From positions 62,001 through 126,000 of the forward strand of contig CAITDI010000061.1 of NCBI GenBank assembly GCA_903891095.1: DNA of 64,000 bases. The letters are read 5' to 3'. Numbering within the stretch: the stretch's first letter is position 1; every line of letters starts with the position of its first letter. The position numbers were made by a program, and so were the translations under genes. Positions 1 through 64,000 of the stretch are shown here, in pieces. The notes under the pieces are model-generated. The model was given only the letters and a program-made list of their open reading frames with translations. It had not been told where the DNA came from and did no database searches. Origin of the DNA: an uncultured bacterium (lineage in GTDB: Bacteria; Planctomycetota; Phycisphaerae; Phycisphaerales; SM1A02).

Positions 1-3000
1 GCGGTTCTGGCCCGAGGCGTCGCCGTCGGGGTCCTGACCGATCTTCCACACATCGCCCTTGAATCCGAGCGCGCCGTCGAGTCGCGAACCGATCGTCGAC
101 ACCATCGGCTGCTGGCGCTCGCTGCGGACGGGCTCGGTCGCCATGCTGAACACATAGCGCGGCGAGCGTTCGGTCGCGAGGATCTTGCGGCTCGCGATCA
201 GAACCGTCGGATCATCCCACGAGCTCACATCCCAGCCCCAGATGCGGCTCGCGCGGCACCAGGTCATGAGGAAGTCGTTGTCCTTGATGCGCACGCCCGC
301 GACGTAGTTGCGCGGCGAGTTCTGCGCCTCGTAGTAGTACTTCTTCTCCGGCGGGATGAACTGCGGGTCGGTGAACAGGCGGTTGAACGCCTCGGTGAAC
401 TTGACCTTCGGCCCCGTATCTTCGTTGTCAAAGCGATCGACGACGACGGAGATCGGACCGCCGCTCACGCCGACGGGCGGCGTGAGGTTGCGGAGGATCT
501 GCACGGGCTGCTGGGTGAGGCTCGTGTACGGCGCGTTGGTGGAGTTGGGCTCGCCGGGCGCGTTGAGGTTCACGTTCCACTGGCCGGTCGCGTCGAACAC
601 CATCGTGCGGTCGAGCGGATCGGCAAAGTCGGGCGACGTCGGCGGGACCGTGAGGTTGCCCTTCGAGTCGTAGAGGGTCGCGTACTCAATGGCGCCGTCG
701 CCGTCGTTGTCGTTCTGCTGCAGGGTCGTGCCCTGCATCTCGCCCTTCTCGATGTCGAAGAAGTCGAGCACGGCCGCGCGGAAGGCGCCGGTGGCGTAGC
801 CGCCGACGACGCCGTTGGCGACCGCGTACACGATCGCCGTGGTCGGCTTACCGAGCGTCGCGGGCGCGAGCGTCGGGTTCGGACCGTATCCCGCAGCGAT
901 GCTGCCGACGGTGAAGTTGAACGTCTGACCAAAGCACTGCAGGCGGAAGTCGCCCAGCGAGATCGGCGTGTCGTACGGGTTGGCGATCTGCACCGCGACG
1001 ATCAGGCTCGGCTTGCTGGACGAGTCAACGTAGTTCTCGCCGCCGTCGTCGACGTCGGGCGGAAGCTCTTCCTGGCCCGCCGGCGGATCCTGGCCCTGCC
1101 ACTCGCTCTCCTTGAACTCGCTCTTCGGATACACGAGGCCCATGAAGACCTCCATGATGAAGGGCTGCTTCTCCATGCCCGTGTAGAACTGGTCCTGGCG
1201 AATCGGGTCCTGCACGACATCGGTGGTCGGCGGGAAGTAGCCCTGCGGATCGGTCTGCGGCGCGCTTGGGTAGAGCGGACGGTCGATCGCGATGCCCGTG
1301 GTGCCAATCGTCTGCGGCTCGTCGCTCGCGCAGTCGAGGTTGGCGACGTAGCTCGCGATCATGCTGCGCGTGCGGTTGAAGTCGCGGTCGCGCGTGCCGA
1401 GGTACGAAACGTACTTGGTCGCGCCCGTCGAGTCCTGGTAGGTCTGCGTGAGGGTGCGCTCGAGGAGACGCTGGAGGTCGCGGCGCCACTGGAAGGCAGC
1501 GAAGGCGTTGCGATTGAGCGCAGGCTGGCCGTTCGCGTCGACGAAGTTCGGCTCGCGGAGGTCGATCTTGTACTTCTGGCGCGAGTACTCATTGCGATTC
1601 GCCGCCTGGAACGCGTTGTAGGTCGTGTCCGTCGGCGCAGGCACATTCGCGCCTGGGCTCAGGTAGTTGAAGGTCTCGTCGTAGTACGCGCTCGGCCAGA
1701 TGCCGGGGGGCGCCATCTCGTTGCGCGCGCCGCTGAACATGGTCAGCTTGCGGCGGTTGTCGACGAGCAGCTGGCGCGCGTCGAGCTGGTCGAGGTACTC
1801 GTCGGCCTCCTCGCGCTGCGGGGTCGAGCGGAGGAACTGGTAGCTGTTGGCGTTGTCGCCGTTGATCGCAGGGCTGAAGAGATTGACCGCCTGCTCAAAG
1901 CGCGAAAGCACGCCGGGGAAGTTGTTGCCGTGGTACGCGCGAAGCTCGAACTCGTCGGACGTGTCGAACGGCGTAAGTCCCGAGTTCGGATGCTCGGGAT
2001 CGCTGCCCGCAAGCTTGAAGTACGCGAGGCGCTCGGAAGCGCTCTCGAACGTCGCAGGCGGCAGCGGCGGATCCTGCGTGGCGAGCGTCGTGTCGTTGAG
2101 GGAAAGACCGAGCGTCGGGAAGCCCGACTCGATGAGTCCGTTGGGCGTCCGCATGCCGATCGACTGCAGGAACGACGACGGCTGCGTGTACGGAAGCGCG
2201 TCGCCGAACGTGCCACGGTCGTAACGCGGAGTACCAGTCGAGAAGATGATGTTCGGATTGCCCGTCGACCAGTTGGGCAGCAACCCGCCGCCGGTGATCT
2301 GGCTGCTCGGCTGGTTGATCGGACCGTCGAAGAAACCGACGGTCGTGCCGTTCTGGCTGATCGGCGTGTACTCGGCGGCGCTGGTCACGAGCGCGTTGTC
2401 GGCGGGCGTGTGGCCCGCGGTGGTGTCGAACGAGAACTTGGTCGCGAGGTTCGCGTTGAGGAGCGCTGAGTTGTCGACGACTGAGATGCCGACGAGCGTG
2501 CGGATCGAGCGATCCGTGCCGACGGGCGCGAGGAACCAGAAGCTGTCGGTGAACCCGTCGCCATCGGTGTCGGTGAACGTGCGCGAGATGATGTTGCGCG
2601 CGGTGCCGCCCTTGAACTCATCGGTCGGCTTGCCGAGATCCTTCATGCGGAAGAAGTTGGGGAGCGCGACGCTCGGATCCTTGTACGCGGTCGAGTAGTT
2701 CTGCGGCGCGTTGAAAGGACCGAACCATGTGTTGCGGCGGTTGAGGAACGAGCCCGCCACGCCGGGGCCGGCAGTGATCTGCGCCAGCGAGGTGAAGCCC
2801 GCAGGCGTGATGTTCGGAAGCCACTGCTCGTACGGAATCGCCGTCGCGAAGGAGCGCGACGGGTCGTTCTCATTGAGGTTGTCGACCGTCGTCAGCGTGA
2901 TGTCGGAGATGTCGACGACCACGCGCCAGCCGTTGTTCGCGCTCGGGAGCCAGGAGAGGTGCGGCCAGTGCGAGAACGTGAAGAGATCGGGATAGCCGTC

Positions 3001-3645
3001 GCCGTCCTGATCGACGCCCACGCGCTGCGGCTCGGTCGAGCGCAGCCAACGCGTGTCGCCCATGCCGGGGCCGCCGTACGGGTTCGCGTCGCCGATGGTT
3101 CCGCCGGTCGCGTCGACGAGCGTTCCGTTGGGAGCGCCTGCGCCGAACGGCCAGTTGCTCGCGCCACCGAACTGGTCGGGCCAGTTGGTCCAGGCCTTCA
3201 CTTCGTACGGGGCGAAGTTGTAGCCAAAGTCGGGGATGCCGTCGCCAGCGATCGGGTTGGTGGCGCTCGAGATGGGAAACACATCGCGGTCGACCGAGTA
3301 GCGCTCGGTGCCGAGTCCCGGCGCGAGGCGCGGCCACGAAGAGCTCGCGACAACCACAGGCGGCGTGACAGAGTTGTCCGTGCGCGCAAACGGATCCGCA
3401 GTGTCGACAGGCTTCGCAAACAGCGCGCCGGCGATCTCGCCGGCCACGTTCACTCCAACTGACTCTGCGCGGCCATCGCGGCCCGCCGCCCCCTGCTGCG
3501 CGGCCGAGGTCGCGCGGACTGCGCGCGTGCGGCTCACGAATGCGGTGGCGAGGATGACCAGCAGCACGAGGATCGCCGTCACGAGGACGATCGTGTTGCC
3601 GCGGCGTGCGCTGCGGACGGCTGCATTGTTGGTGTTTGCTTGCAT
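1..3645 (-). CDS. Very large PilX/GspK-like prepilin-type protein (C terminus outside window)
   Basis: From an ATG at 3645 the frame stays open for 1,215 codons to base 1, so the protein is incomplete. A short basic N terminus ends in RRGN and is followed by one hydrophobic helix (about residues 17-33, IVLVTAILVLLVILATAF), then a long exported region rich in Asn, Pro and Asp with no second membrane segment seen. That layout, and its place last in a run of prepilin genes 33 bp after a PilW-like gene, suggests a PilX/GspK-type minor pseudopilin. A stretch near residue 890, NPYDTPISLGDFRL, looks like a beta-rich surface module. GspK proteins are usually about 300-350 residues; this is over three times longer. 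The canonical FTLxE motif is absent, so processing by a prepilin peptidase is inferred, not shown. Confidence 0.7.
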   Translation of the reverse strand, partial: MQANTNNAAVRSARRGNTIVLVTAILVLLVILATAFVSRTRAVRATSAAQQGAAGRDGRAESVGVNVAGEIAGALFAKPVDTADPFARTDNSVTPPVVVASSSWPRLAPGLGTERYSVDRDVFPISSATNPIAGDGIPDFGYNFAPYEVKAWTNWPDQFGGASNWPFGAGAPNGTLVDATGGTIGDANPYGGPGMGDTRWLRSTEPQRVGVDQDGDGYPDLFTFSHWPHLSWLPSANNGWRVVVDISDITLTTVDNLNENDPSRSFATAIPYEQWLPNITPAGFTSLAQITAGPGVAGSFLNRRNTWFGPFNAPQNYSTAYKDPSVALPNFFRMKDLGKPTDEFKGGTARNIISRTFTDTDGDGFTDSFWFLAPVGTDRSIRTLVGISVVDNSALLNANLATKFSFDTTAGHTPADNALVTSAAEYTPISQNGTTVGFFDGPINQPSSQITGGGLLPNWSTGNPNIIFSTGTPRYDRGTFGDALPYTQPSSFLQSIGMRTPNGLIESGFPTLGLSLNDTTLATQDPPLPPATFESASERLAYFKLAGSDPEHPNSGLTPFDTSDEFELRAYHGNNFPGVLSRFEQAVNLFSPAINGDNANSYQFLRSTPQREEADEYLDQLDARQLLVDNRRKLTMFSGARNEMAPPGIWPSAYYDETFNYLSPGANVPAPTDTTYNAFQAANRNEYSRQKYKIDLREPNFVDANGQPALNRNAFAAFQWRRDLQRLLERTLTQTYQDSTGATKYVSYLGTRDRDFNRTRSMIASYVANLDCASDEPQTIGTTGIAIDRPLYPSAPQTDPQGYFPPTTDVVQDPIRQDQFYTGMEKQPFIMEVFMGLVYPKSEFKESEWQGQDPPAGQEELPPDVDDGGENYVDSSSKPSLIVAVQIANPYDTPISLGDFRLQCFGQTFNFTVGSIAAGYGPNPTLAPATLGKPTTAIVYAVANGVVGGYATGAFRAAVLDFFDIEKGEMQGTTLQQNDNDGDGAIEYATLYDSKGNLTVPPTSPDFADPLDRTMVFDATGQWNVNLNAPGEPNSTNAPYTSLTQQPVQILRNLTPPVGVSGGPISVVVDRFDNEDTGPKVKFTEAFNRLFTDPQFIPPEKKYYYEAQNSPRNYVAGVRIKDNDFLMTWCRASRIWGWDVSSWDDPTVLIASRKILATERSPRYVFSMATEPVRSERQQPMVSTIGSRLDGALGFKGDVWKIGQDPDGDASGQNR

Positions 3646-3678
3646 GTTCAACACTCCTGCGCTGGATGCGGTGCGCAC

Positions 3679-5355
3679 TCAGCGCTTCGGAAGATCCACA
3701 ATGAACTGGAAGACGCGGCCGCCCTCGATGCGACCAAGCGCATCGTGCAGGCGGACGGTGATTCGGACTGCACTCGGAAGCGGCGTGTAGGGCCCCCGCT
3801 GACCGGAGCTCGGGTTGACGTTTGACGGCTCGTCCTGGTTGAAGCCGAAGACAGCCTGGTAGACGCGCTTGGCGCCCTGCTCCGTGGGAACCCTCCACAC
3901 AGGGCGATCCTTGACGCCGAGGTCGCCCCCACGGTTGATCACGCCTTCGACGGAGCACACGAGGTCGCTGTTGGACTGCGTGCCAACCACCAGCGGCGAG
4001 CCAAGGGCGAAAGTGGAGGGCACACCGCCGCCAGCCAGGAAGTTCGCACTGTTGGAAACAGGACGCACTGCGCTGTTGGCCAGACCCGCGCCGAGATCAT
4101 CGAGGCCGAACCACGGCTGCGCCGCGCCTGCGCCAACGTACATGCCAATCGTCTCGCTGCCGTTGGGCGTGGTGTTGTCGGTGTATCCACCAAAGCTGCG
4201 GCCCACGCCGTCCGCCCACGTCCACTCGACCTTGAAGCTCGAGCAGTTCGCGGCGAGGATCGGTGCGGCGAGCATCTGGTCGAGCTTCGCCGTGCTTGGC
4301 GGGGCCTTCTCGACGCGCGGATAGGTCACATAGAGCTGCGCCGCGCCATTGCTTGCGTTCTGGCTTGTTGCGGGAACCGCCCAGTTCGCGAGCGTCTGGA
4401 TCATGCGAAGGCGCGTCGAGGGCAGCGCCCACACCGAACCGAGGTTCGACTGGATGAACGGCAGCCCCTGCGGCACCTGCTGTGCATTGGCCTGGTACGC
4501 CATCTGGCTGTAGACGTCGTCCGGTTGCCACTTGATGAAGTCCACGCGTCCCGTCGTCCACAGCGGCGACCATGCGGTCGGGTAGGTCGTCGCCAGCGGA
4601 CCGAGGCGAACGGCCTTGCTCGTGAAGAGCGAGACAGATGCATTGATCGCGCTCGAGCCGAATCGGTTCGAGGTCGTGCCGTCGCTGCCGAGCAGCGTCG
4701 CGAGGCGCACAAGCGGCCAGTTGCTGGCCTTCGCCGCGGTCACATTGCCCGTCCCGACGAAGGCGCCATCGGTAAACCGCTGCATCTCGACGCCGCCGCT
4801 GACCCACGGGACGAGCGATGCGTTCGAGTCCTGCAGGCTGTACGGATCAAAGCCGACCGGCAGGGTCGGCGCCATGCAGCCGTGACCGTAGTACACGCGG
4901 GCGATCGCAGACTCGGGGATCCACGTCGCGGCGACGCCGGTGCCGTTGCCGGTCTGCGAGCCTTCCTGCGACCCGAGATATGCAGTGGTCGTGCGCGCAC
5001 CACGGGTGAAGAACGCAATCTGGTCGGCGCGAATCTCCGCCGAACCGAGCGACGGGTCCACCGTCGTCTGCACGCTGCCCGCGGGATTCACTTCGACCTG
5101 CTGGATCACCATGAAGGTGTTCTTGGGCAGGTTGGAAAAGTCCGCGCGGATCTGCTGCTCGATCGCGGTCGCGGTCTGGATGAGATCCGCGTTCGCCTCG
5201 GCGACGGCCGAGACCTTGCTCGCCGAGCTAAAGATCTTGGCCGCGGCAACGATGACGACCACGAGCACGCCGACGGCGACCATGAGTTCGGTCAGCGTGA
5301 ACGCGGCGGATGCGCGGATGCCACTCCCTCGGGAAGTTCGGTTCATGCGCTGCAT
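3679..5355 (-). CDS. PilW/GspJ-like prepilin-type protein
   Basis: The 558-residue protein starts at the ATG at 5355, whose first base is shared with the previous gene's TGA (TGATG); an upstream in-frame start would lie deep in that gene. Residues about 18-45 form a class III prepilin signal: AAFTLTELMVAVG followed by a hydrophobic helix. Cleavage would fall between Ala and Phe rather than the usual Gly-Phe, with the conserved Glu at +5 present. The rest is a large exported domain rich in Asn, Thr and Gly with no recognised catalytic motif. Position and helix suggest a PilW/GspJ-like minor pseudopilin of a pilus or type II secretion machine; the passenger domain is about twice the usual family size. 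Confidence 0.8.
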   Translation of the reverse strand: MQRMNRTSRGSGIRASAAFTLTELMVAVGVLVVVIVAAAKIFSSASKVSAVAEANADLIQTATAIEQQIRADFSNLPKNTFMVIQQVEVNPAGSVQTTVDPSLGSAEIRADQIAFFTRGARTTTAYLGSQEGSQTGNGTGVAATWIPESAIARVYYGHGCMAPTLPVGFDPYSLQDSNASLVPWVSGGVEMQRFTDGAFVGTGNVTAAKASNWPLVRLATLLGSDGTTSNRFGSSAINASVSLFTSKAVRLGPLATTYPTAWSPLWTTGRVDFIKWQPDDVYSQMAYQANAQQVPQGLPFIQSNLGSVWALPSTRLRMIQTLANWAVPATSQNASNGAAQLYVTYPRVEKAPPSTAKLDQMLAAPILAANCSSFKVEWTWADGVGRSFGGYTDNTTPNGSETIGMYVGAGAAQPWFGLDDLGAGLANSAVRPVSNSANFLAGGGVPSTFALGSPLVVGTQSNSDLVCSVEGVINRGGDLGVKDRPVWRVPTEQGAKRVYQAVFGFNQDEPSNVNPSSGQRGPYTPLPSAVRITVRLHDALGRIEGGRVFQFIVDLPKR

Positions 5356-6671
5356 CAGAGTTCCTCCACCGTGACGTAGACGGGCGTGATGACGTTGTCC
5401 TTCGCATCGCGAACGGGCAGGAACCAAATCGCGCTGATCCACGCGTTAAAGCCCTGAGCGCTCGTGTTGGGCGCAACGCCGTTGACCGGCGAGCGCGGCA
5501 TGACGGGGATCTGACGCTGCAGCTTGACGGGACCTTGGTTGGGCAGACCCGTCGAGCCAGTCGCGCCCGCGACCATGCGTCCGCGGAGCACCTTGTGCGT
5601 GTTGCCGAGGTTGTCGACCCACACGGCGCCTGGAGACATCCAGTCATCCCAGATCTTCGCCGCGCCGAACGCTGTGCCCGGACCAGTGCCCGGGATCTCG
5701 TCGGCCAGGCGAATATCGTTGGTCGAGCGATTCGGCCACGAAGCCGCGGTGCCCGGGTTGGGCGCCATGTACATCATCGGGATCGGCGGCATCGACGCGG
5801 TCGTCACGACGCTGCCGGCTGGCGGCGTACCGATGAGCGTGTTGTCGAGCCTCGACACCGCGTAACCGCGGGTCTCGCCACCAGGAGCGTTGACGCGGTA
5901 CACGAACACCGCAACCTGCACGCGCCCGCCGTTGCGACGGAACATGCAGTCCCAGTAGTACTGCGGAACGACGCCGCTCGGCGTCGTCACACCGTAGTTC
6001 GCAGGGCCCTGCGGCCACGATCGCTCCGACTGCGTGAAGGTCACGAGCGGCTCGATCATGTGCTGCGACACCGGGTTCAGCTGCGCGGCCGCGTCGCGGT
6101 CCGTGAAGAGCGGGTACTTCTTCGGGTTGTACGGAATGCCGAACAACGCATGATTCGCCTTGAACAGCACGCCGTCGGGCGTTTCCGTCGCGTACGCGTT
6201 CTGAGGAAGCGTCGGCGGAAGCGCAGGAGTCGCCGCGCCAACGCCACCGCGCCGCGTGTATCCCGCGCTGAAGATGTCGATCGCGCTGTCGTCCTGCGGC
6301 GTGTTCGCGCTATCGAACACAAAGCCAGGACGCATCCACGCCCAGTCGCCGTTCACCTGCGGAACGATCTGGCCGCCAGCGGTCGAGATCGTGCCCGCGA
6401 TGTCCGGCCCGATGTAGCTCGGCACCAGTCCGAAGTCGTTGTATCCGCCAAAGTCATCCTGCGAGAGCTTCGAGCGAAGCGTCGCGAGCGCGTTCTTGGC
6501 GACGATCGGGCCGACCACGTCGTCGGTCGCCTGCCGCTGCAGCGAGATGCCCGCGGGGAACAGCGCCGCGATCGAGATCACGCCGATGCCGAGGATGAAC
6601 ACCGCGAGCAGCATCTCGACCAGCGAGAAGCCGCGCGCCGCACGAGGAGCCGTCGATTGCATGGGCTGCAT
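5355..6671 (-). CDS. pilV: PilV-like prepilin-type protein
   Basis: The 438-residue product begins at 6671, its ATG overlapping the stop of the preceding gene as TGATG, which indicates translational coupling. Residues about 10-40 carry a textbook prepilin signal, ARGFSLVEMLLAVFILGIG, with the Gly before the cleavage site and Glu at +5. The following ISIAALFPAG and the Ala-rich amphipathic helix match the PilV/GspI type. The C-terminal region is exported and Pro/Gly-rich, with no enzymatic motif visible. PilV proteins are usually under 200 residues, so this one carries a large extra domain. It probably sits at the tip or in the priming complex of the pilus-like fibre encoded by this cluster. 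Confidence 0.8.
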   Translation of the reverse strand: MQPMQSTAPRAARGFSLVEMLLAVFILGIGVISIAALFPAGISLQRQATDDVVGPIVAKNALATLRSKLSQDDFGGYNDFGLVPSYIGPDIAGTISTAGGQIVPQVNGDWAWMRPGFVFDSANTPQDDSAIDIFSAGYTRRGGVGAATPALPPTLPQNAYATETPDGVLFKANHALFGIPYNPKKYPLFTDRDAAAQLNPVSQHMIEPLVTFTQSERSWPQGPANYGVTTPSGVVPQYYWDCMFRRNGGRVQVAVFVYRVNAPGGETRGYAVSRLDNTLIGTPPAGSVVTTASMPPIPMMYMAPNPGTAASWPNRSTNDIRLADEIPGTGPGTAFGAAKIWDDWMSPGAVWVDNLGNTHKVLRGRMVAGATGSTGLPNQGPVKLQRQIPVMPRSPVNGVAPNTSAQGFNAWISAIWFLPVRDAKDNVITPVYVTVEEL

Positions 6672-7597
6672 CAGCGCAACTTCCTTTCCGGGATACCGCT
6701 GAAGCGGTTGAAGTTGATCCGGTCGCCGAACTGCGCGATGTACCCGTTGGGGCCCGTGAGTTCGTTGATCATGTTGTTGACGTTGCCCCAGTCGGTGCCC
6801 TTGAGCTCGCGCGCGGCCTTGTCGTCGTAGATCGAAAGGAACGGCACGAACATCAGGTTGCACTCGTCATCGGGGTGATCCTGGAGCCAGAAGCGCTCGA
6901 AGTTGCCCGATGAGCACGCTCCCGGCACAACGTCCTGCGGGTCCGCGGGCGCATTCGGGAGTCCGCCGTTGTCGTTCCAGTCCACGTAGCTTTTGGTCTC
7001 GTTGAGCGAGCCGTGCGGAGGACGCGTGAGGAACTGACCGTCGGGACCAAAGAGCACCGCCACGACGCGATTGAAATCGATGGCCTCGGCGCAGGTCTCA
7101 GCCTTGACGAGCTCGACCTGCGTGGCGTAGACGTTCTCCGACGCGATGGCGCCGAAGCTTCCTGGCGGGTCGTACATCGGACCCGCGACCTTGATGCCCT
7201 CGGGGAGCGACACGGTCGGGATGCCCTGCACCGGGCGGTAGCGCTCGGCGACGGCGATGCCGATGTTGTTGTTCGACTGGAACGACGACCGTTCGCCGGT
7301 CGAGCGCACCGTGACGATCTCGACGTGCTGCGGGATCTGCCGACGGCTGAGGTCCCACACGGGCCGGAACACCACCGCCGTCACCGCCGAATCCTTGATC
7401 GCCGCAGCGCGCGCGTTGCCGAGCGCGCTCGTCACCGCGTTGGTCGCGGCCGCAAGGCGCGAGCCCTGCGTGAGCTTGCGCGCACCGAGCGTCGTGAGCA
7501 GTGCGAGGACGCCGATGACGCCCATCACCACGAGCAGCTCGATGATGGTGAACGCCCGCAGGCGCGATGAGATTGATGTGGTTCGATCCGCGTTCAT
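6671..7597 (-). CDS. GspH/FimT-like prepilin-type protein
   Basis: An ATG at 7597 gives 308 residues; an alternative in-frame start further upstream would overlap the previous gene and adds a low-complexity N terminus, so the shorter form is preferred even though no strong ribosome site is visible. After a short basic leader, RLRAFTIIELLVVMGVIGVL gives the class III signal and helix, with Ala rather than Gly at -1. The next stretch (ARKLTQGSRLAAATNAVTSA, AIKDSAVTAVVFRP) is typical of GspH/FimT minor pseudopilins, in which extended N-terminal helix is followed by a beta-sheet domain. It lies between a GspG-like gene (31 bp upstream) and pilV (overlapping), consistent with a pseudopilin operon. 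Confidence 0.8.
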   Translation of the reverse strand: MNADRTTSISSRLRAFTIIELLVVMGVIGVLALLTTLGARKLTQGSRLAAATNAVTSALGNARAAAIKDSAVTAVVFRPVWDLSRRQIPQHVEIVTVRSTGERSSFQSNNNIGIAVAERYRPVQGIPTVSLPEGIKVAGPMYDPPGSFGAIASENVYATQVELVKAETCAEAIDFNRVVAVLFGPDGQFLTRPPHGSLNETKSYVDWNDNGGLPNAPADPQDVVPGACSSGNFERFWLQDHPDDECNLMFVPFLSIYDDKAARELKGTDWGNVNNMINELTGPNGYIAQFGDRINFNRFSGIPERKLR

Positions 7598-7628
7598 GGT
7601 TGAACTCGCAGTCGGGATGCAGTCGGAA

Positions 7629-8663
7629 TCACGGCTCGTAGCTGTACAGGTTGTCGCTGCTCGGCTTGTAGGTCGTGCCCACCGGGACATCGTGGAAGCG
7701 CGAGTCGTTGCCCGCGCTCACCCACAGGATCCTGCGATCCTTGCACGAGAGCTGCATGCCGCCGGAGGCGGCAGAGCCCCACTCGGAGTCGCACTTGACC
7801 GTGCCGTCCTTGTCGACGATGTTCGGGTTGTTCGCGAGCACCTCGGCCGAAGTCGCCTCGCGGCCAGGAAAGACCGCGATGATCGGCGTATCCCACGCGT
7901 CGACCGCGTGACGGACGGCCGTCGGGATCGGGCTGGTCGCGCTCTGCTTGATGCCGCGGAAGATCGCCTCGGGGAGCTTCTGCAGGATCGGCGCAACTGA
8001 CGGCGTCTCGGCCATCGCCGCGATCAGCAACGCGGTGCGGCGGAACGGCAGCGACGAATACGCGGGGAGACCAGCAGTCACGGAGCTGTACGGCTGAGGC
8101 AGGCTGGTCCAGACGGGAACGCCCGAACCCGCGGGCGGAGCGCCAGCCGCGCTATCGATGTCGTACTTGTACGGAATCGCCGGCGAACTGCCAGGCACGC
8201 TGATCGGGTCCGCCGCGATGCCGCCGGTCACGATCGCGCTGCGGTACGTCGCGCGCCGATCCACCGTCCGCTCGAACTCCTCCGTCGCGAGATCGAGCAC
8301 CTGCAGCGTGTTGCGCGTAGCGCGCTCTTCGCTCGCGCGCGCCACGCTCGAGCTCACCGCGAGCACGAGGCTCGCGAGGATCACGATGATGCCGATCACG
8401 ATCAGGAGCTCGAGGACCGTGAAGCCCTTCTTGCGCTCCTTGAACTTGCGCTGCTTGGGCGCGCCCTCTGCGCCCTCGGGCTTGCTGCCCCCGGTATTGG
8501 CAGCCTGGGTATTGGCAGCCTGGGTATTGGAAGCCTGGGTATTGGCAACCTGCTTGGGAAAGCCGCCGATCGGGGCTTCGAAGCTGCGGCCCTGGCGGAA
8601 TCCGCCCTTGGAGCCCTTGCCGCCCTTGCCGCCGCCCGATTGATCGCTGATGGGTCGATGCAT
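7629..8663 (-). CDS. GspG-like prepilin-type protein with repeat-bearing N-terminal leader
   Basis: The 344-residue protein has a prepilin helix (KKGFTVLELLIVIGIIVILA) that begins only near residue 80. Before it lies an unusually long cytoplasmic leader: Gly/Lys-rich residues 10-30, then four NTQAx-type pentapeptides around residues 40-58, then a Lys/Arg-rich patch. Ordinary prepilin leaders are 6-30 residues. The Gly-Phe junction and Glu at +5 are intact, so a prepilin peptidase could remove the whole leader. The region after the helix resembles GspG/PulG pseudopilins (heptad-like helix, then small C-terminal domain). The gene starts 3 bp after the stop of the preceding pseudopilin gene. Confidence 0.8.
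   Translation of the reverse strand: MHRPISDQSGGGKGGKGSKGGFRQGRSFEAPIGGFPKQVANTQASNTQAANTQAANTGGSKPEGAEGAPKQRKFKERKKGFTVLELLIVIGIIVILASLVLAVSSSVARASEERATRNTLQVLDLATEEFERTVDRRATYRSAIVTGGIAADPISVPGSSPAIPYKYDIDSAAGAPPAGSGVPVWTSLPQPYSSVTAGLPAYSSLPFRRTALLIAAMAETPSVAPILQKLPEAIFRGIKQSATSPIPTAVRHAVDAWDTPIIAVFPGREATSAEVLANNPNIVDKDGTVKCDSEWGSAASGGMQLSCKDRRILWVSAGNDSRFHDVPVGTTYKPSSDNLYSYEP
8493..8552. repeat. Four 15-bp tandem repeats inside a prepilin gene
   Basis: Four near-identical 15-bp units (GGTATTGGCAGCCTG on the plus strand) lie end to end; the third and fourth each differ by one base. They encode the NTQAx pentapeptides in the leader of the prepilin-like gene at 7629-8663. The unit length is a multiple of three, so gain or loss of a unit would change leader length without shifting the frame. 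Confidence 0.9.
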
Positions 8664-8666
8664 GGC

Positions 8667-9746
8667 TTACTTCCCTGCCTGGACGATGTTGTCCTTGTTG
8701 AACTCGCCTGTGTCGCGACGCGCGGTGCGGTCGTACGAGCGGTCCGGTCCCTTCGACAACAGCGCAAACGACGCGCCCTTGAGCGCAGCGCTCGAGGACG
8801 TATCGCCCTTGGTGTCGGCAACGCCGACCGACTGATCCGAAGGCTTGATCTCCCACTCGCGCAGCACAAAGATGTCGCCGAGGTTGAGGAAGCCAGTGAA
8901 GCCGCTCCCCGCCGCGAACGCCACGCTGCTGCGGAGATCGGTCCCCGCGTACGGCGCGCGGTAGTACGCGATCGGCTCGCCCCAGTAGTCGAGGATGCAC
9001 TTGGGGAGCTGGTCGAAGCTGGTCGTGGAGCTCGCAGGAAGCTGGTCCGCGGTCACGATCGTCGGGCGACCCGACGCATCGAAGCCCGTGAGACCACCCA
9101 GAATGCGCTCGTCGATGGTGTCGATGTACGGGCCGTACACGCGGCCCTCGACGGCCTGCGAGTTCCAGACCGTGGCGCCGACTGCCGGCGGTGCGGCCAC
9201 GCGGCTCGGGTTGCGCGCGCGGTAGTAGCCCGCGAACGCGGGGTTGCCCGCGTAGCTCGGCTGCATCGCGTCGACCGCGCCCCAGCAACCGTCGGAACCC
9301 GGCGAGCGGATGCCGAACGGAGGCGCTTCCTTGTTGCCGGCGCCCGTGGGTCCGCCGCGCACGATGCCGTATCCATCCTCGCCGCGGTTGCCGTAGCCGA
9401 TCAGGTACTCGGCCAGCGTGGTGTAGCTGTACCAATTCTGATCGGTGCTCGGCGGCGACGGCACCACGTCGCGCGCGAAGCCCGTCACGTTCGAGCCAGT
9501 GTCGCGCGTTCCAAGCACCGGCGGGAAGTACCCGAAGTCGGTGTTGAACTGCGCGAGGCCCGACGAGATCGAGTTCAGGAGGAACTCGGTCTTGACCCTC
9601 TGCGCGCGCTTGGAGGCGGAGCCGAGGGCGACGAACAGCGTGCCGATGAGGAGCACGATGATCGCGATGACCACCAGCAGCTCGGTGAGCGTGAAGCCCG
9701 CCGAGTGCTGGTGGTTGCGATTGGAGTTGGTCGCGTGTGCGTGCAT
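8667..9746 (-). CDS. GspG-like prepilin-type protein
   Basis: The 359-residue product has a short His/Asn-rich leader (residues 1-17), then AGFTLTELLVVIAIIVLLIG, a canonical class III signal with Gly before the cleavage site and Glu at +5. Downstream residues QRVKTEFLLNSISSGLAQFNTDFGYFPP follow the GspG pattern in which a helix leads into a Gly/Pro-rich assembly motif; the DFGYFPP segment is common in planctomycete pseudopilins (only part of it is quoted as evidence: FNTDFGYFPP). It is the first pseudopilin gene after pilC (30 bp gap), the usual place for the major subunit, so it is the best candidate for the main fibre protein. Its exported domain is roughly twice normal GspG length. Confidence 0.8.
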   Translation of the reverse strand: MHAHATNSNRNHQHSAGFTLTELLVVIAIIVLLIGTLFVALGSASKRAQRVKTEFLLNSISSGLAQFNTDFGYFPPVLGTRDTGSNVTGFARDVVPSPPSTDQNWYSYTTLAEYLIGYGNRGEDGYGIVRGGPTGAGNKEAPPFGIRSPGSDGCWGAVDAMQPSYAGNPAFAGYYRARNPSRVAAPPAVGATVWNSQAVEGRVYGPYIDTIDERILGGLTGFDASGRPTIVTADQLPASSTTSFDQLPKCILDYWGEPIAYYRAPYAGTDLRSSVAFAAGSGFTGFLNLGDIFVLREWEIKPSDQSVGVADTKGDTSSSAALKGASFALLSKGPDRSYDRTARRDTGEFNKDNIVQAGK

Positions 9747-9776
9747 GTGTGAGGCGCTCGAGGCGACTGTCTGCGT

Positions 9777-11081
9777 TTACTTCTTCGTGGTGTTCGACAC
9801 CGACTCGATCATGGAGACGAGCGGAAGGAACAGCGCGAGAACGATGAGGAGCACGATGCCGCCGAGGACGACGACCATGAACGGTTCGAGCAGCGACAGG
9901 AGGCTGGCGACGGCGACGTCGACTTCCTCGTCGTAGTTGTCGGCGATCTTCATGAGCATGACGTCGAGGTCGCCGGTTTCCTCACCGACGTCGATCATGT
10001 TCACGACGATCATGTCGCACACCTTGGCCTCGCGGAGCGGGCCCGCGAAAGTCTCGCCCTCGCGGATCGAGTCGTGGACCTTGGTCAGCGCCTGCTCGAA
10101 GACGTAGTTGCCCGAGGTGTCGCGCGTGATCAGGATGGCCTCGAGGATGGGCACGCCTGCGCTGATCAGCGTGCCGAGCGTGCGCGTGAAGCGCGCGATG
10201 GCCGTCTTTCTGAGCATCGTGCCGAGCACTGGGATCTTGAGCACGATGATGTCGGTGATCGCCCGCCCAGGCCCTGTCTTTCTCACCAGCTTGAAGAACA
10301 GGAATATGAGGATCGGCGAGATGAGGATCCAGATCACGCCGGGGACCACCTGGTCTTTCGACGATGTGCCTGCGACCCACTTCGACGCGTTGATCATGAA
10401 GATCGTGAGGTCGGGCAGCTTGACGTCGAAGTCCTCGAAGATCTCCTGGAACTTCGGGATGACGAAGTACATGATGCCCGTGACGATGAGCACGGCGATG
10501 AAGATGACGACCGCCGGGTAGATGAGCGCGCCGATGATGCGTCGCTTGAGGCGCTGGCCCTTCTCCATGAAGTCGGCGAGACGCTGAAGGATGACGTCGA
10601 GAACGCCGCCGACCTCGCCTGCCGCCACCATCTTGGTGTACAGGCGGTCGAAGGCCTTGGGGAACTTCGCCATCGCCTCGGAGAGGCTGGTGCCCGACTC
10701 GACTTCCTCGCACACGCCCTGGAGGACGGTCTTGAGCTTGCTCGGCTTCTGCTGGCTCTCGAGGATCTGCAGCGAGCGGAGCAGCGGAAGGCCTGCGTCC
10801 TGCAGCGTCGACAGCTGGCGGGTGAAGAGCGTCAGCTTCTTCGTGCTCACGCCGCCGAAGGAGATGTTGATGCCCTTGCCCTTCTTCTTCTTGCCCGGGT
10901 CGCGGACCTTCTTGGCGCCGCCACCGCCGGCGCCGCCGGCGATCTTCTGCTCCTTCACGCCGCTCGGGAAGAGCCCCTGCGCGCGGATCTTCTTGAGCGC
11001 CTCGTCGGCGCTCGCCGCGTCGATGGTTCCGCTCTGCTTCTTGCCTGCGTTGTTGACGGCGTCATACGCAAAGGTCGGCAT
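9777..11081 (-). CDS. pilC: Type IV pilus/type II secretion inner-membrane platform protein PilC/GspF
   Basis: The 434-residue protein starts at 11081, with GGAG about 8 bases upstream. It begins with the PilC-type MPTFAYDAVN segment, followed by a Gly/Lys-rich linker (about 48-72) and two copies of the T2SSF domain (about 85-210 and 290-412). Repeat one shows FTRQLSTLQDAGLPLLRSL and repeat two FTRTLGTLISAGVPILEAI, the characteristic duplicated motif. Three hydrophobic segments (about 180-205, 255-275 and 385-415) fit the polytopic platform that couples the cytoplasmic ATPase to pilin insertion. It lies between pilB and the pseudopilin genes. Confidence 0.95.
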   Translation of the reverse strand: MPTFAYDAVNNAGKKQSGTIDAASADEALKKIRAQGLFPSGVKEQKIAGGAGGGGAKKVRDPGKKKKGKGINISFGGVSTKKLTLFTRQLSTLQDAGLPLLRSLQILESQQKPSKLKTVLQGVCEEVESGTSLSEAMAKFPKAFDRLYTKMVAAGEVGGVLDVILQRLADFMEKGQRLKRRIIGALIYPAVVIFIAVLIVTGIMYFVIPKFQEIFEDFDVKLPDLTIFMINASKWVAGTSSKDQVVPGVIWILISPILIFLFFKLVRKTGPGRAITDIIVLKIPVLGTMLRKTAIARFTRTLGTLISAGVPILEAILITRDTSGNYVFEQALTKVHDSIREGETFAGPLREAKVCDMIVVNMIDVGEETGDLDVMLMKIADNYDEEVDVAVASLLSLLEPFMVVVLGGIVLLIVLALFLPLVSMIESVSNTTKK

Positions 11082-11188
11082 GGTTCGCTCCGGGTTCCTT
11101 CAGTTCGCCGCAGGGAAGGCGGCGGTTGGTTCGGTTCGCTGTCATTCGTGTCTTGCGGACTGGGTCACTCTTCGCCCATTACTACTCG

Positions 11189-11230
11189 CCCACTACTCTT
11201 CACCCACTACTCTTCACCCACTACTCTTCG
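11189..11230. repeat. Three 14-bp tandem repeats at the pilB stop codon
   Basis: The 14-bp unit CCCACTACTCTTCA occurs three times end to end (the last copy has one change) and the last copy includes the stop codon region of pilB, whose final codons read GEE then TAG. A degenerate further copy lies just beyond at about 11170-11188. On the coding strand each unit re-creates the end of the gene (GTGAAGAGTAG), so the stop codon itself has been duplicated downstream. The rest of the 139-bp gap to pilC holds no other clear signal except the pilC ribosome site. Confidence 0.9.
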
Positions 11231-12969
11231 CCCATGGTCTCGCGCACGACTTCGTCGATCGTGGTCTGGCCGTCGTAGATCGACAGCAGGCCCGATTCGC
11301 GGAGGGTGCGCATGCCGCGCTTGCGGGCTTCCTGGCGCAGGACGCGCGTGGAGGCCTGCTTGATGACGAGCTCGCGGATCTCGTCGTCCATGGTCATGAT
11401 CTCGAACAGAGCCATACGGCCCTTGTAGCCCGACTTGAGGCAGGTCTCGCAGCCGCGGCCGCGGGCGAACTTGCGCCCCTCGACATCGTGCGAGCGGAGA
11501 CCGAGCTCCATGAGCTGCTCCTCGGTGGGCTTGAAGAACTCCTTGCACTTCGAGCACACGCGGCGCACGAGGCGCTGCGCGATGATCGCCTCGATCGTCG
11601 CGGTGAGGAGGAATGTCTCCACGCCGAGGTCGACGAGACGGAGGATCGTGCTCGGCGCGTCGTTGGTGTGCAGCGTCGTGAGCACGAGGTGGCCGGTGAG
11701 CGACGCCTGGATGGCGATCTGCGCGGTCTCGAGGTCGCGGATTTCGCCGACGAGGATGATGTCGGGGTCCTGACGGAGGAAGCTTCGCAGCAGCTTGGCG
11801 AAGGTCAGTTCCTGCTCGATGTTGACCTGGCACTGCACGAGGCCCTGCACGTCGTACTCGACGGGATCCTCGGCGGTGAGGATCTTGACCGTGATGTCGT
11901 TGAGCTCGTTGAGCGCCGCGTACAGCGTGGTCGTCTTGCCCGAGCCGGTCGGGCCGGTCACGATGCAGATGCCGTTGGGCTTGTTGGTGATCTGGCGGAC
12001 CAGCTCGAGGTCGTCGTCGCGGAGGCCGACCTTGTCGAGCGAGAGCTGGACGTTGGAACGGTCGAGCACGCGGAGCACGACCGACTCGCCGAACATCGTG
12101 GGGAGCACTGCGACGCGGAGGTCGACCGGCGCCTCGCCGAGGTGGAGCTCGATGCGGCCGTCCTGCGGGAGCCGGCGCTCGGCGATGTCGAGCTTCGACA
12201 TGACCTTGACGCGCGAGACCAGCGCGGTGGCGAGGCCCTTCGGGATCGCCTGCATCTCGTAGAGCACGCCGTCGATGCGGTAGCGGAGCTTGAACTCGTC
12301 CTCGAACGGCTCGAAGTGCACGTCCGACGCCTTGTCGCGGATCGCGATCATGAGGATCGACTGCACGAGCTCGACGACGGCGTTGTCGTTGGCGGCCTGC
12401 GCGATCGCACCGAGGTCGATGCTGTCGCTGCGCCCGTCGAGCGCGGCGACGGCGGCGCTGGTGGCGACGCGCGAGATGTCGAGGCCGGACTTCTTGCCCG
12501 CGTAGCGCGCGGCGATGACCGCGTCGATCTTGCCAGGCTGCGCGACGACCGCGCTCACGCGGAATCCGAGCAGCTGCTTGAGGTCGTCGACGGCCTGGAA
12601 GTTGTCGGCGCTCTTGAGCGCGACGGTGATGCGGTTCGAGCCAGGGTCGAACGCGATCGGCACGACGCCGAAGGCGGTCGCGGTCTCGGGCTTGAGCTTG
12701 CCGAGGATGTCGTCGGAGAGCTCGATCTCGTCGAGGTCGATGTACGGCAGGCCGCGCTGCGCGGCGAGGCCGGCAAGCAGCTGCTCGTCGTTGAGCATGC
12801 CGAGGCCGATCAGGATCTGACCGACCTGCTCGCCCTTGCGGGTGCTCTCCTGCAGCTGCAGCGCTTCGTGGACCTGCTCGCGGGTGACGTAGCCGAGCTT
12901 TCTCAGCACGCGGCCGAGTCGGCTGCCCTTCACGTCCTTCAGGAGTTGCTCGTCGCGCACTGTGGCCAT
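11221..12969 (-). CDS. pilB: Type IV pilus/type II secretion assembly ATPase PilB/GspE
   Basis: Cytoplasmic hexameric ATPase that powers pilin assembly. The ATG at 12969 is preferred over an earlier in-frame start because AGGAAG lies 6-7 bases upstream; this gives 582 residues. The N-terminal MshEN-type domain spans about 1-150. The ATPase core has Walker A GPTGSGKT (329-336), the Asp box around TAEDPVEY (356-363), Walker B IILVGEIRD (394-402) and the His box GHLVLTTLHTNDAP (416-429). Two CxxC pairs (462/465 and 497/500) form the tetracysteine zinc site of this family. It is one of three secretion ATPases in the cluster and the one next to pilC, so it is the likely main extension motor. Confidence 0.95.
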   Translation of the reverse strand: MATVRDEQLLKDVKGSRLGRVLRKLGYVTREQVHEALQLQESTRKGEQVGQILIGLGMLNDEQLLAGLAAQRGLPYIDLDEIELSDDILGKLKPETATAFGVVPIAFDPGSNRITVALKSADNFQAVDDLKQLLGFRVSAVVAQPGKIDAVIAARYAGKKSGLDISRVATSAAVAALDGRSDSIDLGAIAQAANDNAVVELVQSILMIAIRDKASDVHFEPFEDEFKLRYRIDGVLYEMQAIPKGLATALVSRVKVMSKLDIAERRLPQDGRIELHLGEAPVDLRVAVLPTMFGESVVLRVLDRSNVQLSLDKVGLRDDDLELVRQITNKPNGICIVTGPTGSGKTTTLYAALNELNDITVKILTAEDPVEYDVQGLVQCQVNIEQELTFAKLLRSFLRQDPDIILVGEIRDLETAQIAIQASLTGHLVLTTLHTNDAPSTILRLVDLGVETFLLTATIEAIIAQRLVRRVCSKCKEFFKPTEEQLMELGLRSHDVEGRKFARGRGCETCLKSGYKGRMALFEIMTMDDEIRELVIKQASTRVLRQEARKRGMRTLRESGLLSIYDGQTTIDEVVRETMGEE

Positions 12970-13234
12970 GTCGTACTTCCTGTCGAGATTCAGGCGAGAA
13001 TCAGTTCGGGCGCCGCGCAACTCACTCTGGTTCGCTCACAGGTCGGACCGTCCGCACGCGCGGAACGAACCCTCCCACTGCGTGCTATACGGCACGCTCC
13101 GCCCCCCGGCAGCGCGGCGCTACCGGGGATTGGGTCAGGACACTTGGATTCATGCGTACGGACCACGCGCGGGAAACGCGGTTTCGCCGCGCCCGCCGCC
13201 GTCCGTCGGCACATGGCTCCGATCACGGCTCCGA
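12970..13234. other. 265-bp gap between pilT and pilB with two hairpins
   Basis: No gene is seen here. On the minus (transcribed) strand a strong GC hairpin lies at 13104-13128 (CCCCGG and CCGGGG flanking an AGCGC/GCGCT inner stem), followed by a second small hairpin at 13081-13096 (CGTGC, six-base loop, GCACG). Neither is followed by a T tract, so they may slow or process the transcript between pilT and pilB rather than end it. The pilB ribosome site AGGAAG sits at the 3' end of this gap. Confidence 0.5.
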
Positions 13235-14350
13235 TCACGCCCCGTCATGGTCCTCGTCGAGCTCGGTGCGACCGATCACGCCGCCTGCGCGGTGGATCTT
13301 GTCCTTGAGCTCGCCGGGATTCTTGCACTTATCGATGCACTCTTCGGGCGAGATCTTGCCTTCGGAGTACAGCTTCCAGAGGTGGTCGTCGAGGAGCTGC
13401 ATGCCGAACTTGCGGCCGGTCTGGATGGCCGAGTCGATGCGGAAGGTCTTCGCTTCGCGGATGAGGTTCGAGATCGCGGGGGTGACCACGAGGAACTCGT
13501 ACGCCGCCACGCGGCCCGGCTTATCGACACGCGCGCAGAGCTGCTGCGAGAGCACGGCGATGAGCGAGGTCGACAGCTGGACGCGGACCTGCTCCTGCTG
13601 GGTGACCGGGAACGCGTCGACGATGCGGTTGATCGTGCTGGCGGCGCCCGAGGTGTGCAGGGTGCCGAACACGAGGTGGCCGGTTTCTGCGGCGCGGATG
13701 GCGGCCTCGATGGTCTCGAGGTCGCGCATTTCGCCGACGAGGATCACGTCGGGGTCGGAGCGGAGCACGCGGCGGAGCGCCTCGGAGAAGCTGGGGACGT
13801 CCTTGCCGACCTCACGCTGGTTGACGACCGACTTCTTGTGGTAGTGGTAGTACTCGATCGGGTCTTCGATGGTCACGATGTGACGGTCGTAGCCCTCGTT
13901 GATCCAGTTGACCATCGACGCGAGCGTGGTCGACTTGCCCGAACCGGTCGGACCGGTCACGAGGAACAGGCCACGCGGACGGCGGCAGAGCTCCTGCACG
14001 ATCTTGGGCAGGCCGATCTGCTCGAAGCTGAGCAGCGTGTTGGGGATCAGACGAAGCACCATCGAGATGTCGCCGCGCTGGCGGAACACCGACGCGCGGA
14101 AGCGCGCCGCGTCGCCGAACGCGAAGCCGAAGTCGGTACCGCCGACCTCGGCGAGCTCCTGCTGGTTCTTCTCCGGCGTGATGGACTTCATCAGCGCGGT
14201 GGCGTCGTCGGAGTCGACGCTCTTGGTCGCCAGGCTCTTCAGCTTGCCGTGAAGGCGGATCGTCGGCGGACGGCCCGTGGAGATGTGGAGGTCGGACGCA
14301 CCGTTCTTCACGATGGTGTCGAGGAGACGATCGATCTGCATTGCGGACAT
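13235..14350 (-). CDS. pilT: Twitching/retraction ATPase PilT
   Basis: The 371-residue protein is a PilT-family ATPase that drives pilus retraction. It starts MSAMQIDRLL; the inner ATG four codons on is a possible alternative start. Residues 17-30 (GASDLHISTGRPP) are the PilT N-terminal signature. Walker A GPTGSGKS is at 133-140, the Asp box at 159-166 (VTIEDPIE), Walker B VILVGEMRD at 202-210, and the diagnostic AIRAAETGHLVFGTLHT at 217-233. The C-terminal tail is acidic (ELDEDHDG). Its presence argues for a retractable pilus rather than only a type II secretion system, which normally lacks PilT. It sits between two PilB-type genes, 38 bp after the first. Confidence 0.95.
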   Translation of the reverse strand: MSAMQIDRLLDTIVKNGASDLHISTGRPPTIRLHGKLKSLATKSVDSDDATALMKSITPEKNQQELAEVGGTDFGFAFGDAARFRASVFRQRGDISMVLRLIPNTLLSFEQIGLPKIVQELCRRPRGLFLVTGPTGSGKSTTLASMVNWINEGYDRHIVTIEDPIEYYHYHKKSVVNQREVGKDVPSFSEALRRVLRSDPDVILVGEMRDLETIEAAIRAAETGHLVFGTLHTSGAASTINRIVDAFPVTQQEQVRVQLSTSLIAVLSQQLCARVDKPGRVAAYEFLVVTPAISNLIREAKTFRIDSAIQTGRKFGMQLLDDHLWKLYSEGKISPEECIDKCKNPGELKDKIHRAGGVIGRTELDEDHDGA

Positions 14351-14388
14351 AGGAAATCTCTCGGTGTGTTTCTAAGCCGTTGCGGCGA

Positions 14389-16170
14389 TCAGCCGCCGGC
14401 GACCTCGTTGGGGCTGAAGCCTTCGACCTGCGCGAAGTTGGCGATCTCGGTGGCGGTGGTCACGCCGCGGAGGATCTTGATCTTGCCGTCGCCGACGAGG
14501 CTGCGCATGCCGCCGCGAACTGCTGCGGCGCGAATCTTGGAGACGCTCGCGCGGTTGAACGCGAGGTCGCGGATCTCGGAGTTCATCGCCATCAGCTCGA
14601 AGATGGCGCGGCGGCCGCGATAGCCGGTGCCCTGGCACTCGGCGCAGCCCACGGGCTTCATGAGCGTGCCGTTGGCGAGCTCCTCCTCGTTGATGCCGAC
14701 GAGCTTGAGCATCTTCCAATCGGGGTTGGGATCGGGTGCCTTGCACTTGGGGCACAGGATGCGCGCGAGGCGCTGACCCATGATGGCCTGGATGGAGCTC
14801 GCCACGAGGAACGGCTTGACGCCCATGTCGATGAGACGCGTGATCGCGCTCGGCGCATCGTTCGTGTGCAGCGTGGAGAACACCATGTGACCGGTGAGCG
14901 CCGCCTGGATCGCGATGTCGGCGACTTCGCGATCGCGGATTTCGCCGACGAGGATGATGTTCGGCGCCTGACGCAGCATCGACTTGAGGATCGCCGAGAA
15001 GGTCAGGCCGATGTGCTCGCGCACCTGCACCTGGTTGATGCCCTTGAAGGCGTACTCGACGGGATCTTCCGCGGTGATGATCTTGCGATCGGGCGTATTC
15101 AGGTCGTTGAGCGCCGAATACAGCGTGGTCGTCTTACCCGAGCCGGTCGGGCCGGTGACGAGGAAGATGCCGTTCGGACGGCGGATGATGCGGTTGAAGT
15201 TGTCCAGGTTGTCGGCTTCGAAGCCGAGGCCCGCGAGGCCGATGCGCGCGCTGTCGGGGCGCAGAATTCGGAGCACGACCGACTCGCCGTGCACGGCCGG
15301 GCAGCTCGACACGCGGAAGTCGATGTACTTGTCGTCGACGAGCTGCTTGATGCGGCCGTCCTGCGGGATGCGGCGCTCGGAGATGTTCACGCCTGCCATC
15401 AGCTTGATGCGGGCGAGCACCTGGTTCTGCATCTTCTTGGGCAGGATGTCGCGCTCGATGCACACGCCGTCGATGCGGTAGCGGATGAGGACGTCGTTCT
15501 TGCGCGGCTCGATGTGGATGTCGGACGCGCGGTTGGTGACGGCCTGGTAGATCATGCGCTCGACGAGCACGACGATCTTGGAGTCGCCCGTATCGGCGTC
15601 GACCGAGCGGTCGGCCGAACGGTCGGAGGAACGGTCCGCGGAGCGGTCGGCCGAACGGTCGCGCGACTGGTCGGTCGACTTGTCGAGCGAGTCGGAGAAG
15701 AGCTTCGAGCCCTGCTTGCCGAGATCGGGACCGGCCTGCGCGCCCTGGACGAAGGTCATCACCTGGCTGCGCGCCGCGACGGCGCCCGCCGAGACGCGCA
15801 TGTTGGTCATCATGCCCAGCATGTCGAGCGTGACGATGTCCGACGGGTCGTGCACGCAGACGAGCAGCGAGCCGCGCTCCTTGCGGAGCGGGATGACGGT
15901 GTACTTCTGCTGGACCTCGGGCTTGAGGAGGGTCCGGTCGGTGCGCGCCAGCGACTCGGGCTTGCCGAGGTCGAGGAACTCGATGCCGTACTGGGTGGCA
16001 AGACCCTTGGCGACATCCGTTTCCTTGCAGGCGCCCTGCTCGATCAGCACCTCGCCGACGAGCTTTCCGGAGTTCTTCGCCTCCTCGACCGCCGAAGCGA
16101 CCTGCTGGGCGTTGACGACCCCGCTCTCGAGGAGGATGGCTTCGATGGTCTTGTCGCTTTTCTTTGCCAA
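14389..16170 (-). CDS. Second PilB/GspE-type assembly ATPase with DRS-repeat linker
   Basis: A TTG at 16170, with GGAG about 10 bases upstream, gives 593 residues starting MAKKSDKTIE; the reading frame is open far upstream but runs across two other genes, so that extension is rejected. An MshEN-type N-terminal domain (about 1-150) is followed by a low-complexity linker (165-192) of repeated DRSA-like tetrapeptides. The ATPase part has Walker A GPTGSGKT (340-347), TAEDPVEY (366-373), Walker B IILVGEIRD (405-413), His box FSTLHTNDAP (431-440) and CxxC pairs at 473/476 and 509/512. It is a full extension-type ATPase, clearly different from the one at 11221-12969. It is the first gene of the pilus cluster. 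Confidence 0.9.
   Translation of the reverse strand: MAKKSDKTIEAILLESGVVNAQQVASAVEEAKNSGKLVGEVLIEQGACKETDVAKGLATQYGIEFLDLGKPESLARTDRTLLKPEVQQKYTVIPLRKERGSLLVCVHDPSDIVTLDMLGMMTNMRVSAGAVAARSQVMTFVQGAQAGPDLGKQGSKLFSDSLDKSTDQSRDRSADRSADRSSDRSADRSVDADTGDSKIVVLVERMIYQAVTNRASDIHIEPRKNDVLIRYRIDGVCIERDILPKKMQNQVLARIKLMAGVNISERRIPQDGRIKQLVDDKYIDFRVSSCPAVHGESVVLRILRPDSARIGLAGLGFEADNLDNFNRIIRRPNGIFLVTGPTGSGKTTTLYSALNDLNTPDRKIITAEDPVEYAFKGINQVQVREHIGLTFSAILKSMLRQAPNIILVGEIRDREVADIAIQAALTGHMVFSTLHTNDAPSAITRLIDMGVKPFLVASSIQAIMGQRLARILCPKCKAPDPNPDWKMLKLVGINEEELANGTLMKPVGCAECQGTGYRGRRAIFELMAMNSEIRDLAFNRASVSKIRAAAVRGGMRSLVGDGKIKILRGVTTATEIANFAQVEGFSPNEVAGG
15601..15660. repeat. Five 12-bp in-frame repeats encoding DRSx linker
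   Basis: Five 12-bp units encode DRSA, DRSA, DRSS, DRSA and DRSV (residues 171-190) of the PilB-type ATPase at 14389-16170. The repeat lies exactly between the N-terminal domain and the ATPase domain, so copy number would set the length of a charged flexible hinge. Since the unit is a multiple of three, changes would keep the frame. Confidence 0.9.
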
Positions 16171-16302
16171 AATCGCGTCTCCGAAATCCTCGTGGCCGTG
16201 TGCGGGGCGCACAATGCCGAGTGTCGCAGTATCGCGTTTCGGACCGCCGACCGCAACCTGAGACACCCATTCGTCTGACCTTCGTCCCCGAATACCTACC
16301 GC

Positions 16303-17025
16303 ATGTCGTTCACGATCGACTTCCGAGGCAGTCACGCAACCGGCGCCGGCGCGCGCGGGGCGTGCGCGTTCGTGACGGCTGGCCCCACGGAGGAGCCGCT
16401 CGACGACGTCCGTTTCCTCGGGAATCGCTCGTCGGGACGCATGGGGCTGGCGATCGCCGAGGCCCTGCTCGCGGCAGGCGCGGATGTCACGCTCGCGCTC
16501 GGCCCGATTCGGACCGAGCCAAGCGCCGCGCTGCTCGCCCATCCGCGGCTGAGGCTGGTGCGGTTCCGCTCTTCGCGCGACCTCGAGGCGGTCATGCGCA
16601 ACGAGCTCGGTTCGGCGGACCTGGTGGTCATGGCGGCCGCGGTCGCCGACTATCGCCCGAAGGCTGTCGCCGAGGGAAAGATGCGGCGGACCGACACGGG
16701 GCTCGTCCTCGACCTCGAGGGAGTGCCCGACCTGCTCGCGTCGACCAAGTCGGCGCGCAAGCCGGGATCGCGCGTGGTCGGCTTCGCGCTCGAACCGCGG
16801 GATCGCCTGGAACGCTCGGCCCGCGAGAAGCTCGAGCGCAAGGATCTCTTCGGCATCGTCGCCAACCCGCTCGAGACGATGGACGCGCCCGACATCGAGG
16901 GCACGCTCTTCCTCCGCGATGGCACTGCGCGCGTGCCTGAGGACCGCGACGGCGGCGGCCGCATTGCAAAGCAGGCGTTTGCCGCCTGGCTTGCACGCGA
17001 GCTGCTCGCCCCGCAGCCCGCGTGA
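16303..17025 (+). CDS. coaB: Phosphopantothenate-cysteine ligase, stand-alone CoaB
   Basis: The 240-residue protein corresponds to the CoaB (DFP C-terminal) half of the bacterial CoaBC enzyme, which joins 4'-phosphopantothenate and cysteine in coenzyme A synthesis. Visible motifs are VTAGPTEEPLDDVRFLGNRS (about 29-48), continuing with SGRMG, the nucleotide-binding signature, and VVMAAAVADYRPK (about 109-121), the conserved dimer/active-site segment. The N-terminal decarboxylase (CoaC) is missing; CoaC would have to be encoded elsewhere. It is divergent from the pilus cluster (132 bp apart) and 18 bp before the 6-phosphogluconate dehydrogenase gene. Confidence 0.88.
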   Translation: MSFTIDFRGSHATGAGARGACAFVTAGPTEEPLDDVRFLGNRSSGRMGLAIAEALLAAGADVTLALGPIRTEPSAALLAHPRLRLVRFRSSRDLEAVMRNELGSADLVVMAAAVADYRPKAVAEGKMRRTDTGLVLDLEGVPDLLASTKSARKPGSRVVGFALEPRDRLERSAREKLERKDLFGIVANPLETMDAPDIEGTLFLRDGTARVPEDRDGGGRIAKQAFAAWLARELLAPQPA

Positions 17026-17043
17026 ACCCGCTACATTCCGCCC

Positions 17044-18069
17044 ATGCAACTCGGAATGATTGGCCTCGGGCGCATGGGCGCAAACATGGTTCGCCGTCTT
17101 CTCAAGGGCGGTCACACCGTCGTCGTGTTCGATGTGAACGCGAAGGCCGTGTCGGACCTCGCGGGTGAAGGCGCCATCGCGGCGACGAGCATCGCGGACC
17201 TCTGCTCCAAGCTCAAGGTCTCGGGCAATGCGGGTCCGCGCCACGTGTGGCTCATGCTTCCGGTTGCGTTCGTCGACTCGACCCTCGCCGAGGTCGCCAA
17301 GAACCTCGCCAAGGGCGACTGCATCATCGACGGCGGCAACAGCTACTACATCGACGACATCCGCCGTTCCAAGGACCTCGCGGCGAGCGGCATCCACTAT
17401 GTCGACGTCGGCGTGTCGGGCGGCGTGTGGGGCCTCGAGCGCGGCTACTGCCAGATGATCGGCGGCGACAAGACCGCGGTCGCCGAGCTCGACAGCGTGT
17501 TCAAGACGCTCGCCCCGGGCGTCGGCGACATCGGACGCAACCCAGGTGGCGCTGCGCTCGGGACTTCCGAGCAGGGCTACCTCCACTGCGGCCCCGTCGG
17601 CGCGGGTCACTTCGTGAAGATGGTCCACAACGGCATCGAGTACGGCCTGATGGCCGCGTACGCCGAGGGCCTCAACATCCTCAAGCACGCCGACATCGGC
17701 AAGCACGCCTACGAGAAGGACGCCGAGACGACGCCGCTCCGTCATCCCGAGCACTACCAGTACGCGTTCGACCTCGCGGCGATCACCGAGCTGTGGCGCC
17801 GCGGCAGCGTGGTCGGCTCGTGGCTCCTCGACCTCACCGCGCAGGCGATGGCGAACGATCCGAACCTCGAGCAGTTCGGCGGCCGCGTGAGCGACTCGGG
17901 CGAAGGCCGCTGGACGCTTTCCGCCGCGAACGACGAAGGCGTGCCTGCGCCCGTGCTGGCGGCGGCGCTCTTCGGGCGCTTCCAGTCGCGCGGCAACGCG
18001 GAGTTCATGAACAAGGTCATGAGCGCGCAGCGCTTCGCGTTCGGCGGGCATCTCGAGAAGAAGCACTGA
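17044..18069 (+). CDS. gnd: 6-phosphogluconate dehydrogenase, decarboxylating, short type
   Basis: Cytoplasmic enzyme converting 6-phosphogluconate to ribulose 5-phosphate and CO2. The 341-residue length is that of the short (Gnl/YqeC-type) family rather than the 470-residue classical enzyme. GLGRMGANM (7-15) is the Rossmann nucleotide loop; IIDGGNSYY, SGGVWGLERGYCQMIGG and GHFVKMVHNGIEYGLM hold the substrate and catalytic residues, including the Lys and the His-Asn pair. The residue after the second beta strand is Asp (VFDVN), which favours NAD over NADP, an inference. It follows coaB closely and precedes the potassium channel gene. Confidence 0.93.
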   Translation: MQLGMIGLGRMGANMVRRLLKGGHTVVVFDVNAKAVSDLAGEGAIAATSIADLCSKLKVSGNAGPRHVWLMLPVAFVDSTLAEVAKNLAKGDCIIDGGNSYYIDDIRRSKDLAASGIHYVDVGVSGGVWGLERGYCQMIGGDKTAVAELDSVFKTLAPGVGDIGRNPGGAALGTSEQGYLHCGPVGAGHFVKMVHNGIEYGLMAAYAEGLNILKHADIGKHAYEKDAETTPLRHPEHYQYAFDLAAITELWRRGSVVGSWLLDLTAQAMANDPNLEQFGGRVSDSGEGRWTLSAANDEGVPAPVLAAALFGRFQSRGNAEFMNKVMSAQRFAFGGHLEKKH

Positions 18070-18112
18070 TTCCAGCGACGCGAGCGCCGGCAGCACAGGA
18101 GCCACCGCCACC

Positions 18113-18850
<738 letters not shown>

Positions 18851-18885
18851 TCCAGCATCCTGCCCCCGCTACCATGCCACGCCAC

Positions 18886-18967
18886 GGGCCTGTGGCGAAA
18901 CTGGCAGACGCAGCGGACTTAAAATCTGCGGCCGCAAGGCGTGTGGGTTCGATTCCCACCGGGCCCA
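18886..18967 (+). tRNA. tRNA-Leu (UAA anticodon)
   Basis: An 82-nt cloverleaf can be folded by eye. The acceptor stem pairs GGGCCTG (18886-18892) with CGGGCCC (18960-18966) and the discriminator base is A. The anticodon stem GCGGA/TCTGC closes a seven-base loop CTTAAAA with anticodon TAA. A long variable arm (GGCCGCAAGGC region) marks a class II tRNA, and GTGGG-TTCGATT-CCCAC forms the T arm. CCA is not encoded; the next bases are CTG. It lies 69 bp before the msrAB start and reads the same way. Confidence 0.96.
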
Positions 18968-19036
18968 CTGCATCTCTCGCGATCGTCTGCTCGAAGCCTG
19001 AACCTCACGTCCGCAGGGGCGTACGAGTCCACCACC

Positions 19037-20230
19037 ATGCGCATCCTCATCGCCGCCTGCCTTCTCGCTCTCGTGATCCTGCCGGTCGTCGCCCTCGGGA
19101 TGGCGCGCGCGAACTACGCGCCGCCGGCCGCAGACGCGCCCGCGAAGCTGACCACCAAGCAGTCCACGAAGCAGACCACCGACACCACCGCCCCCGCAAA
19201 GGAAACGACCGCCGTGCCCGCTAAGAAGTACTCCCGTTCCGGCTACGACGTGACCCCGCTCCCCCGCGCCAAGGTCGAGGAACTCGCCAAGAAGCTCGAC
19301 CCCGAGGCCTACCGCGTCACCCAGAAGGCCGGCACCGAGGCCGCGTTCTGCGGCACGCTGCTCGACAACCACAAGGACGGCGCGTACTGCTGCGTCGTGT
19401 GCGGGCTGCCGCTCTTCTCGAGCGCGAACAAGTTCAACTCGGGCACGGGCTGGCCGAGCTTCTTCCAGCCGTTCGACGTCGCGCACGTCGCGGGCAAGCA
19501 GGACAACTCGCACGGCATGGAGCGCGTCGAGATCAACTGCGCGCGCTGCGACGCGCACCTCGGCCACGTGTTCGACGACGGCCCGAAGCCGACGGGCCTG
19601 CGCTTCTGCCTCAACGGCGCGGCGCTCAAGTTCTACGAGAAGTCCGAGCAGCGCCCGGCGGAGTCGATGCCGATCAAGACCGAGACCGCGTACTTCGCGG
19701 GCGGGTGCTTCTGGGGCATCGAGCACTACTTCCAGCAGGCGCCTGGCGTGATCAGCGCCGAGAGCGGCTACATGCAGGGTTCCGTCGACAAGCCGACCTA
19801 CAAGGAAGTCTGCGAGCAGGACGACACCGCCGCGTCCAAGCGCCCCGCGGGCTACAAGCCGCACGCCGAGACGGTCAAGGTGACGTTCGATCCCACGACC
19901 ATCTCGTACAAGGACCTCCTGCGCGGCTTCTTCGAGATGCACGACCCCACGCAGATGAACCGCCAGGGCCCCGACTACGGCACGCAGTACCGCTCGGGCC
20001 TGTACACGACCGACGACGCGCAGGCCGCCGAGGCGAAGGCGTTCGTCGCCGAGCTCCTCGCGAAGAACCTCTTCAGCGGCCGCAAGATCGTGACCGAGAT
20101 CGAGCCCGCGAAGACGTTCTTCCCCGCCGAGGCGTACCACCAGGACTACCTCGAGCAGCACCCCGAGCGTGGATGCCACATCGGCAAGCCGTGGTGGCTG
20201 ACGAAGAAGGCCGCGGCCGCGGCGCCGTGA
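19037..20230 (+). CDS. msrAB: Exported MsrB-MsrA fusion, peptide methionine sulfoxide reductase
   Basis: The 397-residue product repairs both R- and S-methionine sulfoxide. The ATG at 19037 is used since an earlier in-frame start lies inside the tRNA gene. Residues 1-20 form a signal peptide or membrane anchor, then a Thr/Lys-rich linker. The MsrB domain comes first: GTGWPSFFQP, two CxxC zinc pairs (CCVVC and CARC), GHVFDDGP and the catalytic Cys in RFCLN. The MsrA domain follows with GGCFWGIEHYF holding its catalytic Cys, GYMQG, and FFEMHDPTQMNRQGPDYGTQYRS. This B-then-A order is the less common arrangement of the fusion. It is followed 2 bp later by apbE, so both may act outside the cytoplasm. 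Confidence 0.95.
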   Translation: MRILIAACLLALVILPVVALGMARANYAPPAADAPAKLTTKQSTKQTTDTTAPAKETTAVPAKKYSRSGYDVTPLPRAKVEELAKKLDPEAYRVTQKAGTEAAFCGTLLDNHKDGAYCCVVCGLPLFSSANKFNSGTGWPSFFQPFDVAHVAGKQDNSHGMERVEINCARCDAHLGHVFDDGPKPTGLRFCLNGAALKFYEKSEQRPAESMPIKTETAYFAGGCFWGIEHYFQQAPGVISAESGYMQGSVDKPTYKEVCEQDDTAASKRPAGYKPHAETVKVTFDPTTISYKDLLRGFFEMHDPTQMNRQGPDYGTQYRSGLYTTDDAQAAEAKAFVAELLAKNLFSGRKIVTEIEPAKTFFPAEAYHQDYLEQHPERGCHIGKPWWLTKKAAAAAP

Positions 20231-20232
20231 CG

Positions 20233-21261
20233 ATGCGCACGCCGCATTCGTCCGCTGTTCGAATCCTCGCGCTCGCCCTGCTGCTCGCCAGCATGGCGAG
20301 CGCTTTCGCATGCACGCACGAGCAGAAGGCCGAGCGACGCCAGTACCTCGGCACCGCGATGGGCTGCCGCGTGGAGATCACCGTCGACGAGAGCGACGCC
20401 GATATCGCGCGCCACGCGGCGCACGAGGCGCAGCTCGAGCTCGACCGACTCGACGCGATGCTGTCGGACTGGAAGGAATCGTCGGAGCTCAGCCGGCTGA
20501 ACGCGTCGAGCGAGATGCGTGTGCGCGCATCGGGCAATCTGCGCGCGGCGCTTGCGCGCGCGCTTGAGGTGGCGCGCGCGACGGACGGGCGGTTCGACCC
20601 GACGGTCAAGCCGCTCGTCGACCTTTGGCGCGCGAGCCGCAAGTCGCGCACGCTGCCCGCGACCGACGCGCTCGCCGCCGCGCGCGCGCGATGCGGGTTT
20701 GCGAAGGTCGCGATCGACGGCGATGCGGTCACGCGCGAGACGAAGGGCGATGGCGCCGATGGCGATGCCCGCGCGCAGCTCGATTTCGGCGGGATCGGCA
20801 AGGGTTTCGGCGCAGTGCGCGCGCTCGAGGTCCTGCGCGCGAACGGCTGTCCGCGCGCGCTGGTCGCGGTCGCAGGCGACATCGCCGCGGGCGAAGCGCC
20901 GCGCGGCGAACGCGGCTGGCGCGTCGATGTCGCGCCTGAATCCGACGTGGTCCGCGCGCAACGGATCATTGCGGTTAACCAGGCCGTGAGCACATCGGGC
21001 GGATCGATGCAGTGGGTCGAGATCGGCGGCGTGCGGTACGCGCACATCGTCGATCCGCGCACGGGACTCGGCGCGACCAAGCTCGCGCAGGTGACCGTCG
21101 TTGGCCCGCTCGATTGCGCGGTCGACGCGCTCTCGACGGCGCTCGCGCTGAGCGACGACGACGCCGACGCGGCGGCGATACTCGCGAAATTCCCTGGCTA
21201 CACTGCGCGCATCGAGCGCGATGGGAAGGCTGTGTGGATTCCGGCGCCGATCGCGAGGTAG
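20233..21261 (+). CDS. apbE: FAD:protein FMN transferase ApbE
   Basis: The 342-residue protein attaches FMN covalently to target proteins in the periplasm. A signal peptide covers residues 1-29, ending AFAC, so a lipoprotein is possible though the lipobox is weak. Family motifs include YLGTAMGCRVEI (about 40-51), DAMLSDWKESSELSRLN, DFGGIGKGFG (flavin/metal site), TSGGSMQW and HIVDPRTG near the C terminus. ApbE partners usually are Na-pumping or electron-transfer flavoproteins; none is visible here. The start is 2 bp after the msrAB stop, so the two genes are probably one operon. Confidence 0.93.
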   Translation: MRTPHSSAVRILALALLLASMASAFACTHEQKAERRQYLGTAMGCRVEITVDESDADIARHAAHEAQLELDRLDAMLSDWKESSELSRLNASSEMRVRASGNLRAALARALEVARATDGRFDPTVKPLVDLWRASRKSRTLPATDALAAARARCGFAKVAIDGDAVTRETKGDGADGDARAQLDFGGIGKGFGAVRALEVLRANGCPRALVAVAGDIAAGEAPRGERGWRVDVAPESDVVRAQRIIAVNQAVSTSGGSMQWVEIGGVRYAHIVDPRTGLGATKLAQVTVVGPLDCAVDALSTALALSDDDADAAAILAKFPGYTARIERDGKAVWIPAPIAR

Positions 21262-21289
21262 CGGCCAAAGTAGGTCGCGATGGTGGATC

Positions 21290-21328
21290 GCCAAAGCAAA
21301 TCGCCAGAGCAAATCGCCAAAGCAAATC
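21290..21328. repeat. Three 13-bp tandem repeats after apbE
   Basis: The unit GCCAAAGCAAATC is present three times end to end, the middle copy with one change. It starts 28 bp after the apbE stop and its last copy runs into the arm of a hairpin terminator. Unit length is not a multiple of three, as expected for non-coding DNA. Confidence 0.85.
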
Positions 21329-21354
21329 GCCACGGCTTGAGGCCGTGGCGATTT
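21324..21354. terminator. Hairpin between convergent apbE and oxidoreductase genes
   Basis: A perfect 13-bp stem (AAATCGCCACGGC paired with GCCGTGGCGATTT) closes a five-base TTGAG loop. The A/T ends of the stem give a short U run in either direction. It is placed between the 3' ends of apbE (plus) and the Gfo/Idh/MocA gene (minus), as expected for a bidirectional terminator. Confidence 0.7.
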
Positions 21355-21371
21355 GGTTCAATCAATCAACT

Positions 21372-21423
21372 GCTGCGTGCTCCACGCGGCTTTCGCCGCT
21401 GCGTGCTCCACGCGGCTTTCGCC
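21372..21423. repeat. Direct 26-bp repeat with small GCGGC-TTTC-GCCGC hairpins
   Basis: Two identical 26-bp copies lie directly end to end (21372-21397 and 21398-21423), followed by the first bases of a third. Each contains GCGGCTTTCGCCGC, a five-base stem with a TTTC loop. It is non-coding and lies 21 bp from the stop of the oxidoreductase gene. The hairpin geometry resembles that of the REP-like elements at 31308-31470 and 33535-33720, but the sequence differs. Confidence 0.85.
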
Positions 21424-21444
21424 GCTGAGAGGAACTCACGCGGT

Positions 21445-22728
21445 TCAGGCCTTGCCCTGCGGCAGGCTGAGCTGCGTCTTGCCGGGGATCGCAACGGGCG
21501 CAACCGGGCGCGAGCCGAACTCGACGGTCTCGGGCATGAGCACTTCGGTCGAGTTCATCGCCTGTTCCCAGGTGACGTCCTTGCCCGTGTACGCGGCCAT
21601 GCGGCCCATGATCGCGAGCATCGTGCTCTTCGCGACCTGCTCGGCCTCGTTGAGCTTGATGTCCTTCAGGATCGCGGTCTGCAGGTCGATGTGCTCCTGC
21701 GTGTACGGATCGGTCTGCTTGCCCGACGACTTCCACGCATTCGGGCCGCTGATTTCGCAGTGGCCAGACTGCAGCGAGGCCACGCCGTTCACGCCGTGGA
21801 AGACTTCCTCGACCTTGCCGTCCGTGCCGTCCTGCTGGCGGCACATCGAGAAGACGAAGCGGTCGCCCGGGTAGACGAACTCCAGGCCGAAGTGATCGAA
21901 GATGTGGCCGAACTTGGAGTCGGTGCGCACCTGGCGGCCACCGACGCCGCGGACCATGATCGGGTCGTCCTTCATCACCCAGTGGACGATGTCGAGCTGG
22001 TGCACGTGCTGCTCGACGATGTGATCGCCCGAGAGCCACGAGTGGTAGAGCCAGTTGCGGATCTGGTTCTCGGTGTCGGAGCGCTTGGCGTCCGGCTCGA
22101 CATTCCAGAGGCTGCCCATGTTCCAGTAGACGCGGCCCGCGATCACCTTGCCGATGTCGCCGCGGTCGATGCGGCCGACCGCGTCGATGTAGCAGGCCTC
22201 GTGGCGACGCTGGGTTCCGGCGGCGACCTTGAGGTTCTTCGCGCGGCTCATCGCCGCTGCCTCGAGGAAGCGACGCACGCCCGGGCCATCGACGGCGACC
22301 GGCTTCTCGCAGAAGACGTGCTTGCCCTTCTCGGTCGCTTCCTTGAAGTGGATCGAGCGGAAGCCCGGCGGCGTGGCGAGGATCACGATGTCGGCGTCGG
22401 TCGCGCAGACCTTCTTGTACGCGTCGAAGCCCGTGAACACGCGGTCGGCGGGAACCTGCGCGTGGCCCTGCTCCTTGAGCGCGTTGTTGGCGTTGTTCGC
22501 GCGCTCGGGGAAGAGGTCACCCAGCGCGACCACCTTGAGCGTGCAGCCCGAGCTCTTGCTCGCGGCGAGCGCGTTGAAGAGCGCGCCGGTGCCGCGTCCG
22601 CCGCAGCCGATCACTGCGAGCTTGAGCTCGGGACCGCGCGAGAGATGCGCGAACGCGGTGTTGGCGTTGAGAAGGACGGGGGTGGCCACCGCGGCTGCGG
22701 CGATGAAGTTGCGTCGGGTCATGTCCAT
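21445..22728 (-). CDS. Tat-exported Gfo/Idh/MocA family oxidoreductase
   Basis: The 427-residue product has a Tat signal (TRRNFIAAAAVATPVLLN, about 4-21) so it is probably folded with its NAD(P) cofactor and exported. AVIGCGGRGTG (about 39-49) is the Rossmann loop, and HVFCEKPVA holds the EKP motif of the family. The C-terminal alpha/beta domain follows. AGGAG lies 7 bases before the ATG. It is the second gene of a pair with an FGE-domain protein 31 bp upstream. Family members act on sugars or inositols, but the substrate cannot be told from the sequence. This gene type is greatly expanded in planctomycetes. Confidence 0.88.
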   Translation of the reverse strand: MDMTRRNFIAAAAVATPVLLNANTAFAHLSRGPELKLAVIGCGGRGTGALFNALAASKSSGCTLKVVALGDLFPERANNANNALKEQGHAQVPADRVFTGFDAYKKVCATDADIVILATPPGFRSIHFKEATEKGKHVFCEKPVAVDGPGVRRFLEAAAMSRAKNLKVAAGTQRRHEACYIDAVGRIDRGDIGKVIAGRVYWNMGSLWNVEPDAKRSDTENQIRNWLYHSWLSGDHIVEQHVHQLDIVHWVMKDDPIMVRGVGGRQVRTDSKFGHIFDHFGLEFVYPGDRFVFSMCRQQDGTDGKVEEVFHGVNGVASLQSGHCEISGPNAWKSSGKQTDPYTQEHIDLQTAILKDIKLNEAEQVAKSTMLAIMGRMAAYTGKDVTWEQAMNSTEVLMPETVEFGSRPVAPVAIPGKTQLSLPQGKA

Positions 22729-22759
22729 GGGGATCTCCTGCGCGGGATGCGCGGTTGCC

Positions 22760-23587
22760 TTACTTCTTCTCGCAGACGACGCGGAAGCCGACGAAGCCTC
22801 CGCTCGAGTACCACCACTTGCTCTTGGGGAACTGCGGGTCGATCTCGTTCCACTCGACGGGCTTGCAGTCCTCGAACTTGCCGCACTCGAGGTCGGCCAT
22901 CGCGTCGAGGTAGCTGCCGCCCGCGACGACGCCCATCTTGGCGCCGGTCTCGACCCATTCGCACGCGTTGCCGAAGAGGTCGAAGCAGCCGAGCTTGTCG
23001 GCCTTCTTCGACGCCATCTTGTGGGTCTTCTCCTCGGCGTTGTCCTTGACCCAGGCGTAGTCGCCGCAGTTCTTGGGATCGATGCCCGACTGCGCGCAGA
23101 GCGCCTTGAACTCGTCGCCCGTGGGCAGGCGGTAGGTGCGACCGGTCTTGGCCGACAGCCACTCGCAGAACTGCTTGACGCTCAAGAACGACGGCGAGAT
23201 GCACGGGAAACCGACATGCCCGAACTCGCGGTCCATGCCGATGTACGGCTTGGTCGGCTTGGTGACGGCGTCGGCCTTGTCGTTGCTCTTGCCGTCGGCC
23301 TTGTCGGTGCCGTAGACGAACACGTCGAAGAGCTCCCACGGGATCTCGGTGGTCGAGACGAACAGCGTCTTGTCGCCCGACTTGAACGGCACGAGGTCCA
23401 TGACAAACGTGCAGCCGTCGACCTCCTGCTTGAAGGCGGGCGCGGCGGTCTGCTTGGCTTCATCGCCCGCAGGCGCGGCAGCGAGCAGCGCGGCGCCGAA
23501 CAGCGCGCCAAAGAAAAGAGCGGCGCGCAGGTGCACGCCGCTCTGGGAAGAACCGATGTTGTGAAGAACGATCGAGGAGGACTTCAT
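22760..23587 (-). CDS. Exported FGE-sulfatase (SUMF1) domain protein
   Basis: An ATG at 23587 gives 275 residues; a TTG 39 bases upstream is the only other option. A hydrophobic segment (about 21-38, ALFFGALFGAALLAAAPA) is a signal peptide. The FGE/SUMF1 domain covers about 50-275, with the usual RLPTGDEF (a variant of the LPTEAEWE motif), FGNACEWVE, VAGGSY and a final GGFVGFRVV. True formylglycine-generating enzymes need a Cys pair near the C terminus; here only one Cys is visible in that region, so this is more likely a binding or structural variant. It is the first gene of a two-gene unit with the Gfo/Idh/MocA oxidoreductase. Confidence 0.82.
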   Translation of the reverse strand: MKSSSIVLHNIGSSQSGVHLRAALFFGALFGAALLAAAPAGDEAKQTAAPAFKQEVDGCTFVMDLVPFKSGDKTLFVSTTEIPWELFDVFVYGTDKADGKSNDKADAVTKPTKPYIGMDREFGHVGFPCISPSFLSVKQFCEWLSAKTGRTYRLPTGDEFKALCAQSGIDPKNCGDYAWVKDNAEEKTHKMASKKADKLGCFDLFGNACEWVETGAKMGVVAGGSYLDAMADLECGKFEDCKPVEWNEIDPQFPKSKWWYSSGGFVGFRVVCEKK

Positions 23588-23665
23588 CGCGTCGCGGATT
23601 CTGACCGTGACGCGGGTGAAAAGCAACAGCGCGGTCGGTGCATGATCCGGATCAGCCGGTCGCGA

Positions 23666-25924
23666 TCAACCCGTCCAGCCGTTCATCATGATCGCGAGGT
23701 CGGTCGCGTCGACGTGGCCGTCACCATTGAGGTCCGCGGGACCGACGCCGCCCCAAGCGTTGAGGAGGATCGAAAGGTCGCTCGCGTTCACAATGCCGTC
23801 GCCGTTGAGGTCGCCGACGATGTCGGGGATGCAGTCGACGTTGGTGATCTTGAAGTCATCGACGCCCGCCTCGACCACGGAGCCCGCGTCGAGGTCGCGC
23901 GCCACAAAGCGCACGCGCACGGTCGCGGTCGGCGTGATGTAGTCACGCACGCGCCAGGTGGCCTTGGTCCAGGACGGATTGTTCGTCGAGATCAGCGCCA
24001 TCTGGACCCAAGTCGTGCCGTTGTCGGCGGAGATCTCGACGGGCATCGTGTCGAGGCCCGGCGCCGCGCCCTGGTTGTTGGAGTACCAGTACCAGCACTC
24101 GATCGTGGGATTGTCGAGGCCCACAAGGTTGAAGGCAGGCGAGAGCAGCGTGGTGGTGCCGCCGTCGATGTCCGCGGTGCCGACGGCGCCGCCGACGGGA
24201 CCATTGCCCGTGATCCAGCAGATCGTGCCGACGGGCGAGTGATCGTCCTCGGGCTGCGCGGAGGTGCCGACGGGGTCCGCACGCACCCACTGGCCCGCCA
24301 CCGCCGTGTCGCCAACAACGCTGCCGACCCAGCCGTCCGCGGCCTCGAACTCCGTCGATGCGATGACGGCCTCGCCGACCGCGCTGAGCGCCGAGCGGCT
24401 CGTCGTGTCGATCGCGGGCTGGCCGAGCGTGTTCGAGATGCCGAACTTGTAGCTGAGCGTCGTGCCGCACGGGACCGCGGGGAACGTTCCGCGGTACTGG
24501 TTGTTGCCGAGGCTGACGAGCGCCGAGGTCACGCTGTTCGTGCCCCAGGTGACGGTCATCGTGCCCGAGCCGGTGTCCATCGTCTGACCCGCGGCAGGCG
24601 TGATCGTCGCGACGACGGTCGTGCCGCCCGCAGGCAGCGAGTACGCCGGGGGCGCAGCGACCGCGAAGGTCGCCAGCGGCGGAGCCACGGTCCACACGAA
24701 GAAGCCGCGCTCGAGGTCGCTGCCGATCACGTTGCCGCTCGGGAAGAACGGCCACACGTTCCACAGTCCGTTGAACTGCGCGCTGTCCGAACCCGGGTAG
24801 GTGTCGAAGTACGCCGTCTCCGGCGGATTGGTCTTGCTCACGCTGAGGTCAAACACGCGGAAGCCCGAGCGGTAGTTGGCCTCGTAGAGCTTGGTGCCCT
24901 TGACGAAGCAGTTGTGACCGATCGCGGTGTTGCCGTTGTTGAACGTGCCGACGAAGATCGGTGCGGTGAGCGAAGTGCAGTCCATGACGATGGTCGTCGT
25001 CACGGTGACGGTCGCGCCCTCGTCGAGCTCGTCGTTGATGTAGAAGTAGCGCGAATCCGCGTCGAGCCAGCCCTGGTGGCAGAACTTGGCGCCGGGATAC
25101 GTGGTGTACGAGAGCTGCACAGGCGCGGCCTTGTTGGTCACATCGACGACGTAGAGGCCCGAATTGACGTTGCCGCTGTTCGATCCACCGCAGCAGAAGG
25201 CGATCTGCTTGCCCGCGTAGGGACCGGTCGTGTAGGTCACGACCTGGCACTCGTGGACATAGATCGGCGACCACGCACCGACGTAGGTCGGGACCGCGGG
25301 ATTGGTGTGGATGTCGTAGATACGGAGGCCGTTGGCTCCACCGCCTGCGCGGTAGAGGTAGCCGCTGACCGTGTCGATCGCGAGCGTGTGGCTCGCGGCG
25401 GTCGTGGTGGTCGGGGCGAGGATCGTGTTGACCAGCGTGACCGTGTTGGTCGCGTCAAGCTGGGTCATGTCCATGACCTGGATGCCGCTGCCGCCTTCAG
25501 ACGCCGCGTAGCAGTACTGGCCGTACACGCGCACGTCGCGCCAGAGGCTGGTCGGTCCGGTGATGAACGCCTTGAGCGCAGCGGCGCCCGGGTTGGTGAT
25601 CTCGACGAACGCCGTACCGTCTGAGGTACCGATGATGCCGTACTCGCGGCCGGCAGGCGAAATGTAGCCCCAGCACGAGTTGCCGCTGGTCGACGCAGCG
25701 GAGAGCGACGCGAGCGGGAGCCAGCTGCGCAGCTGGATGCCGTTGGAATCAAAGCTGCCGGCGACGGAGCCGTCGTTCTTCTTGCCGTCGACCTCGCGCC
25801 AGCCTGGGCCGCGGTACGGCTTCTGGCGGTCACGGATCTTGCCGTCGTCGTCGTGGGCAATGGCCACGGATGCAACGGCGCACACAGCGAGAAGAGAAGC
25901 GATCCAGCTCTTGATGGTCATCAT
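23666..25924 (-). CDS. Secreted choice-of-anchor-B (LVIVD-type) protein with dockerin-type tail
   Basis: The 752-residue protein has a signal peptide (1-23, ending VASVAIA). Residues about 60-430 look like a beta-propeller of the choice-of-anchor-B family: repeated blocks such as RSWLPLASL, IQVMDMTQLD, LRIYDI, LYVVDVTN and FRVFDLS. A beta-sandwich part follows (about 430-690). The last 60 residues hold two dockerin-type calcium loops, GDLNGDGIVNASDLSILLNA and ADLNGDGHVDATDLAIMMNG. In planctomycetes such tails occur without known cellulosomes, so their partner is unknown. It is a lone gene; 78 bp separates it from the FGE-domain gene. Confidence 0.85.
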   Translation of the reverse strand: MMTIKSWIASLLAVCAVASVAIAHDDDGKIRDRQKPYRGPGWREVDGKKNDGSVAGSFDSNGIQLRSWLPLASLSAASTSGNSCWGYISPAGREYGIIGTSDGTAFVEITNPGAAALKAFITGPTSLWRDVRVYGQYCYAASEGGSGIQVMDMTQLDATNTVTLVNTILAPTTTTAASHTLAIDTVSGYLYRAGGGANGLRIYDIHTNPAVPTYVGAWSPIYVHECQVVTYTTGPYAGKQIAFCCGGSNSGNVNSGLYVVDVTNKAAPVQLSYTTYPGAKFCHQGWLDADSRYFYINDELDEGATVTVTTTIVMDCTSLTAPIFVGTFNNGNTAIGHNCFVKGTKLYEANYRSGFRVFDLSVSKTNPPETAYFDTYPGSDSAQFNGLWNVWPFFPSGNVIGSDLERGFFVWTVAPPLATFAVAAPPAYSLPAGGTTVVATITPAAGQTMDTGSGTMTVTWGTNSVTSALVSLGNNQYRGTFPAVPCGTTLSYKFGISNTLGQPAIDTTSRSALSAVGEAVIASTEFEAADGWVGSVVGDTAVAGQWVRADPVGTSAQPEDDHSPVGTICWITGNGPVGGAVGTADIDGGTTTLLSPAFNLVGLDNPTIECWYWYSNNQGAAPGLDTMPVEISADNGTTWVQMALISTNNPSWTKATWRVRDYITPTATVRVRFVARDLDAGSVVEAGVDDFKITNVDCIPDIVGDLNGDGIVNASDLSILLNAWGGVGPADLNGDGHVDATDLAIMMNGWTG

Positions 25925-25972
25925 GTTGTCTTCGTCCTAAGGCGGCTCGAAAGCCGTTCCACGGAACATAAC

Positions 25973-27379
25973 TCACGATCGTGCGCCGTCATCCCCCACA
26001 TCGGAGCATTTCGGCGAATGCAGCGAGTTACCACCCGCTGGCGCGGATGTACGAGAGGGTTGCGCGGGCGGATCCGTCTTTGCACCGGACTCGGGCGCAA
26101 TCGGGGAAAGGCAGCGGAGGAATTCGACGAGATCGGCCCGCTGCGTTTCACTGAGTCCGAGCGGAGCGAGCACGCGCTCGCCGTGATGATCCAGCGATGC
26201 CGCACCGTCGAGCGTGTCGTAGAAGTGCACCACGTCCTCGAGGGTCGCGAAGCGCCCGTCATGCATGTACGGCGCTGTGAGCGCGACACTTCGGAGCGAC
26301 GGCGTGCGGAACTGCCCGAAGAGCTCGCCCGATCGCCGCAGACCCTTGACCATGTTCGCCTTGGGCGTGTCGCGCGCGTCGCTCAACGCGCCGGCGAGGT
26401 TGAAGGGATTGGCCTTCACGAACTCGACCGCCGCGAGGCGCGCGGGGTCGTCGGGGACCTTGCCGTTCGCGCCGACGAGGCCGAGCGCGTGGAACTCCTC
26501 GTCGGTAAAGCTCGCCCCGCGATGGCACTGGTAGCAGCCCGCGCTCGAGACGAACATCGCGAGGCCGCGGCGCGCGGACGGTGGGAGCGCGGCGGCGTCT
26601 CCCCCGCTTTCGCCGCGCAGCGCCGCGACGAAACGGTCGAGCGGCGTCGGGCCTGAAACCAGCGTGCGCTCATATGCGCCGAAGGACTTGAGGATGTTGG
26701 CCGTGGCCGTGTCGATCGCATCGCGCGATGGCGCGTCGAGCGACGCCCACCGCTTGGCGTGCGCGCTGTCGAGCGCGCTCGCGTCGGGCCGCGCGGGGAG
26801 CGCAAGCGGATCGGCGCTGCCCTCGCGCGCGGAGAGCACCGCGGGCATCGCGCCGAAGACCGCCTCGTAGTTCGCGCGCAGCGCCGCATCGTCGCGAATC
26901 ACGCGCACGAGCGTCGTGCGGTCGCCGCCCATCTCGACGGGGTTCTCGAGCGGAGACAACGCCTGCGACCACATCGAGTCGAACTTGCCGTCCCAGCCAA
27001 ACCAGCGGCGGCGCGCGACATCGAGCAGGGTCGGCGAGTTGCGGCGCGTTTCGCCGATGCCGCGCGCGAGCGGGAGTCCATCGGCAAACGCGCGCGCGGG
27101 GTCGTGGCACTTGGCGCACGCGATGCCCGCGGGCGAGAGACGCGTGTCGGTAAAGAGCTTGCGCCCGAGCTCGGCCGCGCGCGTGTCGTCGGCGACGCGG
27201 TTGCTCGGATCGGTCGGCTGTTCGCCGCGCGGCGACATCTTGAGCACGCGCGCGAGCTCTTCGTCGGTCAGCGTCGCGAGTTCGGGCGGCACGCGGTCGC
27301 GCGCAACCGTCGCGGACTGCGCAGGCGCGAGCGTCGCGCACGCCAACAGCACGAGCGTGGCGCACGCGCTACTTGACAT
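25973..27379 (-). CDS. Di-haem cytochrome c peroxidase/MauG-type protein
   Basis: The ATG at 27379 (overlapping the upstream gene by 11 bp) gives 468 residues with a signal peptide (1-20, ending APAQS). Two c-type haem sites are visible: CAKCH (88-92) and CYQCH (282-286). The second half has RTPSLRSVALTAPYMHDG, the classical distal Met/His ligand region of bacterial cytochrome c peroxidases, and LVEFLRCLSP. It would reduce peroxide or oxidise protein partners in the periplasm. It is the last gene of an overlapping operon with a YtkA-like lipoprotein and an NHL protein. The C-terminal tail (GAKTDPPAQP) is low-complexity. Confidence 0.9.
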   Translation of the reverse strand: MSSSACATLVLLACATLAPAQSATVARDRVPPELATLTDEELARVLKMSPRGEQPTDPSNRVADDTRAAELGRKLFTDTRLSPAGIACAKCHDPARAFADGLPLARGIGETRRNSPTLLDVARRRWFGWDGKFDSMWSQALSPLENPVEMGGDRTTLVRVIRDDAALRANYEAVFGAMPAVLSAREGSADPLALPARPDASALDSAHAKRWASLDAPSRDAIDTATANILKSFGAYERTLVSGPTPLDRFVAALRGESGGDAAALPPSARRGLAMFVSSAGCYQCHRGASFTDEEFHALGLVGANGKVPDDPARLAAVEFVKANPFNLAGALSDARDTPKANMVKGLRRSGELFGQFRTPSLRSVALTAPYMHDGRFATLEDVVHFYDTLDGAASLDHHGERVLAPLGLSETQRADLVEFLRCLSPIAPESGAKTDPPAQPSRTSAPAGGNSLHSPKCSDVGDDGARS

Positions 27380-27845
27380 CGATGTACCACTGCGTGCGTT
27401 CGATGATGCCGTCCTCGCCAACATCCAGCGAGAGAACCCAGCGGCCGGTCATGTGCAGGAGCATGCCCTTGGCGACGAGGAGCTCTTCGCCTACGGCGCC
27501 CGCGGTGCCCGTCGCCGACCAGACGCGCTCGACGACAGGCACGAGATTCATCCCGTGTCCGTGCTGCGGCATCTCGGCGTCGACCGCGATGCGCGCGTCG
27601 GGCTTGATCGCCTTGCCGTCCGCACGGCGAAGGCCGAAGCGCATCGTGAACGGATCGGCATCGGGATTCGCGCCGCCTTCGGGCTCCCAGCGCGCGATGT
27701 AGGTTCCGTCGGCGGACTTGGCCTCGATCGCGTTTGCCGTGAGCACGAAGGGCGCCACGCTCGGCGCAGCAGCGCGCGGCGAATCGCCGCATGACGCAAG
27801 CAACGACGCGGCGAGAGAGATGCAGAGCACGCGTGCGAAGCTCAC
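27369..27845 (-). CDS. YtkA-like lipoprotein
   Basis: The 158-residue product starts with a GTG overlapping the stop of the NHL gene (GTGA). LLASCGDS (about 15-22) is a lipobox, so it is anchored to a membrane outside the cytoplasm. Residues 42-158 form a small beta-sandwich; PQHGHGM (about 94-100) is the conserved patch of YtkA/FixH-like domains, often linked to metal or copper handling. It ends 11 bp inside the peroxidase gene. The coupling on both sides suggests the three proteins work together, perhaps in metallation or electron transfer to the di-haem protein; that role is inference. Confidence 0.75.
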   Translation of the reverse strand: MSFARVLCISLAASLLASCGDSPRAAAPSVAPFVLTANAIEAKSADGTYIARWEPEGGANPDADPFTMRFGLRRADGKAIKPDARIAVDAEMPQHGHGMNLVPVVERVWSATGTAGAVGEELLVAKGMLLHMTGRWVLSLDVGEDGIIERTQWYIDVK

Positions 27846-29776
27846 GACTCAGCCTCCTTTTTCGTGCGGGTCTCAGGCGTGCTCGCGGGCGCGGCGCCTG
27901 GCGAGCCCTTGCGCTTCTTGTCGTAGTAGCGGCCCATGCTGCCGGTGAGGTTCCACTGGAAACCCTCGCCAAACCGCTGGAATCGGTGGTTGCCGCGATC
28001 GACGACGATCAGCCCCTTGGGCGACGGCGCGATCGCCTCGGGGCCGAAGAACTGCTCGTCGAGTCCGCCGCGCTCGCCGACGAGTCGCGCGGTTCCATCG
28101 GCGTTGGACACGATGCACGCGTCGCGCGCGTTGTCGCTCACGACGAGCTGGCCGTGCTCGTCAAAGCCAACGCCAACCGGTCGCGCGAACGCGATGTCGC
28201 CAAGCCTGTCGAGCGTGGTCCAAGCGCCCGCAGCGCTGCGCAGGAACACGCGGCGCGCAACGGGATCGGCGACGGCGATGCGGCCGTCGCTGGCGAGCGC
28301 GAGTTCCTCGGGCGCGCGCGCGGCTTCTGGCAGCGCGATCGTCTCGAGGCTTGCGAGCCGCGCATCGGTGCGCAGGATCGCGCAACCCGCGCGGTCCAGC
28401 AGCAACACCGACAGCTGGCCAAGGCGCGTTTCAAAGGCGATGTCCGCGATCTCAGGCATGCGCACGATGCGCGAACCCAGCCGCGCGAGATCCATCGATC
28501 GCGCGAGCTGCGGGATGAACATGTCGACGACGGGATCCTTCGTCCGATCCCATGCGGTGTTGAACACATCGATGCGTCCGCGCGCGCAGTCGGCGACCCA
28601 CACGCGGCCGGTCACGGGCTCGACCGCGAACGCGGAGACTTCGCCAAAGCGCCCTGCCATCGCGCCAGCGCCGCCGATGATCGACATGTGGATCGGCGGC
28701 GTCGTGCGCGCATCGAGCAGCGCAACGCCCTGCGTCTCGAGGTCAAGCAGCACGAGGAGATCCGTCTCGCACGCAACCTTGGGTCCGAAGTGGCTGGTGA
28801 TGAACTCGAACTGCGCGTACGCGGGATCGCGTTCGCCGGGCTCCTGCACGAGCGTGAACACCTGCAGACGGTCCTCGAACGGCTCGGCGACGGCGACGGT
28901 CGCGCCGTCCGCGCTCACGGCGACGCTGCGCGGATAGTGGATCCGCCCCTCGCCCTGCCGCGGGATGAGCGCATGCATGCCGAAGAAACCGACGAACGCG
29001 CCCGTCGCGTCCAGGATCTGCACGCGATGGTTGAGCTCATCGGCCACGAGGAGGCACGTGGTTCCGCCGACCTCGCGCGCGGCGACATCGCATGGCGCGT
29101 TGAATTGACCGGGATTCGCGCCGCGCTCGCCGATGCGGCGGCCTTGCGTGGCGAGCGCGCCCTTCGCGTCGGCTGCGAAATGCCAGATGCAGTTGCCCAG
29201 ACGGTCGGCGACGAAGATCGATCCGTCCGCGGTCGCGGTCAGGCCGCGCGGCTCGCCGAGTTGGCCCGCGCCGAGGCGCGCGGCTGCGCTGCCGTCGGCG
29301 TTGAGCACGATGACCGAACGCGTCGCGCGGTCGGAAACAGCGAGCTGCGAACCGCGCCACGCGACGCCGATCGCGGCACGCACGACGGTGTCACCAACGA
29401 CCTTCGCGACACCATCGCGGGCAATGAGACGGACGCCGCCAGCCGCGTCGGCGATGGCGATCGTGCCGTCGGATGAGACGGCGATGTCGGCCGCGAACGC
29501 GCAGCCCGAGTCTTGCGTCGCAAGCGACGGACTCGCGCCCGTGCCGTCCGCCGCGATGTTCGCGCGCACCAGTTGCCGATCCTGCCCAGAACCGCCGACT
29601 TGCTCAGGCGCGCACGCGACGATCGCCGCGCCATCGAACGCGACGGCACACGCGCCGCGGACCTCGGGGATCGTCGCGACATAGTTCGCGCCTCGAGGGC
29701 AAGGACCGCCCACATCCGCCTGCGCGAAAGGCGCAAGAACGGAGGTCGCGAGCATGGCAAGCAAAGCGGCGCGCAT
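27842..29776 (-). CDS. Exported NHL-repeat beta-propeller protein
   Basis: The 644-residue protein has a signal peptide (1-20, ending PFAQA). Repeated blocks such as GEPRGLTATADGSIFVADR, HYPRSVAVSADGATVAVAE, VSAFAVEPVTGRVWVADC and ARPVGVGFDEHGQLVVSDN are NHL-type propeller blades; at least eight can be picked out, so it may form one large or two smaller propellers. The tail (about 600-644) is Lys/Thr-rich. No enzymatic motif was seen; such propellers usually bind proteins or carry out sensing. It is the first gene of a three-gene coupled operon and divergent from the antiporter gene 47 bp away. Confidence 0.82.
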   Translation of the reverse strand: MRAALLAMLATSVLAPFAQADVGGPCPRGANYVATIPEVRGACAVAFDGAAIVACAPEQVGGSGQDRQLVRANIAADGTGASPSLATQDSGCAFAADIAVSSDGTIAIADAAGGVRLIARDGVAKVVGDTVVRAAIGVAWRGSQLAVSDRATRSVIVLNADGSAAARLGAGQLGEPRGLTATADGSIFVADRLGNCIWHFAADAKGALATQGRRIGERGANPGQFNAPCDVAAREVGGTTCLLVADELNHRVQILDATGAFVGFFGMHALIPRQGEGRIHYPRSVAVSADGATVAVAEPFEDRLQVFTLVQEPGERDPAYAQFEFITSHFGPKVACETDLLVLLDLETQGVALLDARTTPPIHMSIIGGAGAMAGRFGEVSAFAVEPVTGRVWVADCARGRIDVFNTAWDRTKDPVVDMFIPQLARSMDLARLGSRIVRMPEIADIAFETRLGQLSVLLLDRAGCAILRTDARLASLETIALPEAARAPEELALASDGRIAVADPVARRVFLRSAAGAWTTLDRLGDIAFARPVGVGFDEHGQLVVSDNARDACIVSNADGTARLVGERGGLDEQFFGPEAIAPSPKGLIVVDRGNHRFQRFGEGFQWNLTGSMGRYYDKKRKGSPGAAPASTPETRTKKEAES

Positions 29777-29823
29777 CGCCCGAGTGTACAGCGACCGAGC
29801 GCGAAACTGATACCGTCCGACCC

Positions 29824-31290
29824 ATGCAGGACCACGGTTCTCACGGCGTTCACCACCACCTCACGCAAGCGCAGCGGCTGCGCGCGCGCATTGCGCCGGC
29901 GCTCGCCGTCGTGGGCTCGTGCGCGCTCCTCCTGATGCTGCTCGTCCTGCCGCATGGCGGCGAGAGCGGGCACGCCGAATTGCCGGCGACCTGGTGGATC
30001 GGCGTGCTGCCGTTCGCGGGGCTGCTGGCCGCGATCGCGGTGTTTCCGCTGATCCCTGCGATCGCGCACTGGTGGCACTCGAACCTCAACCGGTACCTCG
30101 CGTCGCTGGCCGTCGCGGCGCTCGCGCTCGGGTACATCGCGGCGACCTCCGGCGCGAAGGGCGTGGGCGACGCGCTCCATCATTCGATTCCGACCGAGTA
30201 CATCCCGTTCATGTCGCTGCTGTTCGCGCTCTATGTGATCGCGGGCGGGCTGCGCATCGAAACGCCGTTCGACGGCAGGCCGTGGGAGAACACGTCGATC
30301 CTGCTCGTCGGCGCGCTCGCCGCGAGCTTCGTCGGCACGACGGGCGCCGCGATGGTGCTCGTTCGCCCGCTGCTCGAGTCGATGCATCGGCGCAAGTACC
30401 GCGCGCACTCGGTGATCTTCTTCATCTTCATCGTGTGCAACTGCGGCGGCTGCCTGCTGCCGATCGGCGATCCGCCGCTGTTCATGGGCTACCTGAAGGG
30501 TGTGCCGTTCGGCTGGACGATGTCGCTGTGGCGCGAATGGCTGATCGTGAACGGGCTGCTGCTGGTCGCCTACTTCGCCATCGACACCTGGATGCACCAC
30601 AAGGAGCGTCGCGAAGTGCGCACCGCGGACGATCACCGCAAGTTCGCGATCGAAGGCGTGGCGAACATCCCGCTGCTTGTCGCGGCGATCGCGGCGGTCG
30701 CGTTGATCGTGCCAGAGACGGTGATTCCGGGCACGGAGTTCAAGGTGCCGGAGTTCCTCCGCGAAGGCGTGCTGCTTGTGCTTGCGGGCGCGAGCTGGAT
30801 GGTCACGTCGAAGGCCGTGCGCCACGCGAACAAGTTCGAGTTCGGCGCGATCATCGAGGTCGCGGCGATCTTCATCGGCATCTTCATCGCGATGCAGACG
30901 CCGCTCGCGGTGCTGCAAAGCAAGGGCCCGGGACTCGGCATCGAGTCGCCGGACGCGTTCTACTGGATGACGGGCGCGCTCTCGAGTTTCCTCGACAATG
31001 CGCCGACGTATGTGGTGTTCTTCGAGGTCGCGAAGACGCTGCCGCATGTGCCCGACGAGGTGTATGTCACGCTCACCAGCGGCGAGATCCGCCAGGACCT
31101 GCTCGCGGCCGTGTCGCTCGGCGCGGTGTTCATGGGCGCGAACACGTACATCGGCAACGGACCGAACTTCATGGTCAAGGCGATCGCGGAGGGCGACGGC
31201 ATCAAGATGCCGAGCTTCTTCGGCTACATGGCGTGGTCGGTCGGCGTGCTGATCCCGCTGCTGGTGCTGGCGGAGTTTTTCCTGCCGTGA
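29824..31290 (+). CDS. NhaD/CitMHS-type ion transporter
   Basis: The 488-residue membrane protein has about 12 hydrophobic segments. It starts with a His-rich cytoplasmic stretch (MQDHGSHGVHHH). Segments FVGTTGAAMVLVRPLL and NCGGCLLPIGDPPLFMGYL, and later LSSFLDNAPTYVVFFEVAK with MGANTYIGNGPNFMVKAIAE, are the twin reentrant motifs of the ion transporter superfamily that includes NhaD sodium/proton antiporters and ArsB. A sodium:proton antiporter is the best guess. The start ATG at 29824 is chosen since the longer frame would overlap the divergent NHL gene. No RBS is obvious. Confidence 0.85.
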   Translation: MQDHGSHGVHHHLTQAQRLRARIAPALAVVGSCALLLMLLVLPHGGESGHAELPATWWIGVLPFAGLLAAIAVFPLIPAIAHWWHSNLNRYLASLAVAALALGYIAATSGAKGVGDALHHSIPTEYIPFMSLLFALYVIAGGLRIETPFDGRPWENTSILLVGALAASFVGTTGAAMVLVRPLLESMHRRKYRAHSVIFFIFIVCNCGGCLLPIGDPPLFMGYLKGVPFGWTMSLWREWLIVNGLLLVAYFAIDTWMHHKERREVRTADDHRKFAIEGVANIPLLVAAIAAVALIVPETVIPGTEFKVPEFLREGVLLVLAGASWMVTSKAVRHANKFEFGAIIEVAAIFIGIFIAMQTPLAVLQSKGPGLGIESPDAFYWMTGALSSFLDNAPTYVVFFEVAKTLPHVPDEVYVTLTSGEIRQDLLAAVSLGAVFMGANTYIGNGPNFMVKAIAEGDGIKMPSFFGYMAWSVGVLIPLLVLAEFFLP

Positions 31291-31307
31291 GCGATGTCGG
31301 ATTTGCA

Positions 31308-31470
31308 CGAATGCCCGCAGGCGGGAGCCGAGTCGAAGGCTCGAACAACCCGTGCCGCGGGCTTCCGCCCGACGGGCATTCACGCCTTTCGACTGCCTTC
31401 GGCCGACTTCTGCACGACCACCCGTTGCATGAATGCCCGCAGGCGGGAGCCTGCGGAACGCTGGACGTGG
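31308..31470. repeat. REP-like hairpin cluster A (three copies)
   Basis: The 187-bp convergent gap after the antiporter gene holds three related copies: a partial one (31308-31330), one in the minus sense (31346-31383) and one in the plus sense (31425-31470). Each core can fold as a GC-rich hairpin with a TTCC or similar loop (such as CCGCGGGC-TTCC-GCCCG). The copy at 31346-31383 is the reverse complement of 33648-33685 with one mismatch in 38, and 31425-31469 is the reverse complement of 33535-33579 with two mismatches in 45. No gene is visible here. Confidence 0.85.
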
Positions 31471-31477
31471 GAAACGC

Positions 31478-32332
31478 TCACCCCTGCTTCGGGGGCGTCG
31501 CGCTCTTCGCCTTGGTCGAGCTCTTGACCGCGCCGTTGCCGGGATCCTTGTCCTTCATGGTCGCGTAGATCACCGACTGCACGATCACGCTTTCACCGAG
31601 CAGCCGGCCGACGCGCTCGCTGGCCTTGTCGATGGTCTTGAACTTGCCCTGGTCGAGTTCCTTCTCGAACATCGCGAGCGAGTTCTCGACGGCGAGCATG
31701 ATGCTGGCGAGGACCGCCCATTCGTGGCGCGTCTGCGGCCAGTACTTGTTCGACTGCACGAGTTCGACGGGCACGGTCACGCGCCAGCCGCCGCTCGTCT
31801 CGACCAGCGCCACGAAGCCGCCCGCAATCGGCTTGCCGTCGTAGCTCAGCGCCGCCGTGCCGTCGCCGAGGTCCTCGGCCTTGAGCTTGGCGCGCGATGA
31901 GTCGAGGAACTTGAACGGATCGAGGATCGCGTTCTCGACGATCGGCCCGAAGCCGAAGCGGTCGGAGATCTTCTCGAGCTCGGTCTTGGGCTTCTTGGCT
32001 TCCTTCTTGAGCTCGGCGTCGAAGGTCTTCTTGAGCTTGGTCGACACGCGGCCGAGGCGGCCGAGCATGTCGGAGAGCTTGCCCTTGACGTCGCCGATCG
32101 CGCTCGCCTCGGTCACGCCGTCCTCGAACTCGACATCGCGCGCGGCGATCTCGATGAACTGCGGCAAGTCCTCGGGGCGCCCGTCTTTGACGGCCTTCTG
32201 AATCGCGTCGAGCAGCGCCTCGGGCGTGGTGGTGTCGTACGCCGGCTTGGAGCACGCGGTCAGCAGCACCGCGATCGCCAAGGCGGCGACGAGGTGGATG
32301 AAACGGTCGCTGATCCGACGCAGGAATCGCAT
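31478..32332 (-). CDS. Lipoprotein of unknown function
   Basis: The ATG at 32332 gives 284 residues; an earlier in-frame start would overlap thiS and is rejected. LAIAVLLTACSKP (about 16-28) is a lipoprotein signal with the Cys of the lipobox. The mature part is mostly helical and Lys/Glu-rich (such as KLKKTFDAELKKEAKK), with a beta-rich segment in the middle (GDGTAALSYDGKPIAGGFVALVETSGGWRVTVP, only partly quotable: GGFVALVETSGGWRVTVP) like small NTF2-type or DUF4440-like domains. The tail is Lys/Ser/Thr-rich. I do not recognise the family. It is divergent from thiS-thiG, 75 bp away. Confidence 0.75.
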   Translation of the reverse strand: MRFLRRISDRFIHLVAALAIAVLLTACSKPAYDTTTPEALLDAIQKAVKDGRPEDLPQFIEIAARDVEFEDGVTEASAIGDVKGKLSDMLGRLGRVSTKLKKTFDAELKKEAKKPKTELEKISDRFGFGPIVENAILDPFKFLDSSRAKLKAEDLGDGTAALSYDGKPIAGGFVALVETSGGWRVTVPVELVQSNKYWPQTRHEWAVLASIMLAVENSLAMFEKELDQGKFKTIDKASERVGRLLGESVIVQSVIYATMKDKDPGNGAVKSSTKAKSATPPKQG

Positions 32333-32407
32333 GGGCGCGCAGTGTACGCAGCGCGGAGAGCGCGGAGAGCGCGTAGCATCGCCGACTTGACCGCTTCCAA
32401 CGAGATC

Positions 32408-32605
32408 ATGATCGAGCTCAACGGCACTGCGACCGCCGTCCCCGCAGGGACGACGGTGGCGGACCTGGTCGTGCGCGTGCTTCCCAACGCGCGCGCGTAC
32501 GCCGTCGAGGTCAACCGCTCGGTCCTCTCGCGGCGCGACCACGCGACGCGCGCCGTGACCGCGGGCGACCGCATCGAGATCGTGACGCTCGTCGGCGGAG
32601 GCTGA
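32408..32605 (+). CDS. thiS: Sulfur carrier protein ThiS
   Basis: The 65-residue beta-grasp protein carries sulfur as a C-terminal thiocarboxylate for the thiazole ring of thiamine. The start MIELNGTATAVPAG, the TVADLV helix and VNRSVLSR are ThiS-like, and the protein ends in VTLVGGG, supplying the required Gly-Gly end. The upstream in-frame start is rejected since it would overlap the divergent lipoprotein gene. thiG follows after 12 bp, the usual ThiS-ThiG pairing. ThiF, ThiE and ThiC are not in this window. Confidence 0.9.
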   Translation: MIELNGTATAVPAGTTVADLVVRVLPNARAYAVEVNRSVLSRRDHATRAVTAGDRIEIVTLVGGG

Positions 32606-32617
32606 GGCTGCAACATC

Positions 32618-33502
32618 ATGACGACCACGACGACGACGACGACGAACACGCTCACGACCTTCGCGATCCCCCCGCTGACGATCGGCTCCTTTGAGCTGAA
32701 GAGTCGGCTCGTGACGGGCACCGGCAAGTACCGCGACTACGAGACCATGCAGCGCGCGCTCGATGTCAGTGGATGCGATGCGGTCACCGTCGCCGTGCGC
32801 CGCGAGCGCCTGGTCGACGCGCAGGGTCGGTCGCTGCTCGACTTCCTCGACCTCGCGCGCTACACGATCCTGCCCAACACCGCGGGCTGCTTTAGCGCCG
32901 AAGACGCGGTGCGCGTCGCGCGGCTGGGGCGCGAGATCCTCGATTCCGTCGACAATCCCGGCAAGGGCTGGGTCAAGCTCGAGGTGCTCGGCGATCGCAA
33001 GACGCTGCTGCCCGATCCTGTCGGCACGCTTGAGGCGTGTCGCGAGCTGGTCAAGGACGGCTTTACCGTGCTCTGCTATTCGAGCGACGATCCGATCATG
33101 GCCGTGCGCTTGCGCGACGCGGGCGCGGCGAGCGTGATGCCCGCGGGCAGCCCGATCGGTTCAGGCCGCGGCATCGCGAATCCCGCGAACATCCAGCTGA
33201 TTCTCGAACTCCTCAAGGACAAGTCTGCGGGCGGCGATCCGTCGTATCCCGTGATCGTCGATGCAGGCGTGGGCACGCCGAGCGATGTGACGCTCGCGAT
33301 GGAACTCGGCGCCGACGGCGTGCTGCTCAACACGGGCATCGCGCACGCGCAGGATCCCGTGCGCATGGCGCATGCGATGAAGCTTGCGCTCGAGAGCGGA
33401 TACCACGGCGTGCGCAGCGGCCGCATCGGGCGCAAGCTGCACGCGAGCGCGTCGAGCCCGTGGCAGGGATCGATCGCGTCGGTGGTGATTCCAGGCGAGT
33501 GA
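32618..33502 (+). CDS. thiG: Thiazole synthase ThiG
   Basis: The 294-residue TIM-barrel enzyme makes the thiazole phosphate of thiamine using Thi[15 protein letters not shown] (about 29-38) is the conserved start; VKLEVLGD (active-site Lys region), [23 protein letters not shown] (seen as [12 protein letters not shown]), [10 protein letters not shown] and [13 protein letters not shown] follow as in the family. The first nine residues are Met plus eight Thr, encoded by an ACG-rich microsatellite (about 32620-32650) not typical of ThiG; the functional start may lie a little later. It is the second gene of the thiS-thiG unit. Confidence 0.94.
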
Positions 33503-33534
33503 CGGGCGGGGTTGGACGACTCCGTCGGACCTTG

Positions 33535-33720
33535 CACGTCCAGCGTGCCGCAGGCTTCCGCCTGCGGGCATTCATGCAATCTGCAGTCGTGGGCCGGCTA
33601 ACGTCGGCGGGCCAGCGTCGGTGGACCAGCGTCAGCCTTCGAACACCGTGAATGCCCGTCGGGCGGAAGCCCGCGGAACGGGTTGCGTGAGACTTCGAAT
33701 CGGCTCACGCCTTTGGGCAA
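33535..33720. repeat. REP-like hairpin cluster B (two copies)
   Basis: The 235-bp convergent gap after thiG holds two copies matching cluster A: 33535-33579 (core CCGCAGGC-TTCC-GCCTGCGG, an 8-bp stem with a 4-base loop) and 33648-33685, whose similarity with cluster A goes on more weakly to about 33720. Relative to cluster A both the order and the orientation are inverted. No gene is visible. Confidence 0.85.
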
Positions 33721-33737
33721 GCACGACTTCACGCCCA

Positions 33738-35135
33738 TCAATGCTCGACGCGGTGCCCGAGATACCTCGAGACCTCCGCGATCTTCGCATCCACCGTCGC
33801 CTGGTCGCGCGCCTCGAGGTTGAGGCGCAGCAGCGGCTCGGTGTTGGACATGCGGATGTTGCCCCACCAGTCGCCGGCGTCGATCGAGAGGCCGTCGAGT
33901 TCGTGCGTCTTCGCCTTCGGATACGCGGCCTTGAGCGCGGCGAGCGCGCCGAGCTTGTCCTCGTTCTCGAAGTTGATCTCGCCCGACTGCACGTAGCGCT
34001 TGCACGGCGCGATGAGCTGCGAGAGCGGCTTCTTCGCGTTGGCGAGTGCGGTGATCACGGCGGCGAACGCGCGTGCGCCGGAGTCGGTGTTCCACATGTC
34101 GGCAAAGTAGAAGTGCCCGCTGAGCTCGCCGCCGATCACGCCGTTCGACTCAGCGAGGATCGCCTTCATGAACACATGGCCGACGCGGCTCTCGACGGGC
34201 TTGCCGCCGTGCTCGCGCACGATCTCGGCGACGCTGCGCGAGCTGCGGAGGTCGTAGATCACCGCGGCGCCGGGCTTCTTCGCGAGCGCGTCCTGCACGA
34301 GCCACGCGAGCAGCAGGTCGCAGCCGATCGGCGCGCCCCTCTCGTCGAGCACGATGCAGCGGTCGGCGTCGCCGTCGAAGCAGAAGCCCGCGTCGAACTT
34401 CCCCGCCGCCATGACCTTCTGCAGCTCGCGCAGGTTCGACTCGACGAGCGGGTTCGGCTCGTGCACGAATTCGCCCGAGCTGTTGTCGAAGTAGAGCTTC
34501 TCGATGGACAGGCCCTTGATGCCTTCGAACACCTTCGGCAGCATCGTTCCCGCCATGCCGTTCGATGCGTCGACCGCGATGCGCAGCTTGCGCTCGCCCG
34601 AGATCACGCGCGGATCGATGAACGACAGCAGGTGCTCGCGATACGCGCTCCACAGGTCGCGCGAGTCCTCGCGTCCGCCCTTCGGCTCGATCTTGTCCGC
34701 CTCGACCAGCGCGGCGAGGCGCTGGATCTCGGCGAGTCCCGTGGCCTGGCCGACGGGCTTCGCGAGCCGCTTGGAGATCTTGAAGCCGTTGTAGTTGGAC
34801 GGATTGTGCGAAGCAGTGACCTGCACGCCGCCCGCGCAGCCGAGGTGGTTGATCGCGAAGTAGACGAGCGGCGTGTCGACCAGGCCGACGTCGATCACGC
34901 TGGCGCCCGCGTCGCGCATGCCCTTCTTGAGGTGCGCCGACAGGTCGGGCGAGCTCTTGCGCATGTCGCGGCCGACGCAGATCGTGCGCGACATGGGGTC
35001 GATGAACCCCTCGTCCGCAGCGGACTTGAGCAGGAACTGGGCGGTGGCGTAGCCGACCTGCCAGGCGATCTGCTCATTGAGCGGCTTGGGGTAGGTGGCG
35101 CGGACGTCGTAGGCCTTGAAGACTTTGGCGAGCAT
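33738..35135 (-). CDS. Phosphomannomutase/phosphoglucomutase
   Basis: The 465-residue protein is an alpha-D-phosphohexomutase that interconverts hexose 1- and 6-phosphates, supplying mannose-1-P or glucose-1-P for glycans. FKAYDVRATYP (6-16) is the N-terminal signature. VTASHNPSNYNGFK holds the phosphoserine loop, FCFDGDADR the magnesium site, GELSGHF the sugar-binding loop and RMSNTEPLLRLNLEA the phosphate-binding loop. Substrate choice cannot be told from motifs alone. The ATG at 35135 matches the family start. It could feed the rfbA gene at 43881, but it is not in that operon. Confidence 0.93.
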   Translation of the reverse strand: MLAKVFKAYDVRATYPKPLNEQIAWQVGYATAQFLLKSAADEGFIDPMSRTICVGRDMRKSSPDLSAHLKKGMRDAGASVIDVGLVDTPLVYFAINHLGCAGGVQVTASHNPSNYNGFKISKRLAKPVGQATGLAEIQRLAALVEADKIEPKGGREDSRDLWSAYREHLLSFIDPRVISGERKLRIAVDASNGMAGTMLPKVFEGIKGLSIEKLYFDNSSGEFVHEPNPLVESNLRELQKVMAAGKFDAGFCFDGDADRCIVLDERGAPIGCDLLLAWLVQDALAKKPGAAVIYDLRSSRSVAEIVREHGGKPVESRVGHVFMKAILAESNGVIGGELSGHFYFADMWNTDSGARAFAAVITALANAKKPLSQLIAPCKRYVQSGEINFENEDKLGALAALKAAYPKAKTHELDGLSIDAGDWWGNIRMSNTEPLLRLNLEARDQATVDAKIAEVSRYLGHRVEH

Positions 35136-35401
35136 GGGGGCTGTATATCGGACGGGAACCCCGCCTGATGTGAGGGTTCCTGAGGCGGAGCAGATTCCCC
35201 GCCGGACGGCGAACGACCCCCTGCAATCCAAGTCGAGTTTGGTTAGACTCTTCGATTCTCCCCGAGGCGGTGTTCGTCTCGGGATCAAACCGCGCACCGT
35301 GGCCGCGCGGGTTCAGTCAGGGCGGTTCGCCGCCAACACAAGCGCCCTTTGATGGGCGGGCTTGCCACCCCCGCTGCATCGGTGTCGCTGGAGTCCATCA
35401 C
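35136..35401. other. Intergenic leader region upstream of rpsB
   Basis: The 266-bp divergent gap between the phosphohexomutase and rpsB has no convincing gene. It must hold both promoters; a long untranslated leader for rpsB, as used for autoregulation by S2 in other bacteria, is possible. I see GC-rich dyads (such as around 35255-35285, CCCGAGGCGG...CTCGGG) but no riboswitch that I can name. Confidence 0.35.
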
Positions 35402-36247
35402 ATGGCTTCTCTCGTTCAGGAACTCATTGAAGCAGGCATCCACTTCGGTCAGCGTCGCAGCAACTGGAACCCGAAGATGGCGCCGTACATCCACGGCGTC
35501 CGCAACCAGATCCACATCCTCGATGTGCGCGAGTCGATCAAGGGCCTGCTCCTCGCCAAGCGCTACCTCGAGAAGTGCGTCTCCGACAACAAGGAAGTCT
35601 GCTTCGTCGGCACCAAGCGCCAGGCGCGCGGCCCGATCGAGCAGTACGCCGCCGAAGTCCAGATGCCGTATGTCACCGAGCGTTGGCTCGGCGGCACGCT
35701 GACGAACTTCCGCACCATCCGCGAGCGCCTCAAGCGCCTCGAGGAGCTCGACCGTCTCGTCGAGACCGGCGAGATGAAGAACTACTCGAAGAAGATGGAA
35801 TCGCAGCTGATGCGTGAGCGCAAGAAGATCCAGCGCAACCTCGGCGGCGTCCGCAACATGACCAAGCTCCCCGGCGCGCTCGTCGTCGTCGACACCAACC
35901 GCGAGAAGAACGCTCTTCTCGAGGCGAAGTCGCTCGGCATCCCGACGGTGTGCCTCGTCGACACCGACGGCGACCCCGATCTCGTGAACATCCCGATCCC
36001 GGGCAACGACGACTCGATGCGCACCATCGACATCGTGATCCGCGAGCTCTGCGATGCGATCAAGAAGGGCAAGGAAGGCCGCGCGACCTCCGCGGGCGAC
36101 AGCCCGATGGGCGACCGTGGCGATTCGCGCGGCGATGGCCGTGGCGAAGGTCGCGGCGATTCCCGCGGCCCGCGCCGCTCGAGCCGCAGCAAGTTCCGCG
36201 CCGACGGCGACGCCGTGGCGACCGCTGATGCGCCGGAAGGCGCGTGA
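35402..36247 (+). CDS. rpsB: 30S ribosomal protein S2
   Basis: The 281-residue S2 starts MASLVQELIEAGIHFGQRRS and shows family motifs NPKMAPYIHG, FVGTKRQA, YVTERWLGGTLTNF, PGALVVVDTNREKNAL, IPTVCLVDTDGDPDLVNIPI and PGNDDS. Bacterial S2 is about 240 residues; here the last 40 are a disordered Arg/Gly/Asp-rich tail (GDRGDSRGDGRGEGRGDSRG). The in-frame start 132 bp upstream is rejected since homologous sequence begins at MASL. tsf follows after 51 bp, the common rpsB-tsf order. Confidence 0.97.
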   Translation: MASLVQELIEAGIHFGQRRSNWNPKMAPYIHGVRNQIHILDVRESIKGLLLAKRYLEKCVSDNKEVCFVGTKRQARGPIEQYAAEVQMPYVTERWLGGTLTNFRTIRERLKRLEELDRLVETGEMKNYSKKMESQLMRERKKIQRNLGGVRNMTKLPGALVVVDTNREKNALLEAKSLGIPTVCLVDTDGDPDLVNIPIPGNDDSMRTIDIVIRELCDAIKKGKEGRATSAGDSPMGDRGDSRGDGRGEGRGDSRGPRRSSRSKFRADGDAVATADAPEGA

Positions 36248-36298
36248 GCCGGGACCTTCCCTCACCCACACGCACACACTGAAAAGAGAATCACACAC

Positions 36299-37108
36299 AT
36301 GAGCACTGCAAACATCAGCCCCAAGGACGTGATGAAGCTCCGTGACCGCACCGGTCTCGGCATGGGCGAGTGCAAGAGCGCGCTCGTCGAGGCCAACGGC
36401 GACATGGACGCCGCGGAGAAGATCATCCGCGAGAAGATGAAGGGCAAGATGGACGCGCGCACCGACCGTGCCGCGGGCGAAGGCTGCATCTCCGTCGCCA
36501 TGGGCGGCGGCAAGGCCGCCATCGTCGAGGTCCGTTCGGAGACCGACTTCACCTCGCGCAACGAAGAGTTCCGCGCGATGGCTGCGAAGGTCGCCAATCT
36601 CGCGCTCGGCCACGGCGCCGGCGCGGTGACCGCTGACAAGGCGATCACCGACACCGTCGACGTCGTCCGTCTCAAGACCGGCGAGAACATCTCGTTCGCG
36701 CGCGGCACCGTCCTCCAGGGCGGCTCCTTCGCGTCGTACGTGCACCACGACGGCAAGCTCGGCGTCATCCTTCAGTACGAAGGTGGCGACATGCCCGCCG
36801 ACATCGGCACCGGCATCTGCCAGCACATCGCTGCTGCAGTGCCGACGCCGGCCGCGATCGACGCCGATGGCCTCGACAAGGCCCTCGTCGCCGCCAAGCG
36901 CGCTGAAGCCGTCGCCGAGGCGCAGGCCTCCGGCAAGCCGGCCCAGATCGCCGAGAAGATGGCGGAAGGCAAGATGCGCAAGTTCTTCGAGGAAGTCACC
37001 CTCCTCGGCCAGCCGTACGTTCGCGACGACAAGATGCAGGTCGGCCAGGTCGTGCCGAAGGGCGTCAAGCTCGTCAAGTTCGTGCGCGTGCGTCTCGGTC
37101 AGGAGTGA
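36299..37108 (+). CDS. tsf: Translation elongation factor Ts
   Basis: The 269-residue EF-Ts recycles EF-Tu-GDP. The N-terminal UBA part has LRDRTGLGMGECKSAL, then SETDFTSRNEEF (the TDFVARN-type motif in contact with EF-Tu), VHHDGKLGVILQYEG and the C-terminal LLGQPYVRDDKMQVGQV. It has the full bacterial domain order. It lies 51 bp after rpsB and is followed by a strong hairpin terminator. Confidence 0.97.
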   Translation: MSTANISPKDVMKLRDRTGLGMGECKSALVEANGDMDAAEKIIREKMKGKMDARTDRAAGEGCISVAMGGGKAAIVEVRSETDFTSRNEEFRAMAAKVANLALGHGAGAVTADKAITDTVDVVRLKTGENISFARGTVLQGGSFASYVHHDGKLGVILQYEGGDMPADIGTGICQHIAAAVPTPAAIDADGLDKALVAAKRAEAVAEAQASGKPAQIAEKMAEGKMRKFFEEVTLLGQPYVRDDKMQVGQVVPKGVKLVKFVRVRLGQE

Positions 37109-37139
37109 TCCGACCAACGCCGCAATGAGATCCCACACG

Positions 37140-37175
37140 CGGGAGGCTCCTCGAGCCTCCCGTGTTTCATTTTGC
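37140..37175 (+). terminator. Rho-independent terminator after tsf
   Basis: A 10-bp stem (CGGGAGGCTC with GAGCCTCCCG, 37140-37149 and 37153-37162) with a short CTC loop is followed by TGTTTCATTTT. It is 31 bp after the tsf stop and ends the rpsB-tsf transcript. Confidence 0.85.
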
Positions 37176-37192
37176 CAGCGTGCATCGATGCA

Positions 37193-39193
37193 TCAGTCGC
37201 GGTCGTACGTCACGCCCGCGGCGTTGCGCGGCTCGACGCCTTCGCCCGCCCAGCGCGAATCGCGGATGAGCACGTCGCGCAGCGAGAAGCCCGGCTCGTT
37301 CGCGCGCCATGACGCGGGGCCGAGGATGTCGCAATCCTCGACGACGAGATGGTTGATCGGCCCGGCGAAGTCGAACGCACTGCCCTTCGCGCCCTCGATG
37401 CGGTTGTCGAACCGCACGCTCACGATCGCGACGTCGCAGAGCGAGCTCGCCTGCGCGCTCAGGCCCGCCGCAGTCGACGGCGCATGCATGAGGCAGCCGT
37501 AGAGGATCGTGTTCTCGAACGTCTTGCCGCCGCTGCGATCGAGCTTGTAGAACTCGGCCTTGGCGTTGGTGGAGCCCGTATCGATGCGGCCGACCTCGCT
37601 GTTGATGACGAGCCTGCTGTTGGCGAACGCCGCGCCGCCGATGACGCCGAGCGAGACATTGCGCTGCAGCTCGGCGCCGACGAAGCCGTTCTGCGATTCG
37701 GTCGCGTAGGTGTTGGTCACGTACTGGTACTTCCAGCCGTTGGTCCATTCGCCGGGCGTGAGATGTCCAACGCCCGTCAGCGTGCAACCATCGAGCCAGA
37801 GCCGGTAGTCGCCCTTGAGGGACGAGACGAACACGGTGTTCGAGCCAGGCGCGCCGTTCGCGCCCGGGGCCGGCTGCACGGTGACGTTCTCGAACTTCAC
37901 GAGACGCAGGCGCGTGCCGCTGTTGGACACGCCGACGATGCGGGCCTTCTCAGGCGCAACGCCAGGCGCGGGACGGATCGTGACCCAGCGACGCTCGACG
38001 TCGGTCAGCAGCTGCGGCATGTATCCGCCGTAGAGATGGTCGCCCTCGAGCAGGTTGATGATGCCGCCATCGGCCTTGCCGCCGTTGGCGAGGGCGATCG
38101 ACTTCGCGGCCTTCATGATGGTGAGGAACGGCTGCTTCGCGCTACCGTCGGTGTTCACGTCGGAGCCGTTCGGCGAGACCCAGCGCTCGAGGCGCCGCAG
38201 CTCGCGCTGCGGGTCGGCCTCGAAGTACATGCCGCACTCGCCCTTCTCGGCGGCGGCGGCGTCGAGCGCGCCCGCGAGTACGCGCGGAAGTCCAACCGTC
38301 GGATAGGCGATCGCGCGGATCTCCTTCTGGCCAGGCAGCATCGTGGTCGGATCGACGCGCGCCCAGAACTCCACGATCTTCGACTCGGGATTCAGGCTCG
38401 GCGTCTTGATCGCGGTCCATGGGCCACCGGCCACCGAGAACTCGACGCGATCGATGCCGAACGCGTGGAAAGCCACGACGCCGACATTGAACGGCTTGTC
38501 GAAGGTCTGGTACGGAACGAAGTCCCAGCGCGCGATCGCCTTGGCCGTGAAGCCTGCGGCGCTTGGGTCGCCCACGGGCGGCGGCTGGTGCGTCGCGCCG
38601 TCAAAGCCATCGCCAGCGACCGCGAGCGTGCCCGATTCGGTCGATGGCGCGGGCAAGTCGAATGGCGTGAGTTCGGTCGCTGTTGGATCCGCGGCTGCGT
38701 CGACGGATTCCTTCGGCGCGCGTGCGGCTTCCGACGGATCGACCGCATCGAGCTCCAACGCATTGGGATCGAAGGCGGGATCTTCCTTCGGGTCCCCAGG
38801 GCCGCCGGTGCGCGTGATGGTGATGCTCGACATGCCGCCGCTGCCCGGCGTGCGAATCGTCGCAGGGCGACGCGCGGAGCTCGTGGTGGTGCGCCGATTG
38901 GGATTGGCGCGCGCGTTGGGATTGGGGCGACCGGTCTGCACACCGCTGCGGATGTTGGAGCGGCGGTTCGCGCCGGAGGACGCGGGACGCTGCAACTGCG
39001 TGTCGCCGAGGAGGACGATGGGCTTCGATTCTGCAGGCGCTGGCGCAGGAGGCGTGGTTGACGCAGGCGTGGTTGACGCAGGCGTGCCGCTCGCGGCAGT
39101 CTGCGCCAAAGCGAGTTCCACGCCATCGCCGACCGTTGCGAGGAGCGCAACGGAGGTCAGGAGAACGCGTGCAATTGGGCGCAAGGACATCAT
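37193..39193 (-). CDS. Exported DUF1565-like parallel beta-helix protein
   Basis: The ATG at 39193 (a second ATG follows directly) gives 667 residues with a signal peptide (1-30, ending ELALAQ). Residues 30-230 are disordered and rich in Pro, Thr, Ala and Arg. The second half has WVSPNGSDVNTDGSAKQPFL and TIMKAAKSI, the start pattern of DUF1565 and pectate-lyase-like right-handed beta-helices, then repeated short beta-strands (VRFDNRIEG, INHLVVEDCDIL, RDVLIRDSRW). No catalytic lyase residues were identified. It faces away from the glycosyltransferase gene at 39392, with 198 bp between. Confidence 0.75.
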   Translation of the reverse strand: MMSLRPIARVLLTSVALLATVGDGVELALAQTAASGTPASTTPASTTPPAPAPAESKPIVLLGDTQLQRPASSGANRRSNIRSGVQTGRPNPNARANPNRRTTTSSARRPATIRTPGSGGMSSITITRTGGPGDPKEDPAFDPNALELDAVDPSEAARAPKESVDAAADPTATELTPFDLPAPSTESGTLAVAGDGFDGATHQPPPVGDPSAAGFTAKAIARWDFVPYQTFDKPFNVGVVAFHAFGIDRVEFSVAGGPWTAIKTPSLNPESKIVEFWARVDPTTMLPGQKEIRAIAYPTVGLPRVLAGALDAAAAEKGECGMYFEADPQRELRRLERWVSPNGSDVNTDGSAKQPFLTIMKAAKSIALANGGKADGGIINLLEGDHLYGGYMPQLLTDVERRWVTIRPAPGVAPEKARIVGVSNSGTRLRLVKFENVTVQPAPGANGAPGSNTVFVSSLKGDYRLWLDGCTLTGVGHLTPGEWTNGWKYQYVTNTYATESQNGFVGAELQRNVSLGVIGGAAFANSRLVINSEVGRIDTGSTNAKAEFYKLDRSGGKTFENTILYGCLMHAPSTAAGLSAQASSLCDVAIVSVRFDNRIEGAKGSAFDFAGPINHLVVEDCDILGPASWRANEPGFSLRDVLIRDSRWAGEGVEPRNAAGVTYDRD

Positions 39194-39391
39194 GTCGACG
39201 GGAATCGAACAGCGGGAATCGAACAACCGCCTTGCGGGCGGCTCCACCTGCATCGGCTCGGATGTCGAGAACCGAAGCGACTGATGCAGGACTTCCGAAA
39301 CAGGGGTTCCGACTGCACCGCCAATCGGGTTCGGACGATCTAGGAGTGGGCCTCACGCCCCACCCGCTTCCCATAATCGACACACGCCGAC

Positions 39392-40384
39392 ATGCACGCC
39401 GCCACGCAATCTGCCACGCTCGACTCACGCAAGTTCACGAATGCGCGCCCCGATGCGCCGCGCGCGAGCGTGCTCATCGTCGGCTACCGCAATCGCGCGC
39501 ACCTCGAGGCGTGCATCGGCGGCGCGCTGCGTTCCGTCGGTGATCTCGCGGCGGAGATCCTCTTCATCGATTGCTCGAACGACGGCAGCGCGGAGTTCGT
39601 GCGCGAGCGCTTTCCCAGCGTGCGCGTGCTGGATTTCGTGGGCAATCTCGGCTTCGGCCGCGGCAACAACCATCTCGCCGAGCACGCGACGGGCGAGTAC
39701 ATCGTGCTGCTCAATCCCGACACGATCCCGACTGGCGACGAGATCGCGCGGCTCGTCCGCTTTGCCGACGCGCATCCGCGTGCGGGCGCGTGCGGCGGGC
39801 GATGCGTGTTTCCAAACCAGACGCCTGACCTCGGGTCGCACCAGCCGATGCTCGATGTCGGCGGAATGATCCTCGCGACGATCGGCCTGGCGCGCGCGCG
39901 TCGCGGCGCCCTGCCCGTCGGCGCAACGCAACCGCAGCCCGTCGCCGTGATTTCCGGCGCGTTCATGCTGGTGCGCGGCGATCTCTGGCGAAAGCTCGGC
40001 GGGTTCGACGAGCTCTTCTTCATGTACACCGAGGAGGTCGATCTCTGCCGGCGGATCGCCGACGCGGGGTTCGAGCTCTGGGCCGATCCGTCGATCGTGA
40101 TGATCCACGACGCGGGCAGCGGCGATCCCGACAATCCGCGCAAGCGGCTGCAGCTGCTGCGCGGCAACGCGACGTTCTTTCGCAAGCACTGCGGGCCGGT
40201 CACGGCGTGGATCGGCTGCGCGGCGATGTATGCGAATGAGCTCCTGCGCTACGGCTATGCGCGCACGGTGCTGCGCGTGACCAACCCAGCGCGCGCTACG
40301 AAGCTTGCCGACCGCTGCGCGCACGCGCTGCGGAACCGAGCGGAATGGTGGATGGGCTGGCCGCCGGGCATGCGCTTCGACTGA
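39392..40384 (+). CDS. Family 2 glycosyltransferase, rhamnosyltransferase-like
   Basis: The 330-residue cytoplasmic GT-A enzyme shows RASVLIVGYRNR (about 24-35), FIDCSNDGS, GNLGFGRGNNHLAEHATGEY, LLNPDTIP, AVISGAFMLVRGDLW and FDELFFMYTEEVDLCRR with the catalytic-base region, as in WbbL/RfbF-type rhamnosyltransferases. The acceptor is unknown. Its position facing the rfbB end of the dTDP-rhamnose operon (22 bp between stops) supports a donor of dTDP-L-rhamnose, an inference. Confidence 0.88.
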   Translation: MHAATQSATLDSRKFTNARPDAPRASVLIVGYRNRAHLEACIGGALRSVGDLAAEILFIDCSNDGSAEFVRERFPSVRVLDFVGNLGFGRGNNHLAEHATGEYIVLLNPDTIPTGDEIARLVRFADAHPRAGACGGRCVFPNQTPDLGSHQPMLDVGGMILATIGLARARRGALPVGATQPQPVAVISGAFMLVRGDLWRKLGGFDELFFMYTEEVDLCRRIADAGFELWADPSIVMIHDAGSGDPDNPRKRLQLLRGNATFFRKHCGPVTAWIGCAAMYANELLRYGYARTVLRVTNPARATKLADRCAHALRNRAEWWMGWPPGMRFD

Positions 40385-40406
40385 GCCAGAACAAAGACGC
40401 GTGCGC

Positions 40407-41513
40407 TCACCGCGTCGCGTAGTTGTGCTCGATCCACTGGCGATACGAACCGTCCATGACGGCGCGCCACCAGCGTTCGTTGGCGAGATACCAGGCGACG
40501 GTCTTCGCGAGGCCGGTCTCGAACGTCTCGTGCGGGCGGTAGCCGAGCTCGGACTGCGCCTTGCGCGGATCGATGGCGTAACGACGATCGTGGCCGGGGC
40601 GGTCCTTGACGTAGGTCACGAGCGACCAGCACGGATTGCCGTTCGCCGCGGGCGAAGTCGGGAAACGCGCCGCCAGCGACGGATCGGCCGCGAACGCCGC
40701 GTCGATCGACGCCGTGATGCGCTGCACGATCTCCAGGTTCGGACGCTCGTTCTCGCCGCCGATGTTGTAGACCTCGCCGGGACGGCCCTTGTCGAGCGCG
40801 AGCGTGATGCCGCGGCAGTGATCGTCGACGTGCAGCCAGTCGCGCACATTCATACCGTCGCCGTAGATCGGCAGAGGCTTGCCGTGCAGGCAATGGAGCA
40901 GCATGAGCGGGATCAGCTTCTCGGGGAACTGGAACGGCCCGTAGTTGTTCGAGCAGTTCGTGGTCGTGACCTCGAGATGGAACGTGTGGTGGTACGCACG
41001 CACGAGGTGATCGCTCGCAGCCTTGCTCGCGGAATACGGCGAGTTGGGCTGGTACTGGTTGTTCTCGGCGAACGGCGGATCGTTCGGCCCGAGCGAGCCG
41101 TAGACCTCGTCGGTCGACACGTGGTGAAAGCGATGCGGCACACCCGTGCCCGCAAGCCACACCGTGCGCGCGGCCTTGAGCAGCGAGTGCGTGCCGTTGA
41201 CGTTGGTGTCGATGAACGCGTCCGGCCCCGTGATCGAGCGATCGACGTGGCTCTCGGCGGCGAAGTGCACGATGGTGCGGATCGCGTGCTCGCGCAGCAG
41301 GCGCTCGACGAGCGCGGTGTCGCGGATGTCGCCGTGCACGAAGATGCAGCGCTCGGGATCAACGCCCGCGAGGTTGGTGCGGTTGCCCGCGTAGGTCAGT
41401 GCGTCGAGGACGACGATCGACTCGTTCGCGTCGGCCGCGAGGCGTTGACGAACAAAGTTGGCGCCAATGAAGCCGGCGCCGCCAGTGACCAGAATCGTGC
41501 GTGGATCGCTCAT
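40407..41513 (-). CDS. rfbB: dTDP-glucose 4,6-dehydratase
   Basis: The 368-residue SDR enzyme is the second step of dTDP-L-rhamnose synthesis. TGGAGFIGANF (10-20) is the NAD loop, FAAESHVDRSI and HHVSTDEVYGSL carry the catalytic region, and YSASKAASDH holds the Tyr-x-x-x-Lys pair. NNYGPFQFPEKLIPL is typical of RfbB. The ATG at 41513 overlaps the rfbD stop as ATGA, and the longer upstream frame is a shadow. It is the last gene of the coupled operon. Confidence 0.96.
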   Translation of the reverse strand: MSDPRTILVTGGAGFIGANFVRQRLAADANESIVVLDALTYAGNRTNLAGVDPERCIFVHGDIRDTALVERLLREHAIRTIVHFAAESHVDRSITGPDAFIDTNVNGTHSLLKAARTVWLAGTGVPHRFHHVSTDEVYGSLGPNDPPFAENNQYQPNSPYSASKAASDHLVRAYHHTFHLEVTTTNCSNNYGPFQFPEKLIPLMLLHCLHGKPLPIYGDGMNVRDWLHVDDHCRGITLALDKGRPGEVYNIGGENERPNLEIVQRITASIDAAFAADPSLAARFPTSPAANGNPCWSLVTYVKDRPGHDRRYAIDPRKAQSELGYRPHETFETGLAKTVAWYLANERWWRAVMDGSYRQWIEHNYATR

Positions 41514-42415
41514 CGTGCCCCCGTTGTCGACTGCGTGACGGCCGCGGCTTGACTCGCGGCGGAAGATTCGGCAAGGGTCGCGCGCAGCGCCTCGCGCCAG
41601 TGCGGCGCGGGGCGGCCGAGCAGCGCCCAGGTCGCGTCCTTCGAGAGCAGCCCCATCGCGGGCCGACGCGCGGGCGTCGGGTAGTCGACGGTGCGGATCG
41701 GCGTGACGCGGGTGCGGGCGGTCGCAAAGCCGAGCGCGGCGGATTCCTCGCGGATCGCGACGGCAAAGTCGTACCAGCTGGCGACGCCTGCATCGGTCCA
41801 GTGATGGATGCCGGTCGCACCCGCAGCGTGCAGCGACCAGAGCGCACGGGCGAGTCCCGCAGCCGAGGTCGGCGTGCCGATCTGGTCGGCGACGACGCGG
41901 ACTTCGTCGCGCTCCTGCATGAGCCTGAGCATCGTGCGCATGAAGTTCTTGCCGTGCGACGCGTAGACCCAGGCGGTGCGTACCACGAGCGCGTCGTGCG
42001 ACTTCAGCGCCGCGAGCTCGCCGTCGCGCTTGGTGCGGCCGTAGACCGATGTCGGACAGGTCGCGTCGCCGGGCTGGTACGCGCGCGACGATTCGCCGTC
42101 GAAGACATAGTCGGTCGACACATGCACGAACCGCGCGCCGCGCGCGTCGCACGCCGCGCGGAGATCGGAAACGGCGCGGTAATTCACGCGATCGGCGATG
42201 TCGGACTCGGTTTCGGCGAGATCCACCGCGGTGTACGCGGCGGCGTTGAAGACCGCGTCGGGACGCACCTCGGCAAAGACCGCGTCGATCCGCGCGCGGT
42301 CGCAGATGTCGAGCGCGTCGACGCCGAGCGCGATGACTTCCGCGTCGAGCGGCGCCCAGCGCACGAGCTCAGTTGCGAGCTGCCCCCCAGCGCCGGTGAC
42401 GAGGACGCGCTTCAC
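41510..42415 (-). CDS. rfbD: dTDP-4-dehydrorhamnose reductase
   Basis: A GTG at 42415 overlaps the rfbC stop (GTGA) and gives 301 residues starting VKRVLVTGAGGQLATEL; the frame further upstream belongs to no homologous sequence. VFNAAAYTAVDLAE, HVSTDYVFDG and VYGRTKRDGE (catalytic Tyr and Lys) are RfbD motifs. It reduces dTDP-4-keto-rhamnose with NADPH, the last step of the pathway. Its stop overlaps the rfbB start. Confidence 0.95.
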   Translation of the reverse strand: MKRVLVTGAGGQLATELVRWAPLDAEVIALGVDALDICDRARIDAVFAEVRPDAVFNAAAYTAVDLAETESDIADRVNYRAVSDLRAACDARGARFVHVSTDYVFDGESSRAYQPGDATCPTSVYGRTKRDGELAALKSHDALVVRTAWVYASHGKNFMRTMLRLMQERDEVRVVADQIGTPTSAAGLARALWSLHAAGATGIHHWTDAGVASWYDFAVAIREESAALGFATARTRVTPIRTVDYPTPARRPAMGLLSKDATWALLGRPAPHWREALRATLAESSAASQAAAVTQSTTGAR

Positions 42416-42972
42416 GCGAACGCCTCGGCGGCGGCGAAGGCGGCGGCCTTGGTGCGATCCTTCTCGCTCAGCTGCACGTTGGCTGCGCCGCCGATCTCGG
42501 CCAGCGGCCACTCGATCGCAAGCGCGGGGTCGTTCCACGCGATCGCGCGCTCATGCTCGGGTGCGTAGAACTCCGTGCACTTGTAGACGAAGTCCGCTTC
42601 ATCCGAAAGGACGAGGAAGCCGTGCGCGAACCCCGGCGGAATCCACATCGCGCGGCGGTTCGCGTCGCTCAGGATGCGCGCGGTGTGGCGGCCGAACGTC
42701 GGACTCCAGCGGCGCATGTCGACGGCGACATCGAAGATCGTGCCGCGCACGACGCGCACGAGCTTGCCCTGCGGACGCTCGATCTGGTAGTGAAGCCCGC
42801 GCAGGATGCCCTTGCGCGAGCGGCTCCAGTTGTCCTGCACGAACGTCGCCGGCATGCCGGCCGCGTCGAACACGCGCTCGTTCCACGTCTCGAGGAAAAA
42901 GCCGCGCTCGTCGCCGAAGACCTTCGGGACGAGTTCAAGCACATCGGGGATGTCGGTGGCGAGCACTTGCAT
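42412..42972 (-). CDS. rfbC: dTDP-4-dehydrorhamnose 3,5-epimerase
   Basis: The 186-residue cupin enzyme shows FGDERGFFLETWNER, FVQDNWSRSRKGILRGLHYQ (with the catalytic His), GKLVRVVRGTIFDVAVD and IPPGFAHGFLVLSD, all RfbC hallmarks. It carries out the epimerase step of dTDP-rhamnose synthesis. It starts 3 bp after the rfbA stop (TAA), and its own stop overlaps the GTG of rfbD. Confidence 0.96.
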   Translation of the reverse strand: MQVLATDIPDVLELVPKVFGDERGFFLETWNERVFDAAGMPATFVQDNWSRSRKGILRGLHYQIERPQGKLVRVVRGTIFDVAVDMRRWSPTFGRHTARILSDANRRAMWIPPGFAHGFLVLSDEADFVYKCTEFYAPEHERAIAWNDPALAIEWPLAEIGGAANVQLSEKDRTKAAAFAAAEAFA

Positions 42973-42975
42973 GGC

Positions 42976-43881
42976 TTAGTCTCGGTGCTTGAGGAGCTGG
43001 AGAAGATACTGACCGTACTGGCTCTTGCCGATCTCGTGGCCGAGGCGCTCGAGTTGCGCATCGTCGATCCATCCGTTGCGCCAGCAGATTTCCTCGGGGC
43101 AGCAGATGCGCAGCCCCTGCCGCGCTTCGAGCGTCTGCACGAACTGACCCGCCTGCAGCAGCGTGTCGAACGTTCCCGTGTCGAGCCACGCGCTGCCGCG
43201 GCCGAGCAGCTGGACCTCGAGGTCGCCGCGATCGAGATACGCCTGGTTGACCGAGGTGATCTCGAGCTCGCCGCGCGCGGACGGCTTGACCGCCTTCGCG
43301 ATGTCGACCACATCCTCGTCGTAGAAATAGAGGCCAGTCACGGCGTAGTTCGACTTCGGCTGCCTGGGCTTCTCCTCGATCGACTTCGCACGCTTGTTGG
43401 CGTCGAACTCGACGACGCCGTACGCCTCGGGATTGGCGACGTGGTACGCGAACACGGTCGCCCCCGACTGCATCGCGCTCGCTGCGCGGAGACGGCGCTG
43501 GAAATCGGTCGCATAGAAGATGTTGTCGCCGAGCACGAGCGCGCTCGGCCGGCCGCGGACGAACTCCTCGCCGATGTGGAACGCCTGCGCGAGACCCTCG
43601 GGCTTGGGCTGCACCGCGAAGCGGATCTCGATGCCCCACGCCTTGCCGTCGCCGAGGAGCGAGTGGAACATCGGCGCATCGTGCGGCGTGGTTATGACCA
43701 TGACCTCGCGGATGCCCGCGAGGAGCAGCGTGCTGAGCGGGTAGTAGATCATCGGCTTGTCGTACACCGGGAGGAGCTGCTTGCTCGGTCCCTTGGTGAT
43801 CGGATGCAGACGGGTTCCGCTGCCGCCCGCGAGGATGATGCCGCGGCGGTTGCTGGGGGCTTCACTCGTTCCACTGTTCAT
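42976..43881 (-). CDS. rfbA: Glucose-1-phosphate thymidylyltransferase
   Basis: The 301-residue enzyme makes dTDP-glucose. [14 protein letters not shown] (16-29) is the nucleotide loop, [18 protein letters not shown] the next conserved part, [10 protein letters not shown] the metal/sugar site and [20 protein letters not shown] the signature. Its ATG overlaps the stop of the TPR gene (ATGA), with AAGGAC upstream inside that gene. It heads the rfbA-C-D-B block of the exosortase operon. Confidence 0.96.
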
Positions 43882-46800
43882 GGCTGATGTCCTTCCGCTG
43901 ATGCCTCGACGCGCGAGATCGCTGCGCCGATGCGCTGCACGCGCTCGGAGAGCGTACGCATCGGCATGAATGTTCCCTGCATGCGCGCGTCGACCCGGGC
44001 GAGCGCGCGGCGCGCCTCGGCGGTCGACTTGCGGGCGAGCTCGATCTCCGCCATTTCGACGGCGGCGAGCACGGGGTCGGGATTGGTCGACGCGATGGCG
44101 AGCGCCTCCGACGTGCGGCCGTCGGCGAGCAGCGCGCGCACGAGCGTGTCGAGGATGTCCGCCGAACCTTGCGCGCCTGCGACGGCGATCTGTGCAAGCG
44201 ACACCGCGGTCGCGCTGTCGCGGCGCGCGGCGACCAGCGCGTCAGCGAGGTTGTTGAGCGCGACGATGGCGGCGGGATTCTCGCGCAGCGCGTCGCCGAT
44301 GGCGGCGTCGCGCGTGGCACGCGCGGCGATCTCAGCGACATCCTTGCCGAACGCGCCGATCACCGGTTCGAACTGCGCGCGATACAGCTTTGCCGCCGCG
44401 TCGATGTCGCCCTTGGCCGCCGCGAGATCGGCACTGAGAATCGCTACGGGAACCTGGTCGCTGGCAAGCGCGGCCATCGCCTCGCTTGCGCGCGAGCACG
44501 CCTCGGCGGAGCCGCTGCGGCACATCGAGGTCCAAGCCGCGATGCACGCAGCGTGCGACACGGGATCGCTCTTGGCGACGCCTGCAATCTCGTCGATCGC
44601 CGCGATGCCCTGTTCCATCGGCAGCGCCTGCGCCGACTCGATCCACGCACCGATGATCTCGCCACGCCGCGCCTCGGAGACTCCAGCGAGTTCCGCGCGG
44701 ATATCGACGTAGCGACCACTGAGCACCGCCGCCGCGATCAGCGCGCGCACGGCGGAGCCGTCGGACGACTGCGTGAGGATTTCCTTCGCGATCGGCCGGA
44801 GAATCTCAAACGCGCGGCCAGGGCGACGACCGAGGATCTCGATCATTGCGCGCGCGGCGTCGACTTCGGCTGGCTCCGCGGTGGCCATCTTGCGCCACGC
44901 TGCGGCGCAGCTCGCGGCGTCCTCGGCGCGACCGGCGGCGATCGCCGTTTCGGTCGCGAGCTTGCCGATGCTTGCTTCGCTCGGCAGGCGCGTGAGCGCG
45001 CGCTGCGCGATGCGATAGGCGTCGTCCTTGCGGTCGGCAAGCAGATGGAACTGCGTCGCGACGCGCCACGCGAGTGGCGAGCCAGAATACGAACCGGTCA
45101 ACGCCGCCGCGCGGATGAGGGCAGCTTCGTCGGGCACGATGCGACCATCGGGTGTGGTCACGCTGTCGAGCAGCGCAATCGCCGCCGCGAGATCAGGCTG
45201 GCGGCCGCTCGCAGCCGCGAGGCTCCGCTGCAGCATCGCGCGACCCGCGGGATCGCCGACAAGGAGCGCGGCAGCAACGGTCGTCGCGTCGGCGTTGTCG
45301 GGCTCGAGCGTGAGTGCGCGCGCCAGCGCTTCGCGTGCCTTGGCGAGATCCCCGAGGCGGAGGTTGGTCCGCGCAAGCAGGAGTTCGTGTGCGGCGGTCG
45401 ACTCGGCCGCGGCGAGGCGTTCGGCGATCGCGAGCGCCGCGCGGGTATCGCCGAACGCGAGTTCGACGTTGGCGCGGACTTCATCAAAGCGTGCGCCGCC
45501 GAGTGCGTGCTCCGCCTTGTCGAGCGATGCGCGCGCGTCAGGCATGCGGCCGTCACGGGCGAGGAGCAGCGCCATCTCGCGCTCGACGAGCAACGCGCGG
45601 GTGTATTCGGCGCCTTCTGGACGGACATCGGCGGCGCCAGCTGGACCGCGGACGTTCTCAAGGATCGCCGTCGCCGCCGCGGTATCGCCCATCCGCTGGC
45701 GGATGCGCGCGAGCGCGATCGCGTCGACGATTTCCTTGCTGCGACCGACGAGCTGCTCGCGGATCTGCGCGGCCTCGAAGAGCTGTCCCTGGCGCGCCTT
45801 GAAATCAGCCACGCTGCGCTTGGACTGCAGATCGTCGCCGACGATGCGGATGTACGCCTCGAGTGCGCGCTCGGCGCCGGCGAAGTCGCCGGTCTGCTGG
45901 AGCGCGCTGACGAGCTGCGGGTAGATCGTCGCCGAACCAGGCTCCGCCTCAACGGCGCGCTGAAGCAGCTTCGCGGAACGGTCGAACTGCGCCGGCGTCT
46001 GCCGCTCGAAGAGCGCGGCGAGCGTGGTCAGCACGCTCGCCGAGTCGGGCGAGCGCATCGCGGCTGCGTCGAGCGCGGCCATCGACGACGCGAGCTTCGA
46101 GCGGTCCGTGCCGTGGAAGGTCATGTTCATCGCGGCCTCGGCGACGAGCGCGCGCAGCGATTCCGCGCCGATCGCGTCCTTCATCTGGGTGACGGCGGCG
46201 CGGACGAGGGTGTCGTCCTTCGCGCCCCACGCCTCTGCGCGCGAGAGCACGAAGATCGCCGTGTCGAGACCAGGCGCCGTAGAAAGCTCGGTTTCGAGCC
46301 ACGCGGCGAGTCCGTTGGGATCAACGAGCGGGCGGCGAAGGCGTTCGAGTCGCCGCCTGTCGGCGCCGGTCGCGGTCGCAAGCGCGCGATCGATGGAGCG
46401 AATCGCAGCGTCCTTGTCGCCCTGCGCGATGAATCGCTCGGCGATGACCGCGGCGAGCTCGGCACTGGACGCGCCCTGCTCCACGCCGCCGACGATCGCG
46501 CCTTGCAGCGAAGGATCGAGCGCGGACGCAGTCTTGAGCGCGAGCGAAAGACGGCCCGAACCGAGATCGCGGAACGACTTTCCGCCATCGGCAAGCGCGC
46601 TCTGCAGGATCTCGCGTGCCGCGTCGCGATCGCCGCGCGCGAGGAACACGTCGGCCACCAGCGGCGCGAGTTCGGCGGGGCCGAACTTGGCGTCGGGCCC
46701 GTTGAGTGCGGTCCAGAAGCGCCGCAGCGCCTCGGGAGAGTCGGTGCCGTACACGCCACCGCGCGTCGCGGGCTGGTAGTTCGCCTCGAGCGCAGCAGCC

Positions 46801-48224
46801 CACGCCTCGACCGCGAGCATCGCGACCGAGCCGTCGCCGCCGAGACCGTAGCGAACGAGGAGACTCTCAGCGATTCGGAACGCATCGCGCACGCGGCCCA
46901 GGCTCACGCTCGCGCGGATCGCGCGAACGCCAACAGGCTGGAACACATCGCCCGACTGCTCGAACGACCGGACGAGGATCGACTGCGCCTCGTCGAACTC
47001 GCCTGCTTCGATCATGACGTCGGCGAGGAGAATCGCCGCGACGGGATCCTTGGGGCAGACGCGGCCGGCGCCAGCGATGCGCTCGATGCGCGCGCGCGCT
47101 GGCTCGTCGGAGCAGGCCGCAGCGGCGGCGATGCGGAACGCGTCGGTCGTGCGAGGAGTCTCTGCGTTCGCCGATGCGTCTGCCGGCGCGTTCGCCTTGA
47201 CGAACGCCGCAGCCTCGCTGCGCTTGCCCGCGAGGTACAGCCCGGCAAACCGCAGGCGGAACACCGCCGCGTCGCTTGCGGGCGCGCTGGCAAACTTGGT
47301 GTTCAGCTCATCAAGGCGACCAGCGCGCAGGAGGCGCTGGCCTTCGATTTCGGATGCATCACCGGGACGCGAGAGCGCACCGCGCGAGTTCGCGATCGCC
47401 GCGTCGACAAGCGCGTCGCGCTCGGCCGCCGCGAATCCACCCGCTTCGATGCCACCGATGAGCGCCTCGAGCTGCTTGCGCTCGGCGACGCCAGCTGCGG
47501 CGATCGCGCGGAGCATCGAACGAGACTCGTCGCCGCGCCCCGTTTCGCGCAGCAGATCGGCCTCAAGCAAACGAAGACCAGGGTCGTCGTGGCCGACCGC
47601 GCCCGACTTCCATTCGCGAATGCGCGCAAGCCGACCTTCGGCGTCCGCGCCGGCGCGCTCGAGGCTCAGGAGCTCTGCGGATCGCCAGCGACCGTTGTTC
47701 GGCTCGATCGCCTGCAGCTCGCGCGACTTGGCGGCGGCCTCGGTGAACTTGCCCGTGAGGTTCAGCACCTCGAGCTCGATCTCACGCGCGCGCACGTCGT
47801 TGGGCTCGACCGCGAGCAGCCGATGAACGAGCGGCGGAATCTCGGGCAGCTGACCGAGTCCGATGTACGCCTCCAGCAAACCGCGCATCGCGCGGACATT
47901 CTTCTGATCCGCCGCCTGCACCGCGCGGAAGTAACCCGCTGCCGTCGACAGATGCCGACCGTTCGCCTCGGGGACGCGCATGCGGCATTCGGCGAGCGCG
48001 AGCACGACCTCGGCGTCGCGGTTGTTGCGCGCGGCGAACGCGAGCGGCTCGAGCGCGTTCTCGAACTTGCCCGCCGCGAAGAGCGTGAGGCCTTCCTGCT
48101 TCTTCTCAACGAGCTGCGCGTCGCGATGCGCGGTGCGGGCGATCATGCCCGCGGCGATGGCGACAGCAAGCCCGCCAGCGACGGCGCTCGAGAGGATGAT
48201 GCGGCGCTTGGTTCTCGGGTTCAC
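43878..48224 (-). CDS. Giant membrane-anchored TPR protein of the exosortase operon
   Basis: A GTG at 48224 overlaps the sugar transferase stop (GTGA), with GAGGAAG just upstream, and gives 1,448 residues. One N-terminal membrane helix (about 10-29, [19 protein letters not shown]) anchors it; the rest is almost entirely Ala/Glu/Arg/Leu-rich helical hairpins with TPR-like spacing (such as [36 protein letters not shown]). TPR proteins such as PrsT occur in proteobacterial PEP-CTERM loci, but are about 900 residues. It may be a scaffold for polymer synthesis or export across the envelope. Its stop overlaps the rfbA start. Confidence 0.85.
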
Positions 48225-49696
48225 TTGCTTCCTCGCGTTTCCTGTGCGGTTCCAGCGGAATCCGCGCTCTTCCGACCGATCCGCAGCATGCCCATCACTG
48301 TCATCACGATGATCCGCAGGTCGAGGAGCGGACCCTTCCGCTCGACATACTCGATGTCGTACTGAATCCACTCCTGGAAGTCCTTGCCAGGCGCACGCGT
48401 GCGCATGACCTGCCAGAGTCCGGTGATTCCGGGCCGCACGGACAGGCGCTTCTCGCGCCAGGCTGGGCAGAACTGATTCTCGTTGTCGGGGCTCGGGCGC
48501 GGCCCGACGACGCTCATCTCGCCCTTGAGCACGTTCCAGAACTGCGGGAATTCGTCGAGCTGGAAGCGGCGCAGGATCTTGCCCACGCGCGTCACGCGCG
48601 GGTCGTCGCGGATGAAGACCTGCGGTCCGTCGCAGAGATTCTGCTTGCGGAGCTCGGCGACGAGCGCCTCGGCGTTGCGGCGCATCGTGCGGAACTTCCA
48701 GCAGCGGAAGATCCCGCCGCCCTTGGTCTGCCGGCGATGGCCGAAGAAGATCGGGAATCCGTCGTCGATCACGACCGCAATCGCGATCGCGAGGATCAGC
48801 GGGCTGAACACGACGAGCACGCTCGCCGCGAACACCACGTCGAACGCGCGCTTGAACGGGCGATACCAGTTGCCGCGCGGAGCGGTTTCCTGCGATTCGC
48901 GTCCCGACTCGTGCGAGAAGATCTCGCCGATCGGACGCACACGCAGGGCGCTCGTGGTCGCACGGTCCCACACCACCGAAGGTCCGATTTCCTGCAGCGG
49001 CGCGTCGGCTCCACGCGAAATCCTCGGACGCTCGCCGATCCAGAGCGGACCGATGCAGCGATCGCGCTCGGCGATGCGGTCGGACGCGAGTCCAAACACG
49101 CCGTCGGCGAGCGGACGGATGCCCTCGATCACGCGATCGGGATGCGCCCACGCCGTCGCGATCGCGCGCACGAGCTGCTCGCGGTCCTGCTGGCTCGCGG
49201 AGTGAAATCCCCTGCCCGCACAGTCGATTGCGTCGATGCGAACGCGGCCGCGGACGCGCATCGCCGCCAGCGCGCGCTGCGCAGTCGCAGCCATCGCCCA
49301 CGCCTCGGCATGCGCGCGGCGACGCGCGATGTAGACCTGGCCCGACACGTTGCGATCGGCGTTGTACTTGCGCTCGATCTTCGCCACGTTGCCGTCGGCG
49401 CCGAAGAGAATGCGCTCGCGGTATCCGTCCTTGACGGGCTGCAGCAGGTGCACGCGCGTGCATTCCGCGCTGTTCCAGAGCAGCGTGTCGGCGATGGTCC
49501 GCAGGTCGAAGACCGCGAGCTGGCCCTCGTCGAGCAGCAGGAACACATCGGCGTCGGGGTCGGGCATCGTGCCGCTGCCGAGGCGCACGCACGACACGCC
49601 GAACGACGCCCAGTAGGCATCGTGGATCTCGATGGCGTCGAGGCCCCAGATGCGCCCTGTGGCGGCTGGCTGATGCGCAAGCGTGCCCGTGGGCAT
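48221..49696 (-). CDS. Polyprenyl-phosphate sugar-1-phosphate transferase with extra N-terminal domain
   Basis: The 491-residue protein has a C-terminal bacterial sugar transferase domain (about 280-480): RPFKRAFDVVFAASVLVV with a membrane helix, CWKFRTMRRNAE, QLDEFPQFWNVLKGEMSVVG and PRPS, and RPGITGLWQV. It links the first sugar phosphate to undecaprenyl phosphate. Residues 1-270 form an extra soluble domain (GLDAIEIHDAYWASFGVSCV at 18-37) that I do not recognise, in place of the usual four N-terminal membrane helices. It overlaps the Wzc-like gene by one base and the TPR gene by four. Confidence 0.88.
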   Translation of the reverse strand: MPTGTLAHQPAATGRIWGLDAIEIHDAYWASFGVSCVRLGSGTMPDPDADVFLLLDEGQLAVFDLRTIADTLLWNSAECTRVHLLQPVKDGYRERILFGADGNVAKIERKYNADRNVSGQVYIARRRAHAEAWAMAATAQRALAAMRVRGRVRIDAIDCAGRGFHSASQQDREQLVRAIATAWAHPDRVIEGIRPLADGVFGLASDRIAERDRCIGPLWIGERPRISRGADAPLQEIGPSVVWDRATTSALRVRPIGEIFSHESGRESQETAPRGNWYRPFKRAFDVVFAASVLVVFSPLILAIAIAVVIDDGFPIFFGHRRQTKGGGIFRCWKFRTMRRNAEALVAELRKQNLCDGPQVFIRDDPRVTRVGKILRRFQLDEFPQFWNVLKGEMSVVGPRPSPDNENQFCPAWREKRLSVRPGITGLWQVMRTRAPGKDFQEWIQYDIEYVERKGPLLDLRIIVMTVMGMLRIGRKSADSAGTAQETRGSK

Positions 49697-52014
49697 CAGG
49701 CGGCTCCCCTTCGCGGAGTCGCTTCGTTGGCGTTCATCACGCGGCCTGCGCCGAGCAGCGGATGCCGGTGCTTGACCGTTCCGTTGCCATCGAGCGCGCT
49801 GGCGACGTCGGTCGACATCTTGGAGATCGAGCCGTAGCGCATGCAGTCGGACTTGACCGCGTCGTTGAGCACGAGTCCGATGTAGTCGGATCCTGCCGAG
49901 CGAATCTCGGCGATCGACTCCGCCAGCCGACCGCGCGAACGGCCGCGGCGAATGACGAGCATCGCGCCGTCGCAGCTCGCGGCGACCGGAATCGCCTCGA
50001 CGCTCGCGGTCATCGGACCCGCGTCGACGATGATGATGTCAAAGCGATCGCGCAGCGTGCGCAGCAACCGGCGCATCGCGCCGACCTGGACATGGCTCGC
50101 GGAGACATTCGGATCGGTACCGATCGGCAGCAGCCAGACGCCAGGCTGCGCCTCGACCAGCTCGTCGCCGAGCTCGCCCCGGCGAAGCACCTCGCGCACG
50201 CCGGGCGCGTGCAGGCGGTCAAGCATGCCGCTCATCGCGCGACCGATGAAGTCGCAGTCGACGATCACGGGACGGTGACCGGCGCGCGCGTAGCTGATCG
50301 CGAGCGACAGCGCGACGGTGGTCTTGCCGTCGCCCTGGGACGGGCTGGTCACGAGCATCGCGTAGCCCTCGCCAGGAGCGCGACGCGACTCGATCTTGTT
50401 GCGGAGACGGTCCACGCAGTTGATCGCGAGATCATGCGCGAACGGATCGCTTGCGGCCTGCGACATGTCGGGGATCACGCCGAGCCACTGCAGCCCGTGC
50501 GAGTCGTTGGCCAGCTGCGACGCGCGGAACGCGCGCGGACTGATCGTGCCGATCAGGAAGAACAGACCGAACGAAGCACCCAAACCGCCGAGGAGCCCCA
50601 GCGACGCGAACTGCACACGCTTGTCCGACGCAGGCGTCGGGAGCTGGCTCGCGTAGCGCGCGACGCTCAGACGGCCGCGGCGGATGCTGTCCTGCTCGCG
50701 CTCGAGTTCACCGATGCGCACGGCAAAGCTCTGCTCGGACTTGCGCGACTCCTCGATGCGGCGATCGGTCTCGGTGAGCCGGGCGAGCAGCATGTTCGCC
50801 TGGTCGATCTCGGTGCGCAGCGCCTGATGCTCGGCGGAGAGCCTGGTGGCCTGCCGGCGCGCAGCGCCGAGGTTCAGGTCGCGGCCGTGGCCTTCCGCCC
50901 ACATCGTGCACGCGCCGGCGCGGGCGGCCGCGAGCTGCGCTTCGAGCGAGCTCACTTCGCGGGCTGCCATTTCGTACACGCGATGCTCAGGCTTGTAGGT
51001 CTTGGGAAGCGCGCTGAAGCGAATCTTTGCCGCATCGACCGCGCGACGAAGGCCGGGGAGCGACGGATCGATCGCGTCGAGCTCGGCGAGGGTCGGCTCG
51101 AGGCGAAGCTCGTCCGGCGGCGAGGCGGCGGAGTCGCCGCCCACGGCAGGCCGCGCGCCTTCCTTCGCCTTCGCGAGATCCCACTGGCGCTCGATGTCCT
51201 GCTGGAGCGACTTGTTCGTGGCCAGCTTCTCCTCGAGGTCGCGCATCTTGGTCACGCGGGCCTCGATCAGCGACGCAAGATCGGCGCTGCCGTACGGCGT
51301 GTCCTTGAGGACCGCGATGCGCTCCTCGGCGAACTTGGTCTCGTCGCGGCGCGCGAGCGTCATCATCTCGCGGAGCGAGGCGATCTTGCGGCTGTAGACG
51401 GTCTCGGCGCTCGGACCGTAGATATCGAGGTACGCGTCCACGATCCAGTTGGCGACGGGCGCGGGGATCGCCTTGTCGGGCGACTCGAACCGCACTTCGA
51501 GCATGCTGCCCGAGCGCGGGGTGGTCACGACGAGACCATCGGCAAGCGCCTGCAGGCCCTGGTCCGCGCCGTGCGCCGCGAAGAACTTGCGGACAGCGGC
51601 TGCTTCCACTGCGGCTTCGTTCGGGCGCTCCGCCTTGGCGCGCACCGTGGGCTCGCCGCGCGCGGCGGCGTCAGCGACCGCAGCGAACACGCGCGGATCG
51701 GTCAGCAACACGACCTGCTGCGACACGTAGGCGTCGTAGTTGTCCATCGCCTTGGTCTCGGGCATGTCCTCGGCGAGGATCGTGTCGAGCTTGGCGTCGA
51801 TCTTGACGTACGCCGTCGCCGCGTACTTGACGGGCGCGACATAGAAACCGCCCGCCGCGAGCAGCGCGCCGAGCGTGACTCCCGTGAGCACGCACCATCC
51901 CCAGCGGTTCTGCAGGCGATCCTGCACGAGCGCCATGGGATTCGGCGCCTGCGAGGCCGGCGTGGCGGCGGGTGCGGTCATGGTCGAGAGTGCGGTCGTG
52001 TCGTTGTCCATCAT
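49696..52014 (-). CDS. Wzc/GumC-like chain-length protein with cytoplasmic ATPase domain
   Basis: The 772-residue protein has two membrane helices (about 40-60 and 468-490) flanking a long periplasmic coiled-coil region (about 200-460), as in Wzz/Wzc polysaccharide co-polymerases. The C-terminal BY-kinase-like ATPase has Walker A SPSQGDGKTT (557-566), Walker A' VIVDCD (583-588) and Walker B IIIVDAG (660-666). Unlike true Wzc kinases there is no Tyr after residue 727, so no C-terminal Tyr cluster for autophosphorylation, and Walker A' lacks the following Arg. It controls chain length or export in the operon. The start ATGATG overlaps the EpsI stop. Confidence 0.9.
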   Translation of the reverse strand: MMDNDTTALSTMTAPAATPASQAPNPMALVQDRLQNRWGWCVLTGVTLGALLAAGGFYVAPVKYAATAYVKIDAKLDTILAEDMPETKAMDNYDAYVSQQVVLLTDPRVFAAVADAAARGEPTVRAKAERPNEAAVEAAAVRKFFAAHGADQGLQALADGLVVTTPRSGSMLEVRFESPDKAIPAPVANWIVDAYLDIYGPSAETVYSRKIASLREMMTLARRDETKFAEERIAVLKDTPYGSADLASLIEARVTKMRDLEEKLATNKSLQQDIERQWDLAKAKEGARPAVGGDSAASPPDELRLEPTLAELDAIDPSLPGLRRAVDAAKIRFSALPKTYKPEHRVYEMAAREVSSLEAQLAAARAGACTMWAEGHGRDLNLGAARRQATRLSAEHQALRTEIDQANMLLARLTETDRRIEESRKSEQSFAVRIGELEREQDSIRRGRLSVARYASQLPTPASDKRVQFASLGLLGGLGASFGLFFLIGTISPRAFRASQLANDSHGLQWLGVIPDMSQAASDPFAHDLAINCVDRLRNKIESRRAPGEGYAMLVTSPSQGDGKTTVALSLAISYARAGHRPVIVDCDFIGRAMSGMLDRLHAPGVREVLRRGELGDELVEAQPGVWLLPIGTDPNVSASHVQVGAMRRLLRTLRDRFDIIIVDAGPMTASVEAIPVAASCDGAMLVIRRGRSRGRLAESIAEIRSAGSDYIGLVLNDAVKSDCMRYGSISKMSTDVASALDGNGTVKHRHPLLGAGRVMNANEATPRRGAA

Positions 52015-52823
52015 GGCTCGTCTCCCGAGGTTGCCTGCGATACGCCGTGCAACTTCGTGTGCTCCATCCCGTCAGTCTTCGGATCGGTATCTGCGATCGC
52101 CTCGGTCTGCGCGACGGGCAGGCCCTTGAGCGCACGCACGCAGTCCGAGGGAATCAGTGCAAGAAGTTCATTCGCCGTCGCCGCGACATCGTCCGCAGCG
52201 GGCCATCCATCCATCACCACCTGGATCTGTCCGACGCCGAGGCGCGAGATCTCGAGCTTGGCCACGCGCGAACGCAGCTGCTCGATGTCCGAGCTGATCG
52301 CCGCGTCGGGCAGCACGAAGAAGCCGATCACCGACACCTCGCGCAGCGCGCCGGTGCCGTCGACCGAGCTGAATCGATACAGCGTCGCGCGGAAGCGCTC
52401 GCCGTTGAGCTCCAGCGCAACGCTGTCGTGCCCGCCCTCGCGCGCATGCCAGCCGGACGAGGGGTAGCACGACGGCGGGTAGTGGCCGTTCATGTCACGC
52501 ACGTCGCCGCAGTGGATCACGCCGAGCGTCGCGTGACGACCGGTGCCGAGCTCCACGAATCGACGCGAGAGCACGGCCGTCGGCATCAGGATCTCCGTCG
52601 CAGCCGCGGGGAGCGGGCAATCCGTGCCCACCCAGCGGCCCGTCATGAACGGAACCTGCTCGAGGCTCATGCGGATCGACTGCGCGCGCGCAACCGCCTC
52701 GCCGCGGTCACCAGTCTGCCGCGACAACGCAGTTCCGCCCGCAAGCAGCGCCGCGAGGCAAAGCACAGGCGCCGCGCGATTGGCGCGGTGGATCAGGCGG
52801 AGTGTTGCTAGCGAGAGCTTCAT
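52011..52823 (-). CDS. EpsI-type exosortase-associated protein
   Basis: The 270-residue product starts at the ATG at 52823 overlapping the exosortase stop (ATGA); an alternative start lies 18 bases upstream inside the exosortase gene. Residues 15-34 are an N-terminal membrane helix. HYPPSCYPSSGW (about 114-125) is the conserved EpsI motif, and the mature part is beta-rich. EpsI proteins sit next to or fused with exosortases in many bacteria and are thought to help in extracellular polysaccharide production; the exact role is unknown. A low-complexity tail (about 245-270) ends the protein. Confidence 0.85.
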   Translation of the reverse strand: MKLSLATLRLIHRANRAAPVLCLAALLAGGTALSRQTGDRGEAVARAQSIRMSLEQVPFMTGRWVGTDCPLPAAATEILMPTAVLSRRFVELGTGRHATLGVIHCGDVRDMNGHYPPSCYPSSGWHAREGGHDSVALELNGERFRATLYRFSSVDGTGALREVSVIGFFVLPDAAISSDIEQLRSRVAKLEISRLGVGQIQVVMDGWPAADDVAATANELLALIPSDCVRALKGLPVAQTEAIADTDPKTDGMEHTKLHGVSQATSGDEP

Positions 52824-53686
52824 GCCTGCAGGAACCTCCACGTGAATACCGGAAGGTCAAGCCACCGCATGAAGCGGATCAGTCCCAGCAGCATCACGAT
52901 CGCCAGCGGCAGCATGAGCCAGCCAGCGACATCGTGGAACCGTTCCGCGTCCTGCGCCGATTCGTACGCATAGGCAAGCGCCGTCGGCACGAGGCGCACG
53001 ACGTTGCAGACGATCGCGATCACCGGGCTCGCGACCAGGAGCGCGATGCGCGCCATCGGCCGCAGCGGCACGCTGAAGACAAAGGCAAAGAAGGTCAGCG
53101 CCAGCGCGAACACCATGCGCATGCCGTCGCACGCTTCGCCGACGAAGATCGAGCGACCGGCGATCTGGATCGAGTTGCCCGCGCGCTCGGTCGCGATGCC
53201 GAGGACATCGAGCACTTCCTGCGTGACGCCGACGGCGAGCGACTGCAGCGGACCCGCAAGCCACTTGCGGACTTCCGCAGGCACGGGGATCAGGAACAGC
53301 AGCGCGAGGAACACGGGGAAGAACTGCCGAAGGACCTCGGTCCCCGCCACCGCGACTGCGCACGAGCAGAGCGCAAGCACCGCGCCGAGATGAACCGCAG
53401 CGCGCGTATCGGTCTGTTCGCCCCACCACGCGAGCGCCACGGCGGCGCCGACGATCGGGAGCGCAGAGAGGCTCGGACGACGCATCACGAACTGCATGCG
53501 CGACCGACGAAGCCACGCGAGATACGCGGCCACCACGGGCACGAGAAAGATGTAGCCGTTGTCGGTCCTGCGCTCCGCCTGCAGATACAGATCCGTCCAC
53601 GCGGGCCAGAACGCATAGAGCGCCGCCGCGATCAACGCGCCGACGACCCATGCATCGCGGGAGTTCCAGGTGCGGTAGGCGTTCAC
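52820..53686 (-). CDS. Exosortase
   Basis: A GTG at 53686, overlapping the preceding stop (GTGA), gives 288 residues. About eight membrane helices are visible. The exosortase catalytic triad is present: Cys186 in VGEACDGMR, Arg231 in NVVRLVPTA and His251 in RFHDVAGW. LIPVPAEVRKWLAGPLQSLA (133-152) is the usual mid-protein motif, and LQAERRTDNGYIFLVPVVA (34-52) the N-terminal one. It is a membrane transpeptidase that removes the C-terminal sorting helix from exported proteins. The neighbouring EpsI gene and EPS genes are typical. A likely local substrate is the protein at 59997-60719. Confidence 0.93.
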   Translation of the reverse strand: MNAYRTWNSRDAWVVGALIAAALYAFWPAWTDLYLQAERRTDNGYIFLVPVVAAYLAWLRRSRMQFVMRRPSLSALPIVGAAVALAWWGEQTDTRAAVHLGAVLALCSCAVAVAGTEVLRQFFPVFLALLFLIPVPAEVRKWLAGPLQSLAVGVTQEVLDVLGIATERAGNSIQIAGRSIFVGEACDGMRMVFALALTFFAFVFSVPLRPMARIALLVASPVIAIVCNVVRLVPTALAYAYESAQDAERFHDVAGWLMLPLAIVMLLGLIRFMRWLDLPVFTWRFLQA

Positions 53687-54714
53687 GACGCACCGCCTTC
53701 GGTGCCGCTCTTTGCCGCCGATCCGAGCGCGCCAAAGACCTCGTCGACGATCAGGTAGCCGTTGGGGATATGACTCGCCGGCGGCACGACGCTGCGCGCC
53801 ACGACCGCGTCGGAGCCGACCGCGCTGCCAGGCAGCAGCACGGAGTCGATCACGAGCGCGCGAGCGCCCACGGTCGCGCCGCGGCAGACGATGCTGCTTC
53901 CGCGCACGCACGCGTCGGGATGAACGATCGCGCCCGCGGCGATCGCGGGCGCGCTTGCGCCACGCATCATGGCCGTCGCGTGCAGGTAGCTCTCGCGGTC
54001 GGCGATCCGGCAGGATTCCTCAGCGCCAAAGCTCGCGCAGACCTTCATGCCCGCCGCGGAGGCCGCGGGGACGAGCTGCTCCTTGAGATCGAAGTAGCCG
54101 ATCGTGGGCACGAGTGCGAGCGCTGCGCGAGAGAAGTACGACACGCCCGCTGGCGTCGCGTCGACGGCCGCGCCGATGAGCGCCTCCGTTTCAGGCCGGA
54201 TCGCAGCGACAAACGCGCGCATGTCGAAATTCGGGGCGTTGGAGCACTCGATCACGATCACGCCGGATCCACGGGCCTCGGCTTCGGTGCGCGCCTCGAA
54301 CGCGCGCCACGCGTCGCCCACCGTGCCCGCGGGGCCGCGATGCGCGGCGGTATCCACGCGGAGCTCGATGGCGATGGACTCCGCCGAGATCCCCTCGGGC
54401 AGCGCGATGCGGCCGTAGAACTCGGTGTCACCTGCGTCGGAAGTCGCGATCACCACGCGCCCGCGGAAGCCAGCGTGGGCAAGCAGCGCGATCCAGCGCT
54501 CGGAAATGCTCTGCTCCTCGTCGATCGGAAGCGCCGCGGTCGGAAGTCCAAGGCTCGTCGCGAACTGCGCAGACCGCGAGGCCGCGCTGCGACCCGCGAG
54601 CAGAACCGCGAGCGTCGCGGGGCAACTCGCCGCGCCAACAGATGGCTGCAACGACAGCGATCGCTCATGCAGAGCGACAGCCTTTGCTCCTGTCGAGTTG
54701 GAAGTCGGGATCAT
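53683..54714 (-). CDS. Degenerate NDP-sugar pyrophosphorylase-like protein with hexapeptide domain
   Basis: The ATG at 54714 gives 343 residues. Residues 32-230 look like a nucleotidyltransferase fold: LAVLLAGRSAA, RGPAGTVGDAWR, VIVIECSNAPNFD, VSYFSRAAL and YFDLKEQLVPAA match the spacing of mannose-1-P guanylyltransferases. The essential GGxGTRL loop is missing (AGRSAASRS instead), so it is probably inactive or altered. Residues 255-310 are left-handed beta-helix hexapeptides (AGAIVHPDACVRGSSIVCRG). It is the first gene of the coupled exosortase operon, and its stop overlaps the exosortase GTG. A regulatory or scaffold role is possible. Confidence 0.7.
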   Translation of the reverse strand: MIPTSNSTGAKAVALHERSLSLQPSVGAASCPATLAVLLAGRSAASRSAQFATSLGLPTAALPIDEEQSISERWIALLAHAGFRGRVVIATSDAGDTEFYGRIALPEGISAESIAIELRVDTAAHRGPAGTVGDAWRAFEARTEAEARGSGVIVIECSNAPNFDMRAFVAAIRPETEALIGAAVDATPAGVSYFSRAALALVPTIGYFDLKEQLVPAASAAGMKVCASFGAEESCRIADRESYLHATAMMRGASAPAIAAGAIVHPDACVRGSSIVCRGATVGARALVIDSVLLPGSAVGSDAVVARSVVPPASHIPNGYLIVDEVFGALGSAAKSGTEGGAS

Positions 54715-54918
54715 TCTGTCGAACTCCGTGCCTCGGTCGAAGTGCCTGTGCCTGCAGCCCAACGGGCGCTGCAGCGCAGGGCTTATCGACTGCGCCAGCG
54801 CGCGAGTTGGGGCGAACTGCCGCAATCCGCAGCGGAAACGCACGCCGCCGATCGCGAACCTCATGATTTGCTGTGATAAGCGCGGACGCGCGTTTGCACG
54901 CAATACCGCGCGCGGAAC
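54715..54918. other. Region upstream of the coupled exosortase operon
   Basis: The 204-bp gap between the O-antigen ligase-like gene and the pyrophosphorylase-like gene holds no convincing gene on the coding strand. On the minus strand a GC dyad around 54758-54784 (CTGCAGC and GCTGCAG arms) could form a hairpin about 45 bp before the start. This is the only sizeable gap in the run from 56301 down to 40407, so a separate promoter here is plausible. I could not pick out good -35/-10 boxes. Confidence 0.35.
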
Positions 54919-56301
54919 TTATGCGCCAACAGCGCTACCGACGGCGCGACGGCGCGCCACCGCCGCCTCCGACGCCGCGACCGCACGCGAGTGGATCCGC
55001 TGGCGCTCCTCCGCCGCAGTTTCGGCGAGGAATCCGCCGATCGCGACCGTCAGGTACCAGATCATGATCGTCTGCCCGAAGTAGCTCACGCCGAGAAAGA
55101 TCATCGACTGCGCGAAGATCGACGCGCCGACGCCGTAGACCAGAAGATGCTGCGACGAGCCTGGCGGCAGGCGACGGAGCCAGAATCCGCACGCACGCAG
55201 CGCCAGCACAATGGTCGCGATCAGCGCCAGCATCGCCCAGATGCCGCCACGGACACCCTCCAGAATGAACTGGTTCGTGACGTCCTGCAGGCCGTAGCCC
55301 CAGTGCCGCGTCGAGAGCGTGCCCATGAGCCACCACTCGCCGACATGGTTGATGGCTTGGTCGATCAGATGGTACCGGTGGTATCCCGTGCTTCCGCCGA
55401 CGAGATCGACGCGCGCGATGAGGTGCCAGATGCCGTGCTTCATCACGAAGTGCAGGGCCGCCGCACCGACCAGCGCCGCCATCCACACCAGCCGCAGCGA
55501 GCGCCAGTACGGATACATGGCGAACGCAGCGAGCACGAAGATCAATGCGGCGGCCGGCGTGCTCGATGCGCAGCAGACCACGATCGCGGACGCGAGCGCG
55601 GTGCCGCCGATCGCGACGCGTTTGCCGAGCTTTCCGCGCCAATTCGCGATCCACATGGGCAGGATCGCGACGAAGTAGCAGCCCGCGAGAATGGAGTGCG
55701 CAAACGCGCCCTGGCAGCGGAGCTTGCCTTCACGCACCTCCGTCATCAGCGGGATTCCGCCAAAGACCGAGAGCATGTTGCGGCCGGTCGATTTCTCGAT
55801 GCCGAAGATCACGACGACCGGCAGGCAGACCGCGAGCGACTCGACCGCGAGCTTGCGAATGTCCTCGATCGACCGCAGCGACGCACGCGCGACGAGAAAC
55901 AGCCCGAGCGTGTCGAACGCGCTGCCGATCTGCTGGATGAGGATCCCGAACTGCCCGGTGGTGACGGGCATGAGCGCGACTTTGGCGAGCGTTCCCGCGA
56001 CGACCAGCGCATCGATTGCGCCGTAACGCACGGTAAACAGGCGTGAAGTTGCCAGCAACCGCAGCAACGCGACCATCACGCCAATCCGCAGGAATGCGAA
56101 GTCCGCGCCTGCAAACACGACCCGCTGCGCGGTCGGGATGTACACCGCGACGCCGATCAGCACGAGGGGAATGGCCCGCATCGGGCCAAGCAGCAGCAGG
56201 ATGCAGGCGATGACCAGCGCGACCAGTCCCACGGGATGGACCGTGTTCTGATTCACGTAGTCGAAACTGCTCGCGGCAAAGTCCATGCGTCGCGGTTGCA
56301 T
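54919..56301 (-). CDS. O-antigen ligase/polymerase-like membrane protein
   Basis: The 460-residue protein, starting after GAGG, has about 11 hydrophobic segments. The long extracytoplasmic loop around 320-370 includes GGSTGYHRYHLIDQAINHVG and WWLMGTLSTRHWGYGLQD, the pattern of O-antigen ligase/Wzy-type polymerases, which join repeat units from undecaprenyl carriers. It probably acts as polymerase for the polymer made by this cluster. The C terminus is an Ala/Arg-rich cytoplasmic tail. It is divergent from the acetyltransferase gene at 56542, with 240 bp between, which presumably holds both promoters. Confidence 0.82.
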   Translation of the reverse strand: MQPRRMDFAASSFDYVNQNTVHPVGLVALVIACILLLLGPMRAIPLVLIGVAVYIPTAQRVVFAGADFAFLRIGVMVALLRLLATSRLFTVRYGAIDALVVAGTLAKVALMPVTTGQFGILIQQIGSAFDTLGLFLVARASLRSIEDIRKLAVESLAVCLPVVVIFGIEKSTGRNMLSVFGGIPLMTEVREGKLRCQGAFAHSILAGCYFVAILPMWIANWRGKLGKRVAIGGTALASAIVVCCASSTPAAALIFVLAAFAMYPYWRSLRLVWMAALVGAAALHFVMKHGIWHLIARVDLVGGSTGYHRYHLIDQAINHVGEWWLMGTLSTRHWGYGLQDVTNQFILEGVRGGIWAMLALIATIVLALRACGFWLRRLPPGSSQHLLVYGVGASIFAQSMIFLGVSYFGQTIMIWYLTVAIGGFLAETAAEERQRIHSRAVAASEAAVARRRAVGSAVGA

Positions 56302-56541
56302 CGGCGTCCTCGGTGCGCCGGGTCATCCGCGATCGGCGGTCCGTCGGTCCTGCCGTCGGGAGGTAGGACCTGTGCGGGCAGGTCCGCTTCGCACGACCGC
56401 GGTGAGGCTGCGCGGATCGGCGCGTTCCGTTCGGAAACCGCTGCAAAACCGCCGATGAAGCATCGCCGCGCACTCGCGTCGGTCCCGCAAAGCCCCATGC
56501 ACGCCAACGCAAGCAACCTCCGTCCCGGTGAAGTCCGACTG

Positions 56542-57174
56542 ATGACCCGCTACCAGCGCGGCTGGCGGATCGTCCGCGCGTGGCGCCGGCTGCGCGCGGA
56601 ACTGCACTCGCTCGCTCTGCGCGCGCGTGGCGCGAGCATCGGCAAGGGCGTGTTCTTCGGCACGCATTCAACGGTGTACGGTCATCGCGGACTCGCGATC
56701 GACGACGACGTCAACCTCGGGCACCGCGCGCGAATCGACACGCACCTCACCGAGCGCGGACAGGGTCGCTTCGCGATCGGCAGCGGCACGCGCATCGGCA
56801 ACGACTTTCACGGCGGCGCAGCGTTGAGCGTGACCATCGGTCGCGATTGCATGGTCGCCTCGGGCGGCACGATCCTCGACCACGACCACGACTTCTCCGA
56901 TCCGTCGGACCCGCACCGCGCGCACGAAGGCGTCGTGGCCTCGCCGGTCGTGATCGGCGACCGCGTCTTTCTCGGCGAGCGCGTGACGGTGCTCAAGGGC
57001 GTGCACATCGGCGACTGCTGCGTCGTCGGCGCGCACTCGGTGGTGTCGCGCGACCTGCCGCCATACACCATGGCCGCTGGAATCCCCGCACGCCCGATTT
57101 CCCGCTGGAACCTCGAGCTCGGCCGTTGGGAGCGCCTCGCAACCCCGCAGTCCGTGCATGAGGGGGCGCACTGA
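56542..57174 (+). CDS. Hexapeptide-repeat O-acetyltransferase
   Basis: The start at 56542 follows GGTGAAG by 8-9 bases and gives 210 residues; an ATG at 56497 is an alternative. It is a left-handed beta-helix acyltransferase of the WcaF/CysE type: repeats such as GASIGKGVFFG, AIGSGTRIGNDFHGGA, TIGRDCMVASGGTILDHDHD (with the catalytic His region) and GDRVFLGERVTVLKGVHIGD. PYTMAAGIPARPI is the common C-terminal motif. It probably adds acetyl groups to a sugar of the polymer. The stop overlaps the next ATG by one base (TGATG). Confidence 0.85.
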   Translation: MTRYQRGWRIVRAWRRLRAELHSLALRARGASIGKGVFFGTHSTVYGHRGLAIDDDVNLGHRARIDTHLTERGQGRFAIGSGTRIGNDFHGGAALSVTIGRDCMVASGGTILDHDHDFSDPSDPHRAHEGVVASPVVIGDRVFLGERVTVLKGVHIGDCCVVGAHSVVSRDLPPYTMAAGIPARPISRWNLELGRWERLATPQSVHEGAH

Positions 57175-58487
57175 TGCGCGTCCTGCTCATCGCACACTAT
57201 TTCCCGCCGGACGGCGGCGCGGGAAGCCAGCGCCCCGCCTCGTTCGCTCAGCACCTGCCTTCGCTCGGCGCAGAGCTCACGGTGGTGTGCCGCCAGCTCG
57301 ACGACTCCAAGCGCGGCGCCTACGAACCAGCCGATCGAACGCTGCTCGCGCGCACTTCCGCGGCGAACATCCGCCGCGCGGAGCTGCAATCGGGCGAGAC
57401 ATGGACCAACGCGCTGCTTCGCGAAGCGCGCGCTGCCATCCGCGACGAACGCCCCGATGTCGTGCTCGTCACGCTCAGCCCGTTCGAGCATGCTGCGATC
57501 GGATTCGCGCTGCGCGCCGAGTTCGGCGTCCCCGTCGTCCTCGACCTGCGCGATCCGTGGGCGCTCGACGGCTGGCACACCTACCGCCATCACTTCGCGT
57601 GGCGCGCGGCGTTCAACACCATGCGCAGCGCGCTCGATTCCGCCGACGGCGTGATCATGAACGTGCCGGGCGCGCGTGACGCCGCACAGGCGATCGCTCC
57701 GCGGCGCGGCAAGCTCGAGTACGGCGTCGTCACCAACGGCTGGGAAGCCGCCGATTTCGCCGCCAACGCCGACGTCGCTCCTGCAGACAAGCTGCGGATC
57801 CGCTTCGCCGGAACCTTCGTCTGCCGCTTCATGCGCGAGCGCAGCGTGCCGCGGCGCGTGCGCGCGTACTTCCGCGGTCGCGGCGAGAACATCGACGAAC
57901 GCGGCCGTTCGCCGCTGTTCCTGCTTGCCGCGATCCGCGCGCTGCGCGAGTCGCACGGCGCTGGTGGCATGGGGCACGACTTCACGCTCGAGATCGCCGG
58001 CACCAAGGAAGCGGAAACCCAGCAGATCATCGACGAAAGCGGATGCGCCGACGCCGTCCGCCAACTCGGGTACCTGCCGCATGACGAGAGCGCACGGTTC
58101 ATCGCCGGCGCCGACGCCCTGCTGCTGCCGATGCACGGCCTCGCGCGTGGCGCGCGTGCGCGCATGGTTCCCGGCAAACTCTACGAGTACTTCGGCACGG
58201 GTCGCCCTGTCCTCGGGCTTTGCCCCGACGGCGACGCGCGCGAGTGGATCGCACGCGACCCGCGCTCGCGCGTGGCGTACCCGACCGACGTCGCGTCGAT
58301 CGCGCGAAACCTCGCCGAGATGCACGCGATGTGGCGCAACGGCGAGCTCGCGCACTCGCGCCGAGCGGCATGGACGGAGGAGTTCTCGCGCCAGACGCAG
58401 GCTGCGCGACTTCTCGCCTATCTCGAACGGGTTGCGAAGCCCTCGACGCCGACGCGGTCAACCGTGCCGAGCATGGCCGCACGCTGA
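57174..58487 (+). CDS. Family 4 glycosyltransferase
   Basis: The 437-residue GT-B protein starts RVLLIAHYFPPDGGAGSQRP, the classical Gly-rich N-terminal loop of family 4 enzymes. The C-terminal half has LRIRFAGTFV, LEIAGTKEAE, VRQLGYLPHDESARFIAGAD and GKLYEYFGTGRPVLGLCPDG, the donor-binding region with the conserved Glu. It is translationally coupled to the acetyltransferase (one-base overlap). Its 3' end overlaps the convergent asparagine-synthetase-like gene by 30 bp. Confidence 0.87.
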   Translation: MRVLLIAHYFPPDGGAGSQRPASFAQHLPSLGAELTVVCRQLDDSKRGAYEPADRTLLARTSAANIRRAELQSGETWTNALLREARAAIRDERPDVVLVTLSPFEHAAIGFALRAEFGVPVVLDLRDPWALDGWHTYRHHFAWRAAFNTMRSALDSADGVIMNVPGARDAAQAIAPRRGKLEYGVVTNGWEAADFAANADVAPADKLRIRFAGTFVCRFMRERSVPRRVRAYFRGRGENIDERGRSPLFLLAAIRALRESHGAGGMGHDFTLEIAGTKEAETQQIIDESGCADAVRQLGYLPHDESARFIAGADALLLPMHGLARGARARMVPGKLYEYFGTGRPVLGLCPDGDAREWIARDPRSRVAYPTDVASIARNLAEMHAMWRNGELAHSRRAAWTEEFSRQTQAARLLAYLERVAKPSTPTRSTVPSMAAR

Positions 58488-59819
58488 GCCACCGGCGCAA
58501 AGGCGACCCGACGTTCCCAACCTGCAATCAAGCGTGCAGTCGAGCGCCGCAATCAGGCCGATCGCCGCGCGATTGAACGACTTGCGGTCACCGCCTTCGA
58601 CATCCGCATCGGCTGCGAGCCGCGCCAACGGCTCGGGAAGCTCGCTGCAGAACCGCTGCCACGCAAACTTCGATCGCATCGTGCGCAGTGGATTGCGCAT
58701 CCATCGCGGCACGCGATTGTCCTCGCCGGTCGCAAACGGAATCCCGGAATCATCGAGCGACTCCAGCGCGATCTCGCGCCAGTCGCGCCGGATCGCGCGC
58801 TCCATCGGAATGGCAGCGATCGCGCGGCACAGATCCAGGTCGTACAGCGGCGCCACCACGCGCTCCTCAGGCAGCAACCCGAACGCCGAGCTCGCGATGC
58901 CGCGACGGCTCCAGTGCAGCAGGCTGAACATGCCCAGCGGGTTCGGCTGGCCTTCGAGGCCACGCATCACGCGACTGAATTCGTGCAGCACCTCGTCGTG
59001 CGAGGCGATCGCGATTCCCGCGTTGCGCGCGCCGTCGATCCAACGACGCGACGCGCCGCCGGCATGACCGACCATCCACTCGCAAAGCTCGTCGATGCGC
59101 CGCTCGTTCCAAAGCCGAATGGGCTCCTCGCCCAGCAAGGACCCCGTCGAAAGTACACCAGCGCCGATGCCGTCGGTCACGCGCACATTCATGGCGCGCA
59201 CCTGCGTCGCGATGGGCACGAACCAGCCGTGCTCCAGCGACTGGAACGACTGCTTCATGTGGCGGCCGACTTCGCGCGCGCCGTCGAATGGCAGCGGCGT
59301 GACGCGCTCGATCGGGATTTCGAGATGCTCGGCGAGCCTGCATGCGATCGCTGCGTCGGACCGCGAGCCAGACTGGTCCAGCGTCAGGGCGAGCTCGGGC
59401 CGCGCACCGAGCCTTCGCAGCCCGAGTGCAATGAGCCGCGAATCTCGGCCTCCGCTCAGCAGACAGACAAGTGTGTCGTCAGGCGTGCGTCGCTCGATCG
59501 CGTCGAGTACCAACGAGAGCAGCTCGCCGTCGCGAGGCGCATGCGCGAGCGCAAATCCGGTCGAATCAATCTCGGTCGCACTGATCCCTGCGATCGCAGT
59601 GCGGCCGCCGATCGCGGTGCCAAGCGTGAGCACCGTCGCGAGTCCAATCGGGTCGATCTGGTCGCCGTCCTTGACGAGCGCGTCGATCGTCGGCGCCGTC
59701 GCATGCGGCGTCTCTCCGCGGAAGAACCGCGGACGAAGGTCCACCGCCCCCGACGGACCAGCGCCGGGCAACGTGGACGAATGGACGAACGTGGACGCAG
59801 ACGCCATGAATTCACTCAT
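58458..59819 (-). CDS. Asparagine-synthetase-like protein lacking the glutaminase domain
   Basis: The ATG at 59819 gives 453 residues; a TTG two codons upstream is an alternative. CLLSGGRDSRLI (119-130) is the PP-loop of the AsnB synthetase domain that activates a carboxylate with ATP. VTDGIGAGVLSTGSL and LLPEERVVAPLYDLDLCRAI match the C-terminal synthetase part. The N-terminal Ntn glutaminase (which needs Cys2) is absent, so ammonia would come from elsewhere or it has another role. AsnB-like amidotransferases often lie in exosortase/EPS loci. Its tail is Cys/Gly-rich and overlaps the convergent glycosyltransferase. Confidence 0.8.
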   Translation of the reverse strand: MSEFMASASTFVHSSTLPGAGPSGAVDLRPRFFRGETPHATAPTIDALVKDGDQIDPIGLATVLTLGTAIGGRTAIAGISATEIDSTGFALAHAPRDGELLSLVLDAIERRTPDDTLVCLLSGGRDSRLIALGLRRLGARPELALTLDQSGSRSDAAIACRLAEHLEIPIERVTPLPFDGAREVGRHMKQSFQSLEHGWFVPIATQVRAMNVRVTDGIGAGVLSTGSLLGEEPIRLWNERRIDELCEWMVGHAGGASRRWIDGARNAGIAIASHDEVLHEFSRVMRGLEGQPNPLGMFSLLHWSRRGIASSAFGLLPEERVVAPLYDLDLCRAIAAIPMERAIRRDWREIALESLDDSGIPFATGEDNRVPRWMRNPLRTMRSKFAWQRFCSELPEPLARLAADADVEGGDRKSFNRAAIGLIAALDCTLDCRLGTSGRLCAGGSACGHARHG

Positions 59820-59931
59820 CGGCAAGGGGCAAATTCACGTTTGCGCGACTTCAGAGATTGAGGCAAAAACAAGCCTCGAACGCCGTCGTCTTGCGCGCCA
59901 TGGACCGAGGCACCGCGCCAAGGTCCGCAAA

Positions 59932-59981
59932 AAATCACACGGCCGCCGATCGATCGGCGGCCGTGCGAGAATCGTATTTTT
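59932..59981. terminator. Perfect-palindrome bidirectional terminator
   Basis: A perfect 28-bp palindrome (59938-59965, arms CACGGCCGCCGATC and GATCGGCGGCCGTG) is preceded by AAAAAATCA and followed by a TATTTTTT tract a few bases later. On the minus strand the stem is followed at once by TGATTTTTT, an ideal terminator for the sorting-signal protein gene ending at 59997. The remainder of the 177-bp gap is featureless. Confidence 0.88.
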
Positions 59982-59996
59982 TCGAAGCGCGACGCG

Positions 59997-60719
59997 TCAC
60001 TTCACGCGGCGACGCATGAGGCCCACGCCGATCAGGCCGAGACCGGCCAGCACCGCAGGCGCGCCGATCGGAACGACCATGAGCTGGTCCTGTGCCGACG
60101 GATTGGTGAGACCGTAGAGGTTCGTGCCCATCGTGCCGAAGCCACCCTCACCGAGCGACGCGAGCATGGATGCCGCTGTCCGGTAGGTGCCCGACAACTG
60201 GTTGACCTGGAAGGCTCCGCGATCGAGGCCGAGCTGGGTCACCGCTTCCGACGCGGTGCGAGCATCGATGTTCTCGTGCGTGATCTCCCAAAGCGCAAGT
60301 TGGAACGCGCCGACCGACTGCGCGCCGCTGAGGCCCGCGTAGTAGCGACGGTAGAGATCGTTCACCAGCGTGGCCTTGACCGGGCCCATCGGCCCAGGAG
60401 CATTCACCGGCGCATCCATGTCCGGCACCTGCGAGGGCGGAAGGATGGTGTAGGTGTAGCTGTTGCCCGCAGTCACGCCCTCGAACAACTGCACGCAGAA
60501 GGTCGTGCGCTGCTGTCCATAGACGCTCCACTGCTGCGAGCCGATCGCGACGTTGCTAAACGTCGCAGACGACCGCGCGCTCCAGGTGAGACGGTTGTTG
60601 TAGCGAAGGCCCGCGGTCGACGGGTTTCCGTGTCCGAGGTAGGACATCGTGACGCTGTCGGCGGACGCCGAAGCGGCGACAGCGAGAGCAGCGAGGACGG
60701 TGAGACCGATCGACTTCAT
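59997..60719 (-). CDS. Secreted protein with PEP-CTERM-like (VPIGAP) sorting signal
   Basis: The 240-residue protein has an N-terminal signal peptide (1-20, ending ASASA) and a typical tripartite C-terminal sorting signal: VPIGAP (216-221), a hydrophobic helix (222-234) and RRR (236-238). This is the layout recognised by exosortases, with VPxxxP in place of PEP. The body is beta-rich and has FCVQLFEGV and FQLALWEITHEN, similar to thioester-type or TQXA-like adhesin domains seen in exported proteins (a Cys and a Gln are present, but the link is unproved). AAGGGG lies 9 bases before the ATG. It is the best local substrate for the exosortase at 52820-53686. Confidence 0.88.
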   Translation of the reverse strand: MKSIGLTVLAALAVAASASADSVTMSYLGHGNPSTAGLRYNNRLTWSARSSATFSNVAIGSQQWSVYGQQRTTFCVQLFEGVTAGNSYTYTILPPSQVPDMDAPVNAPGPMGPVKATLVNDLYRRYYAGLSGAQSVGAFQLALWEITHENIDARTASEAVTQLGLDRGAFQVNQLSGTYRTAASMLASLGEGGFGTMGTNLYGLTNPSAQDQLMVVPIGAPAVLAGLGLIGVGLMRRRVK

Positions 60720-60935
60720 CTTTTCAACCCCTTAGAGGTGTAGGCGGGCCCCCACTGACAGCGTGAGGGTCGACCCGACTGTGCCACCAATCTAAGTCAC
60801 GTCAAGTCATGTAGTTAGAGATGTCTCAAAGAGCACGATCAGGTTTCCTTATCCAACCCAACCCAAGCGACCGATATCCCGTAACGTCCGAATTGCCAGA
60901 GCCCCATCACCCGCGCCGCCAGGAGTCAGCGTGCC
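60720..60935. other. Divergent promoter region for the sorting-signal protein and DacB
   Basis: A 216-bp gap with no gene. It must hold promoters for both directions. It is less GC-rich than its surroundings around 60790-60850, as promoters often are. I could not pick out a firm -35/-10 pair. On the plus strand AGGAG lies 10 bases before the dacB start. Confidence 0.4.
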
Positions 60936-62465
60936 ATGTCCATTCGTCGCATCCATGCACTATTTCGAGTCGCCCCTGCGGCCACCGCCCTTCTGCTCGC
61001 TGCTGCCGCATGTGCGGGCGACCTCGCGAGTGACGTCAGGCTCAAGCTCAAGACATCACAGCTCAATGAGGCGAACGTCGGCTACGTGGTGATCGACGTC
61101 GCGACGGGCAAGACCGTCGCGTCGCACAACGAGACCATCGCGCGCATTCCTGCGAGCAACATGAAGGTGCTCACGACGGGCGCTGCGCTCGATGTACTGG
61201 GACCGAACTTCGAGTTCCGAACGCGGCTGGTCGCCGCGACCAACGCGGGCAAGACCACGCTCACCATCGTCGGCGACGGTGACCCCGCGCTGTTCGATCC
61301 CGAAGCGCACGGCGGCAACTGGACCACCGTCTCGGACGCGGTCAACGCCTGGGCGGCCAACCTCAAGGCGTCTGGCGTTGTTCAAGTGGAAGAAGTCGTC
61401 GTCGACGCGCGCATCTTTGACAGCGAGCCCATCCCCACCGGCGACGAGAAGTGGGCCACCAATCTCAACGGCACCTACGCCGTCGAGCTCTGGGGCCTCA
61501 ACATCGCGGCCAACACCGCACGCGTCGGATTCGGATGGCAAAGCGGCGCGGCGCCCAAGATCGCCTCGGTCGACCCGCCGTTCCCGCTGCGCAGCAGCGC
61601 GGAAAGCCGCTCGCGCTGCGTCGCGGGAACCAAGTCGACGTTCGATGTGCAGAACGGCAACACGCCGGGCCAGCTCGTCCTCCAAGGCAACATGACCAAC
61701 ACCGAGGGCGACAAGGACAAGTCGATCTCCGTGCGCAACACCCCGCTGCTCGCCGCCGAGATGTTCGCCACCGAGTTCCGCCGCTGCGGCATCGTGGTTC
61801 CGCAGGGCGCGTTCCGTGTGGCACAGCCGACCGATCCCGCGACGACGGGCGCGGTCGTGCCGCCGGTCCTGACCACCCCGATCGCCACCGTCATCAAGCG
61901 CGCCAACACCGACAGCGTCAACCTCTACGCCGAAGCGCTCGCGAAGCGTGTCGGCGCCGCGCGTTCCGGAAAGGCCGGCAGCTGGGTCACCGGCCGCGAG
62001 GCCGTGCAGAGCGCGATCACCGCCCGCATCGGCGCGGTGGGCAATCAGCAGATCAAGTTGTTCGACGGATCCGGCCTCTCGAAGGAGAACATGGTCTCGC
62101 CCGCGGTCATCGCCGGCTGGCTTCGCGCGCTCGCGTGCGACTCGACGAAGGTTGGCATCTACTACAACAGCTTCGCGCGGCCGCACGAGCCGGGCACGCT
62201 CAAGAAGCGCTTCGATGGCGTTGATTTCAACGGCGTGGATGTCTTCGGCAAGTCCGGCTATATCGACTGCGCGAGCTGCCTGAGCGGTCTCGTCGTCGGC
62301 CCCGGAGGCAAGGCGATGGTCTACTCGATCCTCTGCCGATCGGACAACTGGAAGGCCGAAGGCAAGCTCACCAACGCGCGGACCTTCCAAGAGCAGCTGG
62401 TCGTGCGCGTCGCCGAGGAAATCAAGCGCGACAGCGTGAAGTTCGCCACCGCAGCCGATCACTGA
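60936..62465 (+). CDS. dacB: D-alanyl-D-alanine carboxypeptidase/endopeptidase, PBP4 type
   Basis: The 509-residue periplasmic serine peptidase has a signal peptide (1-27, ending AAACAG). All three penicillin-binding motifs are present: SNMK (74-77), the SVN box in RANTDSVNLYAEALAKR, and KSG in VFGKSGYIDC. The large insert between the first two motifs is typical of PBP4 (DacB). It would trim peptidoglycan cross-links. Peptidoglycan was long disputed in planctomycetes, and this gene argues that the host has it. It is followed 6 bp later by the permease gene, so the two may share a transcript. Confidence 0.92.
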   Translation: MSIRRIHALFRVAPAATALLLAAAACAGDLASDVRLKLKTSQLNEANVGYVVIDVATGKTVASHNETIARIPASNMKVLTTGAALDVLGPNFEFRTRLVAATNAGKTTLTIVGDGDPALFDPEAHGGNWTTVSDAVNAWAANLKASGVVQVEEVVVDARIFDSEPIPTGDEKWATNLNGTYAVELWGLNIAANTARVGFGWQSGAAPKIASVDPPFPLRSSAESRSRCVAGTKSTFDVQNGNTPGQLVLQGNMTNTEGDKDKSISVRNTPLLAAEMFATEFRRCGIVVPQGAFRVAQPTDPATTGAVVPPVLTTPIATVIKRANTDSVNLYAEALAKRVGAARSGKAGSWVTGREAVQSAITARIGAVGNQQIKLFDGSGLSKENMVSPAVIAGWLRALACDSTKVGIYYNSFARPHEPGTLKKRFDGVDFNGVDVFGKSGYIDCASCLSGLVVGPGGKAMVYSILCRSDNWKAEGKLTNARTFQEQLVVRVAEEIKRDSVKFATAADH

Positions 62466-62471
62466 GCGCCC

Positions 62472-64000
62472 ATGCCGACCGGCACCGATTCCATTCTCGC
62501 ACTGGCCTGCGTCGGCATCACGCTTGCTTTGCTCGTGCGCGGCCGCATCGGCAGCGATCTGGTGATGGCCGGCGGCATCGGCCTGCTCGTGCTCACGGGC
62601 GTGATCAAGCCGGAGGACGCATTCGCGGGTCTCGCGAGCCCGTCGATCATCACGATCGCGCTGCTGCTCGTCGTGTCGCAAGGCGTGATCGAAACGGGGC
62701 TCGTGCAATGGGTCGGTCCCGCGCTGTTTGGCCGCGCCCGCAGCGCGACCGCCGCGCAGATCCGCCTGATGCTGCCGGTCGCGGCGATCTCGGCGTTCAT
62801 CAACAACACGCCATTGGTCGCGATGTGCATCCCCGTGGTGCAGGACTTTGCCAAGCGCAGCAAGATCCCACCGGGCAAGCTGTTCATCCCGCTGACCTAC
62901 GCGGCGACGCTCGGCGGGGTGTGCACGCTGATCGGCACCAGCACCAACCTCGTGGTGAACGAGATGTGGGTCAAGGCAGGCCACCCGTCGTTTGCCCTGT
63001 TTGACCTCGCGTCGATCGGCGTGCCCGTCGCGATCGTCGGTGTGACGTACGTCGTGATCGCGGGCCGCTGGCTCCTGCCCGCAACCGGCGGCGCAAGCCT
63101 TGCGGGAGTCGACCCGCGCGCGTACTCGATCGAGATGCGCGTCACCGGTGCGCCGATCGCGGGCAACACCGTCGAAGGCGCGAGTTTGCGCGGCCTCGAA
63201 GGCCTCTACCTCTCCGAGATCCGCCGTGGCGACGAGATCATCGCGCCCGTCGGGCCGACCACGCTCATCCTGGGAGGCGACCGTCTCTGCTTCATCGGCG
63301 ACGTGAACTCGGTGGTGTCGCTGCAGAAGATGCGCGGACTCTCGGCCGAAGTCGAGCAGACCCGCAAGCTCGGCGCCGAGCGCCACCGCCGCTTCCTCGT
63401 CGAAGTCGTGATCTCCGACACGAATCCCCTGCTTGGCCGCACGATCAAGGAAGCGCGCTTTCGCAGCGTCTACGACGCGGTGGTGATCGCCGTCTCGCGC
63501 AACGGCGAGCGCATCACCAACGTCAAGCTCGGCACGATCACCCTGCAGACCGGCGACGTGCTGCTGCTCGAGACGCACGAGGCGTTCCTCAACGCGTACG
63601 GAAGCTCGCGCGACTTCCTGCTCGTGAACAAGATCGAGGACTCCTCGCCCGTGCGCCACGAGCGCGCGCCGCTTGCGGGCCTGATCCTGCTCGGAGTGAT
63701 TGCCATCGCGGCGTTCGAGCCGTTTGGATTCAAGATGTTCCATGCGGCGTTTGCCGGCGCTGCGGCGATGATCGCCACGCGCTGCTGCACGGGACCGCAG
63801 GCACGCAAGGCGCTCAATGCGCGCATGATCTTTGTCATCGCAGGCTCGCTCGCGCTCGGCACCGCGCTCGAGAAATCGGGCGTCGCCAAGCAGTTCTCCG
63901 ACGGACTGATCACGATCAGCAACGGCAGCCCGATCGCCACGCTGGGTGCGATCTACCTCGCGACGTTCGTGCTCACCGAACTGCTCTCGAACGCAACCGC
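62472..64000 (+). CDS. SLC13-type permease with two TrkA-C domains (3' end outside window)
   Basis: 509 codons are visible from the ATG at 62472 and the frame stays open to the last base. It starts with about five hydrophobic segments, with SAFINNTPLVAMCIPVV and LIGTSTNLVVNEM being the paired ion-transporter-superfamily motifs. Two soluble TrkA-C (RCK_C) domains follow (about 220-280 and 310-370; LYLSEIRRGDEIIAPVG and VKLGTITLQTGDVLLLE), then membrane segments resume. This is the planctomycete/cyanobacterial SLC13/DASS form, usually sulfate or dicarboxylate transporters; the substrate is unknown. Confidence 0.88.
   Translation, partial: MPTGTDSILALACVGITLALLVRGRIGSDLVMAGGIGLLVLTGVIKPEDAFAGLASPSIITIALLLVVSQGVIETGLVQWVGPALFGRARSATAAQIRLMLPVAAISAFINNTPLVAMCIPVVQDFAKRSKIPPGKLFIPLTYAATLGGVCTLIGTSTNLVVNEMWVKAGHPSFALFDLASIGVPVAIVGVTYVVIAGRWLLPATGGASLAGVDPRAYSIEMRVTGAPIAGNTVEGASLRGLEGLYLSEIRRGDEIIAPVGPTTLILGGDRLCFIGDVNSVVSLQKMRGLSAEVEQTRKLGAERHRRFLVEVVISDTNPLLGRTIKEARFRSVYDAVVIAVSRNGERITNVKLGTITLQTGDVLLLETHEAFLNAYGSSRDFLLVNKIEDSSPVRHERAPLAGLILLGVIAIAAFEPFGFKMFHAAFAGAAAMIATRCCTGPQARKALNARMIFVIAGSLALGTALEKSGVAKQFSDGLITISNGSPIATLGAIYLATFVLTELLSNAT

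Follow-up and report, generated by a model that had tools for sequence, protein, structure and literature searches.

Thioester domains (TEDs; PF08341), such as those of SfbI, Cpa, CpTIE and BaTIE, were reported exclusively in Gram-positive bacteria by Walden 2015 (PMC4450167). With regard to protein sorting, dedicated systems have been described in which a rhombosortase serves one linked GlyGly-CTERM target (PMC3237569), and work on cyanoexosortase B lends support to exosortases being connected with the attachment of polysaccharide and with biofilm (PMC12188702). Exosortases, PEP-CTERM-like tails, dedicated sorting pairs and thioester domains are all known kinds; their combination, looked for as the term 'thioester domain' together with either 'PEP-CTERM' or 'planctomycet', was not encountered in the literature searched, in which few subscription papers were covered.

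The window analyzed here, a stretch of 64,000 nucleotides from an uncultured member of the Phycisphaerales, harbors a short gene whose product (hereafter, the target) and neighboring terminator have the following features:

59997–60719, minus strand: target, a putative exosortase-anchored thioester-domain protein of 240 amino acids (open reading frame, homologs, AlphaFold2, VIA-align)
60657–60719, minus strand: signal-peptide-like N-terminus, residues 1–21 (sequence; low-confidence helix 6–16 in the AlphaFold2 model)
60495–60497, minus strand: Cys75 in TFCVQ, the predicted thioester-forming cysteine (published motif, homolog conservation)
60288–60302, minus strand: helix motif AFQLALWEIT with Gln140 and Trp144, a TQxx-hydrophobic-W motif that is not bond-forming (within model helix 132–148)
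60084–60092, minus strand: Q210-D211-Q212, Gln210 being the predicted thioester-forming glutamine (alignment, VIA-align)
60000–60077, minus strand: class-A sorting tail, residues 215–240, VVPIGAPAVLAGLGLIGVGLMRRRVK (profile A1, ortholog conservation)
59935–59968, minus strand: intrinsic terminator straight after the target stop codon (15-pair stem and T run)

The translation read from this frame ends in ...AQDQLMVVPIGAPAVLAGLGLIGVGLMRRRVK, and a signal peptide, a C-terminal motif, a hydrophobic helix and a basic cluster were all present in it (sequence; model helix 221–237). The terminator, with a fold of -34.9 kcal/mol and a z of -3.4, lies right behind the stop codon, and therefore the target is probably transcribed alone, from a monocistronic message.

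An exosortase with an intact Cys-Arg-His triad had been placed in the neighborhood by the original prediction, and it was recovered here as XA, separated from the target by approximately 6.1 kb and embedded in an exopolysaccharide (EPS) cluster:

52820–53911, minus strand: exosortase XA, with intact Cys/Arg/His (Pfam PF09721, E 1.7e-47; above TIGR02602)
52011–52841, minus strand: EpsI-type exosortase-associated protein (PF11984, E 3.7e-9)
49696–52014, minus strand: chain-length determinant / tyrosine autokinase of the EPS cluster (TIGR01007, TIGR03018)
48221–49696, minus strand: EPS sugar transferase (PF02397, E 2e-60)
54919–59825, strand unassigned: genes between XA and the target, encoding a polymerase-type polytopic protein, a hexapeptide acyltransferase, a glycosyltransferase and an asparagine-synthase-like protein (Pfam)

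The catalytic Cys, Arg and His of XA are located in EACDGMR, NVVRL and FHDVAGW, respectively, and the enzyme belongs to the EpsH family carrying these residues; it falls under the cut-off of each named Xrt subtype, with 116 bits against XrtA (cut-off, 208) and 108 bits against XrtD (cut-off, 400). Archaeosortase B, whose signal is VPXXXP-CTERM (TIGR04144), was dropped as a counterpart, since XA showed no match at E values up to 1; VPIGAP resembles VPXXXP in letters only. The autokinase gene occupies the same position by XA in relatives, and the gene order around XA and the tail gene is preserved in G008 and G013. Elsewhere in the window, a very long TPR-like protein is encoded within the EPS cluster (43878–48400, minus strand), between the sugar transferase and rfbA, and rpsB and tsf (35270–37108) are found about 1 kb away from where the gene group running into this cluster begins.

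The three-part C-terminal signal that had been proposed from the sequence, with VPIGAP before the helix and a triple-arginine end, was confirmed together with its open reading frame and proved to be conserved. In particular, congeneric orthologs in 11 genomes (G001, G002, G003, G006, G008, G009 and G011–G015), with overall identities of 54–66%, keep the pattern VP[IV]GAP-LAGLGLxGxGxxRRR, that is, motif, LAGLGLxG helix and RRR end alike. Homologs outside the genus show VPLPAP, VPIPMP or VPLPTP at this place; their helix is again of the LAGxGLxG type and their end RRRxK. This form found in other genera, VP[LIV]PxP...LAGxGLxG....RRRxK, was designated class A. Judged by these tails, VPIGAP derives from VPLPAP within a single genus and is that genus's version of VP[LIV]PxP. 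Class-A tails were also attached to unrelated bodies in G005 (L227), G108, G201 and G203, which points to the tail as a module. The body of L227, on contig C134 of G005, has no Pfam match, and another class-A tail adjoins it.

Such conservation bears on the view that the VPIGAP end has simply drifted in an unprocessed protein, which would then be a plain membrane anchor encoded near an EPS locus. The second proline is indeed absent from its usual place, and the target remains under the cut-off of the PEP-CTERM model (TIGR02595, 14.6 bits; cut-off, 16); nevertheless, motif, helix and RRR end have all been kept in the 11 orthologs, and orthologs are missing where XA is missing. We regard drift as very improbable.

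In its own 3.6 Mb genome, the target was picked up by a 26-residue tail profile, A1, at an E value of 6e-11; no other strong class-A tail was found there with profiles A1 and A4, for which the next-best match was a VPAPS tail (E 0.004). The original prediction would have counted the lack of further proteins with this tail against itself. That lack stands, and it is accounted for by the concept of a dedicated sorting system, with one enzyme and one linked target (PMC3237569): the only class-A tail of the genome is encoded 6.1 kb from XA. What had been overlooked was the nature of the target body and a second exosortase, XB, located on contig C82, with its 30-odd candidate substrates of the VPAPGA type. 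XA and XB match each other at about 50 bits and their respective orthologs at hundreds of bits, and are thus distant. The 30-odd other tails of the genome are all of another type, VPAPGAxALLGLAGLxGRRRR, and 37 matches were obtained with profile A2. A search of the contigs for loci related to the target returned only three, and its paralogs on contigs C89 and C17 bear VPAPGA-type tails. The XA-less genome G004 contains 58 class-B tails, and a class-A tail was not found in it. From XA-less genomes in which XB is the sole exosortase detected, we infer that XB pairs with the VPAPGA tails.

The distribution of class-A tails and XA was then compared over 181 genomes of the family, XA being called at a best match of at least 100 bits and class A with profile A1 at E ≤1e-4. 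Both were present in 34 genomes, XA only in eight, the tail only in six and neither in 133 (Fisher p = 4.6e-23, a value which, like the others given here, ignores shared ancestry below the genus level, genomes of the same genus not being independent). Counted by genus, the corresponding numbers were 17/3/3/22 (p 8.6e-7). Since A1 contained tails from the test genera, the comparison was run again on a held-out set lacking the target's genus and the genomes used for training (16/7/6/130, p 3.8e-12), and also with profile A4, whose training was limited to the genus plus three sequences from elsewhere and which generalizes less well (outside the genus, tail in 6/9 versus 1/12 genomes, p 0.016). 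The exceptions, i.e., the six tails without a detected XA and the eight XA genomes without a strong class-A tail, include some incomplete assemblies; in G006, for instance, the target is split across two contig ends, one of which bears XA, and several of the tail-only genomes have XA-bearing congeners.

Tail gene and XA are also often close to each other. The distance is 7–9 kb in G000, G008, G013, G003 and G015 and shorter in G001, where XA is truncated, and in other genera the tail gene lies within 15 kb of XA in G021, G024, G117, G176, G177 and G114. Within genus g14, the genomes G176 (the same record as L067, TMED75), G177 and G178 encode both a class-A-tailed thioester-domain protein and an XA that reads EACNGMR. 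In G028 (L213, 6948–8204), XA reads EAYNGMR, its catalytic Cys being replaced by Tyr, and, unlike in its three congeners, a class-A tail was not found by profile search; this natural loss is a single-genome anecdote, for which a sequencing error in the metagenome assembly is possible.

Co-occurrence, closeness and the missing tail where XA has lost its Cys together support the class-A tail as the substrate signal of XA rather than of XB, and in this genus XA looks dedicated to the target alone. The suggestion that the tail may define the recognition motif of this exosortase subtype therefore holds for the pairing of tail and enzyme, but not for VPIGAP itself, which is one genus's form of a motif that reads VP[LIV]P[AMTV]P in the other XA-bearing genera. 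Alternatively, the tail could be an ordinary PEP-CTERM variant that is processed by the main exosortase, XB, alongside the VPAPGA proteins, the closeness of XA being incidental. The three-part architecture of the target, the VPAPGA tails of its same-fold paralogs L002 and L003 and the detection of the target by TIGR02595 would all fit this explanation; however, class-A tails track XA and not XB over the 181 genomes, and in XA-less genomes such as G004, with its many class-B tails, no class-A tail was found. Processing by XB is, in our view, improbable.

With regard to the body of the target, homologs were found in 34 of 61 relatives, and an AlphaFold2 model based on 70 homologs reached a pLDDT of 88.6 and a pTM of 0.83. 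Foldseek searches of the PDB with this model gave nothing significant, a PDB sequence profile search with the homolog alignment gave one antibody chance match only, and the Pfam TED family (PF08341) did not match the target. In a second look with VIA-align 2, the top 12 rows were all solved bacterial thioester domains (Z 8.7–11.7), followed by an unrelated entry at Z 3.5; they comprised BaTIE (6fwv, Z 11.7), 6fx6 (Z 10.2), 5a0d (Z 9.7, rmsd 3.2 over 147), Cpa (2xic, Z 9.5) and SfbI (5a0l, Z 9.0). Furthermore, several homologs scored at or near the PF08341 cut-off of 22 bits (L057, 22.0; L065, 21.0; L053, 20.7), which was exceeded at seven places in six relatives. On the basis of the model and of VIA-align, the body is predicted to be a thioester domain by fold, with a beta-barrel and a three-helix bundle.

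The thioester-domain motifs map to TF-C75-VQ, AF-Q140-LALW144 and A-Q210-DQL, the first of which matches the published motif [YFL]C-hydrophobic-hydrophilic (PMC6194298, PMC4450167). Gln140, in AFQLALWE, was rejected as the thioester-forming glutamine, given that the helix motif is dispensable for the bond (PMC6194298, PMC4450167), and the pair was therefore reassigned to Cys75 and Gln210, which are expected to form the bond. Gln210 was assigned from the motif and from alignment ends rather than from coordinates: judged by where the VIA alignment to 5a0g ends, CpTIE Gln267 corresponds to about residue 210. Q210 and D211 are invariant in the 70-sequence alignment; Cys75 is present in 74/76 homologs and accompanied by Gln210 in 73/76, both losses of Cys75 occurring in XA-less genomes (G004 and G007). 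In one paralog group of the target's genus (L003, L069, L071, L072, L073, L079–L083, L088 and L051), Gln140 has given way to Cys or Asn, the Cys75/Gln210 pair being retained, and L003 and its kin hold both Cys75 and Cys140. The idea that paralogs with Cys or Asn at position 140 are dead was discarded, Gln140 lying outside the predicted bond-forming pair. Tandem arrangements were also observed: four thioester-domain homologs lie in a row in L066 (8738–12764, Phycisphaerae MAG-51), and a similar four-homolog tandem lies about 12 kb from XA in L253 (G114).

These patterns also have to be weighed against a thioester-domain fold without a reactive bond, in which case the target would be an XA-anchored, non-covalent matrix or ligand-binding domain. 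Gln140 is changed to Cys, Asn or Ala in some paralogs and the Cys is lost in the G004 and G007 homologs, and therefore the scaffold can persist without all motifs; in addition, a second Cys is present in many homologs. Against this, Cys75 and Gln210 are retained together in nearly all homologs, Gln140 is not needed for the bond, and Cys75 is the sole Cys of the entire target, so that an intramolecular disulphide cannot explain its conservation. A fold that has lost its chemistry thus appears unlikely, though less so than processing by XB.

The locus shares features with several described systems and departs from each of them. The target resembles TEDs (SfbI, Cpa, CpTIE, BaTIE) in its predicted fold, the [YFL]C motif, the helix Q..(I/V/L)W and the C-terminal Gln motif, but differs from the Gram-positive members in its diderm host and in an exosortase tail instead of LPXTG; moreover, Gln210 lies six residues upstream of the sorting motif, and therefore no isopeptide or ester domains form a stalk. 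With PEP-CTERM/exosortase systems (PF09721, TIGR02595; XrtA, XrtD) it has in common a signal peptide, a motif-helix-basic tail and an exosortase with EpsI in an EPS locus, whereas VP[IV]GAP and XA fall below the PEP-CTERM and all named Xrt cut-offs, respectively, and there is one dedicated substrate. The class-A tails of other genera start with VPLPA, as in VPLPA-CTERM/XrtD (TIGR03370, TIGR04152), to whose enzyme XA is related at the 108 bits mentioned above, well under the 400 required; however, TIGR03370 gave no match to the target and 13.4 to L067 (cut-off, 25.35), and EpsI is a separate gene here. Finally, one enzyme, one target and nearby genes are reminiscent of rhombosortase/GlyGly-CTERM, but the enzyme family is another, the genes are seven apart rather than adjacent, and other genera have several class-A substrates.

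Taken together, we consider it likely that the target is a Sec-exported thioester domain with an immediate class-A tail, the sole dedicated substrate of XA in the genus, and a covalent adhesin or matrix cross-linker; the export signal, the thioester-domain fold, the conserved Cys75 and Gln210, the tail type and the pairing with XA rather than XB are the parts backed by computation. The target would be exported by Sec, and Cys75 and Gln210 would form the internal thioester during folding. XA would recognize the class-A tail, cut within or after VP[IV]GAP and attach the C-terminus thus exposed to an acceptor linked to EPS or lipid. A partner would then react with the target extracellularly, its amine (or hydroxyl) attacking the thioester to yield an irreversible bond, and the target would thereby act as a short covalent glue joining the EPS or cell envelope to another matrix component or surface. 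Since Gln210 is so near the motif, the reactive site would be close to whatever XA attaches the target to, in contrast to the long-stalked Gram-positive proteins; with this, a matrix or EPS cross-linker seems to agree better than a long-reach host adhesin. More tentatively, the arrangement may represent a covalent matrix staple of diderms, with both ends covalent: the exosortase would fix the C-terminus of a stalkless TED to an exopolysaccharide or lipid, and the thioester would bond a second polymer or surface. This fuller version is possible, with the odds somewhat against it.

The predicted 'chemical harpoon' fold suggests that the target acts as a covalent glue at the polysaccharide coat or close to it. 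Thioester domains of this kind were described only as Gram-positive and sortase-anchored; here, the predicted domain is coupled to a diderm's exosortase pathway. Being expected to react covalently, the target could trap its partner, and a genome that encodes two exosortases whose tail classes can be told apart, one of them with an apparently single substrate, makes exosortase specificity, as well as the acceptor, directly testable.
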